Shown: positions 1-64,000 of the stretch, piece after piece
Layout: each line of letters opens with the position of its first letter
How positions within the stretch are numbered: the stretch's first letter is position 1
Assembly (NCBI RefSeq): GCF_002775205.1
Contig: NC_036454.1
Coordinates: forward strand, 8,251,882 to 8,315,881
DNA: 64,000 nt
Direction: 5' to 3'
Source of the DNA: Xiphophorus maculatus
Taxonomy: Eukaryota; Chordata; Actinopteri; Cyprinodontiformes; Poeciliidae
Program-made: the position numbers and the translations under genes
The notes under the pieces: model-generated
The model's database searches: none
Told to the model about the DNA's origin: nothing
Seen by the model: the letters and a program-made list of their open reading frames with translations, nothing else

Positions 1-2619
1 GGGATCGTTGTTTTCTCTTTAGGAACGATGGTAACAAACCTGACCACAGATAAAGCGAACATGATCGCCTCGGCGCTCGCTCAGATTCCACAGAAGGTCA
101 GTAGGATCTCCATATGTCTGCTGTAATCAGGATTTTACACTATAGTCTGTACAGCCTCTCTTGCTTTGCCATCATAATCAACCACTGAGTTGCACAGACG
201 TTTTGTCAACTTTAGACAAATTTTCCCAAACTGAGGATAGCGTTGAACCCAGATATTTTAATAGCCTGTATAAAAAAATATAATATGAAAGCTGTTTTTT
301 CTCACTGACATCAAATCAGAATTAACTTTTGATATTTATTTAATCAATTAGGATTACTAAAACTATTTGTTTCCTAAATTATTACACCTCTTCCCAGTGC
401 TATTATTAGTGTCTGTGCAAATGCACCACTCCTTACCAAAAACAACCACTCAGACCCAGGACAGTCTTAGCGCTGTCGATCATCCTCATGTATGTGCTGC
501 TCACTGTTGTAATGGCAGAGAAACAACTCACTATTCCAGAAAAACTGTTTATCCACCATCATCGATGGCCATGCTAACTAGCTTTAGCATTCGTGGCTGA
601 CTCTGCTAACAGAGAGCAATTGGGAGGGTGTGAGTGGTCCATACATGAGTGTGATTGGCAGTGCTAAAGTCCTCCGCCTGGTTCTGATTGGTTCTGGCCA
701 TACTATGTATTTTCTAGTTAGCACTGGGAGAAGGTAGAGGATCTTGATTTTTTTTTTCACATATTATTTGTCTCATACTATGATTTCTTCACATAATGAC
801 AGTTTTAACAAATGTGTGAAAAAACTTTTTTTTTTTTTAAATAAAGGTTAAATGCCCCAGCTTTGAAATTCAGAAGAGCGAATGTAACTCCCTAATATTT
901 GGTCAAATTATTTCAATACTGCATGGCTTTGGTAAAACCTTTCGGATATTACTTCAGACTCCTAGAAATAGTTTGCTGGACATTTGGCCCATTCCTCCAG
1001 ATAGAACTGCTGTAACAGAGTCAGGCTTGAATTGAGATTGGGGCTTTGTGATGGTCACTCTAAAGCACCGACTCTGCTAGCCACACTGAAATGCTCTCTG
1101 TCTGCAGGTGTTGTGGAGATACAGTGGGAAAATACCAGACACTCTGGGTTCCAACACTAAACTTTATGACTGGATGCCCCAAAATGACCTGCTTGGTGAG
1201 TAAACCCAACGGCTTGAAGCAAAAGTGCGGTACACCAAAAACATAATGTCAATTGGTAAATTTACAGTGAAATCACAATGTCATCCAAGAAAAAAAATAA
1301 AAATCAAGCTTATGACACTAAAGGATGAGCAGAAACATTTTTAAAAATGAGCACTAAAAAAAACTGCTATGAACAGGATGTGCAACTGGAAGTGTGACAA
1401 ACAGGTCTGGACAGACTTTCTAGCACAACAGTTTAGAAAACTGCAGCAAGATGTGACTTTTATCTGGAGCGCCTTCGCGAATCAAAAAGTCTTTGCGTCT
1501 GAACTGTTATACACAAATGAACAATAAATGTGTTATAACTGGTTCCTGTCAGGTCACCCTAAAACCAGAGCCTTCATCACTCACGGCGGCGCAAACGGAG
1601 TTTTTGAGGCCATCTACCACGGCGTTCCCATGGTGGGAATCCCCATGTTCGCTGACCAGCCAGACAACATGGTGCACATGGAGGCCAAAGGAGCTGCAGT
1701 TGTTGTCGACTTGAACTTCATGACAACTGAAGCCCTCAGAGATGCAATCAACACCGTCATCAATGACAAATTGCAAGTTACTTTGTGCTATTGTTGGGCA
1801 TTTATTGTACCGTTTATCGTACATTGTGATAAATTCCAATTAATGCTTTTTTTTTTTTTTAAAGTTATTCTGTCAAAACTGTTCGTACTGACAGAATCTT
1901 TAGTCTTGCCATTTTCTCCACTGTTTAATGAAGATACCAATAAATATTAATTTGTTTGAAAATATGATACAAACCACACTTCTTTTTGTAGTGGTGCATT
2001 ACAAAGGGGAATGTTTTTCAAGGCCAGTGTTTGTGATTGCTATTATACCTACACATTTACCTAAAAAATAAATCTATCAGTAATTTATAGAAAATACAGA
2101 ATCATAGTAAAAAACAGCACAACTGTGAAATTACGCTGTACATTTTATACCAGCTGCTAATTCACTGTTATTTATGGGAGAGCCATGCTTTCAAATTACA
2201 GCTTGGAGTGGAAGAAAAAGTGTCACAAAATAAGATGCACTGTAGAAACAGCTGTTTTTAAAGGACTGCGATGCAAAGATCATTATATAGATGTTTTAAA
2301 AAGTGATTGTTAATTTTTTTCCTCATTCATTCACAGCTACAAAGAAAATGCGATGCGACTGTCCAGAATCCACCATGACAGACCCATGAGTCCTCGGGAC
2401 GAGGCTGTCTTCTGGATCGAGTTCACCATGAGAAACAAAGGAGCCAAACACCTGAGGGTCCAGGCACACGAACTCACCTGGTACCAGTACCACAGCCTGG
2501 ACGTCCTAGCCTTCCTCCTTATTATAGATCTGCTCCTCATCTTCATCCTCTACAAGAGCTGCAGCTTCTGTTTCAAGAGATGCTGCAGCAGAAAACAGAC
2601 AAAGAGAAAAGCTGAGTGA
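1..2619 (+). CDS. UDP-glucuronosyltransferase, UGT2 type, copy 1 (5' truncated by window edge)
   Basis: This is the 3' part of an ER-membrane enzyme that transfers glucuronic acid from UDP-glucuronate to lipophilic compounds. Visible coding exons are 1-96 (exon 3, lacking its first 36 nt, which lie outside the window), 1108-1195 (88 bp), 1553-1772 (220 bp) and 2337-2619 (283 bp with the TGA stop). The 88 and 220 bp sizes are the classic UGT exon 4 and 5 lengths. The donor-sugar signature (ITHGG, then GVPMVGIP and DQPDN) lies in exon 5. Exon 6 encodes the C-terminal membrane segment and a KRKAE tail that fits a KxKxx ER-retrieval signal. The exon 5 donor is GC (gcaagt at 1773-1778), not GT. 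Exon length and phase fit only this junction. Poly(A) signals follow at 2630 and 2647. The gene appears functional, but its 5' half is not seen. Confidence 0.9.
367..760. repeat. Interspersed repeat in UGT copy 1 intron 3, related to the piggyBac-like MITE at 18.5 kb
   Basis: This stretch shares blocks with the elements near 18.62-18.90 kb and 20.45-20.78 kb: a CAATCA/CACTCAGA...CTTAGC.CTGTC.ATCA block, the GCTAACTAG / TTAGCATGGCC block and a CTGATTGGTT block. Ends are not clear in this copy. Open reading frames across it are not conserved between copies and are not taken as genes. The rest of the intron (97-1107) holds poly-T tracts and nothing else I recognise. Confidence 0.55.
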
Positions 2620-3150
2620 GACTGAAGTGAATAAATCTGATGGCTGAATAAAAGGACATTTCTTAACATAAAGTCGTACCAATATGTGTTGTATTCTTAA
2701 AATTGTCTTTAAAACATGCACAGTTGTATGGTTTTGTCTCATTTCTTTCCATGGTTTTAATTGAAATATCTCTACCAAACCTTTTATAACTATCACAAAT
2801 ATTCTGAGAAAACATGGCACAAAATGTCTTTAAACAAATATTGGATTAGCATATTGACAGTTATCATAAAAGTGCTAAGCAACAGTTTGTTCATGGAAGT
2901 AGCTTTATTAAGCAATCACTCTTGAATTCAAATTCATGTCTGAAATAAAAACGTGACATAAAAAACATGTGTATTATGTGTGTTGAACGCAAAGTAATGA
3001 GGTTTCACATTTAGTAGTAAAATATTATGTATATTTTATATTATAAAAAAATAAAAAGAGTCAAATAAGTCTTAAGGTATACCACTGTACACTATTTAAT
3101 GACACATTTAATGGTATATATTTGGTATATACAAAAAAGTGACTGAGTTA
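2620..3150. other. Intergenic, UGT copy 1 to copy 2
   Basis: This is AT-rich sequence with two AATAAA signals for copy 1 (2630-2635 and 2647-2652). I see no coding signal. From about 3065 the sequence becomes alignable with the region upstream of UGT copy 3 (from about 11658), so the left end of the UGT duplication unit lies near here. Confidence 0.5.
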
Positions 3151-3159
3151 GTAGTGATT

Positions 3160-3352
3160 GAATTAACCAACCTTTCTTAGCTAGCGGTGAGAGGTTGCAC
3201 AGGTAAAGCAACCTCTCACCGCTGTCTAAATCCCCCAGAATGCTGTGCGATTCTGGATCGGAGTTCAGTGAAATTCTATCAGATGTATTATCTATAGATA
3301 CTGATCACGTCTATCACAATATATATTGCTGTTGATTTATTGCACAGTCCTA
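3160..3352 (+). mobile_element. Truncated hAT-like MITE (X-box MITE family) upstream of UGT copy 2
   Basis: This is the 3' part of a non-autonomous element whose fuller copy lies upstream of UGT copy 3 (to 12183). It ends with GATTTATTGCACAGTCCTA, the inverse of the family's left end (TAGGRCTGGGCAATAAATC). It shares the block running from TAAATCCCCCAGAATGCTG to GATCACGTCTATCAC. It ends about 275 bp before the UGT start codon, so it probably belongs to the promoter-proximal region. A perfect 41-bp hairpin (3183-3223) is present in this copy only. Confidence 0.65.
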
Positions 3353-3627
3353 CTAAAACCCAGACCTAAAATACTTTGTAAGATTTTGTGTTTTTGCAGT
3401 GTACCAGTTAAAGGCTCACTAAAAATCCTCCTGTACATATTTGATTCACTCACTCTAAGTTAGCCGTTATAATCCTTTACCTGCAGCTGTTTTTATGGGG
3501 TGAAGCCGTTATCTTTTGTACTTCAGTACCAACAGGACAGAGTCAGAGTTCATTTAGTTAATAAATATCTTTCAGGTGAACCTGTTGAAAAGACGGGAGC
3601 TGGTATTTCTGCAGACACACAGCCACC

Positions 3628-6600
3628 ATGGAGCTGCGTCTCTCCGTCTGCGTCCTGCTGCTGCTTTGTGCAACCAGAAGCTCAAATGGAGGGAAGATTT
3701 TGGTGTGGTACACTGAGGCCAGCCACTGGATCAACATGAAGCCGGTACTGGAAACACTGGTGGACAGAGGACACCAGGTGACGGTCCTGATCCCGAGTGC
3801 GTCGATGTTCATGAACAGCAGCGAACCGTCTCGCTTCCAGTACGAACCTTTTAATGTTTCCGTTCCATTAGAGGATATGGAGGATCTTTTGGAGGAGTTT
3901 AATCAGTTCTCTATGTACGAGATAGATCACATGAACTACTTCCAGATTTATATCAAATATATGGATATTATGAGAACTGACCTACAGAATAGTCTCAAGA
4001 TGCTAGACGGTGTGGTGAAATCAGAAACCCTGATGAAGAAACTGAAGAAGGAAAACTATGACCTGCTCTTTGCTGATCCCCTCCTGCCTGGCAGTGACCT
4101 GACAGCAGACATGTTGGGAATCCCTCTGGTCTTTTCTTTACGTTTTTCCTTGGCTCATAACTGGGAGAGGATGTGTGGTCAGCTTCCTGCTCCTCCATCC
4201 TTCGTCCCTGGAGTTATGAGCAAACTCACGGACAAGATGGATTTCTCAGAGAGACTGTGGAACGTCCTCTTCTACGCCCTGCAGGACGTCGTGATCGACC
4301 ATGTTATGTGGAATATGTTCGATAAATACTACTCAGAAGTCAAAGGTGAGCAATTCAACAAGAATCCTCAACATACATAGCTCCCACAAGTCTGAGCCGC
4401 AAGTGATCCGTGCCACTGAACCGCCATCTTGGTAGGCAAACGCAGCACAAAGGATAGGTGAAACATGTCTGTGAGAGACTGACAAAAAGAAAATATGGGA
4501 AAAAGGTTTAAAACTTAATAGTTGTAATGTCCTTAATTGTTTCCAAGCTAGTTGCTTGTGGCTTGTTTATTGCTGTCATAGCAACTCCATAGCAACAGTT
4601 CGTGTCCGATACCTACCAAAATGGCTGTGAGCTACAAAGTTCCTGGAGAACTACGTATGTGTACACTTATGTGGCACATGAAGTTTGGAAATTGTTTTAG
4701 GGGAAGTTTACTACATGAAATGCTTTGTATCAGGAACACCCACCAGTGCCTGTGAGTTGATGGGTAAAGCTGATATCTGGTTGCTGAGAACCTACTGGGA
4801 TTTTGATTTTCCTCGTCCGTTCCTCCCCAACTTTAAATTTGTTGGAGGGATCCACTGCAAACCAGCTAAACCTTTACCAAAGGTAGGACTTTTTAAAAAC
4901 AATATAAATGAATTGCATTCTGTCTCCATAGAGAACCAAACCCACTGACTCTAAAACTTTACTGATATTTCAGGACATGGAAGAATTTGTGCAGAGCTCT
5001 GGAGAGAATGGCATCGTGGTCTTCACGTTAGGATCCATGATTAAGAACGTAACTACAGAGAAGGCGAACCTAATAGCTTCAGCCCTTGCTCAGCTTCCCC
5101 AAAAGGTTGGTAATCTGTCCAATGTTTTCTCCAAATGACCTACATTTATCGTCTGATGCAACTTTTCCAAACTTGGCCCTGATCAGACGGGTGCTGAGAC
5201 TCACCTACAGGTTTATTGGCTTCATAGGTAACTGTTCACTACTGGCACAAGCAGAATCTAACATTCAATTTATCTGACCGTTATAAATGTAGTAGAAAAT
5301 CTCATTTTCGATACAAACTGCTTCCAACTTAAAAAATGTCTTAAATTTAACAATTTTTTAACTTTCTAAATGTTAACTATATCCTTTCTCTTGTTTAGGG
5401 TTGCTGTAGTTTGATATAAAAGGATGTCCTTAATAAATTAATTATAGCGCTGGACAATATGGCTGAAAAAAATTTCACAATACATGTTTCATATCAGTCA
5501 ATATCAATAATTATTGATTTGTTTTTGTTTTAAATATCTGAAATACTGTTTTTTATTGTTAAGCTAATATGAGGCACAGTGGCGAAACCTTAAACTGCTG
5601 CTAAACAGATTGTTGCTAGGTAACCACAAATTACTCAGCAAGTTGTTGCTGGGCAACTAAAGAGTGAGTGAGTTAGTTGATGCTACCAACCTCACTGCAA
5701 AAACACAAAATCTTACCAAGTGTTTTTGGTCTAGTTTCTAGTGCAAATAGCGTAGTAAACTTGAAATAGGACAAAACTAACAACATATAGAAATGTGTTT
5801 TGAGTTAACAATTATTGATTTTGATATTTGATCACGTCTATATATTGTTACTTATTTATTGCGAGCCCTACATTGTGTCGTTGACTTTACAGCAATCCCT
5901 CTTATTGAGCATGCATATAGCAACAGTGGAGAGGAAAAACTCCCTTTTAACAGGAAGAAACAAGTACAAGCAGCCATTTAAATGTACCTGATTGATGAAG
6001 AAAAAAAATGTCCGGAGGGTTGGGCAATGTTTTTACAAGATAAAGTAGTTTAAATACTCAATAGAGACAGAAAGGTTCATCGATTTCATAAGCAGGATTT
6101 TGATTGACAATATGAATGACAATACTCAAATTTTCCGAATCTCCCGGCTCATCAATATGCAAGGATTGAAACATCAAAAACATTTAAATTCTGTTAAGCT
6201 TTCTCTAGATTCTGTGTTGTTTCTAGGTACTGTGGCGATACAACGGTGAAAAACCAAAAACTTTAGGTTCCAACACCAGGATATTTAGCTGGATCCCTCA
6301 GAACGACCTGCTGGGTGAGTGAAGTTTGTGTCATTCAGAGACAAACGCCGTGTCAGCAGAAATGTTGGGTTGACATTTGTGCGGTCAGACTGCCTGTTTT
6401 TGCTGCCAACACTGAAATGTAACAAAGGTGCTCAGCAGAAGTTACTGCAGAGTTCAAGTTATTGATTGAATAAAAATAAATAAAAGCCAACTTACTGTTT
6501 AAAAGAAAAACACGCCATTCGCCAAATCCTGTACAGTATAAACATGGGTCAACTCACCGCTTGGCTTAAGACCATTGAAATGTCTTTATATTAAACAGCT

Positions 6601-7545
6601 TTTATCATTATACGTCGCTGACCTTCGATGGCTTTAGTTTGAAAATTAACTCACACTCACGTGTTTCATGCTTTGGTTTCTACCAGGTCATCCTAAAACC
6701 AAAGCTTTCATCACTCATGGTGGGACAAACGGGATCTATGAGGCCATCTACCACGGCGTTCCCATGGTGGGAATCCCCATGTTCGCTGACCAGCCAGACA
6801 ACATGGTGCACATGGAGGCCAAAGGAGCTGCAGTCATTCAGAACCTGAACTTCATGACAACCGAAAGTCTCAGAGATGCAATCAAGGCTGTCATTAATGA
6901 CAAATCGTACGTTTTGAATAACAGATTTAAAGAAATGATCAAATCAGTTAATTTCGGCGACTTGAAAGTTTCAGTTTTTGAAGAATTCGACAATACAAGT
7001 GTCTCCCAATGAATTTGCATATCACTAAGAGAACCAAGAATTGTGATGTAATTTCTGTACGCACAAAAAAAATCACAACGTTTAGCTTTGTAAGCATAAA
7101 TGTAAACGTCCACATTTTCAAAATTGTTAAAGCGAAAAGGTGCTATTGTCTCTAGGATGCACCTTTGAATTGTTGTAAAGGGTTAAAAATGGCTGCTAAC
7201 ATGGCAATCTCCCTATTTGATGAGTTAAAAACTGACAAGTACTTGTACAAACTCATCCACAGATACAAAGAAAATGCGATGCGACTGTCCAGAATCCACC
7301 ATGACAGACCCATGAGTCCTCTGGACGAGGCCGTCTTCTGGATCGAGTTCACCATGAGAAACAAAGGAGCCAAGCACCTGAGGGTCCAGGCCCACGAACT
7401 CACCTGGTACCAGTACCACAGCCTGGACGTCCTAGCCTTCCTCCTCATTATAGATCTGCTCCTCATCTTCATCCTCTTCAAGAGCTGCAGCTTCTGTTTC
7501 AAGAGATGCTGCAGCAGAAAACAGACAAAGAGAAAAGCTGAGTAA
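3628..7545 (+). CDS. UDP-glucuronosyltransferase, UGT2 type, copy 2 (complete)
   Basis: This is a complete six-exon UGT2-type gene of 529 aa, the usual UGT2 length. Exons are 3628-4345 (718 bp), 4734-4882 (149), 4974-5105 (132), 6227-6314 (88), 6687-6906 (220) and 7263-7545 (283 with TAA). All phases join. The ATG has a full GCCACCATGG context. A cleavable signal peptide (hydrophobic run [15 protein letters not shown]) is followed by the variable acceptor-binding N-terminal half. The UDP-sugar signature crosses exons 4-5 ([10 protein letters not shown], then [20 protein letters not shown]). A single membrane helix near the C terminus ([19 protein letters not shown]) is followed by a Cys-rich, dilysine-like tail (KRKAE). 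A longer exon 2 reading through from 4701 is possible, but the acceptor before 4734 restores the family alignment. Expected role: detoxification and steroid, bile or odorant conjugation in liver, gut or gill. A poly(A) signal lies at 7695-7700. Confidence 0.94.
5445..5870 (+). mobile_element. hAT-like MITE (X-box MITE family) in UGT copy 2 intron 3
   Basis: The element starts TAGCGCTGGACAATATGG and ends TTATTGCGAGCCCTA, matching the family's inverted ends. It carries the family's internal GTTGCTAGGTAAC motif (5612-5624) and a GAGTGAGTGAGTTAGTTGATG block. A further sequence starting CACTGCAAAAACACAAAATC interrupts it. The copy in UGT copy 3 is at 14277-14702, so insertion predates the gene duplication. 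Just after it, at 5880-5970, is a fragment of a common teleost repeat (GGAGAGGAAAAACTCCCTTT). Confidence 0.65.
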
Positions 7546-7699
7546 CAGACTTTAGATTTTACTTTTTGGGACCTGGTACCTGTGTTTGTTACCACTGGGA
7601 CTGGCTTCATGCTGTGTTACTGTTAACAGAGATGTGGAAGCTAAGAAGTCAGAATTTTATGACGGACGTTTAAGGTCACAACAAAAAAGTCCAAAATAA

Positions 7700-9142
7700 A
7701 GTAACACAATTATGACAATAGATTACAAGAAAAAAACTTGTACAAGAATAAAGTCAGAATATGAAAGTTGAAACTATATGGAAATAGTTATAATATATTG
7801 AGAATAAAGTTGTACGATAATAGTCAAAATAAAATGACAAATATTTTGAGAATAAAGTCATAGTATTATGACCAATCAATGTTATTCCATTAGGTAGGTG
7901 AGGTGAAACTTTACATAGATACACAATAAATATAAATATAAAATGATCTAAAATGGCCCAGTGCTCATTATTTAAAATAGTAAAAACAGTAAAAACAGTA
8001 ACTGACTCAAGTACAGTATACTCATTAGGACAAAATTAAAAGAAATATAAATATAACAATGCTACATTGAATTTTGGGATCTTAAGGCGACGAAAACGAA
8101 GTCATAATATTACAAGAAAAAAGTTTTTAAAAATCTAAGAATAAAGTCACATTTCGAAAATAAATTCATATTACGATATAATTCTCGTAATTTATTAATA
8201 TATTTATATATTCAGGTTGCCCCAAATACTCCGTAGCAGAATTTCAATATGGCGACGCCCATTGTCTGCAATTCCTTTACTGCACATACAACTTTAGAAG
8301 CGGTTTTCCTTTCTATAAAAAAAACACGTTTAATTTTAATTTAGTATAAAAGCGCTACATATAACATTGATTTAAGACGCACTCTTGATTTTGTGTCTTG
8401 AGAAATAAATGTTTTTATTTCTCAATAAATAAAGAGAAATATTTATTTTTTTTCTTACTGTTGATGCTAGGAGCTAGCGGCCATGTTGAAATGTGAAGTC
8501 CAGGGAACTAGTTGGAGTTGCTCCCAGTGGGAAATCCGACCTCTGATTGCATTCCAGTTCCAATTATGACAATATATTACAAGAAAAAAAACTTGTACAA
8601 GAATAAAGTTATAGAATAATAAAGTTGAAACAATATGAAAATAGTTATATTTTGATAATAAAGTCATAGTATTATGACCAATCAATTTTATTCCATTTAG
8701 GTAGGTGAGGTGAAACTTTACATAGATACGCAATAAATATAAAATGATTCAAAATTGCCCAGTGCTCATTATTTAAAATAGTAAAAACGGTAAAAACAGT
8801 AAAAATAACTGACTCAAGTACAGTATACTCATTAGGACAAAATTAAAAGAAAAATAAATATAACAATGCTACATTGAATTTTGGGATCTTAAGGCGACGA
8901 AAAACAATTATATTACAAGAAAATTTAAATTATATTACAAGAAAATTTAAAAAAAAAACAACTAAGAATAAAGTCATATTTCGAAAATGAATTCATATTA
9001 CGACATGATTCTCGTAATTTATTTATATAATATATCTTAAGGTTGCCCCAAACACTCCGTAGCAGAATTTCAATATGGCGACGCGCATTGTCTGCAATTC
9101 CTTTACTGCACATACAGCTTTAGAAGCGGTTTTCCTTTCTAT
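7700..9142. repeat. Tandemly repeated A-rich block 3' of UGT copy 2
   Basis: Sequence from about 7700 to 8320 (CAATTATGACAATAGATTACAAG ... CGGTTTTCCTTTCTATAA) recurs at about 8559-9142 with small differences. A related single block lies 3' of UGT copy 3 (about 16540-17150). It is rich in AATAAAGTCA-type motifs and carries no convincing ORF. The UGT duplication unit ends near 8555 (matching 17387), where the two flanks stop aligning after GATTGCATTCCAGTT. Confidence 0.7.
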
Positions 9143-9146
9143 AATA

Positions 9147-9386
9147 GGGTGACCAAACTTCCAAAATTTCCGGGAACAGTCCCCGTTTTAGATGGCCTGT
9201 CCCTGGCTGAAGCCGTCCCCGGAAAAGTCCCCCGATTTTAGAGTTTTATAAATGAGAATAAAAAAAGTTTCCTATAGAGTGTTATTACGGTAGCCAGAGA
9301 CTCCATATGACAGGGAGTAGAAAGAGCGAGTGAGCGTGTTGGGCGCAACAACAGCAGTTACGGTAGCTGCTCGCGCTACTGCTAAC
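9147..9386 (+). mobile_element. hAT-type transposon end, interrupted by a nested element
   Basis: The block begins TAGGGTGACCAAAC, a terminus typical of one fish hAT lineage, and runs through sequence rich in CCCCG and GTCCC. It is split at 9386 by the element at 9387-10600 and continues at 10609 (GTTACAGAGAAGAAGAGC). The far terminus was not found, so it is probably a truncated copy. Confidence 0.5.
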
Positions 9387-10151
9387 TAGTGATGGTGAGA
9401 TGAAGCCTCATGAGGCATTGAACCACTTGAGCCAACTGGTTCGAGAAAGGGTTCATTTCTTGAGGCTTCATGTGCACACGAAACCACCTACTGGCCAGGT
9501 GTATAATCACAGCCAGCTGTATCTTAACACGTGTGATGCATTGAATTTTTGTCTATTATGGCTCTTGGGAATGACGTCACAAAAGATGTAGGACGAAATC
9601 ATTTGTCTACATAAATTATGTATACACATATGTGTATAATAAAATATTGTTTGAATGTATCCTCTGTGTGTAATTATTCCCAAAATAGTAGTGTCATGTG
9701 ATATGGCATGTTGTGTAATAAAGTTTTTCTGTGACTCTAGAAAAATGGCATGGGCTTAATCAGGCAGAGGACAGTTAAAGTGCTTGTGGAACTAGGGAGG
9801 GGTAGTGAATAGGCTAATGCTTGTGTAACTTGGATGATTTCATGCATTTTTATTAAGAAACAACAATTTCTCCACAGTTTTTGGTTTCAAACGATTTCTC
9901 TTTTTTGACACTACATGGATGAGGTGTTATTATTGTACCCCAACTCCTTGGAGCACAATAAACACCTCACCTTTACAGAAAATAAGAAACTGTGAAAAAT
10001 ACAGTTCCTCATAAGCAAACCTAATGCATCTGCAAATGTTCAGTTCACCTTACCTTGTTAGGCTTATCAAATCGAAATGTTCCCACATAGGGGAAATCCT
10101 CCTCTTTCTCGCCGGCTCCATCCTACTCCTATCCTGTCCTCGCGCTCCTAA

Positions 10152-10246
<95 letters not shown>

Positions 10247-10600
10247 CATCCTAAACTCTTCAAACACCAAACTAACTGTCTCAAACTAAATAACCATTAT
10301 CCAAACTCTGCTATCCAAACTATCAAAACTCTATCCACTCTCTCAACTGACCCAACTCGCCTACAACAACCCACATTTTGAATGGAGCCTGTTGGGTTTC
10401 TAAAGCTGTCAAACCCCGCGCCAAACTCTGAACCACTTCCCGAAGCAGTCACGTGGTACAGCCGGGCAGCGAGGCTTCGGACGTCATCGTTTTCGGCTCC
10501 TCCCCTAAACGAAGCAAGCCTCGATACGCGCTTTACGGAAACGCCCCCTCCGTTACTCGACACACGCCTCGAAGCCTCGGCACATCACGTAACATCACTA
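9387..10600 (+). mobile_element. Non-autonomous hAT element with perfect 8-bp target duplication
   Basis: The element starts TAGTGATGGTGAGATG and ends ACGTAACATCACTA, giving inverted termini TAGTGATG / CATCACTA. More inward, GAAGCCTC pairs with GAGGCTTC. It is flanked by the direct repeat CTGCTAAC at 9379-9386 and 10601-10608. An 8-bp duplication is the hallmark of hAT transposition. The inside has no transposase ORF but includes a tetranucleotide microsatellite. It sits inside another hAT fragment. Confidence 0.85.
10153..10245. repeat. (TCTA)n microsatellite
   Basis: About 23 near-perfect TCTA units lie inside the nested hAT element. The ORF crossing it reads as repeated SIYL and is an artefact of the repeat. 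Confidence 0.95.
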
Positions 10601-11267
10601 CTGCTAACGTTACAGAGAAGAAGAGCAGCAGAGCCAACCGCCAATAAAAATCAAGAAGAGCAGCGCGCGCTGCCAGAAAGGACAACAAGCTGGAAGAGGA
10701 GAGCTCGGGTTTCGACCAGCTTCGAACGGAGCTGACCTGTGATACGGTATGTGTGAATCAAAGTGTTTTGTTTGAACTGGGCGAATCCTTGCCCAGTGAG
10801 GCCTTGCCCCGTGAACCTTGCTTTGGTTCACGGTAAAATAAAACTAAGTTTTCCTTAACAAACACAAGACGAGAGCACAATGAACAGCTACAGAATTAGC
10901 CAGAATGAGAGAAATAGTAACAGGATGGTTAAAATAAACTCATTGTAAAGAAAGATGTTTTGGACTTAACTGGTTTTCAGTGGGTTGTATTCTGAAAGCT
11001 AGATATGAGTTTGAGCATACTAAAGTTTCTCACTAAAAATGGAGTCACTCAGTGACAGGAAAACTGAATGAATAAGAGCATGAACTGAAACTGATGAGGA
11101 TGGAGAGATAGTCTCTCCTGTTCGTTTAGCTCCAAACAATTTTTTTTTTTTTTTTTGCTAAATATGGCATTTTTAACATCTCGTCAGCTGATGAAAAAGG
11201 TTAATATTTATACTAAGATTTTACTAGGAAGAATCCAACTCCTCATCTCAAAATAATTAAATTCCAA

Positions 11268-11655
11268 ACCATCCATCCATGCATTTTCTAACACCCTTGT
11301 CACTAGTGGGGTCGGGAAGTGCTGGTGCCCATCTCCAGCTCTTCCCAACGTCTTTCTGCATGGAGTTTGCATGGTCTCCCTGTACATGCGTGGGTTCTCT
11401 CCGGGTACTCCGGCTTCCTCCCACAGTCCTAAAAACATGACTGTCAGGTTAATAGGTCTCTATATTCTCCCTACGTGTGAGTGTGTGTGTGTGTGCATGG
11501 TTGTGTGTCCTGTCTGTCTCTGTGTTGCCCTGCGACAGACTGGCAACCTGTCCAGGGTGACCCGCTTCTCGCCCGGAACGTTAGCTGGACATAGGCACCA
11601 GCACCTCCCGACCCCACTAGCGACAAGGGTGAAAGAAAATGGATGGATGGATGGA
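11268..11655. mobile_element. Teleost retroposon fragment with GGATGGATGG tail
   Basis: The sequence contains the widespread fish block GGAGTTTGCATGGTCTCC ... CTCCGGGTACTCCGGC ... CTGTCTCTGTGTTGCCCTGC ... AGACTGGCAACCTGTCC and ends in ATGGATGGATGG. This looks like the 3' end of a non-LTR retroposon, possibly RTE/Expander-like; the family assignment is from memory. Degenerate relatives lie at about 41885-42125 and 61835-61975. Confidence 0.6.
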
Positions 11656-11657
11656 AG

Positions 11658-12183
11658 TCTTAAGGTATACCACTGTACGTTATTTAATGGTATATTTCTT
11701 TAATTTCATGATATATTAAGGTTGGTTGATAGCAATAATTATTGGATTAGTTTTTGTTTTAAATATTTTACATATTGTCAAATTGGTGTGACTGTTTTAG
11801 TTTCTTCTTGATCTGCTGTACTAATTTTCTCCTTTCACTCCATGTCGATGTTTTTTTATTTTTAAACAGTTATGAAGCAAAGTGGCAATATCTTAAACTG
11901 CTGCTGCCCAAGTTGGCCAACAGGCCGTTGCTAGGTAACCACAAGTTACTTGACAAGTCGTTGCTAGGTAACCAAAGAGTGAGTGAGTTAGTTGATGCCA
12001 CCAACTTTTCTTAGCTAGCTGTGAGAGGTTGCACAGCTAAAGCCTTTCCTCTGTCTAAATCCCCCAGAATGCTGTGCGATTCTGGATCGGAGTTCAGTGA
12101 AATTCTATCAGATGTATTATCTATAGATACTGATCACGTCTATCACAATATATATTGTAGTTGATTTATTGCACAGTCCTACT
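11658..12183 (+). mobile_element. hAT-like MITE upstream of UGT copy 3
   Basis: This is a fuller copy of the element truncated upstream of UGT copy 2. It contains two exact GTTGCTAGGTAAC palindromes (11927-11939 and 11960-11972), the GAGTGAGTGAGTTAGTTGATG block and the right end GATTTATTGCACAGTCCTA. The left end is not sharply defined. It ends 277 bp before the UGT start codon. Confidence 0.65.
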
Positions 12184-12459
12184 AGAACCCAGACCTAAAA
12201 TACTTTGTAAAATTTTGTGTTTTTGCAGTGTACAGCCAGTTAAAGGCTCAATAAAAATCCTCCTGTACATATTTGATTCACTCACGCTAAGTTAGTTATT
12301 ATAACATTTTACCTGCAGCTGTTTTTATGGGGTGAGGCTGTTATCTTTTGTATTTCGGTACCAACAGGACAGAGTCAGAGTTCATTTAGTTAATAAATAT
12401 CTTTCAGGTGAACCTGTTGAAAAGACGGGAGCTGGTATTTCTGCAGACACACAGCCACC

Positions 12460-15400
12460 ATGGAGCTGCGTCTCTCCGTCTGCGTCCTGCTGCTGCTTTG
12501 TGCAACCAGAAGCTCAAATGGAGGGAAGATTTTGGTGTGGTACACTGAGGCCAGCCACTGGATCAACATGAAGCCGGTACTGGAAACACTGGTGGACAGA
12601 GGACACCAGGTGACGGTCCTGATCCCGAGTGCGTCGATGTTCATGAACAGCAGCGAACCGTCTCGCTTCCAGTACGAACCTTTTAATGTTTCCGTTCCAT
12701 TAGAGGATATGGAGGATCTTTTGGAGGAGTTTAATCAGTTCTCTATGTACGAGATAGATCACATGAACTACTTCCAGATTTATATCAAATATATGAATAT
12801 TATGAGAACTGACCTACAGAATAGTCTCAAGATGCTAGACGGTGTGGTGAAATCAGAAACCCTGATGAAGAAACTGAAGAAGGAAAACTATGACCTGCTC
12901 TTTGCTGATCCCCTCCTGCCTGGCAGTGACCTGACAGCAGACATGTTGGGAATCCCTCTGGTCTTTTCTTTACGTTTTTCCTTGGCTCATAACTGGGAGA
13001 GGATGTGTGGTCAGCTTCCTGCTCCTCCATCCTTCGTCCCTGGAGTTATGAGCAAACTCACGGACAAGATGGATTTCTCAGAGAGACTGTGGAACGTCCT
13101 CTTCTACGCCCTGCAGGACGTCGTGATCGACCATGTTATGTGGAATATGTTCGATGAATACTACTCAGAAGTCAAAGGTGAGCAATTCAACAAGAATCCT
13201 CAACATACATAGCTCCCACAAGTCTGAGCCGCAAGTGATCCGTGCCACTGAACCGCCATCTTGGTAGGCAAACGCAGCACAAAGGATAGGTGAAACATGT
13301 CTGTGAGAGACTGACAAAAAGAAAATATGGGAAGAAGGTTTAAAACTTAATAGCTGTAATGTCCTTAATTGTTTCCAAGCTAGTTGCTTGTGGCTTGTTT
13401 ATTGCTGTCATAGCAACTCCATAGCAACAGTTCGTGTCCGATACCTACCAAAATGGCTGTGAGCTACAAAGTTCCTGGAGAACTACGTATGTGTACACTT
13501 ATGCGGCACATGAAGTTTGGAAATTGTTTTAGGGGAAGTTTACTACATGAAATGCTTTGTATCAGGAACACCCACCAGTGCCTGTGAGTTGATGGGTAAA
13601 GCTGATATCTGGTTGCTGAGAACCTACTGGGATTTTGATTTTCCTCGTCCGTTCCTCCCCAACTTTAAATTTGTTGGAGGGATCCACTGCAAACCAGCTA
13701 AACCTTTACCAAAGGTAGGACTTTTTAAAAACAATATAAATGAATTGCATTCTGTCTCCATAGAGAACCAAACCCACTGACTCTAAAACTTTACTGATAT
13801 TTCAGGACATGGAAGAATTTGTGCAGAGCTCTGGAGAGAATGGCATCGTGGTCTTCACGTTAGGATCCATGATTAAGAACGTAACTACAGAGAAGGCGAA
13901 CCTAATAGCTTCAGCCCTTGCTCAGCTTCCCCAAAAGGTTGGTAATCTGTCCAATGTTTTCTCCAAATGACCTACATTTATCGTCTGATGCAACTTTTCC
14001 AAACTTGGCCCTGATCAGACGGGTGCTGAGACTCACCTACAGGTTTATTGGCTTCATAGGTAACTGTTCACTACTGGCACAAGCAGAATCTAACATTCAA
14101 TTTATCTGACCGTTATAAATGTAGTAGAAAATCTCATTTTCGATACAAACTGCTTCCAACTTAAAAAATGTCTTAAATTTAACAATTTTTTAACTTTCTA
14201 AATGTTAACTATATCCTTTCTCTTGTTTAGGGTTGCTGTAGTTTGATATAAAAGGATGTCCTTAATAAATTAATTATAGCGCTGGACAATATGGCTGAAA
14301 AAAATTTCACAATACATGTTTCATATCAGTCAATATCAATAATTATTGATTTGTTTTTGTTTTAAATATCTGAAATACTGTTTTTTATTGTTAAGCTAAT
14401 ATGAGGCACAGTGGCGAAACCTTAAACTGCTGCTAAACAGATTGTTGCTAGGTAACCACAAATTACTCAGCAAGTTGTTGCTGGGCAACTAAAGAGTGAG
14501 TGAGTTAGTTGATGCTACCAACCTCACTGCAAAAACACAAAATCTTACCAAGTGTTTTTGGTCTAGTTTCTAGTGCAAATAGCGTAGTAAACTTGAAATA
14601 GGACAAAACTAACAACATATAGAAATGTGTTTTGAGTTAACAATTATTGATTTTGATATTTGATCATGTCTATATATTGTTACTTATTTATTGCGAGCCC
14701 TACATTGTGTCGTTGACTTTACAGCAATCCCTCTTATTGAGCATGCATATAGCAACAGTGGAGAGGAAAAACTCCCTTTTAACAGGAAGAAACAAGTACA
14801 AGCAGCCATTTAAATGTACCTGATTGATGAAGAAAAAAAATGTCCGGAGGGTTGGGCAATGTTTTTACAAGATAAAGTAGTTTAAATACTCAATAGAGAC
14901 AGAAAGGTTCATCGATTTCATAAGCAGGATTTTGATTGACAATATGAATGACAATACTCAAATTTTCCGAATCTCCCGGCTCATCAATATGCAAGGATTG
15001 AAACATCAAAAACATTTAAATTCTGTTAAGCTTTCTCTAGATTCTGTGTTGTTTCTAGGTACTGTGGCGATACAACGGTGAAAAACCAAAAACTTTAGGT
15101 TCCAACACCAGGATATTTAGCTGGATCCCTCAGAACGACCTGCTGGGTGAGTGAAGTTTGTGTCATTCAGAGACAAACGCCGTGTCAGCAGAAATGTTGG
15201 GTTGACATTTGTGCGGTCAGACTGCCTGTTTTTGCTGCCAACACTGAAATGTAACAAAGGTGCTCAGCAGAAGTTACTGCAGAGTTCAAGTTATTGATTG
15301 AATAAAAATAAATAAAAGCCAACTTACTGTTTAAAAGAAAAACACGCCATTCGCCAAATCCTGTACAGTATAAACATGGGTCAACTCACCGCTTGGCTTA

Positions 15401-16377
15401 AGACCATTGAAATGTCTTTATATTAAACAGCTTTTATCATTATACGTCGCTGACCTTCGATGGCTTTAGTTTGAAAATTAACTCACACTCACGTGTTTCA
15501 TGCTTTGGTTTCTACCAGGTCATCCTAAAACCAAAGCTTTCATCACTCATGGTGGGACAAACGGGATCTATGAGGCCATCTACCACGGCGTTCCCATGGT
15601 GGGAATCCCCATGTTCGCTGACCAGCCAGACAACATGGTGCACATGGAGGCCAAAGGAGCTGCAGTCATTCAGAACCTGAACTTCATGACAACCGAAAGT
15701 CTCAGAGATGCAATCAAGGCTGTCATTAATGACAAATCGTACGTTTTGAATAACAGATATCAAGAAATTATCAAATCAGTTCATTTGGACGACGCAAAGG
15801 TTTCAGTTTTTGAAGAATTCGACAATACAAGTTTCTCCCAATGAATTTGCATATCACTAAGAGAACCAAGAATCGTGATCTAATTTCTGTACACACAAAA
15901 AAAATCACAACGTTTAGCTTTGTAAGCGTAAATGTAAACATCCACATTTTCAAAATTGTTAAAGCGAAAAGGTGCTATTGTCTCTAGGATGCACCTTTGA
16001 ATTGTTGTAAAGGGTTAAAAATGGCTGCTAACATGGCAATCTCCCTATTTGATGAGTTAAAAACTGACAAGTACTTGTACAAACTCATCCACAGATACAA
16101 AGAAAATGCGATGCGACTGTCCAGAATCCACCATGACAGACCCATGAGTCCTCAGGACGAGGCCGTCTTCTGGATCGAGTTCACCATGAGGAACAAAGGA
16201 GCCAAGCACCTGAGGGTCCAGGCCCACGAACTCACCTGGTACCAGTACCACAGCCTGGACGTCCTAGCCTTCCTCCTCATTATAGATCTGCTCCTCATCT
16301 TCATCCTCTTCAAGAGCTGCAGCTTCTGTTTCAAGAGATGCTGCAGCAGAAAACAGACAAAGAGAAAAGCTGAGTAA
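12460..16377 (+). CDS. UDP-glucuronosyltransferase, UGT2 type, copy 3 (complete)
   Basis: This is a recent tandem duplicate of copy 2 with exactly the same layout shifted by 8832 bp. Exons are 12460-13177, 13566-13714, 13806-13937, 15059-15146, 15519-15738 and 16095-16377, encoding 529 aa. It has the same signal peptide, UDP-glucuronate signature, C-terminal helix and dilysine-like tail as copy 2. Only three amino-acid differences from copy 2 are visible: Asp to Asn in KYM(D/N)IM, Lys to Glu in MFD(K/E)YY, and Leu to Gln in MSP(L/Q)DEA. The 3.9 kb aligns without an indel, yet the start of intron 5 carries a dense cluster of substitutions. A poly(A) signal lies at 16527-16532. The gene is convergent with rexo1. 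Confidence 0.94.
14277..14702 (+). mobile_element. hAT-like MITE in UGT copy 3 intron 3
   Basis: This is the duplicated counterpart of the element at 5445-5870, with the same termini and internal block. It differs by a single visible base near the right end (GATCATG against GATCACG). Confidence 0.65.
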
Positions 16378-17794
16378 CAGACTTTAGATTTTACTTTTTG
16401 GGACCTGGTACCTGTGTTTGTTACCACTGGGACTGGCTTCATGCTGTGTTACTGTTAACAGAGATGTGGAAGCTAAGAAGTCAGAATTTTATGACGGACG
16501 TTTAAGGTCACAACAAAAAAGTCCAAAATAAAGTAACACAATTATGACAATAGATTACAAGAAAAAAACTTGTACAAGAATAAAGTTATAGAATAATAAA
16601 GTTGAAACTATATGGAAATAGTTATAATATATTGAGAATGTATGAAAATAGTCCAAATAAAATGACAAATATTTTGAGAAAAAAGTCATAGTATTATGAC
16701 CAATCAATGTTATTCCATTAGGTAGGTGAGGTGAAACTTTACATAGATACACAATAAATATAAATATAAAATGATCTAAAATGGCCCAGTGCTCATTATT
16801 TAAAATAGTAAAAACAGTAAAAACAGTAACTGACTCAAGTACAGTATACTCATTAGGACAAAATTAAAAGAAATATAAATATAACAATGCTACATTGAAT
16901 TTTGGGATCTTAAGGCGACGAAAACGAAGTCATAATATTACAAGAAAAAAGTTTTTAAAAATCTAAGAATAAAGTCACATTTCGAAAATAAATTCATATT
17001 ACGACATGATTCTCGTAATTTATTAATATATTTATATATTCAGGTTGCCCCAAATACTCCGTAGCAGAATTTCAATATGGCGACGCCCATTGTCTGCAAT
17101 TCCTTTACTGCACATACAACTTTAGAAGCGGTTTTCCTTTCTATAAAAAAACACTTGTAATTTCAATTTAGTATAAAAGCGCTACATATAACATTGATTT
17201 AAGACGCACTCTTGATTTTGTGTCTTGAGAAATAAATGTTTTTATTTCTCAATAAATAAAGAGAAATATTTGTTTTTTTTCTTACTGTTGATGCTAGGAG
17301 CTAGCGGCCATGTTGAAATGTGAAGTCCAGGGAACTAGTTGGAGTTGCTCCCAGTGGGAAATCCGACCTCTGATTGCATTCCAGTTAATTTTTCAGACTG
17401 GGAAATCGTTAATTCCCAGTTCCTGTACAACTGGAACAGCATCGGGTTTGTTGGCCTTTCCTGATTTGGAATGATGTCATTATACATTGCATCTGCGCTA
17501 ACTGGCTGCACCTGAAGCTAATTAGATATTATAAACTGAATTCTCGTTGGCTGGTTATGACTTAGGGAGGGACAACAAACAAAAACATTTATTTTATGCC
17601 TTTATTTGGGAACCACTTAGAGTAGCTTCATCCTTGAGTCTCATAAATATTCATATAGCTATTATACATGGGCTTTAACTCAAATGTCCAATAGCAGAAA
17701 ACATATCAAATTATAAACACAAATTAACAGCCCTACTTGTCTTCAAATAAACAATTATACATATCATGTTTCATGTATAATTAGTGGCAGTTCC
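16378..17794. other. Convergent intergenic region, UGT copy 3 / rexo1
   Basis: It contains the A-rich repeat block shared with 7.7-9.1 kb up to about 17387. After that come unique sequence with an imperfect CTGGGAAATCGTTAATTCCCAG inverted repeat and two TTTATT hexamers (about 17588 and 17601). Read on the - strand these are AATAAA signals that could serve rexo1, about 200 bp after its stop. I see no gene here. Confidence 0.5.
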
Positions 17795-20700
17795 TCATTT
17801 TTTCAGTTTTCCATCTTCTTTCATCTTCCACAGCATGAGCTCCATGCAGGCAGCTGCGTCTTCTGCAGTGTCGTGGCCACAAACTGGGAGAAACAGCGGC
17901 ACACGGATTTAACATGTTGCAGTTTTAAAACACACTCCATTCCTTTATTAGTTTATATTCACTTAGTCTTTTACAGTGATTAAAGCAGCTGTGGTTTAAC
18001 AGATTATGATTAGAAACAAAACCAGTTGGTTGTAAAGTGGCAACCCACCACTCTCCTGAATAATCCTCCTGAGGTATTCAGCGGTGAGGCTGTTGAGACT
18101 CAGCTTGTTGGGCGGACCTAGACGATGGGGGAAGACCACTGAAGTGTCTACCACTGTCCCATGAAGCAGCTACAGCACAAAAACAACAAAAACAAACATC
18201 AGAAGCTCCTGTCAGACCCTCCGTAGTTTAATTCATATTCCAACATGCACAGGTGAATAAAAAAGCCAGTAGTGACGCATCAGAAGAATGGTTGGTGTCT
18301 TTTGCACATGGATGCTACCATTAGGCGTTCATTTGCCGCTCAAAAACCCTTGATAGACAAAATAACTTGATTGAGCCTTTTTAAATAATTTCATTGTGCT
18401 GAATACAACAGGGTTTTTGCAGGTTTCACCAACTCACATTTCAGGTGTTTAAGGACCTTATGGATTAAACTTAAAGCTGCAGTATGTAACTTTTACGAAA
18501 AAGGTTTTTTGGGGGGTTTACACATTTGCTAAAATTGGCATGACAGTATAAGAGATAATCTTTGAAAAGAAATCAAGCTCTTCTTTCTATTCCCAATACT
18601 TACTGCAGGAATATATTCAGACAGAAATGACCAATCAGAGCCAGTAGGAGGATCTTAGCACTGTCAATCACTCTCATGCTCACTCCCTCCTGTTTGCTCT
18701 TTGCTAAGTTCATCAACATAGGCTGCCATGAATGCTAAGGCTAGTTAGCATGGCCATCGATGACAACAGATGAATGGTTTTCCTGTTTCTTCACCACTAG
18801 CACATTTAACAACACGTACATGAGTGATTGACAGCACCAAAACCCACCTCTCAGCTCTGATTGGTTGTTTCTGACAATAGTAGCTCACTGACGGGGTGGG
18901 AGAGATCAATCTTCATATTATAATGTTACAACACGGTGACAGTTTTAACAGATGGAAAAAACCCAAAAACCTTTTGTACTGCAGCTTTAAGACCAGTATC
19001 ATGACATAAATGTACAAAAAAATAAATAAAAAAAATACACATTTTATGTTTTAGTAGTTGCAAGCTTTTTAGCACAAATACACGTAATATATGGGTTTGC
19101 AACAGAACGTGAGCCAATAGCAAAGATAAACGTTGTCCAGCCAGTTGGCAATAAATTTATACTTTCCAATGATAAACATAAAAAAGCTTGCTAGCTAGCA
19201 AAGGTATGCTAGCAGCTATTTAGCGGTAGCCTAAATCATAGAAGACATTTGCGTGACCGAAAAGTCCAGCGCGAAAAATAAACTACATAGAATATTACAA
19301 ATTGCAAAGTTCTACCAGCTAAAATTTAAGACTTGACATTCATTTAAGCCAACTTACATCTTTAAATGAATTTCAGACATTTTAAGGCCTTAATTTAAGT
19401 CTAAGACATTTTAAGGATAAAGACACCATGAATAAAATTATGGCTTATTTAAAGCTTCATGTCTCTAAAATATTAGGCATTAATTTAAATAAACAGGGAT
19501 GAATGCAGCTGGAACAGCTAGTGTGAAAACAGTCAGAATTAAAATAAATTTAGAGAACATAAATAAATACAGAACTGCCTGATATTTGAGCAAGAATCCC
19601 AAATTTCAGATCATTATCCTCCTTTAACAAAGAGGAAAAAAAAACAAATGTTAGCAGCAGTCACCTTCAGTAAACAAAGGTCTGTTTCCAGGCCATGTCC
19701 AACGAGAATAGTGTCAGCACTGATGAAGCTCAACAGAGTCTCTTGGACCTCCCTGAGGGAGGTGTGGTTACCTTTCACATCCTCCTCACTGATGCCTGAA
19801 AACCTACAGACAGTTTAAGAGCAGAGGGAATGAATAAAGAAAGTTGGGGCAATGGGAAAAATGAGGAAAAGCAGCCAAAAGCGCTGAATTACAAACAACC
19901 AAGACAGCAACATATCCAAGACGTTTTTGGTTCAACTTTCCAAAGATTGTTAAATTCTTCTATGTTAACTTCAGCAACAGTTGTAGGTTTTAATTTTATA
20001 TGCCATAAAACTGGTCTAAACAAAAACTATAAATATTGTGCAAAGCAAGATGAATATGTAAACTAAAAACTGGAGTGAAAAAAGTGAGCGAATCTGCTTG
20101 ATTTCTGTGTAACTTCTGTCCAGCTTGACTGAAATATGAGCCGTTATGTTAAAAGTTGATTTTTTAAGCTACAGAAATATGAGGAAAAGTTACAACTTAC
20201 ATTCTGAATGTAATATCACTTTTATCTAAACTAAAATGGAAGAAAAGTAATTATTAGGGATGCACAAATGTGAAAATTTGGGCCAATTTTTATACCCAAC
20301 TTTAATACTCCTGTTATGACAGCATCTACCAATATTTTATGTGATCACTTGATTAATTGTCACAATACTTTATTACCAAAGTAATCATCTACAACAGCTG
20401 TGAAAAAGAAACAACAAAAAAAGAAAAACAAGCTCCTCTGCCTTCTCCCAGTGCTAACTAGAAACAACCAATCAGAACCAGGAGGGTCTTAGTGCTGTCA
20501 ATCACGCTTGGGTACACGGTACTCGTACTCTCCCCATTACATAGCCTGTTATGAATGCTAAGGATAGTTAGCATGGCCACCAATGATGGCAAATAAACTG
20601 TTTCCTGGACGGTAAGTTGTTTCTCCTCCATTAGCACATCGAGCAGCACGTGCACAAGCTTGACTGACAGCGCTAAGACGCTCCTCCTGGCTCTGATTGG

Positions 20701-20825
20701 TTGTTATTGACCGGGAGTGGTGCAATTCTTCAGATGGCAGTAGTACAACTGGGAGGAGGTGGAGGAGATTGATCTTTTCACAGATTATCCGTCTGATAAA
20801 CGTCATTTATTGCTATTATGTTATG

Positions 20826-20866
<41 letters not shown>

Positions 20867-23800
20867 ATAAAATAAGAGTTGCATGCAAAAAACAAAAAGA
20901 AAGACCATAGAGCTGGTCAATAATAAAAAGGGATTGATGATTTTGATGCCAATAATTTTTCCAGATTTTTTTTCATTGATAATTTTTATTTGTATTTTAC
21001 ATACAAATAAAAAGATATTTTTTTATGAAAATTTATGCAATTTCTTCATCTTTTGCGAGAGGTCAATGTCATTTTCTATAAACAAATTCTGGCTGAATAA
21101 AAATTCTGTCTATAAATCTGCTAAGGGAATGAATACCTTTAACTTTAATGCTAAATTAGACCAACTGCAGACATAAACTGGGCGCTGGACTCCGTCTGTA
21201 GAGACGTTACCTGGTGTTATAGTCGATGACCTCATTATCAGGTCTGACAAACGTGTCGTAGACGACCAGCAGACTGGAGCTGGTCACCGTCACTCTGGAC
21301 AGCTCCAGGCCCTGAACAGTGTAACACTGAAGCCATTCGCACAAGGTTTTAATCACTTATACACATATTCTAGAAAGAGCCGAACATAAATAAATGTTTT
21401 TATAAGTTACCATTTCACAATCCAAGGAATAAACTCCAGGACAGCTGGAGTCTGAGGGGCGTCTGGGTGCTGTAGATACAAACCCATCCAGGCTGAGGTA
21501 ATCATGGACATGCAGCTGGGTGAAAAAACAAGAAAAATCAAACTAATGTTAAACTTTTATTGGTCCTATTTTAATCAGTGAAATGTGTGTCCACTAAATG
21601 TGTTCTGACCTTAAACATTTGACATCCCGGCGCTCCCATGACTCCCTGACAGCAGCTGTAGAGAGTTTCCACCCCACCTGGAACTGCAGCAAGCAAAACA
21701 CTGTTGATGCTTCACTCTGTTTGCACATGATCCATTTTAACTGGCTTATTCAGTCTCACTTGTAATATATTTTATATTTCCCCATTTGCAGTAGAAATGG
21801 GCGATAAATTGTTTTTATTGAGCAACTGAATTTTTGGAAAATCTGGATTTTTTCCAACATTCACTTCTTGGGTTCCTGCAGTTCAGAGCGACGTCAGAAC
21901 GCCCAGGGCGGCCATCTTGTTTGACAGTGTGTTTTATTTGGACAGAATAAAGGGACAGGCTATAATTTTTTTTAAAATCAAGATAATAGCTTCAATCATA
22001 ATATTAGAAGAAAAAAGTTTTAATATTGCTAGAATAAAGTCAGTCAAAATAAAATAAAAATGAGGAATTATGAACAGTTTGTGAAGTACTTTGGTATAAG
22101 TTTTAGAGATAATCTTTAATAGAAATACTAGATAATTTAGCATCAAATTATGTAGCAGGACTTTGAAACAATGGTGCAAACGGTGTTGGAAAAAAAAGAA
22201 CGACATGAACTGACATCAGATCCCGACAACTAAGCTCCTTTTTCATTAAAATAACATTTTTCTCATAATTTAAAGATGTTTTTTTTCCTGGTAAAATTGT
22301 GTCTTTTCTGCTAATATGACTATATTCTCATAATTAAACAAAACTTCTCATAGCCTTGCCCTAATACTCTCGCAGTACAAGTCACAGAAGGGATGACTGA
22401 AATAAAGGTCACCTTTTCAATTAAAAATCTGATTTTATTTTTCAGCCATGTCGCCCTGGCCTGATTTGCAGTACCTCAAACTACAGCAGACCCTGAAAAC
22501 AAGCCGGCTGCTGACCTCGGTTTGTAACTCCTTTCCCGTAGTGGTAGTTGCACTCCTCTGTTCTGAGATGTTTCCCTGTCTTGCCAACAGAGTAGGTGGC
22601 CCCACATCGACAGCAGATCCTTTTCAGAGCTTTTTAAAAACACAAAAAGGTAATTTAAAGAGATTTAAGCAAAAGTTTGCTCCAAATCCACGAGTTGAAT
22701 GCGCCCTCTTGTGGCTCAATAAGGGAACTCCAGGTAACACAGCCGAGTTGGATCACTTTACTTACAGCCTGTGTTCACTTTCTTGTCAGTAAAAAGAACA
22801 GCAGAACCGGGTTTTTCTGGGTGCTGGACAGGATAGTTGTTTTCTAACATTTGTTCGTCAGTCAAAGTGTAACCCTTCAAGATTTCATACAACACAAAAT
22901 CACCTGCTGAAAGAAGAAAACACTCAGAAGAGGTTTAAATTTTTACAAAATTCAGGAAAATAAAAAATTCTCACCATTTTCCTTCATCTTCCTTTGGTTA
23001 AACGGGATGTTACCTTTTGGTCTTTGACTCTGGGTCTGTTTTTCCCCTGTGTGACAAAACGTAGATTAGTATTTAACTCAGCTAAATGTTATATTAAGTC
23101 AGCTCTGTTATAAATATCAATAATACATTTATTTTTTTTCCTACTTTTAGCAGTAGCGCTTTGGTTCTTGAGTCTCTTGAGGGCATTCACTGCGATGCTC
23201 AGGTATTTCAGTTTGTTCACGCTGCGATTGTACACACTCTTCTCCTCTGTCAGGGCCTGCCATCAGTAAGCACCAGGATGAATCATAATAAATACTCAGA
23301 ATCGTGTCAGTAAAGAGTAAAGGGGGCTGAATGTTCACCTTCTCAAAAGCTTCATTGACATCAGCTGTCGTTTTGAGAAACTCCTCGGTGAACATGTTCA
23401 CGTAACGCTGGCGGACGTCATGAGGCACTTTGTCCTTCGCTGCCTCACTTTGCTGCTTCAGTTTTCGTTTAACAGGAAGTGGCTGAAAGGAAATACTGTG
23501 AAAAGCATCGTCCCCCATTTCAAAAGTCTTCTGTTTATACTTTTAGTCCCAATTGTTCATATTAAGCACATTAAAATATCAAAGGCTATGTTCACACAGC
23601 AGATCTTGATGCCCCATTTAATTTTTTTGCAGAAATAACTGTTTTTTTTCCTGAATAGTCGTTCATACTACTAATTAAACTCAACCGTAATCAGACATCT
23701 GTGTGAACGGTTTACAACCCCAAAGTGACCAGAACGCGCAGAAGAAGAACGTTGCCGTCACACAGCAGCGCAGCGTTTACAGAAGTAATAATGCAGTGAG

Positions 23801-26800
23801 GTGTTTATGGACCGATTTTAAAGTTTCTTCAGCAACGAGAGCCGACAAGATCATAACAAGAAGAAGGAAACTAATAAAAAGGAAGTATGATTAACAGAAA
23901 ATGGCTTAATGTAGCCAAAGAAAACCTGAAAACATACAAACAAATTTTAAATAATTATTACATGCATTAAAAATAAATTCAAACCAGCCTAACATTTTTT
24001 TTTTTTGCACATCAGAATCTCTAAATTGTACGAAATAAAGCCCCAATGCAGAGAAAAAAATCCTCCAAACTGCACTGCCAGTCAAACCAGTAATTAGGTT
24101 TAGGGAGAAATTACTTTTCCACAGAGAATTGGGGTGATTTGGCTGTACGTTTTTCCACATATACTTGTTTTCTACCTTGACAGCTGCCTGAGTCGCAGCT
24201 TGAGAAGCTGTGGAAGCGCCGACTGTCGCCTGGACAGACGATCCAAAAGCCGTGCTGACCGCGGGTCGTCGCGGCGGAGCAGCGATGAGCAGAGGCGCCG
24301 TGGAGCGATATTTAGGCGGAGCGGAAACCGCAGCTGGAGCGGCCGTTTGCCTGACTGCGTTAGGGTTTGGATGGACCAGACTCACTGGAGTCAGAACCGA
24401 TGAAGCTGGGCTGGATGAGGAGGTGGCAGAGAGAGGGAAGCGGCCCTGAGGCAGGATCAGGTGAATGTCGCTTCCCACTTCGATAACCGCAGTTCCCAGA
24501 GGGACGCAGTTCAGATAAGCTGAGGAGCAGAAAAACAAGCAGAGAGACTCAGGGGAAGATACACATTAAAATAGTACAACACACGTTTCTTATGATGGCT
24601 TTTTAAACTCAGAAATAGTGAGATTAACCTCAGAGATTTTCTAGAAAAGATATTGAAATTTCTGAGCTTGAAAAGTTGAACATTTGCAAGGAAAAAATAA
24701 GTTTTTTAGATTAAAACAAACTTCAAAATTTCTGAGTTTCAAAAGTCCAACATTTTTACTTTTTAAACTCAGAAATTTCCACTTTTTCTGGAAATTTTTT
24801 TGAGTTTAATCTAAATTTCTTTTGCATGTCAAAGTTTTTCTTTTAAATGTTTGACATTTGGAGCTCAGAATTTTAATTTCAGAAATCTAGAAAAACGCTG
24901 AATTTTTTGAGTTTAAAGAAAAAAAAATGCTCAACTGATTTAGAGCAGTAATTAAGCCAAAACAATACAAAAATAGATACATTCTGCATTTTAGCTAAAA
25001 CAAATAAAAATTAAAAAAACTAATGCTCTACTCAAAACTCAAGTGGAATAGTTTTAGCTTCACCTGATTCAACTCCTGATTAAAAAAATTTCGCATTAAG
25101 CACCTTTTCCTATCCAATTATTGACTCGTTAATTCAAAATTTAACATATAAATGCACTTTAAAACACTTTACTTTCTCCAGAAACTCACCCTTTTGACCT
25201 GGATAAGACTGAAGGTTTTTCTGGATTGGAGTTGAAGCAGCAGGAACGGTTTGCATCTCTGGTGTTTTCTGACTCACTGAGGAAAGAAGATTCTGGCCCG
25301 GCTTAGCCGGAGCAGCTGAGGCCCGGTACGGAACCTGCTGGACCTTAGAACAGATGGACGGCCGGGAGACAAACCCTGAAGCTCCAGGCTCCCGCAGAGG
25401 AACCAAAACCTGAGGCTGAGGCCTCATCTTGGCCAGTGGCTGCTAAGTGGAAAAGGTTAAACACTGTAAACTCATTTTGAGCCGCATCAAGATCATAATG
25501 TTCTAAAAGGGCCGGTTCTACCAATATGTGTAGATAAAACCCATTAACACAACGCTAAAATATTAATAAATAGCTGTTTTTGCATTTGATAAATATTTAA
25601 TTTTTTTATTCCAGTTACTTTTTGCAATCAAAATCACCAATTTTGGGAGCTAAATTATAAATATTTGCAATATTTCCACTTATTACTTTCTTTAGATGTG
25701 ATGAAATAATATTTAAGCACACAACTGTTATCTTGAAAGTTCAATTATGCGTCCCTCTGGAGTCTAGAGGGTAGAGCGAGGCAATAAATCAATAATATAT
25801 ATTGTGACAGACACATGATCAATATCAACAGATAATATGGCCAATAGAACGTTCAATAATTTCACCGAACTTCGATCCAGAACCGCACAGCATTCTGGTA
25901 GCTGTAGGCAGAGGAAAGGCTTTAGCTGCTAAACCTCTCATAGCAAGGTTGGTAGCAACAACCAACTCACTCATTTGGTTACCTAGCAACAACTTGCTGA
26001 GTAACTTGTGGTTTCTTAGCAACGACCTGTTGAGTAACTCGCGCAGCAACAGTTTAAAGTTTCACGACCGTGCCTGTAACTGCTTAAGAATAAATAACAA
26101 CGTGAAAACTGTGAATAACACAGGAGAGGTCAAAGCACCAAATTGGTAATATTTCAGATATTTAAAACAAAAAACTAATCAATAATTATGAATGAAACGC
26201 TTAAGTTGTGATGTGTTTTTCAGCCGTATTGTTCAGTCCTACTAGAGGGCCACAAAACAAGCTGTGCTGGGCCACATTTGGCCCTTGGGCCTCGAGTTTG
26301 TCACGTGACATTGAACTACGATGTTTGGAGCGTTTACCTCCGAGTTCTTGGCTTCGTGAGCCAACCTCTTCCTCCCGGTTAAAGTTTGAGTTGCATCGTT
26401 CACCTCCGGTTTTTCCACTTCGGCTCTAATCTGGAACAGAAAAAGTGAATCAGAAAATCTTCACGCTAAATTAAAAACTCGTTTCGATTCACCTACGGAC
26501 GCGCCGCTCTGCTCCTCGGCGTTTGACTCCATGAAGATCCGGTAGCATTCCTCCATCGGGTCGCTTTCAGAAAGCTCAGAGTAATTGTCCTCATCTTCAT
26601 GATCTTCATCCTCAGGACTGGAGTCTATTATTATCACAGCTTCATCTTCCTCCTGCAGCAGCTGCTCTGTTGAGTCAGATCTGCTGTGTCGATTCACAGA
26701 TGTAACTTTGTGAATCTGAATCTGGCCGCTGCCTTGTGCTGCCTCCACTTGTTTCTGGTTGGTGAAAACTTTCGTCTTTGTTTTTTCACCATTTTGTAAA

Positions 26801-29404
26801 CAGCATAACTGGTTCTGAACCTGGAGTTTGTCCTGGTCCATTATTGAGGTTTGTTTAAGTTGAGTGGTGGGATCTGATCGTTTACAAGCAAGTGAAGTTT
26901 GAGATTTTAAATCTTTTTTCTGAACTTTATAAGTCAGCTCAATCAGAGGATTGCTTGGTTGATCTGAGGGGAAGGAAAAACCTCCAAGTTCAGTCCGTTT
27001 TTTCTTCCTTTCAGGGGACTGGAAACCAATATTCTCACACTCTCTTTCAAACTCTTCTAAACATCCAGTTAAGTCAACTACATTCCCGTCATCATTGCTG
27101 CAATATTTTGTTTTATCAAAAGTAGAAGACACAGGATGGATCTCAGGGACTTTGCTTGCATCATCACAGGAAGCAGCATTTACCACCTTCGTTTTTACCA
27201 TCTGAGGTTGAGAGTCAAGATAAACATTCACCGTCTTAATCTCCTTCGAGTCTCTTTCTGTATTTTGGGAGGATTTTCCCAAGCCAGCAGTGTGTTCAGT
27301 TTGATCCAACGTCTTGTCAGGTGACAGAGAAACATCAATAACCAGGACACCATCTTCAGTAGAGTCGTCGTCGAGGATTTCTGGGGATTGCGGTGGGTGC
27401 ATCTGGGTTTGATGAGTGGACGGCTTTTCACCAAAAGACCTGGAGCTCTCCCCGTCTGGTCGGCTCTTCACTTCCTTTCCTGATGAGCTGTAAGAATGCA
27501 AAGCAGCAGAAAAGTTGGACAGCGGATCGTACTCTAAATCAGTCCTCGGCTTGGAGTTGTCGACCACATATTTCTTTGCTTGAACGTGGGATTTATGGTT
27601 TTTGCTAGAAGAAAATCCATAGGAAAGGTTTGTTTCAAACTTTGTTGAGAGTTTATTGCTGCTTTTGCCCGCCTGGCTAGTCCGATAGCTTGAGAGGCGC
27701 CGCTGCTCCTGCTCCACTTCGTGCCTTACAGATTCAATCTCCTTATCGAGTAGCTCCAGCGCATGCAGGGAGTTGTTGTTAACTGTTGTAAAATTGCTGT
27801 CACACTGATCCCCTGTTAGCCACAAGAAAAAATAGATATTACTATTTGGTGTGTGTAACACACACCAGGTATAAATAACTCCTCAGTGAAATTAACAGTA
27901 GCTGAGTTTCCATTACAAATGTTCACAAAACCTTGTCGATATTCTGCTAACAATGAAAAAACACAATTTTGCAAAGTTTCTATTACATAAGAAAACCTGT
28001 TAAAATCACATGTGAATAAGTTTGTTCACTTAAGTGTTTAAAAAACATGATACGCCATCATCCTCCTACTATTTCCACTAGAGGCAACATCTGGTTGTTG
28101 ATCATGTGGCTCGTGTGATGCAAAAAAGTGTTTCCATTCCAGTTTTGCGAAATATTCTGTTTTGATATGGCTGTGGAAAAATAAAACTTCATCCAAGTGC
28201 AAAACCTTTGTATAGAAAAGTATGAACTTTTTTTTAATTGGTGCGTTTCCATTAAGCAAATTTATTTTTGTAATTCCAATTTTAAGGTTAATAGAAAAGC
28301 ATCAGAAAATTTTCCATAGAGATGGCCAGACAAGTAAAAAATATAAATATCAATGAATTTTTAATTTTCTACATATATGTATTTATTTATCGAGTTGTAC
28401 ATTTATGTCTTATTTGAAAAAGATGAGTATGTATGCCTTTCTATGACCTGAACATGATTCTCTGGGGAGGCAACATTTTTCAAACAGGGATTGTGGCACC
28501 CCGTGTCCCCCCCTTTGGGGTGCCACTGGAAACTGAAATGCATCTAGAAAAGCTTAAAAGATTAAAAAAATCTCCATGCATAATTCAATGCAAAAAACTT
28601 CCACCAACAAATCTTTAACTTCTGTGTTTCTGGTGTACGATTATACCAAGGAGGACTCTGTGATAAAACACAAACATGGATCAGAGAGACGGTAGGATCA
28701 TTGACCCAAACTTGTGAAATATGATAAAACACAAAGTATTGTCCTGCTCATAAAGAATGAGCTTTAAAAATACTACACCCATTTTTCTTAGTAAACCCCC
28801 AACAAAATAAATGTACCCAAGTTAAAGGTTGGTTTTCTTCTACATTTTCCAGTGTGGGATCATGTTACTGCAATGAAATTAAATTCAACAATCATCTACC
28901 AATAGTTACCAGGTGTAGAAAATAACTGATTTGGACAGGAACAGTTAAAATTTACTTTACTTTTAAAGCACCCGAAATCACTTTATGAGCGCCAATATTG
29001 GGCACAGCAAATCTACAACTATAAAATACCTTTTTTTCTTTTTGATGAATCTAAAATGTTTGGTTTTAACCTTAATTTGATTAATCTTGGCTTTCATAAT
29101 CTCTCAATGACTTCAAAGCTTAGTAGATAACGTTTAAACCAGGTGAAAGGGTCACATCATGCGGAAGTCTTTTTCTTTCTTTTCATGTAAAATGTGCTGA
29201 CGCATCAAATTTAACATTAGAAACACGAGTTAACTCGTGTAAACTCCACTGACCTGTTAAATCCACCACGGGTGATTTATACAAGCCACCAAACGTTCCC
29301 CTCGATTCTGCGGCGTGTTTGTATAAACAATGAGGCCTCTCACAAAGCCCACGTAGCGAAAAAGGACAGTTTATGTGAATAAAAAGACCAGAGGACGGAA
29401 ACAT
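17795..29404 (-). CDS. rexo1: RNA exonuclease 1 homolog (REXO1)
   Basis: This is a nuclear DEDDh-type 3'-5' exonuclease of 1121 aa (human about 1221). Sixteen coding exons in gene order: 29254-29404, 26497-27812, 26338-26430, 25190-25442, 24176-24519, 23339-23482, 23145-23256, 22975-23046, 22766-22903, 22516-22629, 21610-21683, 21411-21515, 21211-21311, 19665-19803, 18049-18169 and 17795-17883. All phases join. Exon 1 encodes an N-terminal CCCH zinc finger (C-x7-C-x4-C-x3-H), as in REXO1. Exon 2 is long, low complexity and probably disordered. Exons 6-7 hold the conserved VRQRYVNMF / EFL region and exon 10 a CCRCG cysteine cluster. Catalytic residues are D969 and E971 (YSLDCEM), D1047 (HGLETDL), H1096 and D1101 (GHDTAED). 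The exon 2 donor must be gtaggt; using the gtgaat 4 bp later causes a frameshift to a stop. It is head-to-head with poli. Confidence 0.93.
18471..18990. mobile_element. piggyBac-like MITE in rexo1 intron 14
   Basis: It is bounded by TTAA at 18471-18474 and 18987-18990, the piggyBac target duplication. Inverted ends are AGCTGCAGTATGTAAC and the complementary TTTTGTACTGCAGCT. There is no transposase. Related but end-less copies lie at about 367-760 and 20430-20780. Confidence 0.75.
20430..20790. repeat. Degenerate relative of the piggyBac-like MITE, rexo1 intron 13
   Basis: It shares the CCAATCAGAACCAGGAGG, CTTAGTGCTGTCAATCA, GAATGCTAAGG.TAGTTAGCATGGCCA and CTCTGATTGGTTGTT blocks with the element at 18.5 kb. 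A (TA)n run follows at 20830-20863. Confidence 0.6.
24590..24960. repeat. Self-complementary AT-rich foldback repeat in rexo1 intron 4
   Basis: Several AAACTCAGAAAT / ATTTCTGAGTTT segments occur in both orientations, giving imperfect inverted repeats across about 370 bp. No termini or target duplication are clear. Confidence 0.5.
25772..26241 (-). mobile_element. hAT-like X-box MITE with perfect 8-bp TSD, rexo1 intron 3
   Basis: Left end TAGAGCGAGGCAATAAATC and right end GTTCAGTCCTA are flanked by a perfect direct repeat CTAGAGGG at 25764-25771 and 26242-26249. It carries GTTACCTAGCAAC (25978-25990). It lies in opposite orientation to the copies in the UGT cluster. Confidence 0.85.
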
Positions 29405-30461
29405 GGCGGAAAATTGTCGAAACAATTAGACAACATTAACAGCGAACCTCAGCCAGCCGAGCGTTAAGCACCGATTTATATAGGCTTTGGAAACGTCGCG
29501 ATAAATTATGAAATTAAATAATTATTAGAATACTTAAACAAATAATTATAGAGATGTACCACATACATATTTATAATAATTCAGCTTAGTTTCATTGACT
29601 TAAACATTGTTTGTTTGTTCCTTAAGATGATTTTACGTTCCGCAGTAATTCATCCACAACGTTAGATGGCGCTGTTGTATACTATTGAAATAGACTGCAC
29701 ATTCTTCATATTGTGAGTGGAAACAAGGAACAAAAAATGAAGCACTAATGTTTATCAGTTCATTTTTAACAATCATAAATATATATATAAAAACAATGAC
29801 TTATGCCCATTGCAGTTATTAAAATGGTGATATCTAAGATAAATATAGGGATCTGTAAATAAAAATCAGATAAAGTTGCATTTAACAATCTTGAACTAGC
29901 TCAAAAATATACAGAATAAATTAATTAAACTCAGTTTTAGTTATTGTGATTACACTTTTCAGCTACATTTTAAAATTGTTATTATTAGAGTCAATCCTAT
30001 ATTAGGGAATGAGGTTGAGGGAGGGTAGTGAAAGGATTTAAACACTATTTAAAGTGTTTTATATGACAGTCTGGTGATGAAGAGGTTATCTAAACTTAGT
30101 AAGACACATGGAAGTTGACAGCATTCATTCATTGACAGTTATTATCCAACATTATCCTTTTTTGATTTTTATTTTGTTTTACTAATCTGTATATAGACTA
30201 CCAGGTAGCCCGTATTTTTCAGAGTAAATCGTTGTAATAGTTACTGATTGGTTATTAATTCATTACTTACAGCTGAAACTTGTGGAATATTTCTGCCCAC
30301 GTTTTTCAAGTCAGAACAAAACGCCACTCTCAATATGGCGGCGACGTTGACGTTTGATCCGGATGCTCACGTTACCTCCCCTGTCTATGCAGCGAGCACC
30401 TTCGGGACGTCACGCCTGGTGCTGCAGAGTAAATAAACTCGCTGACATTAATCTTTCTGAG
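29405..30461. promoter_or_regulatory. Putative bidirectional promoter rexo1 / poli
   Basis: The start codons of rexo1 (-) and poli (+) are 1057 bp apart with no gene between. AAnATGGCGG motifs (YY1-type, usually just downstream of transcription starts) occur at 29400-29409, over the rexo1 ATG, and at 30333-30342, in the poli leader. The middle is AT-rich with no recognisable repeat. Bidirectional activity is inferred from layout only. Confidence 0.55.
30335..30436 (+). other. Possible upstream ORF in the poli leader (33 codons)
   Basis: An ATG with A at -3 and G at +4 opens a 33-residue frame that ends at a TAA 25 nt before the poli start. It could lower poli translation if the transcript begins upstream. 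It overlaps the YY1-like motif, so the true transcription start may lie downstream and exclude it. Confidence 0.35.
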
Positions 30462-33400
30462 ATGGATAACAGTGACATTGAGGTGGAGGAAGATGAAAGC
30501 GAGTGGAAAACTTGTTTCGTGGATTCAGCTGCTGTTTGTCCCGCCACTTCTCCAGCTGCTGCTTCTGGTAAACTCTGAAGTCTGACGCCAGAAACCTAAG
30601 TTCACTTGGAGCTATGACGAATATTGTGTGTGATTTGTTTTATGGTGTATTTCAGGGCCAGTCATTAAGATTCCTGGATCTGCACACAGAGTTATTCTGC
30701 ATTTTGACCTGGACTGCTTTTATGCTCAGGTGGAAATGATCAGAAACCCAGCTCTAAGAGATGTCCCTTTAGGTACAAAGCCGGTGAAGAATATAAAAAT
30801 CATTGTTCTCTGGGTAACAATTGAAGCCCGTTCTCTTATCATCAGGTATACAGCAGAAATACATCATAGTCACCTGTAACTATGTGGCCAGGGAGCGGGG
30901 CGTCACCAAGCTGATGTCTGTTACTGATGCTAAGGAGAAATGTCCTGAACTGGTGCTGGTTAAAGGAGAAGACCTGACACACTACAGAGAAATGTCCTAC
31001 AAAGTCACAGGTAAGCTTGAGGAATATTTCACGAGGCTTTTTGAAAGAAAAAAATGTGAGAAATAATTAAAACTCCCCATTAATTAGAAGTCTGTAGACA
31101 CATCTTTTAGAAGCAAAAACCATTCAGACTGTTTTTTGTTAGCTTATTTAGTTTACATTTCTATTTATGTATTTTGTATTTTATTTGACGCATTAAACAT
31201 ATTGTGTGATGTATTTACATATTAATATTTTTAAAAGTGTATAATGGAAAGTTTAAAAATAAATAAATAACATTAAAAAAAGGAAAAGCAAAACATTTTG
31301 AATATTTTTTGCTTATCATTACTGGGGTATTTAAAAATATGTCGGGATATTTTTTGGCAATATTACCCCCCTCTTTTTAAAATTCCTAAATTTCCACATA
31401 ACTTTATATTTTGGTTCCATCTGTTGATGTGATTTTTAAATATTAAATGATTGATGTTTTGATCAGCTACTCAGTACTTGAGTAATTCTTTACCAAATAC
31501 CTTCTTACTCTTACTTGATTAGTTTCTTGGACAGTTACGTTTCACTTGATTAAAATATGTTGAAGTAGTGCTAATATCACTTAAGTACAATTTTTGTGTT
31601 CTCTATTAAGGCTCTGGTTTGGGTTTGTCGTAAGAAAGGTGATTTTAATTTTTAAGAAACCAGAATTTAGTGGAAAAGATTTTAGCCAACTAGCAAGCAA
31701 AGACCAGCAAATTTCTTGTGAAATTTTGTCGTCAGCAGCTGTAAAACGGAAAACTCTTTAGATTGTTGATGATTAATGAAGTTGTGTTTTCTGCAGCAAA
31801 ACTCTCAAATATTTAACATTTCTTTGCTTACCTTGCCTTTCTGCTTCCTGCTCAGAGCTCCTGCTGTCTTACTGTCCGCTGGTAGAGAGGCTTGGATTTG
31901 ACGAAAACTTTGTGGATGTCACAGAAATGGTTGAACAAAGATTGGCTGAGATATCAGAGACTGACAGCTTCTCATTTAAAGGAAATGTCTTCAATCATTC
32001 CAGTAAGTTAAAAATGTTCTTCTGGTTTGCAGCTGAACATCTGGCTTACTGAAACTGGCTTGTGAAAGAGCCAAGACGCTAACATCTGTGAAATATTTGC
32101 CTGGCAGTTTCAGTTTCACACCTACAGGTTCTCCTTTAGCCTGTTTTCCTTCCCCTGTGCAGGTGCTGATGCTAACGCTAGCCACCATCCAGGGCTGGCT
32201 ATTGGTTCGCACATCGCAGCGGAGATGAGAGACGCGATACGCAGCAAGATCGGCTTGACTGGCTGTGCTGGCGTCGCCACAAACAAGCTGCTGGCCAAAC
32301 TGGTTTCAGGCACCTTCAAACCCAACCAGCAAACGGTTTTACTGCAGGAGAACGTTGGAGATATTATGGGATGTTTGAGTGGCCTCAGAAAAGTACCAGG
32401 TACCCACCCTAAAACATTTCAAAGCTGGATTAACTCATTCAAAGTTTTTTACAATTAAACTTTTTAAAACAAAAGCTTAACAGTAAAAAAAAAAAGTTTA
32501 ACTGATCTTGTATTATAGATAGCCACATTCATAAGTATTTATATGAAGTAATTTCTCATAGGACTGGGCAGTAAATCAATAACAATTCTTATAGTGATAG
32601 ACACAAAATCAATATAAATAGATAATGCATCTGATGGAATATTCAATAACGCACAGCCCTCTGGGAGGTGTAGGCAGAGGAAAGGCTTTAGCCGCCCAAC
32701 CTCTCACAAGAAAGGTGGCATCAACTAACTCACTCACTCTTTGGTTACCTAGCAACAGCCTGTTGAGTAACTGGCACAGCAGCAGTTTCAGGTTTCACCA
32801 CTGTGCCTCACAACTGCTTAAAAATAAAAAAACAACAACATTGAGTAAAAACTGTGGACGAAACGGAAAAGGTCACAGCACCAGCTTGGAAGTATTTCAG
32901 ATATTTAAAGCAAAAAACGAATCAATAATTATTGATGTCAAATTCATATCAAATGTTTATATTGTCCATAACGCCCTAATTTCTCTATAATTTTGCCATC
33001 TATTTGTAGGGCCAGCTGTCCTGATGAAAGAATGAAACAAGTCATGAATTTTGTCTTTTTTTCATTCACAACCAATTTCATCTGAAGCAGCTTTCAGTAA
33101 AAGTGACGCAACTTAAAAAAGCATAAATAACTGGGCCATCAGTGTACAAATAATTCTGTTTGCAGTTGCCCCATCTCATTTCGAAGTATAAGGAATAAAA
33201 GGAGGCTTAAACACATCCCTGGGGAACACCTTCAGATGTTTTAAATGGTGTTGATGTCGCATTTCTGTGTTTCTGGGATTTCTTTCAGGTGTGGGCCACC
33301 AGACGGCCAAGAGGCTTCAGGCTTTGGGGTTAGTCAGTGTGAAAGACCTGCAGCTCTACCCTCTGGGTGACCTGGCGAGGGAGTTGGGGGCTACCACCGC

Positions 33401-33683
33401 TCAGCGCCTGAGGAATCTGGCTCTCGGCATTGATGAATCAGCCGTCACACCCACTGGGGCCCCACAGGTAGGACTCAGCCCCAAATTTACCTCCTCAAAA
33501 TAAAAATTGTGGTTTACTGAGAATACTTTTAAAATTTCTTATTAATTAAATAATCCTGCAACCAAAAAAACAAGGAAAGTGCATCTTAATTTACTGATTT
33601 ACTGCTTGTTAATTTAACTCTGCAGTCAATCGACATTGTAATAAATGGAAAAATTATCATCTTTCTTTTGTGACTTTTACTTA

Positions 33684-33764
<81 letters not shown>

Positions 33765-36700
33765 GACGCAGGGATATGGAAATTAAAATACTTCACACTC
33801 AAAATCTAAATACTTTTTGTCCTTTCAAACTCATTTGTTTTATCACTAAGAACTCTATACAGAAAGTGTAATGTTGTAATGTTTGAAAACTCGAATATTG
33901 TGATTGATATTCATATTATAAGTGAGTGTTGGTGTATTTACTGGCCACATCGTTGTCCTCTTTATGTTCCAGTCTCTTAGTGATGAAGACTCCTTTAAGA
34001 AAATGTGTTCAGTGAAGGAAGTCATGGCAAAGATCCGCGAGCTGCTCGGCAGTCTGGTGGAAAGGTCGGGTCATCACTAAATCCGTGTGTTTCTAGAATG
34101 AAACATAATTTTTCTTTTAAAATTGTGTTTTGCTTGTAAAAACCAGGATGCACAAAGATGGCCGTCAGCCTCAAACCTTCAGGCTCACAATACGAAGATT
34201 CTCAGCGACCAACAAGTGGTTCAGTAGGGAGAGCCGCCAGGCCCCGATCCCGGGCGCCGTCGGGCAGAAGATCGTCTCTGGTAGGCTGACGTTACAGGAA
34301 ATAAAACATTAATATCGCTTTGAAGAATGCTCAAAAGGATGTAATGGTTGTCCGTTTATACATGTGCAAATTTGAACTACATGTTTTTGTTAAAGAAGTA
34401 ACATTTTCAGGTTTTGGTCTAGTTTTTGATTGTAAATGATGAGCGTAAGAGCTTTCTTTGTTTCCAAAAACTTGATGCGAAAATTCCCCATGCCTCTAAA
34501 TTCTTTCAGTTATTATTGCCAAATTAAACCATTTTTAGGTTCATTATATCCATTAAAGATAAAATATCTTACTTTTTCAACATGTAAAGCCAAAAAAGTG
34601 AATTTGATGCACTTTGAACTTAGTTTTATAAAATCAAATAAGGTTAGAGGCGTAAGGTTAGTTGCATAAATGGAGATATTCTATTTTTCCTTTCATTTTG
34701 GGGAAAATTCAAAATGATCAATTATCCCCAGGGAACATTGAAGACGCTGTTTCGCAGCTGGTCCCGTTGGCTGTGAAGCTCTTCCATAAGATGGTGGACA
34801 GCAACGCGGCATTTCACCTCACACTCATCAACGTCTGCTTCAGTAATCTGCAGAGCAGAGGGCCGGCTGCGAGCGGGAAGGGCGCCATAACGTCATTCTT
34901 CACGCAGAGCGCATCACCCAGGAAATCCCAGATATCGTCCACACAAAACCAGGTAATCATGGTCTTTAATGCTACTTTATTTAGCTGTTAATATCTTTGG
35001 AGGTATGAAATGCTGAAAACCTAATATTTGGGTAAATGTCCCTTTGCTGGGTACAAAAAAGTACACCATTGTTGTAATCAAGCAAATCAATTTCTCTCAC
35101 CAGAAACTGCAGAAAAACAAACTGTGTCCAAGTTTCAAACATCAAGCTGCTGATTTGAACTAAAGTTAAAGATGTCAGAGTTAGTTTTATGTTTTACACT
35201 TCAAAAAAACAAAAATTATATATTTTAGCTCTGTTGAAATAAGACAAAACTGACTTACAAGTAACTTTTCAGCAAGATACAGGAGCTTGTTTTAAGTGAA
35301 TAATTTCTTAATTTTGATGAAGTTCATGTTTCACTTCCAGATTATTTCACTTATAACATGGGGAAAATGTATTACTTTTTCATTAATATTAGAAATTATT
35401 TACCTAAAACAAGCTCCTATTGTGATAATAAATTTATGAAATATTGTGTTTTTGTTAAATATCTAAAGTTTTCATACCTTGTCATACGGCACTACACTAT
35501 CTGATGATTTTCGTCAGCAGAGAAATCCTGCCATATTGCTTGAAACCTGTGGCCTGCTTAATAATGTGGAACATCCTTCTTAAGTAGATTTTATTTAATT
35601 GAGCTCACCAGACAAACTAATTAATCCAGCTCTCTGAAATTAATTATAGTGATTCAAAGAGCCCTGACACACAATATCATCTATAAATTTAATAGCACTA
35701 CAAAAAAAATTATCTTTATGACACAAAAAAATCCAATTTGCATAATAATTTGGAACACAGTGTATAATATTTATGAAATGACATCAGCTTTCAAAATCAA
35801 AACTTATCAATAATGTTGGTATGTTTGTTTTCATGTCACTTCCTTTGTTTTTGTGGCCTCCTAAAAATTGTAAAAGTTTTTTAATCATAAGTGAATAAAA
35901 ATATAGTTACATTTTTTGTAATTCTGTAACCAAAATTTTCCATTTTTTATGAATAAAAAAGAAAATTTTCTATTTTGAGCAGAAAAATAAAAGTTGTTAG
36001 CTCTGATTTTGACCAGAGCTAACAAAATAATTATTTCTCTATTAACTATTCATGAAATTGACTCCTTTACTTTAATCAATTTTCTATAATATTCTAATCT
36101 AATTGGTCTAGTTTTGTGTATTTTGTGGGTTTTTTTCTTGCTCTGTTGTTACAGTAATTTATTAGATCATTAAAGCTTTTCTTCTTCCTGCAGAATAATT
36201 CAGCCCAGAATGCTGGCAGTCGCCTTTTGGACCATCAGATCAGTGAATGCAGCAGAAATGTTCCACCGAAAGGTCAAATGACTTGTAACTCTGAACAATC
36301 AGAGGAAAACTATGAAGCGTCCTGCAGCACAGAGGGAATAAATTCGGACAAAACCAAACCGCCACCGCACGTCGACCCGGAGGTGTTCCGGCTCCTTCCA
36401 GAAGAAATCCAGAAGGAACTTTTATCTCCTTATTATCTGAATTCTCTGCAAAGCCACATGTCGAAACATGAGCCGCTGGGAAACGATTCATCAATGAAAG
36501 CAGACCGGTCCAGAATGAATCACCAGCAGCCGGCGGGAATAAGAGTAATCAATGAAGAAAACGTCATGGAGCAAGAGAAATTATCGCTCCCCCGGTCATC
36601 TGACTGTAACTTCCCGGGAAACGTGGACCCTGAGGTGTTTTCTGAACTTCCCCCAGACGTCCAGAAGGAGCTCATGTCTGAATGGAAGCAGCAGAACCCG

Positions 36701-36823
36701 GTTCTGAAGACTCCGTCATCCAGAAAAACGGGAAAAGGCTCCATCTCCAAAAGCAAAGACAGAAAGGCTGAAGGAAGGAGCAGCCAGTCAAATAATCTGC
36801 TCAAGTATTTCAAACCCGGTTAG
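30462..36823 (+). CDS. poli: DNA polymerase iota (Y-family translesion polymerase)
   Basis: This nuclear, error-prone polymerase bypasses damaged template bases. Ten coding exons: 30462-30567, 30656-30772, 30846-31010, 31856-32002, 32163-32399, 33289-33467, 33973-34064, 34147-34280, 34732-34952 and 36194-36823. They encode 675 aa (human about 740) and all phases join. The palm begins HFDLDCFYAQVEM, with metal ligand D53. The second acidic patch is GFDENFVD. The thumb helix-hairpin-helix follows (VPGVGHQTAKRL) and the little finger contains RLTIRRFS. A PIP-like box KGAITSFF lies at 442-449. Two ubiquitin-binding motifs with the Leu-Pro core lie at about 525-547 and 608-632. The protein ends in a second PIP-like motif, LLKYFKPG. 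An in-frame ATG also exists at 30354, but the start at 30462 gives the family-like acidic N terminus. AATAAA signals are at 36898 and 36985. Confidence 0.94.
32559..32978 (-). mobile_element. hAT-like X-box MITE in poli intron 5
   Basis: The element starts TAGGACTGGGCAGTAAATC and ends ATTGTCCATAACGCCCTA. It is flanked by ATTTCTCA (32551-32558) and ATTTCTCT (32979-32986), a 7/8 target duplication. It carries GTTACCTAGCAAC at 32744-32756. Confidence 0.8.
33689..33758. repeat. (TA)n microsatellite in poli intron 6
   Basis: About 35 uninterrupted TA dinucleotides. Confidence 0.95.
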
Positions 36824-36845
36824 AGAAAAACAGTTGGGTCATAAT

Positions 36846-36879
36846 GAGGACTTTGTTTCTCTAAAGAAACAAAGTCCTC
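36846..36879 (+). other. Perfect hairpin in poli 3' UTR
   Basis: Arms GAGGACTTTGTTTCT and AGAAACAAAGTCCTC are perfectly complementary over 15 bp with a 4-nt loop, 22 nt after the stop codon. It would form a stable RNA stem. Confidence 0.8.
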
Positions 36880-37074
36880 GCTTTTAGGTTCTAGGAAAAT
36901 AAAAGAAACTTCTCACTGCTCGTTAAAGTTGATTTTTAGTGTCAGTACAACAAATTAAATGTAACGTTATGGAGCTTTAAGTTCAATAAATGATTTTATT
37001 TTAATAGAAAAAATTGGTTTGAAATGGAAACTATTATGCAAAATTCATGTTTTGCAATGTTTTTGTACCGGTAC

Positions 37075-37345
37075 TTCCATTTGGGTCTCAGGTGCTTCTA
37101 GAAACAATCCACCTGCTTAAAAAAAGAAAACACCCACCTACCCAAAAAAACATCGTTTTTGGCAATAAGTTATTGTTTTTTGATGTGTAGAAAACGAGCC
37201 GTTTCAGAACATCCCTATTGTTGAGTCACACTGCGCCGTTACCTAGCAACCCCAGTAAAACCCAGCCCGTCACCTAGCAACCCAGGTGGAGCTCCAGCAT
37301 GTGGAGCTGGTTTTACAGCTGTATACGCTGTACAATGGCTGCTGG
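37075..37345 (+). repeat. Interspersed element, copy left of rab27b
   Basis: It shares CCATTTGGGTCTCA, TTTTTGGCAATAAGTTA, GTTACCTAGCAACC (two sites, the first at 37238-37250), ACAGCTGTAT.CGCTGT and TGGCTGCTGGAAAAGAC with an inverted copy at 41095-41357. A GGGAGGCGTGGCCAGC block at about 37480 may be part of the same element. Confidence 0.65.
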
Positions 37346-37799
37346 AAAAGACATCCAGAAACAACTTGCTGTATTCTTGTTGGTTGTGCAGGAGGCTCTA
37401 CTTCTGCTTTTCAATGACATACGGTTGTGTAATTGTGCGTCTATTTGCAGCCATTTTCAGGTGAGTGTAAACATTGAGTTGGGAGGCGTGGCCAGCAGCA
37501 GCTTATTTGGATTTCAAGTGACAAGAGGCTCTAAAACATCTTATTCTGAAAGCTCAAGATAGGCAGAACTGACCAGACTAAAATTAACGATTTTGTGTAG
37601 AAATGTAATTAACATGTTTTCTATAGACCATAAAAAGAATTTTAGGTCAGCTTTAAATTTGTTTTGTTGTTTTTGTAAAATATTAAGAGAAGCAGGATTA
37701 CTCAGTCTGTAGAAGTGGGCCACATTCCTCTCTGGGATGTTTATTTTTACTAAAATTCAAGGCGGCACATTATTAGTAGAATTTTCTGACTTTTCTTCC

Positions 37800-37930
37800 C
37801 CTCCACCCTCCTTTCCTTCACAAGAAAAAGCCGTAAACACAGGCTGTAGGCGCGGCTCCGCCTGGATCTCAGAGGCTGGAAACTCCTCCCCGGATCACAT
37901 GTGAGGCGAGGAAAAAGGTTCAGGGTCTGC
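37800..37930 (+). promoter_or_regulatory. GC-richer candidate rab27b promoter with palindromic E-box
   Basis: A local GC-rich patch lies 650-780 bp before the rab27b start codon. It contains TCACATGTGA (37895-37904), a palindromic E-box of the MITF/TFE M-box type. A non-coding first exon is expected for rab27b but I could not define it. The rest of 36.99-38.57 kb outside the repeat shows nothing else. Confidence 0.35.
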
Positions 37931-38576
37931 AATGTGCCTTCGCTTCATGACAGCTAGTAGTTTTATTTCATAAAGTGGTGAACGGCTTCTGAATGGATGT
38001 TTGTGCTTCCAGCAGATAGATTGGTAAGATTCCTGTCACATTCAATGATGCTGAAAATTTTAAGAAACAAAATCTGCTTCATTCTTTTAATAATTTGTCA
38101 GTTTCACAGAAATACTACTTACTACTGTTTGGTTGAATTTTCAATCACCTTAAACTGTTACGACACCTACTTTAGAAATAGTTATTGACTGTTTATTATT
38201 TTTAAATGAAATCCACTCAGTTTTTGATGGCCAGGCTGCTCCCAGTCAGTGCCACATCTCATAACGATGACCTCAGTGGCATAGCTATCTAAGTCAATGA
38301 AAGGATTCTTATTTTGCTGAGCGAATTCAGGGAAAACTCCAGAGAGGCATTTGACTGCTCATGTGGAATCCAGCCCTAGTCATGTGCTTGTCCTTCTGTG
38401 ATCAGGGAGTTATTATGTGCTGTTAAGCCTCTCTGGTGGTCATGCAGAAGGAAAACAGTAGCTTTGATGGAAGAATTTAACTCACCCTGTCAGGATTTAC
38501 TGAAAATCGCTCTAATGTGTCTGAACTCCCATGAAAATCCGCAGAGAGTCGTTCACAGATTCAACCAAGCAGCACG

Positions 38577-40414
38577 ATGGTGGACTGGGACTATGACTAT
38601 CTGATCAAGCTCCTGGCGCTCGGCGACTCGGGCGTGGGAAAGACCACCTTCCTCTACAGGTACACGGACGGCAAGTTCAACAGGAAGTTCACGACCACGG
38701 TGGGAATTGACTTCAGGGAAAAGAGAGTGGTGAGTGCTGGGGAAGATAAAACTAGCTAAAGTCCTTCCATTATATAAACAAGTTCAATATGGAACAAAAA
38801 CATGCCAAGATACAGTAAATCATTTGGGTAATTCTAACTACGCTAAAACAAGAAAAGTTGGATCTGATTTGAGTTTTTATTCAGTTTATGTAAATATCTG
38901 ATTTCAACTGTATGTAATATGTGCCTAGAATTTCTACATCATATGTAAAATTGATGTTCTACATCAAAATTTCCCATGTTGCTGTCATTTTAGATGCTGT
39001 AACATATTACATCTAAAATGAAACAAGAGTTTGACCGTCAGAAAAACAGAACCTCCAGTCAGAGACTTCTCCTGCCCACAGCCATTACCATCTACAACTC
39101 TTTAATTAAATGAGTAACAATAACATTTAATTTCCCTTTGGGATCAATAAAGTATTTTCAACATTGAACATGGCTGACTAAACCACATCTCCTTGGAGTG
39201 AACCAATGTTAAACATGTTGGGGTTTGTTGTTGACTCTAAGGGACGTTGGTAATTTGGTGAAAGAAATGTAAAATTTGGTGTCACCAGCATAAGGCATAT
39301 TGGAATTATATAATCTGACCAAAGTGGAGAATAAAGATAATGAATGAAAGTGGCTCAAAGTTAGAGCCTGGAGGAACGCCCCTGATGACTTTTTTTCCAT
39401 CCTGATTAAAACAAAGTTGTCCTGGTTTTCCAAGCAAATGACGATGGAGTTCTGGTTTGGTTCAGGTTTACACGGGGACCGGTGCTGATGGGACGAGTGA
39501 GAGGAACTTCAGAGTCCACCTCCAGCTCTGGGACACAGCGGGTCAGGAGAGGTAAGTTTGACATTTTTGACATTGACTGTGTTAAGAAGATACTCTTTGC
39601 TAGCATGGTTAAATATCCTTCACTCCAAGGTTTCGCAGCCTCACAACGGCTTTCTTCCGAGATGCAATGGGCTTCCTGTTGATGTTCGACTTGACCAATC
39701 AGCAAAGTTTTGTTAACGTCAGGAACTGGATGAGTATGTTGTGTCTTCTCGTTTCCCTCCTGTTGATTCCTAAGCCTGGTTGATTCGCAGTTTCAGGTTG
39801 ATTGAAGCAGTTTCCCTGGTGTTTATGCAGGTCAGCTTCAGGCCAATGCGTACTGCGATAACCCAGATGTGGTACTTGTGGGCACTAAGGCAGACATCAG
39901 AGACACGAGGAACGTTAACGCCAAACTGGCCAGAGAGATGGCTGACAGATACGGGTGAGTGGAAACTGATCAGTCTTTATCAGTGAGGAAGATTGGCCTT
40001 TTATCTGTTGATAGGATTTTCTTCCTATCCCACTTTTATTATATTTAGCAACTGTCGGCTAAATCAGTGTTTTACCCTCTGTTTCAAAGTTTGGATGAGA
40101 TATCCTTTTAAAGACATTTAAGCAAAATAAAATGTAAAGATAAAAATATTTGTCTAGATCTCATGAAGTGTTTTGAAGATGATGCATCTTGTACAGTTTT
40201 GTGAAATGTTCCTGTTTCCTTCAGCATCCCCTACTTCGAGACGAGTTCTGTGTCGGGAGTGAATGTGGACGCCGCTGTGCTCACCCTGCTGAACCTGGTG
40301 ATGAAGAGGATGGAGCAGAGCACGTATGGGGCCCCTGGCTCTGAACCCAATGGGAGCCCCACCACCAGCCATGAGGTGGAGGAGGCCCCCATCAGGAGGT
40401 GGTGCTCCTGTTAA
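38577..40414 (+). CDS. rab27b: Ras-related protein Rab-27B
   Basis: This small GTPase controls docking of secretory granules, exosomes and lysosome-related organelles. Five coding exons: 38577-38729, 39466-39551, 39630-39733, 39831-39954 and 40225-40414. They encode 218 aa, the same length as human RAB27B. The P-loop GDSGVGKT is at 16-23, switch [13 protein letters not shown] at the end of exon 1, switch II DTAGQE at 74-79, and SS(V/A)-type G5 in exon 5. The C terminus is WCSC, a CxC double-geranylgeranylation signal. The G4 motif reads TKAD (T133) where Rab proteins normally have NKxD. Synteny with poli supports RAB27B over RAB27A. Poly(A) signals are at 40531 and 40585. Confidence 0.94.
39010..39170 (+). 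mobile_element. LINE 3' tail fragment in rab27b intron 1
   Basis: It contains CCATTACCATCTACAACTC and the typical tail AATTTCCCTTTGGGATCAAT followed by AAAGTATTTTC. A similar tail lies at about 49072-49110. Only a 3' remnant is visible, with no intact ORF. Confidence 0.55.
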
Positions 40415-41094
40415 TGTTCCCAGCAGCAGCAGCAACGGCGTAGGAGAAACAGACTTTAAAAAGTGTATAGACAAAGACTTATTGAAATTTCCTATATTTC
40501 TTTTGGTTTCTCTTGTTGTGTTAAGAACAGAATAAACTACTTTTGTCAGTTTCTCCTCCTAGTTTGTTTTCAAAACAAAGAAGCAATAAAGTATATAGTT
40601 ATGAACTTTAATAAAATAAAATAAAAACAAACCCCTTCATCAGTCTTACCTGAGAGGCACAAAGTGAATTTATGCAAAGAAACTTAGTTAAGTTACAAAG
40701 CACTATTATTCTTATTGATTTCTGTGAGTAATTTTATAATACATCCTTGAAAGTATTAATATTTCACTTGTAATAGTATTTTTTTAATCTTTATTGTTTT
40801 ACATTATTTCTCATCACATAACTCTTGCAAATACATGTCTGTTTGTTAAAAGGTGCTTCCTTCAACAGGTTAGGATACGTCTAGTCAATACAAGACATGT
40901 TCATTACAATTTTTGCACAAAATCATTCTTAGATGATGAGATTTTAGTCTGTTCAGTTCTGACTATTTCCAGCTCCTTCCAGAACGAGTTGTTTTAGTGC
41001 CTCTTGTCACTTTTAATACAAATAAACGGCACAAACAGATGTGCAATTACACAGCTGTACATTTTTGAAAAGCAGAAATTTCTGGATGCTAAGT

Positions 41095-41357
41095 CAACCA
41101 CGGAACACTTGTCTTTTCCAGCAGCCACTGCACAGCGCATACAGCTGCTAACCAGCTGATCGAACATGTTGGAACTCCTCTGGGGTTGCTAGGTAACAGG
41201 CTGGGCTTTGCTCGGATTGCTAGGTAACGGTGCGGTCCCTGTGAAATGAGGTTTATGAAACAGCTTACCAAAAAACATTAACTTATTGCCAAAAAACGAG
41301 ATTGTTGTTTTTAAGTGCTTGGGCTGATTTTAGATGCAGTTGAGACCCAAATGGAAG
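41095..41357 (-). repeat. Interspersed element, inverted copy right of rab27b
   Basis: Its reverse complement aligns with 37075-37345 over nearly the whole length, including the GTTACCTAGCAA sites and the GGCTGCTGGAAAAGAC end. The pair brackets the rab27b gene. Confidence 0.65.
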
Positions 41358-41359
41358 AA

Positions 41360-43602
41360 CATAATAGCCCTCCTTTAAAACAGGACAGTCAGGAAAATAA
41401 TACCCTGTGTTTCAGTGAGATTATTTAGATTTAAAATGTTTAAATCAAATGAAACAATCAAGAAATAATACTATCCTACAGTAGCATGTTTTTAAGTGGA
41501 AGTAATCTTGGGAAGGAAGATGGATCAAACATGATCAGACGTTTGTTCACGTTTATGTTGGAACAGTTGCTTCTTGTCGAAAGTCTGATCCAGCAAATGG
41601 CAGCAATGGAACCAGAAACAGCCTTTGTGGGGAAATTAAAGAAGCAACAGTTGTTGCTTTTATTAACATAAACCTTTTTTAAACTATGTCTACCCAACAA
41701 AAAGCAGTATATCTGTTGTTCAACCAACTTAATTTCTGAGTCAAACTCTTCAGCTATGAACTATCAAATAAAAATGGCAGCAAAAAAAGGGTGTACTGTT
41801 ACAGTCAAACTTAAATATACCTCTTGTATTTACTTTTAATTTTACATTTATTCACCTGCACTGTGGATCAATAGTTTGTGGTTTCACCTTGTAACAAGAT
41901 GTTCCTGGACTCAAATCCCAGCCTCGGATCTTTCTGCACAAAGTTTGCATATTCCTCCCATGTGTTCGTGGATTCTCTCCAGATACTCCAGCTTCTTCCT
42001 ACAGTCTAGAAACATCAATATTAGGTTGACTGATAGTTCGTAATTGCCTTTAGGTATCAGTATGTGTGTGTGTGTGTGTGTGTTTGTATGATTGCCCATC
42101 CTGTGATAGAGCAACCATGTAAACACATGTCCAGGCTATGAGATTTCATACACATCTAAAAATACTCACTTCAGTATTACTTACTGGCGTAAGTTCATCA
42201 ATATTTCATCTGCTGGTTAATTTGTGTTCAAAAACCTATCAACCTGTTTTAACAGGAGTGTTGGAATACACGAAACTTGATTAAAAACAGTTTAATTAGG
42301 CCAAAATGTAAATGTAGGTTAATTTCTATAATGGATTTATTTTCTTATTTTGGGGAGGCTGTAAGAGTTGGGCGTTAATTTAAAAAATAAATATAATCTT
42401 ACAGTGGTTGATTATACTGTACTAATGTCTATTAGAGGTGCTGCCTGACAAAATATACAGAATAATGTATTTTTATCAAGGGGAATAATTAAAGCAGTAT
42501 TACAAATTTAAATTTTGATACATACATCATAGTTATTTCCTGGATGACAGATAACTTATATATACTATTATATATGTCTCCAGCTTAAAGGTTCTCAGAA
42601 GACCAAACACAAATATATGACTGATGAAAAACAGCAGCATTTGAATCAATATTCATAGAGATATTCAGTTTCAATTTAGTTTATTTATATAATTGACAAC
42701 AAATGTTATGTAGGGTCACTTCCAGTTTATACATATAATATACAGTCATTTTGATCCATTTCACAAAGACAGATTCAGAGTCAACTGCATGGATTCCAGT
42801 TCAAACCGTCTTATTAAACATTGAACAAAAGATCAGTTTATTATTCAAATTTATAAAAAGCATTTTATCCAAGGAATCCTAGGAGATAGCATCCTGTCAC
42901 TGCAGTTTCATTCCTCCAGGACAAGCATGTAGCAACAGGACAGTCGATTGGATTGAATCTTTAAATTTGCTGCAAATCTCTAAACAGTTATTTACACAAA
43001 CTTTGTTATTAACTTCTAATAACTAACTTTTTTATGTCATGGAAACTCAATGTTATTTTGTAAATCTTTTTCTAAGAAGAATGTAGAAAAATGCAGAACT
43101 TAGTACTTTATTTTTTAAAGTTCTGCTGTTTCTAGATTAACACTGGGATGAAAATAAACCAAAATCAAACACTAACCATTCTGCAAGATGTTACTCAGCT
43201 TGCTAGCTTTAGCTTCCACACTGTTTTTCACAACCAGAAATATTTCCTAAACAACCAAATTTGTCTTTGAGTGACTACTGTAGCAGTCCAGCTGGTCAAA
43301 GTGAGCAGCAACAGGTGGGGGATGGGCAGCAAATAACCCTTTTGGCTGGGAAAATTCCCTCCAGCTCTTTCTCTGGCATCTCATTAAAAGTATTTTAAAC
43401 TTCAGGAACCTGAAGGGAATTTGTTGCTACCTTGTAACCAGTTGCTGACTGGTGTCTGATCCACAAAACCTCAAGAGACAGAAATTTTAACCTTTATGAA
43501 CAGATATTTAAAGAAAAATCAATCTAAGGAAGAGTAAAAAATAAATAATAATAAAAAACAAAACAATGAACTTCATTAAATTAATTTCTTATACAGTTAT
43601 AA
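41360..43602. other. Intergenic rab27b / TRIM
   Basis: AT-rich non-coding DNA. A degenerate retroposon block with a (GT)n run lies at about 41885-42125. A degraded common fish repeat lies at about 42660-42960 (CAATTTAGTTTATTTATATA, TTTCACAAAGACAGATTC). A TTTATT at 43107-43112 could be the TRIM poly(A) signal on the - strand. I see no gene here. Confidence 0.45.
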
Positions 43603-45264
43603 TTATTTCAGTTTACAGATCTCGGCTGTGTCTCCGATGCTGAACCAGAGTTGTATTCCAGCGTAGAGCGGCTGAGTGAAGCTGGTCTGGACTCTGTGGA
43701 TAAGAGTCATGTTCTCTGAGACGTTGTAGAACGACAGAGTACCAGCTGGTTGGTCCAGGTAAACTCCAACTCTGGAGAACTCAGAACCAGGGATGGAAGT
43801 TCGGATGCTGTTGTACCAAAATTGATGATTGTTTGGGCAACAAAATAAAGACCAGGATTTGTCATTTTGTCCAAACACACTGTCTGTTTTATAGACATCC
43901 CTGTATGCGACTGCCACATAACTTCCTCGTCCTCCTTGTCCTCCCCACTGCACCTCCCAGTAACATCGCTGAGACAAACTCTGTTTACTCAGGATCTGGA
44001 ACTTAACTGACAACCGCTCTGGGTGATCGGGATAGAACTGACTTTGTTTCACAAGGGTCACCTTCCTGTTCCCCTCAGACAGTAGGAGGTTCATCTGAGC
44101 TGTGTTTGGATCCAAGGTGATTTCCTGTGAATATTGTAGGAAGTCATCTCTGGTTCTTGGTTCTGACAGTGGAAAATCCACCTCAGTGACTTTCAGTGAG
44201 ATGTTTGTCCATTTCTCCTTCAGGATGTCCTGCAGTTCATCTCTCAGCTTTGACAAGGCTGCTGTCACATCTTCAAAGTACCTCGGAGGACGAACATCGA
44301 TGCTGGATGAGTGTTTGGTCTCACTAAAAGCAGACAGTGAGGGGTATTTCTGCAGAAACTGGATGCGATCCTCTGTATGAGAGAGCTGCTCCAGCTCAGC
44401 ATCTTTCCTCTTCAGCTCAGAGATCTCCTGCTCCAGCTTCTCCTGAAGATCTCTGACTCGACTCACTTCAGATTCCTGCTGGGATCTGATCTGCTGCTTC
44501 ACCTCACAGCTTTTTTTCTGAATGAGACGCATCACCTCAGAGAAGATACTGTCATTGTTCTCCACTGCTTTATTAGCACAGTCGTTAATGGTGTTCACTT
44601 CCTGCTGAAGCAGCTTCATGTTTCTCTCTCCATCTTGAATTGTCTGCTGGATTTCTCCTCTCTTCACCTCCAGATCTTTCTGCTTCTCCTTCCTCTCTGC
44701 TGCAGCCGAAACCACGTCGTGACCTTTATGTTCATCCACCATGCAGACGTAACAGATGGTCTGCTCATCGGTGCGGCAGAACATCTTCATCACCTCATCG
44801 TGACGGGAGCAGATGTTGTCATGGAGCTGCTTGGAGGGCTGCACCAGCTGGTGCTTCTTTAACTGAGCCACGTCGTAATGAGGCTGCAGGTGTTTCTCAC
44901 AATAAGACACCAAACACATCAAACACGACTTTATAGCTTTTAGTTTCCTCCCAGTACAAATATCACAGGCCACATCTTCAGGTCCAGCATAACTCTGTTC
45001 AGTAAGTGAAGCTCCGAGTCCAGTCAACTGCTCAGTTAATCCTGCCAACATGATGTTTTTCACCAGGACAGGCCTTGGTGTGAAGGTCTGCCTGCACTGA
45101 GGACAGCTGTAGACGCCTTTCTTGTTCTTTTCATCCCAGACGTTTTTGATACACTTCAGGCAGTAGCTGTGTCCGCAGGGAATCATCACCGGATCTTTCA
45201 GTATATCCAGACAAACTGAACAGGAGAAATTCTTTCGGTCCAGCTGGACTCCTTTCTGCGCCAT
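43603..45264 (-). CDS. Fish TRIM E3 ubiquitin ligase (RING, B-boxes, coiled coil, PRY-SPRY), single exon
   Basis: This is an intact intronless gene of 553 aa. The C3HC4 RING uses C15, C18, C30, H32, C35, C38, C54 and C57. A first B-box-like zinc site is at about 100-131 (CDIC ... CLMC ... C..H) and B-box 2 at about 152-182 (CSRHDE ... CYVC ... H). A long coiled coil runs at about 190-295, and PRY-SPRY occupies about 360-553 (ITLDPNTA, YWEVQW, VGVYLDQ, LYAGI). The start at MAQKGVQL is chosen because it is the standard start of this teleost TRIM16/TRIM25-like group; the frame is open 30 nt further upstream but without an ATG. Such proteins form a large fish-expanded family, many linked to antiviral signalling. 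The specific target is unknown. Confidence 0.9.
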   Translation of the reverse strand: MAQKGVQLDRKNFSCSVCLDILKDPVMIPCGHSYCLKCIKNVWDEKNKKGVYSCPQCRQTFTPRPVLVKNIMLAGLTEQLTGLGASLTEQSYAGPEDVACDICTGRKLKAIKSCLMCLVSYCEKHLQPHYDVAQLKKHQLVQPSKQLHDNICSRHDEVMKMFCRTDEQTICYVCMVDEHKGHDVVSAAAERKEKQKDLEVKRGEIQQTIQDGERNMKLLQQEVNTINDCANKAVENNDSIFSEVMRLIQKKSCEVKQQIRSQQESEVSRVRDLQEKLEQEISELKRKDAELEQLSHTEDRIQFLQKYPSLSAFSETKHSSSIDVRPPRYFEDVTAALSKLRDELQDILKEKWTNISLKVTEVDFPLSEPRTRDDFLQYSQEITLDPNTAQMNLLLSEGNRKVTLVKQSQFYPDHPERLSVKFQILSKQSLSQRCYWEVQWGGQGGRGSYVAVAYRDVYKTDSVFGQNDKSWSLFCCPNNHQFWYNSIRTSIPGSEFSRVGVYLDQPAGTLSFYNVSENMTLIHRVQTSFTQPLYAGIQLWFSIGDTAEICKLK

Positions 45265-45299
45265 TTTTCCTCTCAGAGACGGTTTAAGTTTCACTTTCT

Positions 45300-47202
45300 G
45301 AGAAATGAGACCACCCTGATCTCTGCTCTACACGTCGTGAGTTTGTGCAATGAAGGTGCGTCAGCACTGGATTCGCTGACAAACTGTCTCTGGCTGGGAG
45401 GGAAGCAGGAAATCTGTTGACAGAGTGACTCTGTTTGAGAGGAGGAGAAATCAATGCAGTTTGACAAAGAACCCTTTGAACCCTTTTTACAACAAAACTT
45501 TAGTATCTAATTGATGTTTTCCTAGTTTCTTATGTCAAATCAATCGCTTGCTGAATATATGAGTCAGTTTATTGATATTTGGATTTCTCTTTGTATTTAT
45601 TTAATGTTTTTTAAATTACTATAAGAAAAACAGACATTATATCTAAATGCTTTAATCATATATATGAGCAAAGATTAAGATTAGCAATTTGATAATTACA
45701 CAGTTGTTGTTTGTACAGTATTATACACAAAGTAACTTGTTAACCACCATGGATAGACAATTGAGAACATACATTACTTTACTAACATAAATACATCTTC
45801 AATTTTATACATATAATGGACCTGTGTTATACATCTATGATACAAGATACTTTGTAACTGTCCTCTAATCAGATATCACGGGGACAATAACGTATAACAG
45901 CCTAACGTCTTCAACTGAGATGCTAACTGTTGCTAGCTTTTGGCCCCAAGAAATTAACGGTCGCACTAACGGTAGTTAGCATTTAGGCTAGCGGCAGTAA
46001 ACATTCACTTCTTATATACGGAAATATCTCAAAATAGAATTGATGTCAACAAAACACGGTACTAAAATTATAAAAATTAGAAAAACTAAATAAAAAACAA
46101 CCCACCTGTGAAAACAGAAAACATATTCTTTAGCAGTGGCTGCACTGTGCTGCTGACTCATCAGTCTTACGTGTTACGTTACGCGCTTTAAATCAGCTTC
46201 TTCTGCATAAGGCTCGGAAGTCAGTCTCTCTCCCATGCGCCACTACTGCCGTCTTTTGGTATAAATTGGTATTGTACCAAGTACTGGTGAATGTGAGCCA
46301 GCACCACATAGCGTAAGCAATCAAAGCAAAGGTAATAAAATAGAAAATTGTTGGGGTATCTTTGAATAGTTAAATAATTCTTGGTGCCACATATGAATGT
46401 ACAAGTTTATTTTTTAAAAGCCCAGAGATCAGCGATAACATCCGTCCTCCGTCTGCCAGTAATGAATCTATCCAGATAAAATAAGTTTTATTGGTTAAAA
46501 GTAGTTTCAAACAATCTGCCAGCATTTTATTGTCTTAAGTTCAAACTTGTTCATACATTTTTAGTGGAAAATTTTGCTTTGTGAATGTGGGTTTTTGTAG
46601 CATAAGAACTATTTCATATCAGATTCTGCACAGATGATGAGTGTACTGGTGAGACAGGATATAAAAGTAATCTTTCATCAAGAAATACTTTAATTTATTG
46701 GAATAATCCAGGAGCGGACATTTTTTCAGTCACATTTCAGAGATTTCAGCTCTGCTGTGCCACCTGCTGGTTCAACCAGTCACTGCAGGTTAACGTTTCT
46801 TCAAACATTAGCAGGACTCCCTTTATACATCTTTTATTTTAATTTTATTGTATTAAACTTTCAAAATGTCTTCTGTGTTTTGAAGTGGTGGCATCTTGAG
46901 CCTTTTTTGTGCTCTACTCAGAGGAACTACCCATTGCATCCTGGGAAGGGTAATAGCGTAGGAATGCATAAATCAAAGTTGATCAAAACAGTTGATCAAA
47001 ACATCAAAACAGTTATTTATCGGTTCTATCTGCCACATAGAAATCTGTCCTGACAAAAAAAGCACGGTGTAAACATGCCCAAAATATTAAATGTATTCTT
47101 GCCAAACATTTTTCTCAGATGTTTCATTCAAACATGACAGGAGGCTGATCAATAATTGAGAAGGCTGGCAATAAGGTTACATCTAAAAAATTAGGAAAGT
47201 CT
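45300..47202. other. Intergenic, TRIM upstream region
   Basis: No gene recognised. It includes the presumed TRIM promoter (45.3-45.5 kb, relatively GC-rich). The rest is AT-rich sequence with scattered GCTAGC-type repeats at about 45.9-46.0 kb. Confidence 0.4.
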
Positions 47203-47732
47203 CAACAGAGTGAATATTTAAACTGACAACAGATGTTGAGTTTTTCCACCAATAAAAAGTCATGATAGCAGCTCACCGCGGCTGCGTGGTGTCCGTCTCT
47301 AGGCAACCGTGACATTCAGCGTCGGTCCGTAGCGTTCAGGGGTCCTTTAGCTCCCGCTTCGACAATGTAGCTGAGATTAATATTTTCTGTGTTTTATTTG
47401 GGCCATTATTGTTAAACTTGGTGTTGATGTGTGTATTATAGGCGCTTCTATCGGACAGTTATTTATCGGTTCAATACGGGACGCACATTTAACGGCCAAA
47501 TATGGGACGACTCTGTGTTTTACGGGATGGGTGGCGATCCTGTTCAGGGGTGGTGAGAAACAGGGCTAGAATCGCCACTGGTGACCGTTAAAGTTTCGCT
47601 TTGTGACAAGTGAAACTAGTCTGAGCTCCAACGAGTCTTTAACTGAACAACTTTTAAAAAAGCTGTACTGGACCCGTTTGCTGGCTGAAAAAGCTTAAAC
47701 TCCCCTCAGAGATCACGTCGCCGGACTGTTAC
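47203..47732 (+). repeat. Direct repeat A, left copy
   Basis: This 530-bp sequence, from CAACAGAGTGAATATTTAAA to GCCGGACTGTTAC, recurs at 53282-53812 with about eight differences. It is CpG-containing, not terminally TG...CA, and has no primer-binding site next to it, so it does not look like an LTR. It is followed directly by a hAT left terminus. Confidence 0.9.
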
Positions 47733-48650
47733 TAGTGATGTGTCGGTCGCTAACGATCCGGCTCTAAGAGCCGGCTCTTTGAAGTGAACGATTGGAACCG
47801 GCTCCACAACGGGAGCCGTTTTAGGATCCTATTTGGGAGCCGGGTTTTTTTCTACAGTATATCGCTGTCTCTCCGCCTCCCTGTCGTTGTGCTTGTGCTC
47901 TGCAAGTGCCAGAGCCGATAGTTTTTCCCCACATCGTTTTTTTTTTGTCCTGCGGTGCCTCGCTGTCTCTCCCCCTCTTCTCCCTCTCCTTGCGCGTTTT
48001 GCTCTTCTGCCAGTGCCAGAGCGGAGAGTTTTTTTCCCTCGCTCGGTCCACTGCCCTCATGTCAAGCGTGTGCTCCACACATCTGACCAATCACACATAG
48101 TTTCAATTAATAATGTGGCGGGAAAACACTGAAAAAAAAGTTTATCTCCACTTTTTTTGTGGAAACGGCAGGCAGTTGGCCAAGCTGTATAGCGTTCATC
48201 GGCAGGTGTTTATGTACAGACACTCACTCAGCGGTCAAGAAGCACAGAAAGAAGGGGAGTCAGTGTGAGAACTGAATAGGTGAAAATAAATGAGTGACAG
48301 AAAACAGAGCAAGATTTGGACTCATTTTAATGCTACATCAAGCTCCAGGGCAGAGTGCAGACTGTGCAAAGTCAGCATTTCCTATCGTGCAGGCTCAACA
48401 AACAACCTGCACAGGCACATGCGGACATCACACGCATCGGTATTGCTATAGCATTGTTATGCGGCATTTTTACTCATCATAAGTGCTTAACAATGTAAAT
48501 AATGAAACAAAATATTATAAAATTAGGTTTAAGCTATTAATTAATTAATAATGTCAAAAATATATATGGGGAGCCGAAAGAGCCGGCTCTCCACAGTAAG
48601 AAGAGCCATTAGAGCCGCATCTCGAAAAGGAGCCGAAAATCCCATCACTA
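47733..48650 (+). mobile_element. hAT element 1 with remnant BED-finger exon
   Basis: Left terminus is TAGTGATGTGTCGGTCGC and right terminus is AAAATCCCATCACTA. Subterminal GAGCCGGCTCTT motifs occur near both ends. The adjacent octamers (ACTGTTAC and AATGACAC) do not match, so one flank has been rearranged. The interior keeps a short transposase-derived BED exon. A near-identical but internally different copy is at 52379-53280. Confidence 0.8.
48290..48451 (+). pseudogene. BED zinc-finger remnant of a hAT transposase
   Basis: A 53-codon frame from ATG to TAG begins MSDRKQSKIWTHF. It shows the BED-finger pattern: an aromatic start (IWTHF), C-x2-C (ECRLC), then H-x4-H with NLHRH and RTSH. hAT/ZBED transposases carry this finger at the N terminus to bind transposon ends. 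The catalytic part is absent. Whether it is translated is unknown. Confidence 0.65.
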
Positions 48651-49540
48651 AATGACACTGCTCTATGTAAGTTTAGCTGTGAGCTGATGGGCTGCAGATT
48701 CGCCGAATTATTTTCTAAGCCCAAGTTAAGTTTTGGTGGGTAAAATGTTTGTTTTCCTGTAGAAAAATATCTATCTATTGTCACATGAAGAAAAAGCAAC
48801 TTAAAACATAATGTCTCTCTCAGTACATATATTTTTAAAGTCGTCACTGTCTACTAAATTCCCATCAGCACATTCGACATAACCGCCAACTGTGTGTACT
48901 CATTCACCGTCCGGCCGATGAATCATTTTGCAAAAGGGGCCGACGAAGCGGTGTGGGAAGAGACTGTCTTTAAAACACATAGCAGAGCATTTTTGATAGC
49001 GGCATGATATCAGAGACAATGACAGCGGCATTATATTCACCGCTGACAACAGACTTATGCAGTAATAAGTTAATTTCCCCTTGGGATCAATAAAGTATTT
49101 TTGAATTGAATACACCACTAGGACCACCTGCTGGTTAACACATAGTGTGTTATTTATCAAATTCCCACAGTCACTGACAAAAGCAACTGTTTAATCGATT
49201 TATTTGCTTTATCAAACATTTAAAGTGACTGTTTCCCAGCTTTTAATTTCCCTTTGTTGATCAATCTTAGTGAACAAAAGTTGATGTCATCTCAACTTTT
49301 GTTCTTGACCCAAAATCAAACCTTGTATTTATTTGAGTCACATGACCTAAGTTATCTTCCTTTAGAGGTTTTGCCCTCTTGCATGCTGCCCTAAGCAGTG
49401 GCCCCACAAAAGAGGACGATACCCACCCCTTATTTGGTATCTGCTTATTCTTCCTTCTTGACCAATTTTGTGTGTAATCATTTTCTTTGCATGAACTATA
49501 CAGAGGAAAGGTGATATTTTGTCACCTGCAACATTTATTT
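48651..49540. other. Unassigned segment between hAT element 1 and the minisatellite
   Basis: No gene seen. It contains a LINE-type tail (ATTTCCCCTTGGGATCAATA, about 49072-49110) and a 13-bp-arm perfect hairpin at 49272-49304 (GAACAAAAGTTGA / TCAACTTTTGTTC, 7-nt loop). Confidence 0.45.
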
Positions 49541-50645
49541 ATGGCCCGGAGACCAACAGGACTCGCTATGAAGCCCTGGAGGCAGCCCGGGAGACCGACA
49601 GGACTCAATACGAAGCCCTGGAGATCCGAGAGGAGACCAACGGGACTTGCTACGAAGTCCTGGAAGTCAGCCCAGAGACCAACAAGACTCGCTACAAAGG
49701 CCTGAAGGTAGGCCGGGAGACCAACGGTACTCGCGACTAAGCCTTGGAGGTAGGCCCGGAGACCAATGGGACTTGCTACGAAGCCCTGGGGCTGGCCGGG
49801 AGACTGACACGACTCGCTACAAAGCCCTGGAGGTCAGCCCGGAGACCAACGGGACTCAATACAAAGCCCTGGAGGTCTGCCAGGAGACCAACGGGACTTG
49901 CTACGAAGTCCTGGAAGTCAGCCCGGATACAAACAAGACTCGCTACAAAGGCCTGAAGGTCAGTCCGGAGACCAACAGGACTCACTACAAAGCCATGGAG
50001 GCCAGCACGGAGACCAACAGGACTCGCTACAAAGCCATGGAGGCCACCCCGGAGACCAACGGGACTTGCTACGAAGTCCTGGAAGTCAGCCCAGATACAA
50101 ACAAGACTCGCTACAAAGGCCTGAAGGTCAGTCCGGAGACCAACAGGACTCGCTACAAAGCCATGGAGGCCAGCACGGAGACCACCAGGACTCGCTATAA
50201 AGCCATGGAGGCCAGCCCAGAGACCAACGGGACTTGCTACGAAGTCCTGGGGCAGGCCGGGAGACTGACACGACTCGTTACAAAGCCCTGGAGGTCAGCC
50301 CGGAGACCAACGGGACTTGCTACGAAGCCCTGGAGGCAGCCTGGGAGACCGACAGGACTCAATACGAAGCCCTGGAGGTCTGCCAGGAGACCAACGGGAC
50401 TTGCTACAAAGTCCTGGAAGTCAGCCCGGATACAAACAAGACTCGCTACAAAGGCCTGAAGGTCAGCCCGGAGACCACCAGGACTCGCTACAAAGCCATG
50501 GAGGCCAGCACGGAGACCAACGGGACTCGCTACGAAGCCCTGGATGCAGACCGGGCGACCGACAGGACTCAATACCCCTGGAGGTCCGCCAGGAGACCAA
50601 CGGGACTTGCTACGAAGCCCTGGAAGTCAGCATGGAGACCACCGA
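49541..50645 (+). repeat. 42-bp minisatellite, about 26 units
   Basis: The unit is of the form GCCCGGAGACCAACGGGACT followed by CGCTACGAAGCCCTGGAGGTCA. Since 42 is a multiple of 3 and the unit lacks stops, several frames stay open on both strands. One frame reads a 14-residue repeat (SPETNGTRYEALEV) with an Asn-x-Thr in nearly every unit. Small +/-1 length changes shift the frame several times and there is no ATG at the start, so it is annotated as repeat, not as a gene. A higher-order repeat of four units (168 bp) is visible from about 49890 to 50220. Confidence 0.9.
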
Positions 50646-50687
50646 TAATCAAGCATGAAGCTTGGAGCCCTCATGACACTTCTTTAT

Positions 50688-51938
50688 TTAGAAGTACCAT
50701 CTTTCAATCCAGTACCTGAGAGTGCCTGTTAAGTACATTTTCAGAAGTATATTGGAGATGCCTCTGATCACTCTTCTGAATACAGTCGGCTGATTTTGTG
50801 GCTGGTCTGAAACCACCTGTTCTATTCTGTCCCTCAGCTGTTCCAATTCAAGCTGCAGGTTATTGTTTTCCTGCTCCAAGGTGGTGTTCTCCTTCTCCAG
50901 AGAGCTCTTCACTTGCTCCTGGTTGGCATTTATCAGCTCCAAGGTCTTGTTTTTCTGCTGCAAGTACTTTATTCTCTGCTCCAGGGCGGTACTTTTTTGC
51001 TCCAGAGGGGTGTTTTTCTCTTCCAGAGCGTTCTTTTCTTCCTCCAGAGCAGTCTTTTCTTCCTCCAGAGCATTTTTTTCTTCCTCCAGAGCGGTCTTTT
51101 CTTCCTCCAAAGCAGTCTTTTCATCCTCGAGGGCAGTGTTTTTCTGCTCCAGGGCAGTGCATTTCACCTCCAGAGCAGTGATAGTTAGCATCAGGGAGTT
51201 TTTTTTCTGCTCATGTTGCCTTCTTCTTAAATTGAGGTTGTGATGCAAGTGTCTGTTATCGAGCTCATAACCAAAGTTTTGCTGTTCCAAATGCCTTATT
51301 CTTTCCTCCAGGTGGGCATTTGTCCGCAATGTATGAGATAATCTCTCCCTCTGAACGGTGTTTTCCCGGTCTAATGTGGAAATTCTCTCCCTCTGAGAGG
51401 TGTTTTCCTGGTCTAATGTGGAAATTCTCTGCTCCAGGGTACTGATTTGAGTGGTGTATTTCTGCACCAAGGCAGTCTTTTCTTTTTCCAGGACCGTATT
51501 ATTCTGCTTTAAGATGATGTTTTCCTGATGTAGGGTATTTTTTTCCTTCTCCAGGGCAGTGTTTTTCTGCTCCAGGATGTTTTTTTCCTCTTCCAAGATG
51601 GTGTTTTTTTGCCCCAGTGCAGTGTTTTCCTGCTTCAATGCGGTGTTATCGTCCTGTAAAGTTTTGTTTACATCAAAGAGCTTTTTCAATTCCTTGTCTT
51701 TTGCAAGTGCAGCTTTTTCTGTGTCTATAACTTTATTCTTCAGCTCCTCGTTTGCGTTGATGAGTGACTGTCTCTCAATGGACATCATGTTAACTTCTTC
51801 CAAGATGCCATTTAGCTTCTCTGTCTCTCTTGCCAAGATCTGCTGTATTTCTTCATTCCCAGAATCAGAAGATGAAGCCTTATTGCACTGACTCACTTTT
51901 GATCCTTTTTGTCTGAATAAATCCAAAATCTGCCCCAT
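50688..51938 (-). CDS. Intronless ORF for a 416-aa coiled-coil protein of unknown function
   Basis: I do not recognise this protein. An ATG starts a 416-codon uninterrupted frame. Residues from about 55 to 385 are almost pure heptads of the type (E/K)NTALEQ / EKTALEEE, with Leu at d and mostly Asn or Lys at a. That predicts a long rod with a very polar core. Residues 1-40 are Ser/Lys/Gln-rich. The last 30 (VFRRVIRGISNILL ... YWIERWYF) are basic, hydrophobic and aromatic and might bind membrane or a partner. No transposase, RT or zinc motif is visible. Three TGATGTCA/TGACATCA sites lie 160-200 bp upstream, and AATAAA overlaps the stop (TAAATAAA). It sits inside the hAT-bounded, A-repeat-flanked segment. 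It could be a captured or retrocopied gene, or a lineage-specific gene. The open frame over 1.25 kb argues against chance, but the low-complexity repeat weakens that argument. Confidence 0.6.
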   Translation of the reverse strand: MGQILDLFRQKGSKVSQCNKASSSDSGNEEIQQILARETEKLNGILEEVNMMSIERQSLINANEELKNKVIDTEKAALAKDKELKKLFDVNKTLQDDNTALKQENTALGQKNTILEEEKNILEQKNTALEKEKNTLHQENIILKQNNTVLEKEKTALVQKYTTQISTLEQRISTLDQENTSQRERISTLDRENTVQRERLSHTLRTNAHLEERIRHLEQQNFGYELDNRHLHHNLNLRRRQHEQKKNSLMLTITALEVKCTALEQKNTALEDEKTALEEEKTALEEEKNALEEEKTALEEEKNALEEKNTPLEQKSTALEQRIKYLQQKNKTLELINANQEQVKSSLEKENTTLEQENNNLQLELEQLRDRIEQVVSDQPQNQPTVFRRVIRGISNILLKMYLTGTLRYWIERWYF

Positions 51939-52099
51939 GTTTTCCTTTATTTGTTTGTGAGGAATTCCTTTTAATCTTGAAAAACTTTCCTTTTCAAACT
52001 CTTGTTAGAACACAATCCTTCTTCTTGCTCTCTCTCTCTCTTCTGCAATGCTTATGACTGCAGAATTCAAGTGTGCAGCTTTTTGTGACTAGCTCTTTG

Positions 52100-52134
52100 T
52101 GACATCACTATGGTGATGTCACAAGTTGATGTCA
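52100..52134 (-). promoter_or_regulatory. Triple CRE/ATF-like sites upstream of the coiled-coil ORF
   Basis: TGACATCAC (52100-52108) and GTGATGTCA (52113-52121) form a 9-bp-arm palindrome with a 4-nt spacer. A third TGATGTCA follows at 52127-52134. The motif is one base from the CRE consensus TGACGTCA. Distance to the ATG on the - strand is about 160-200 bp. Confidence 0.5.
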
Positions 52135-52378
52135 CTATCTCAGCAGAACAACTAGAAAACTGCTGAAGTTTGGGAAGATAAGAACAACTGTGGCGAGCGT
52201 CAGTTGAGTTTACCCGGAGAGTGGGAGTTAGCTCAGACCTTTTTTGGTCAAAAGCAGCACAACAAAACTTAATACGCCATTATTAAATGGACCCGGGTCG
52301 ACCTGGGTCCAGCGGTGCAGTGCAACAGGGGCTTAGTGTACGTCTCTAGGCAACCGTGACATCATCATTGGTCCGAAG

Positions 52379-53280
52379 TAGTGATGTGTCGGTCGCTAAC
52401 GATCCGGCTCTAAGAGCCGGCTCTTTGAAGTGAACGATTGGAACCGGCTCCACAACGGGAGCCGTTTTAGGATCCTATTTGGGAGCCGGGTTTTTTTCTA
52501 CAGTATATCGCTGTCTCTCCGCCTCCCTGTCGTTGTGCTTGTGCTCTGCAAGTGCCAGAGCCGATAGTTTTTCCCCACATCGTTTTTTTTTGTCCTGCGG
52601 TGCCTCGCTGTCTCTCCCCCCCTTCTCCCTCTCCTTGCGCGTTTTGCTCTTCTGCCAGTGCCAGAGCGGAGAGTTTTTTTCCCTCGGTCGGTCCACTGCC
52701 CTCATGTCAAGCGTGTGCTCCACACATCTGACCAATCACACGTAACACTAAATATTATTTGATATTTGTATTGTGGCACCTTTTCTGTTATAAAGCTGCT
52801 TTGATACTTTTTCGTATTGTGGTGGGTGTTTGTATTTACATTTAACTGTTTAATTTATTTTAAGTTATTTTTGTGGAAGTGGTGCTATTTGGTGATAATT
52901 TAATTGGTTATAATAAAAGGTTTATTTATAAAGCATTGTTATGCGGCATTTTTACTCATCATAAGTGCTTAACAATGTCAATAATAAAACAAAATATTAT
53001 AAAATTAGGTTTAAGCTATTAATTAATTAATAATGTCAAAAATATATATGGGGACTCCCCATATATAGAGCGATATACTGTAGAAAAAAACCCGGCTCCC
53101 AAATAGGATCCTAAAACGGCTCCTGTTGTGGAGCCGGTTCCAATCACTTCAAAGAGCCGGATCGTTAGCGACCGACACATCACTAATAGGGAGCCGTTTG
53201 GGAGCCGAAAGAGCCGGCTCTCCATAGTAAGAAGAGCCATTAGAGCCGCATCTCGAAAAGGAGCCGAAAATCCCATCACT
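52379..53280 (+). mobile_element. hAT element 2 with inverted terminal insert
   Basis: The left part (52379-52743) is nearly identical to hAT element 1 and the right part (about 52933-53280) matches its right end up to CCCATCACT. The BED exon region is missing and replaced by unrelated AT-rich sequence. At about 53055-53200 an inverted copy of the element's own left end (ending GACACATCACTA) is inserted after a perfect palindrome. A short fragment resembling repeat A (52338-52376) lies just left of it. Confidence 0.8.
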
Positions 53281-53281
53281 G

Positions 53282-53812
53282 CAACAGAGTGAATATTTAA
53301 ACTGACAACAGATGTTGAGTTTTTCCACCAATAAAACAGTCATGATAGCAGCTCACCGCGGCTGCGTGGTGTCCGTCTCTAGGCAACCGTGACATTCAGC
53401 GTCGGTCCGTAGCGTTCAGGGGTCCTTTAGCTCCCGCTTCGACAATGTAGCTGACCTTAATATTTTCTGTGTTTTATTTGGGCCATTATTGTTAAACTTA
53501 GTGTTGATGTGTATATTATAGGCGCTTCTATCGGACAGTTATTTATCGGTTCAATACGGGACGCACATTTAACGGCCAAATATGGGACGACTCTGTGTTT
53601 TACGGGATGGGTGGCGATCCTATTCAGGGGTGGTGAGAAACAGGGCTAGAATCGCCACTGGTGACCGTTAAAGTTTCGCTTTGTGACAAGTGAAACTAGT
53701 CTGAGCTCCAACGAGTCTTTAACGGAACAACTTTTAAAAAAGCTGTACTGGACCTGTTTGCTGGCTGAAAAAGCTTAAACTCCCCTCAGAGATCACGTCG
53801 CCGGACTGTTAC
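53282..53812 (+). repeat. Direct repeat A, right copy
   Basis: This is about 98.5% identical to 47203-47732 by eye. It starts immediately after the right terminus of hAT element 2 and continues into 53813+ without a transposon, so this copy's right flank is probably the original context. Confidence 0.9.
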
Positions 53813-54060
53813 CTTATTTCACTCGCGCTTTCCGCTTCGCGTTCAAACAAGCAGGGCGTCACCAGCGTCATTCGACGCACTTTCCGGTCACAGAACGTTT
53901 CGCACGTAACCAACACCGCCATCTTGAAAGGGTCAATTTCTTAGAGAAACGACAAGAAATATGGTAGCTTTAGTAACTTTCCACACTTTCCGTGGAGTTT
54001 GTCGTAGTGTCGAGGTACATACTAGTAGGTACAAGATAGTTAACTTACAAACTCACATCA
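53813..54060 (+). promoter_or_regulatory. Promoter-like GC-rich patch without an identified gene
   Basis: It contains an ETS-type TTTCCGGT, several CpGs and CCGCCATCTTG (53917-53927, YY1-like), the combination seen at many vertebrate housekeeping start sites. No coding exon follows that I can identify; only a LINE fragment is found downstream. It may drive a non-coding RNA or be a relic. Confidence 0.3.
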
Positions 54061-54132
54061 CAACATCTCCACAGAGGAGAATTAAAAAAAAAATCCCCCA
54101 CCAAAAACAACATTAAACATGTTAACATTCAT

Positions 54133-54390
54133 GTGAAACAAAATTGTACAAATAAAATTCTACATAAAGTCAGTAGTAGCTGCAAACCTGAATACGTAGA
54201 CCCGTTGTCATTGTATCAACCTTCCAGATCATTCCGTTCTTCTAGTACAACTCTACTCTTCCTCCAAACATGGAGAAACAGCATTTATCTAATCTGGAAC
54301 AAACTTCCAGAAAACTGCAAAACTGTTGGAACACCAAGCTTCTTTAAATCAAGTCTAAAATCTAATATATTTAGAATTGCCTTTGATTAA
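54133..54390 (+). mobile_element. Non-LTR retrotransposon ORF2 C-terminal fragment
   Basis: The conceptual translation (PSRSFRSSSTTLL ... WNKLPENCK ... FKSSLKSNIF) matches the pattern at the C terminus of fish L2/CR1-like LINE ORF2 (RS..., WN.LP, FK..LK..L). No intact reverse transcriptase is present. Confidence 0.65.
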
Positions 54391-54419
54391 CAACACCTGG
54401 AAATTAGATTAATTGTTGT

Positions 54420-57400
54420 GTGGATTCCATTAATTTGCTTTTTTGCTACTGTGCCGTTTGTGGGGAAATACTGGCAGCTGGAAGAGGCAAAAAGTAATGT
54501 ATATTTTTATGCAGTGTATGCAAAGATAAGATTAAATGAAATCACACTTGAGACATAAATATTGTTATGAGTAGTTTTCTCAATGTTTCATGACCATGCT
54601 CAAATACAAGCAACGTCTTGTTTAAGTAGGTTGTTTACAGGGACTAAATAGAAGAATAAATGGTCTAAATGATAAAGATAGATGAGAGTGATATCCGTTA
54701 AAGAGGTAACGTTATCCAGAACTTTTCTCATGTATGGATACTAAAACAAAGATTTTATCACAGACAATTCAAACCACTTTTTTGGGTAAAGGCTATAGAA
54801 GTGGGAGCAATTATCAGGGTAACATTAGAATGAGAGATAGTTGGGTCCTGTACTAGAACGCTTGAAAAACAAGGTCTTACATGAACCGACTTTATTGTCT
54901 ATTTATTGTACTTTATTGTTTATTGTATAACGGTCTGAAAATCAAGACCAGTTAAGCCACAACCTCCCCTAAATCTGCAGTTAGTTTTTACTGTTAGTTT
55001 GAAAAGCCAGGTAAAATACCTTCAATCCACTTTTATTTTAAATTATACCAATTGCCCACAATTAAATCTATCTCTATAATATGTCTTACTTTATTTGTCT
55101 TAATTCAGTAAGACTTTTAAGATCTTATTGTCAGGTGTAAATAGAGACGTAAGTACAGTTCTGATCATTTGTTTACCATTGCTCATCATAAACACTGTTC
55201 ATTTTACAAAGGGAAAAAAATACAATTATACATCAAACAACTTATAAACGGAGAATTATTTGTTTTCCAATTGATGGAGAGAGCTAATGTTTCGTTCATA
55301 GAAATCTTCATTACATTTTAATTGTTTTGTGATGTTGTCAAGTTTTTCTATATAACCTCTGCTAAAGAGCGCTAAATGTTTGCTTGTCTAGAAATAGTCA
55401 TAAATTCACATGATTTCAATTTATTGTTGCAAAAAGACACAACGATGAATTTGGCAGCAAAAGGTCAGAAAAAAATATTTTAACATTTTTAGTGTGACCA
55501 TAAATACATATAGGTTTACAAGTATTGTGCAGGTAAGAAAAAAAAATTAAATAACTGATTTAAAAATTCCAGAATAATAGAAATAATAATAAATTGTGAA
55601 ATATATATAACTTAGCATTTTAAGACAGTCTTAGTGTGGAGATTGCTGATGCTTTGAAAAGTAGTCTGAATTATCTGGCAAAACTAGATTACTTTAAGAC
55701 TGTATATATTTTATCTTTTAGGCAAACTGGTAACACAACTCTGAACTGAGAAAAGCGCTTTTTATTGACACGCTGGAACGTTAATGGAAGGAATTTCGCA
55801 GGCACATAATGGCTATTTATCATGGAGTATAATTAAAACATTTATGACAGTTTAAGAACCATTGTTTTTTTCTTTTTTCAAACAAACCAGATACCACAGT
55901 CCAGTACATTGTTTATGGCATGTACACAAGCAGCCAAGCTTCCTTATGCATCATGAAACGAAGATGCCGTGCAGAGAAAACACAAATCCATGACTCTTAA
56001 AGGGGAGTTGGGACAGACTATGTGTAGTGATGCATTTCAAAATAAAAATACATTATGTGATACATGTCAGTGTCAGTTCATTTAATGCACAAAAAGCAAT
56101 ATACTGTTATTCTGGCTTTTACATTAACTGGCATTACAAGCCTTAAAGATTTTATTATAATGGCTAAATTTACACACATTCTATGTACCGGCATTTGACA
56201 TGAATTTGTACCGTCCAAAATTCATCCCAGAACCAGGAGATATTTCAAAGATATCCGTCCAAATGAAGGACATTCATGGAGCCATACCACATCATTATTT
56301 AGCAGAAGAAAGAAAAATATTTAACATCAATATTAAAGAAAAAAAAACTTTAAATCTTACCTAGTGCTTGATTTTATGCAGCATACAAAATCAAAAATTA
56401 GTGTCAGTCCCTTTATAAATGAACCACAGAAATTATTCCTATACATCTATGATATCAAGTAAGAGTCAATATGACAAACTGCAAATGTGTTGTTTCATGT
56501 GCAGTGAGGTATGAAGAAGTGTTTACTGACAAATTTAGTTTGTTTTTACTATTTTGAACACACAAACATGTTCCAGAAAAACTAAATGTACAACCTGATA
56601 AGAAACTTCTTTTTATATAATGTTGTTGCTAAATTCATTTATACAACAAAAAGCTGGACAGACCCTCAGAAATGTAAAAAATGAAACATTGAGAAAGTAA
56701 CTGCACCTATATCTAATTACCTAGTAACTATATCAGTGTGAAATTACATTTTCACATTGAGACAGGTTTGTTTATATCCTGTTTTCATTCATTACATAAA
56801 AGCATAATTTTTTCTCCACCAACATGATCTTCAATTAAAAAATTGTCTTATGATCTGAAACATTTAAGTGTGCCCAAAAAGAAAAACAAAACAAAAACCT
56901 ATATGAGGTAAAATATTTATCCACAGTAATGTTTTTGGCTTTAAGGAGAGACAGTAACGACAGTTCATATAGCTGTTTATGTCAATGTGAAACTTAGACA
57001 AATTAATAAAACTTCTGTGACAGGGTGGCGATGAAACACTAAAACAATTTAAACCTGAATGAATTGCTCTGTGTATTGAACATCAGCCAAAGTTGAAGCC
57101 TAAAATCATGTGGTAAATGTTTACTGTTTGGGTTCTTTCCCTGTTTCATGTTGGATTTGGTGGATTATTTCAGATAACATTTTAAAATAAAAAATTCTCT
57201 TGTATTTTATGTCGCGATTTTGGTCCACACCGCTTTATAGCAATAGGTTTGCTCTAGTTAGTCTCATAGAAAGATTTTGATTATGGATTATACAATAAGG
57301 AATATAAATGACTTCAAAATTCTAAATTTACCCTCAAACAATCTGCAAAAAGGTTTTTATAAAACTAGCCCAAATATATGTTGGCTTTCCATGCAATGTT

Positions 57401-59329
57401 AGTAAATTGAATCCTCATGCGTTTAGTCAAAATGCAGCAAGTCACATAAAATTCCTTCATTTCAGGTTGGAAATGTCCCAGATAGGCGTCTGTAGTGAAA
57501 CAGCATTTTTGCAGTTAAAAAAAGTTTTGTATCTTCTCTATTATATTTAAATTTAATTTATGTTAAACCTCTAGATTGTTTACTTCACACAATTTTATCC
57601 AAAGCATACATATTCCCTCCCATTGCTCGCGCCATTTACATACGTGGAGAAAACTGTTGTTCCCGTCTGTTAATGACCAAAAAGCCCATAATAGTCACTG
57701 AAACAAGTTAAAACGAGCAGAACTGATAATAAATAAAAAATTTACTGAAAATTGACCAATGAGAATCCTACATTGAATTTGAATTGTGGTTTAACAAAGT
57801 CTTAAAAATAAATAAATAAATAAATAAATAATAATAATGAAACAGGCCTGAAATGATGATATTTATAACTTAATATTTTGCTCATTTCACATTAGTTTTT
57901 GTGTTTTTTTCAGCTGATTCTGTTAAATCACATTTCAGAAGCAATGTTGGATTTTTACTGGTTAATGTCCAATATTGTTTTATTCATACTTCTGTCAGTT
58001 TTAAGTTATTTCAGTGAACAATGTGAGTTTTTCAGTCATTAACGAATGGATGACAAACATTTTGTCACATTCAGCAGTTTTGAATGTGAATCGCTTGATT
58101 GTCAAGCAGTGATTAAAAATTTAAAATGTAGTTAAGATTTAAAATATAATTAAAGCATTTAACTAAAAATTGAGCTCAGATGTTAGCTGAAAATAAGAGG
58201 GAAATACAAAAACTGGCTCTTTCAGGTTAAACGTTCTTAATCTTCAAACATTTGAAGAAACCATTTTGTAACTTATTTGAGTTCAATAATTATCAATCAA
58301 TATATTTTTGAAAATCCAGGCTAATTATAAAAGTAAAACATGAATGTTAACCGACTAAAACTAGTATGAAGACTGTATTTGATGTATATTGTTATAGCAA
58401 TTAAATTTGAGTAACATATTCCGTGAAATACTGAATGAAAACAATCATCCACTTTGCGTTCACTTATTTTCTACTAACATTTTTTTTTCTGTAACTGTAC
58501 AACTGAACTCATGTCTCATGTCAGTTTATCAAACAGCATATTTAATTTTGGAAAGTGAATGCTCTGTGACTTTAAATGCTTCCTGTTTTGGTGGAATATC
58601 TTTAGTCCAAGTATAAAACGTAGGCTGACACCTATATCTGCAATAAATGGTAATAGATATTGTCTGTTTATGAATTTATGGCTTATTGTTGGAATGTTAG
58701 TTGTAAGAAAAAATAAGTGAAGCATTGCAACATAATTTAAGGTTGATAGTGGCACTATCTATAGAAATTAAATGACAAACATGAAGATATTTATAGTGAC
58801 AATCTTGTAAACAATACCATCTTAGAGAGCAGTGCAGATTGTCTGATAAATCATGGGGATAAAATCCTGAAAAGAAGAACTGTACCACTCTTGAGGCATA
58901 AAATCTGATTAGAAAAAACACTGATCTAACTCAATCCCTGAGATTAGGCAGTGATTTCAGTGTAAATAATCAGCACACTGTTTTAAAGGTGAATCATTTG
59001 CATTAATCAGAACTGGAAGATTTGACTTTACAGCTGGAAGGGATGTTTATTCTCGTCAAATGGTCACGCTATAGTAAGGAGTCATGCAAAAGACAATCAT
59101 AGAAGCATGACAGTTCTACTTAGCACGACAACATATTGAACATTTGTGTGATCTACACACCCAGAAAGATGGTCACTATCAAGATAAAATAAACTGAGTG
59201 TGTCTACAGATTAAAAATCAATTGCCATCTATCATGCTTATGTGTCACACAACAAATGTTGGGAATGGGTTGCTATCTATGGGTCGTGGTTTCCAGAGTG
59301 ATGTGTGAGACGATCTGGCACTCGTACGT
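54420..59329 (-). other. ORF-poor AT-rich tract, possible long 3' UTR of st8sia3
   Basis: This is nearly 5 kb with no credible ORF and no recognisable transposon apart from a short (AAAT)n at about 57808-57835. On the - strand four AATAAA signals lie within 34 nt at 54891-54924 (seen as TTTATT on +), about 4.4 kb after the st8sia3 stop. Long brain-type 3' UTRs are usual for this gene in vertebrates, so the tract may be transcribed. This is inference. Confidence 0.4.
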
Positions 59330-62300
59330 CTATGCGCAGTGTGTTAGGCTGAGTTTGATCACGCCTTCCCTGTGCAGCTTGTACAGCAGCTTGAATTCGC
59401 TGGGCAGCTGATGCGTCTCCTGCCACTTCGTGGTAAACTTGGTCCCTTTCTTGTCATAGTAATGGTACGGCAAGTCCTTGCCTGTGTTGGGGTCCCATCC
59501 GAACGGCCAGAAGCCGTAGAGGTGGATTTCATCGCACATGGCGGAGGCCAGCGTGTACATGAGGATCCCCGTGCTCAGACGCTTGGGAGAGAGGTTCTTA
59601 GTTTTCCAGTATCTGTGGGAGAAATGAGGCGTTAAGTAAGGAATCAATCAAACAGGTGTGATTTCTCTAAATTGTAGATAAGTAATTCTCTTTCTCTTTC
59701 TGTCGCTCTTTCACAGCGTGTCATTCATAGATTGGAGTCCTGACACATGCAAAAACAGGAAGGTATGGTGAAGGTAAAAAATGCTTCATCCACTGTTTGG
59801 CTTTTTTTGGGTTCAGCAAGGATGCTGGAAGTTAAACATTTATATACTTCTAAACTTGTTCAGATGTGCTTATTTGTTCAGTAATAAGGTGTGAGTCGAC
59901 TCAGACCTGAACCTTCACAGACACATAAAGACATTTACAAAGTCGGCCTTTTATCACCTGAAGAACATTTCCACAATTAGAGGACTAATGTCTCAGCAAG
60001 ATCTAGAGAAACTCCTTCATGCATTTATCTTTAGTCACATTGATTACTGCAACGGTGTCTTCTCGGGTCTGCCTAAAAACTCCTCCAGCTGCAGCTGATC
60101 CAGAATGCTGCTGCTAGAGTTCTGTCTAAAACCACGAAGATAGAGCACATAACACCAGCTCTAAAGTCCCTACACTGAGAATAGACTTTAAAATACTAAT
60201 GTTAGTTTATAAATCACTGAACTGCTTAGCACCACAATATGCAACAGTACACAAACCCACCTGTTCAGAGTTGCTTTTGAAACATAATTATTGAAAAATT
60301 CATCAACAATCTGATATGTATCGATGGCAAAATGTAATGTTTCAATTGTTGACTGTGTTTCGATGACTTAGTATTTTTGTGTTTTTATGATGTAAAGCAC
60401 TTTGAACTGCCTTGTTGCTGAAATGTGCTAAACAAATTAACTAAAACTATAAAAGAGACAGTTAAGTTGCAAGGTCAAACTTATTTTAAGTCATGTTTGA
60501 TGTAAACAGCATTTTACTGAAGGTAAAACTGTTACTTGATTGTGCTATAAAATTATACTATGTGCCTGGAAAATACATAACACCGCCTCTTTAACAGCAC
60601 ATGTGTTTGAAAATACATGGAAATAAGAGGAAATCAAATGTTAATATTGACAAGTGTTATTCCTTTATATGGTTCTATATCCATCTTACTTGTTGACATC
60701 ATGCATGATGTTTCCTGGCCAGGCCAGTTCGATCTTCAGCTGACCCTTGTGCTCCACAAAGAAGTCCACCAGGGTTCGGGTTACAGTGGCGGAGGTGTGA
60801 AGGAAGAAGGCGGGGATCCAGAGGATGGCTCCCTCCAGCTTCTTCAGGTTCAGGAAGAAGTTATTCCTGTCCTGAATGGTCAGCAGGTTGTTGTAGTACC
60901 TCTCCAGGATGCTGGGGTTAAACGTGGTCAGATTGGTCTTCTTGCCTACGTCTTTGAAGTAGATCTCAGTGGGAGCAAAATTGCAGCGGAAGACAAAGTC
61001 GGCTTGGTCGATCTCGGGGCCGCAGTGGCTCCCAGTCAGGATGCCGCTGTTTCCCACCACCGCACACGTACTGTAGTGCTTGTTGCGGATGGGGGAAGCG
61101 TCAGGGAGTAAAGACTTGAAGTTGTTGCTGATGGAGAAGACGTACTTGTGGCTGGAGTAGTCAAAGTGCATCAGCTGGCCCACGCGCACACTGTCCTTCG
61201 TGAGGGAGAAGTTGTGGGGAATGTCAATGTAGTTGAAGATTTCTTTCCTGAAAAACAGAAAAGACTTCAGCACCAAACCACAAGCAGGTTTAATCCTCTA
61301 TTCAAACATTCAGAGGTACAGATTTAATTTCTGTTTTGTTTAGTATTTTTCCTGCATTTGTAACTGGGTTGTATGCCTGTTTTGGCCTAATTACACAAAA
61401 TGTCTTTTTTTTGTTATTCGGATTGTTCCTTTATGTGACTGTAAACACCTTAGAAAACTGCTTCATTGCTATAACTGTGTGACTTTAAGATTGGGAGCCC
61501 ATCCTCTTTATTTCGTCTTCTGCAGTATTGTTTTAGTTAAATTGTTTGCACCCCTTGATATATATAAAAATATCAACCAAAGATATATATTTAAAAAGTG
61601 GTGGTTAAACTCTTGCCTTTGCTTGTAAAATGCTGTCCTGTTGAACTTCCATTTGAATGGTTTTCCTTGGAGCTCCTCATTCAAGGCGTTTGTCAGTGGG
61701 ATGAAGGAAGGGTCCAGGAAATTCATGGCAAACTGAGACCTGAAAACAACAAAAAGAAATGCAGTTTGCTTTTAAAGCTTCTTGTTTCTATTCCTCTGTA
61801 GTGGTATTACAGTGGTTTCATGCTGATAACGCCGGAGCCTTGCAGCAATAGGAGGCTGGGGTCTTTTTGGATGGAGTTTACATGTTCTCTCTGTGCATGA
61901 GTGGGTTCCCTCTGGGTACTCTGGCTTCCCCCCAAAATCCAAAAACATTAATTTGTCTCTCCAAATTGCTCTTAGTTATGAACTAATTCTAAGTGCTAAG
62001 TATTTTCTATGGACTCAGATATTAAAGCAACGCTATTCTTTGCCAAATTCATTGCTGTGCCTTTATGGAATCACATTAAAGAATATCTGTCTGTCCGTCC
62101 GTCTATCCGTCTGTCCATCTATCTATCTGAAGCCGTTTCTCTGCATCCAGACACGTAGCAACACAGATGGAAGACAGAAAAGTAAACAGTGCATGCCACA
62201 CTTTCCAGATTTTTATTTGTAACACAAGTCATTGAAAGTGATCTTCCACTCTACATTCCTGTTCTACTTTGTGTTGGTTTGTCACATATTATCTCAGTAA

Positions 62301-63930
62301 CTTAAAGATTGTAAAGTGACTAAATGAACTGCAGGTCACCCTGAACCAAACACTTTGACATTAGACAAATCTACTGAGATTCTGGACGGGTTGAGGGAAG
62401 AAGATCTTTGAGCTGCAACATTAGTCTGAACCGCCTCCCAATCTGACTTTAGACATTAGGCTTAGGTTAGACTGTTTTAATGTTATTGATGCATTTCAAG
62501 TAAAACGGAGAGATACCGACTGATTCTTGACTGAGTTATTATGAATATGCACAAAGGTTGGTGTAAATGGATAAAAAGCAGCCAGTGTCCAAATACTTCA
62601 CAGACCAACAGAGCATCAGGGAACCAGAGCTCAGTGTGCATCAATCTTGTGGTTTTATTGTAGGACAGAGTGGGTGGGCGTATTTAGCCTCGAGTAGTTT
62701 TCAGCGCACAAAAAATCTACAGCGTTGCCGATACACAGGCCAGTGAGAAAAATGACTAATCCTGAATGAAACAGGTAATTTACTAAAACAGAAAGCTTTC
62801 TGTGTAGTCAAAGTAAAACAACAATCAGCAACAGAAAGAATCAATAAATTAAGGAATTAAAAAAAGATACTAAGAATTGTATCAAGAACAGTTCATTCCA
62901 CCCAACAAACATTGATAGATACAAAAAAAGCATAAAATATTTAAATAAAAGGATCTAAATTTTATTTCTAGGAAAAATGACTAAGAGAAAACAATTGGTC
63001 ATTCAAATTTTCCAGACTTTCTTTTTGCAAAGTTTGAATGCAAAATGCTTCCCTAATCTCTAATGATCTTTTTCTAAAAACTGCCTTAAATTATTAGGAA
63101 TAGTTTTGTTCCTGGGACACAAAACGAGCAGAAATTTGTAAAACTACTCAACATAAATGGAATTTCCTAAATTGGGGCATAAATTGGTGCCCAATTATTA
63201 GTAAATTAAAATTTTCTTTCTGTTTCCTTTACTTAATTGGGTAAAACCTCACTGAGACCCAGATCTCGTATTCAAAAGGGACCCGGCCAGAAATTTTAAT
63301 CAAGTAACAACCTGGTTACACAAAAGTAAAAAAATAAAACATATGAACAAGTTTGAAACAAATTACAAAACAGTTTAAAAGCAATGACACTGGCAGACAG
63401 AATCATGTTGCATGTTTTTAAGAACTGCTTGTAAACATTTCAATGAAATAAGATCCAACATCTTTAGTTCAGATTGGAGCTAAAGTGTGGATTAGTTACC
63501 CCATTGTTCAAAGAAACACAGAAACTGATTATGATAACCTGCATATTTTTACAGTGAATATACAGCTGATTTCCTAAATTGGGACTGTTTTTAAGAAGGT
63601 ACAGGCACAAACATCAGCACTCTGGAGAGCTCACAGTTCAGCTGAAGTCCAGTATGAGAAATGGAGATGCGGGGACCCACAAACAGGCCACACTCCTCTG
63701 TTTACATTCACACCAGCCCTGGTCTGCATTTCATTAACTGCCCTCAATCTGCAGCCGAAAATCCGTACTCACCTAAAGCCTGCATGAAACATAATCCGCG
63801 GACCTCCGGAGTAATATCTCCCGGAGCCGAAGAGGCTGTCTTTCCTCAGAGACACGTAGCTGATGAGCGACAGGATGAGCACCACGACGCTCAGGATAAA
63901 CAAGCCCAGGGCCTTGGCGATGCGAACCAT
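59330..63930 (-). CDS. st8sia3: ST8 alpha-N-acetyl-neuraminide alpha-2,8-sialyltransferase 3
   Basis: This Golgi type II membrane enzyme adds alpha-2,8-linked sialic acid to sialylated glycans, mainly in brain. Four coding exons in gene order: 63773-63930, 61617-61739, 60690-61247 and 59330-59612. They encode 373 aa (human 380). The ATG (63928-63930) has A at -3 and G at +4, with an in-frame stop upstream. The signal anchor is LGLFILSVVVLILSLISYV. Sialylmotif L spans about 155-200 (CAVVGNSGILTG ... DFVFRCNFAP), motif S about 293-318 (STGILMYTLA ... LYGFWPFG), motif III HYYDK at 330-334 and motif VS H347-x4-E352. The exon 2 donor is GC (gcaaga, 61616-61611): phase and alignment to the family require it. 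rab27b, poli and this gene share one chromosome arm in humans (18q21), which supports the assignment. Confidence 0.94.
59900..60450 (+). mobile_element. LINE 3' fragment in st8sia3 intron 3 (antisense to the gene)
   Basis: The decayed translation reads HLRNISTIRGLMSQ ... LLHAFIFSHIDYCNG ... GLPKN, the end of a fish L2/CR1- or Rex1-like reverse transcriptase domain. The 3' tail is TGATGTAAAGCACTTTGAAC ... TGCTAAACAAATTAA. Stops and frame breaks show it is dead. Confidence 0.7.
61740..63772. other. st8sia3 intron 1 content
   Basis: A degenerate retroposon block lies at about 61835-61975 (GGAGTTTACATGTTCTCTC ... CTCTGGGTACTCTGGC). A short degenerate (TCTG/TCCG/TCTA) repeat lies at about 62085-62130. 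Remaining sequence is AT-rich with no gene signal. Confidence 0.5.
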
Positions 63931-64000
63931 CTTGGGAGCCTTGTCATTCCCGATAGGAAGCCGCAGCTTTTATGTTGCCGTGGTCGGGGCTGGAGCTGGC

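What the first reader, a model, noticed from the sequence alone, without database searches (positions are those of the whole stretch)
47733..53280. A 5.5-kb segment bounded exactly by hAT termini and flanked by 530-bp direct repeats
Seen: repeat A ends and TAGTGATG (a hAT left end) begins at the next base (47733). The right end CCCATCACT of a second hAT copy finishes at 53280, one base before the second repeat A begins (53282). The whole interior, with a coiled-coil ORF and a minisatellite, therefore looks like one composite unit using the outer ends of two hAT copies. Known: hAT elements make 8-bp duplications, so a 530-bp flank is not explained by normal transposition. Inference: either staggered breaks filled in around an inserted fragment, or transposon-mediated segmental duplication, carrying cargo.
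Basis: partly seen in the sequence, partly recalled or inferred. Interest (0 to 1): 0.7.

Follow-up and report, generated by a model that had tools for sequence, protein, structure and literature searches.

The report
Transposon pair that duplicated its flank
A 5.5-kb piece of DNA with a gene-like stretch inside and transposon tips at both ends sits between two copies of a 530-base sequence in a way that ordinary jumping does not explain, but jumping with tips from two chromosome copies, or a later crossover, would.

Summary
Two direct repeats (A1 47203-47732, A2 53282-53812; 98.5% identical) directly abut the outer tips of two same-orientation hAT elements (hAT1 47733-48650, hAT2 52379-53281). 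The apparent one-base gap is hAT2's own last base. None of 21 pairs of 8-bp flanks matches; the best is 5 of 8. A CpG-rich stretch runs across the join of A2 and its right flank, so left flank-A-right flank looks like the native order and A like host DNA. Among the routes that I enumerated, standard insertion, insertion into an A-A tandem and exchange between flanking copies fail. Two give the observed order: hybrid-end (alternative) transposition of the whole composite to a site 530 bp away on an element-free chromatid, or a crossover inside the composite between chromosomes that carry it 530 bp apart. A two-haplotype assembly chimera would look the same. This kind of event is known (Drosophila P hybrid element insertion, maize Ac/Ds); a natural vertebrate hAT case with gene-like cargo would be new to me. 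The genome search was unanswered in 12 tries, so copy number and the empty site are untested.

The parts
47203..47732 (+). repeat A, copy 1; starts CAACAGAG, ends ACTGTTAC
   Evidence: 98.5% to A2 over 531 columns; 7 substitutions, 1 gap; CpG o/e 1.01
47733..48650 (+). hAT1, internally deleted hAT copy with BED zinc-finger frame
   Evidence: TAGTGATG at both tips; zf-BED E=3.2e-11 for the frame 48290-48451
48651..52378 (.). interior between the two hAT copies (3,728 bp), source unknown
   Evidence: defined by the hAT tips
49544..50641 (+). minisatellite, 42-bp unit, 26.3 copies
   Evidence: Tandem Repeats Finder
50688..52004 (-). open frame of 438 codons, coiled-coil-like; possible gene cargo
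   Evidence: only sub-threshold Pfam matches ZapB and Rod_CreS
52336..52378 (+). A-like fragment ending at the left tip of hAT2
   Evidence: 86.4% over 44 columns to A1 and A2; 26 of 27 in its core
52379..53281 (+). hAT2, a different internally deleted copy, same orientation; right tip CAGTGATG on the reverse strand
53069..53188 (-). extra inverted copy of the hAT left end inside hAT2
   Evidence: 99% complementary over 77 nt; left-tip 18-mer on the minus strand at 53168-53185
53282..53812 (+). repeat A, copy 2; starts CAACAGAG, ends ACTGTTAC
   Evidence: CpG o/e 1.02

Best explanation
Two nearby hAT copies in direct orientation, with 3.7 kb between them, acted as one composite transposon (C) that uses the left tip of hAT1 and the right tip of hAT2. 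C first sat at one edge of A. Transposase then took a left tip of C from one chromatid and a right tip of C from another and joined them to a target 530 bp away, at the other edge of A, on a homologue or sister that had no C there (hybrid element insertion, a form of alternative transposition). One product is left flank-A-C-A-right flank: A is repeated, there is no C outside, and no matching 8 bp lies beside C. The other product is a deletion of the stretch between the two sites. Shown here: the exact boundaries, the direct orientation, the lack of matching 8-bp flanks, the CpG-rich stretch that continues across the A/right-flank join, and that this route yields the observed order. Inferred: that it happened by this route, that C moved as a unit before, where the interior came from, and transposase activity.
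For: Both A boundaries coincide with hAT tips with zero offset. None of 21 pairs among seven 8-bp flanks matches; best same-strand match 5 of 8 (hAT1 left/right), best reverse-complement match 4 of 8, outer pair 1 of 8. In the label enumeration standard insertion fails in 2 of 2 cases, insertion into an A-A tandem in 4 of 4, exchange between flanking copies in 1 of 1, and hybrid-end insertion on an element-bearing chromatid in 6 of 6; hybrid-end insertion on an element-free chromatid gives the observed order from either starting edge (2 of 4 donor-target cases; the other 2 are plain insertions). CpG o/e is 1.01 and 1.02 in A1 and A2 and 1.56 in the 188 bp to the right, against 0.54 for the window; without the insert, CpG-rich bins start inside A and end about 240 bp into the right flank (first CpG at base 75 of A1). 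A1/A2 and hAT1/hAT2 differ to a similar degree: 7/530 and 10/576, Fisher p=0.63, or 7/567, p=1.0, if three mismatches at a deletion edge are dropped. Precedent: nine maize Ac duplications end precisely at Ac termini, and three natural maize cases involve other hAT families (PMC3744419, passages); Ac macrotransposons excise and reinsert (PMC9910405, passages).
Against: A crossover inside C gives the same order, and so would a chimeric assembly of two haplotypes; nothing here separates the three. The copy number of A, hAT and interior, and the empty site, are untested: the genome search did not complete in 12 tries. An earlier move of C as a unit is assumed. CpG richness alone does not mark A as host DNA, since hAT1 (0.79) and hAT2 (0.97) are also above the window mean, one of the seven A bins is poor (o/e 0.6) and one left-flank bin reaches 0.85. 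The A-like piece at 52336-52378 and the 18-bp exact match between left flank and A are not explained and suggest a longer history. I did not search the window for a hAT transposase beyond the 10 frames. The enumeration allows targets at the two A edges only and no later excision, so it is not exhaustive.
Confidence: 0.43

Rival explanations
1. Crossover inside C. C was present at the left edge of A on one chromosome and at the right edge on another (a local hop of 530 bp); an ordinary homologous crossover within the 5.5-kb C then joined left flank-A-C to C-A-right flank.
For: Gives exactly the observed order and the same flanks. C is long enough for homologous exchange. The eLife paper draws the similar model in which an Ac hop is followed by exchange between non-allelic Ac copies (PMC4270019, figure-legend passage).
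Against: Needs two C sites segregating together plus a crossover, so one more event than hybrid-end insertion. No direct evidence for or against was obtainable.
Confidence: 0.25
2. Assembly chimera: two real haplotypes, with C at different edges of A, were joined by the assembler into one false sequence.
For: Would look the same as the crossover product. A1/A2 differ by about 1.3%, which could be allelic; another 5.4-kb duplication in the window has similar identity, 98.6%.
Against: Needs the same 530-bp hop between haplotypes plus an assembly error; the window holds no N. No reads were available.
Confidence: 0.14
3. A is an older low-copy repeat, and A-C-A arose by recombination at A, for example integration of a circle carrying A and C, or exchange with another locus where C lies between A copies.
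For: An A-like fragment lies in the interior (86.4% over 44 columns) and 18 bp of A recur in the left flank. Circle integration through flanking repeats has been proposed for transposed Arabidopsis genes (PMC2869330, passages).
Against: Does not by itself explain why both A boundaries are exactly hAT tips; the A/right-flank join lies inside one CpG-rich stretch. No other full-length A copy is in the window.
Confidence: 0.1
4. A break with ends 530 bp apart (or breaks at two places on sister chromatids) was repaired by capture of an excised C fragment.
For: Would also give a direct repeat without an 8-bp target duplication. Staggered breaks making flanking duplications are described for Drosophila inversions (PMC2775673, passage).
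Against: End joining usually leaves loss, filler or microhomology (general knowledge); both joins here are clean to the tip. A 530-base overhang is long.
Confidence: 0.06

Closest known systems
[quoted passage not shown] 1996; Preston et al. 1996, known to me only as cited in other papers; Preston et al. was looked up and is not held)
   Same: Ends of two element copies on sister or homologous chromosomes insert together (PMC2775673, passages) and give flanking rearrangements (PMC3744419, passages), duplications and deletions among them (by the cited title).
   Different: Laboratory P elements, not hAT. Here a natural sequence and a two-element composite with cargo. [quoted passage not shown] that concerns inversions, not duplications.
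[quoted passage not shown]
   Same: hAT superfamily; direct duplication ending at transposon tips; one tip without a matching target duplication; natural repeats of 116 to 1262 bp in the maize reference genome.
   Different: Those repeats each begin with a hAT copy; here the left A copy has none, and a two-element composite lies between the copies.
Maize composite insertions and Ac macrotransposons (PMC4270019, abstract and passages; PMC9910405, passages)
   Same: Insertion bounded by tips of two elements with other DNA between them; macrotransposons can excise and reinsert.
   Different: The ones described are flanked by 8-bp target duplications; here the two flanks come from sites 530 bp apart.

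Membership tests
hAT superfamily (hAT1, hAT2) | short terminal inverted repeats of the hAT type | tested here: met
   five tips: 4 TAGTGATG, 1 CAGTGATG. That this is a hAT-type tip is recalled, not from a call
hAT superfamily (hAT1, hAT2) | 8-bp target-site duplication | tested here: not met
   no matching 8-mers at either element or across the composite. Absence is expected after hybrid-end insertion or crossover, so I claim hAT-like tips and not normally inserted hAT copies
hAT superfamily (hAT1, hAT2) | relation to a hAT transposase (BED finger, catalytic and dimerisation regions) | tested here: inconclusive
   BED finger in hAT1, E=3.2e-11; catalytic and dimerisation regions not found and not specifically searched
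Alternative (hybrid-end) transposition product | direct duplication whose inner ends coincide with transposon tips | tested here: met
   zero-offset joins on both sides
Alternative (hybrid-end) transposition product | reciprocal deletion, or single-site progenitor with its 8-bp duplication | not testable with these tools
   needs other haplotypes or relatives; the genome search not answered (12 calls)
Maize-type reversed-ends tandem duplication | a hAT copy in front of the first duplicated segment | tested here: not met
   the 5 tip matches in the window are at 47733, 48649, 52379, 53185 and 53280; none beside 47203
Macrotransposon inserted by standard transposition | same 8 bp on both sides | tested here: not met
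   ACTGTTAC and CAACAGAG, 1 of 8
LTR retrotransposon with A as its long terminal repeat | TG...CA repeat ends and a short direct target duplication outside | tested here: not met
   A reads CAACAG...GTTAC; outer 8-mers GAAAGTCT and CTTATTTC match at 2 of 8

The most novel reading that the evidence does not exclude
A natural, inherited product of hybrid-end transposition by a vertebrate hAT macrotransposon, which brought a coiled-coil gene into a CpG-island promoter and in the same step copied most of that promoter, leaving one copy on each side of the newcomer.
Probability: 0.33. Interest if true: 0.68.

Novelty: new member of a known kind. Interest (0 to 1): 0.45.

Why it matters
Alternative transposition is documented in maize Ac/Ds and in laboratory P elements. 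In the rows that my searches listed I saw no natural vertebrate hAT case. The searches covered open-licence PMC full text, and several lists were capped: 15 of 23; 12 of 283; 9 of 9; 9 of 9; 15 of 1,090; 12 of 20; 8 of 8; 10 of 15; 15 of 17,688. So this is weak evidence of absence. A clean vertebrate example would show that a cut-and-paste transposon can duplicate a promoter and bring in a gene in one rearrangement, and it gives a simple signature for genome scans: direct repeats whose inner ends abut outward-facing transposon tips without a target-site duplication.

Tried and rejected
Standard macrotransposon insertion: rejected, no matching 8 bp. Insertion into an A-A tandem: rejected, it would leave an extra 8 bp. 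Exchange between flanking hATs: rejected, it predicts outer copies. LTR element: rejected on repeat ends and flanks.

Searches that led nowhere: the 18-base left tip and a 31-base piece of A in viral contigs, 0 matches; a 23-base tip pattern in genome contigs, 0; A in plasmids, no match; Rfam over 44000-56000 at gathering thresholds, 0. These collections hold microbes, viruses, plasmids and RNA families, so they say little about an animal sequence. The BED frame matched one PDB sequence, a zinc finger BED domain containing protein 1, E=0.0051. Pfam on 10 frames: 7 held a match above a curated cut-off (UDPGT, IMS, UBM, TRIM-type, sialyltransferase, EloA-BP1, BED), the coiled-coil frame had only sub-threshold matches, and 2 had none. 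No animal genome was reachable. One paper search (10 allowed, 9 used) and the structure tools were not used.

Full report
What is there. The stretch 47203-53812 reads: left flank, A1 (47203-47732), hAT1 (47733-48650), interior (48651-52378), hAT2 (52379-53281), A2 (53282-53812), right flank. A1 and A2 are 98.5% identical over 531 columns. hAT1 and hAT2 have the same orientation and are different internal-deletion derivatives of one family: hAT1 keeps a BED zinc-finger frame; hAT2 keeps other DNA plus an extra inverted copy of the left end.

Which order is native. Each A copy has a transposon tip on one side and other DNA on the other, so left flank-A and A-right flank are most simply the original joins (inference). 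CpG content agrees in part. CpG observed/expected is 1.01 and 1.02 in A1 and A2 and 1.56 in the first 188 bp of right flank, against 0.54 for the window. With the insert and one A copy left out, CpG-rich bins begin inside A, cross the A/right-flank join and end about 240 bp into the right flank; the first CpG of A1 is at its base 75. Against too simple a reading: the hATs are also above the window mean (0.79 and 0.97), one of seven A bins is poor (0.6) and one left-flank bin reaches 0.85. So A looks like host promoter DNA, but its copy number was not testable.

What ordinary routes predict. A standard hAT insertion duplicates 8 bp. The 8-mers beside the tips are ACTGTTAC (hAT1 left), AATGACAC (hAT1 right), GTCCGAAG (hAT2 left) and CAACAGAG (hAT2 right). 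Over 21 pairs of seven flanks the best same-strand match is 5 of 8 (hAT1 left/right) and the best reverse-complement match 4 of 8; the two outer flanks match at 1 of 8. In an enumeration with labels, standard insertion into one A fails in 2 of 2 cases, insertion into an A-A tandem in 4 of 4, and exchange between flanking copies in 1 of 1. Hybrid-end insertion fails in 6 of 6 cases when the target chromatid bears C, and succeeds from either starting edge when it does not. A crossover within C between chromosomes with C at the two edges also succeeds. The enumeration allows targets at the two edges of A only and no later excision, so it is not exhaustive.

Choice between the routes. I prefer hybrid-end transposition because it needs one C site and one reaction, and because duplications that end at transposon tips are a mark of alternative transposition: all nine maize Ac duplications of one study end precisely at Ac termini, and three natural cases (116 to 1262 bp) beside other hAT families were read in the same way (PMC3744419, passages). 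The definition that fits here, two copies on sister or homologous chromosomes, is that of hybrid element insertion (PMC2775673, passage). Crossover within C is a serious rival, and a chimera of two haplotypes would look identical. The odds (0.43, 0.25, 0.14) are judgement; together these three readings, all of which place C at both edges of A, hold about 0.8.

How C arose. If hAT1 and hAT2 were once separate insertions, AATGACAC and GTCCGAAG would be what is left of their own target duplications, and the pair later moved as one, as Ac macrotransposons do (PMC9910405, passages). This is inference. The interior's source is unknown. Its frame of 438 codons is unlikely to be open by chance (7e-10 under uniform codons; its repeats make that figure too strong), and Pfam gave only sub-threshold matches. 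Expression is unknown.

What does not fit neatly. An A-like piece (86.4% over 44 columns, 26 of 27 in its core) ends at the left tip of hAT2, and an 18-bp exact match links the left flank (47009-47026) to A (47455-47472). The model explains neither. A1/A2 and hAT1/hAT2 differ to a similar degree (7/530 and 10/576, Fisher p=0.63; 7/567, p=1.0, if three mismatches at a deletion edge are dropped); this is compatible with similar ages but does not date the event.

The organism. Pfam hits (UDPGT, sialyltransferase, TRIM with PRY-SPRY, Y-family polymerase domain) and CpG depletion suggest a vertebrate. That it is a fish is recalled from general gene content and repeats; no call shows it.

Verdict. 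A real and precise structure, best read as the product of alternative transposition of a two-hAT composite. The kind of event is known. A natural vertebrate case with gene-like cargo was not among the rows listed by my paper searches, several of which were capped. Without the genome, relatives or reads it is a good candidate, not a proof.

Noticed in passing
53069-53188: Inside hAT2, near its right end, lies an inverted copy of the family's left end (99% complementary over 77 nt), joined through a short palindrome (53043-53067); it looks like abortive gap repair after an excision.
   Followed up: partly
47295, 52342 and 53375 (minus strand): A1, A2 and the A-like fragment all hold GTTGCCTAGAGAC, which fits an RFX X-box-like pattern (recalled motif); the loose pattern has 33 matches in the window, both strands.
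   Followed up: partly
47009-47026 and 47455-47472: 18-bp exact repeat between the left flank and A (E=8e-6 in a local comparison); unexplained.
   Followed up: no
53813-53930, minus strand: Open frame starting at AAGATGGCGG (YY1-like, recalled motif) and reading AAATAAG just before GTAACAG of A2, so the A/right-flank join may be an exon-intron border; inferred from sequence only.
   Followed up: no
3166-8559 and 12000-17386: 5.4-kb direct duplication at 98.6% holding UDP-glucuronosyltransferase-like frames; nearly the same identity as the A pair.
   Followed up: no
52097-52124 and 52288-52311: Two near-perfect palindromes (28 and 24 bp) between the coiled-coil frame and hAT2.
   Followed up: no
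49070-49110 and 39127-39168: A 42-column match at 90.5% between the interior and a place 10 kb upstream; it resembles the 3' end of a fish LINE from memory only.
   Followed up: no
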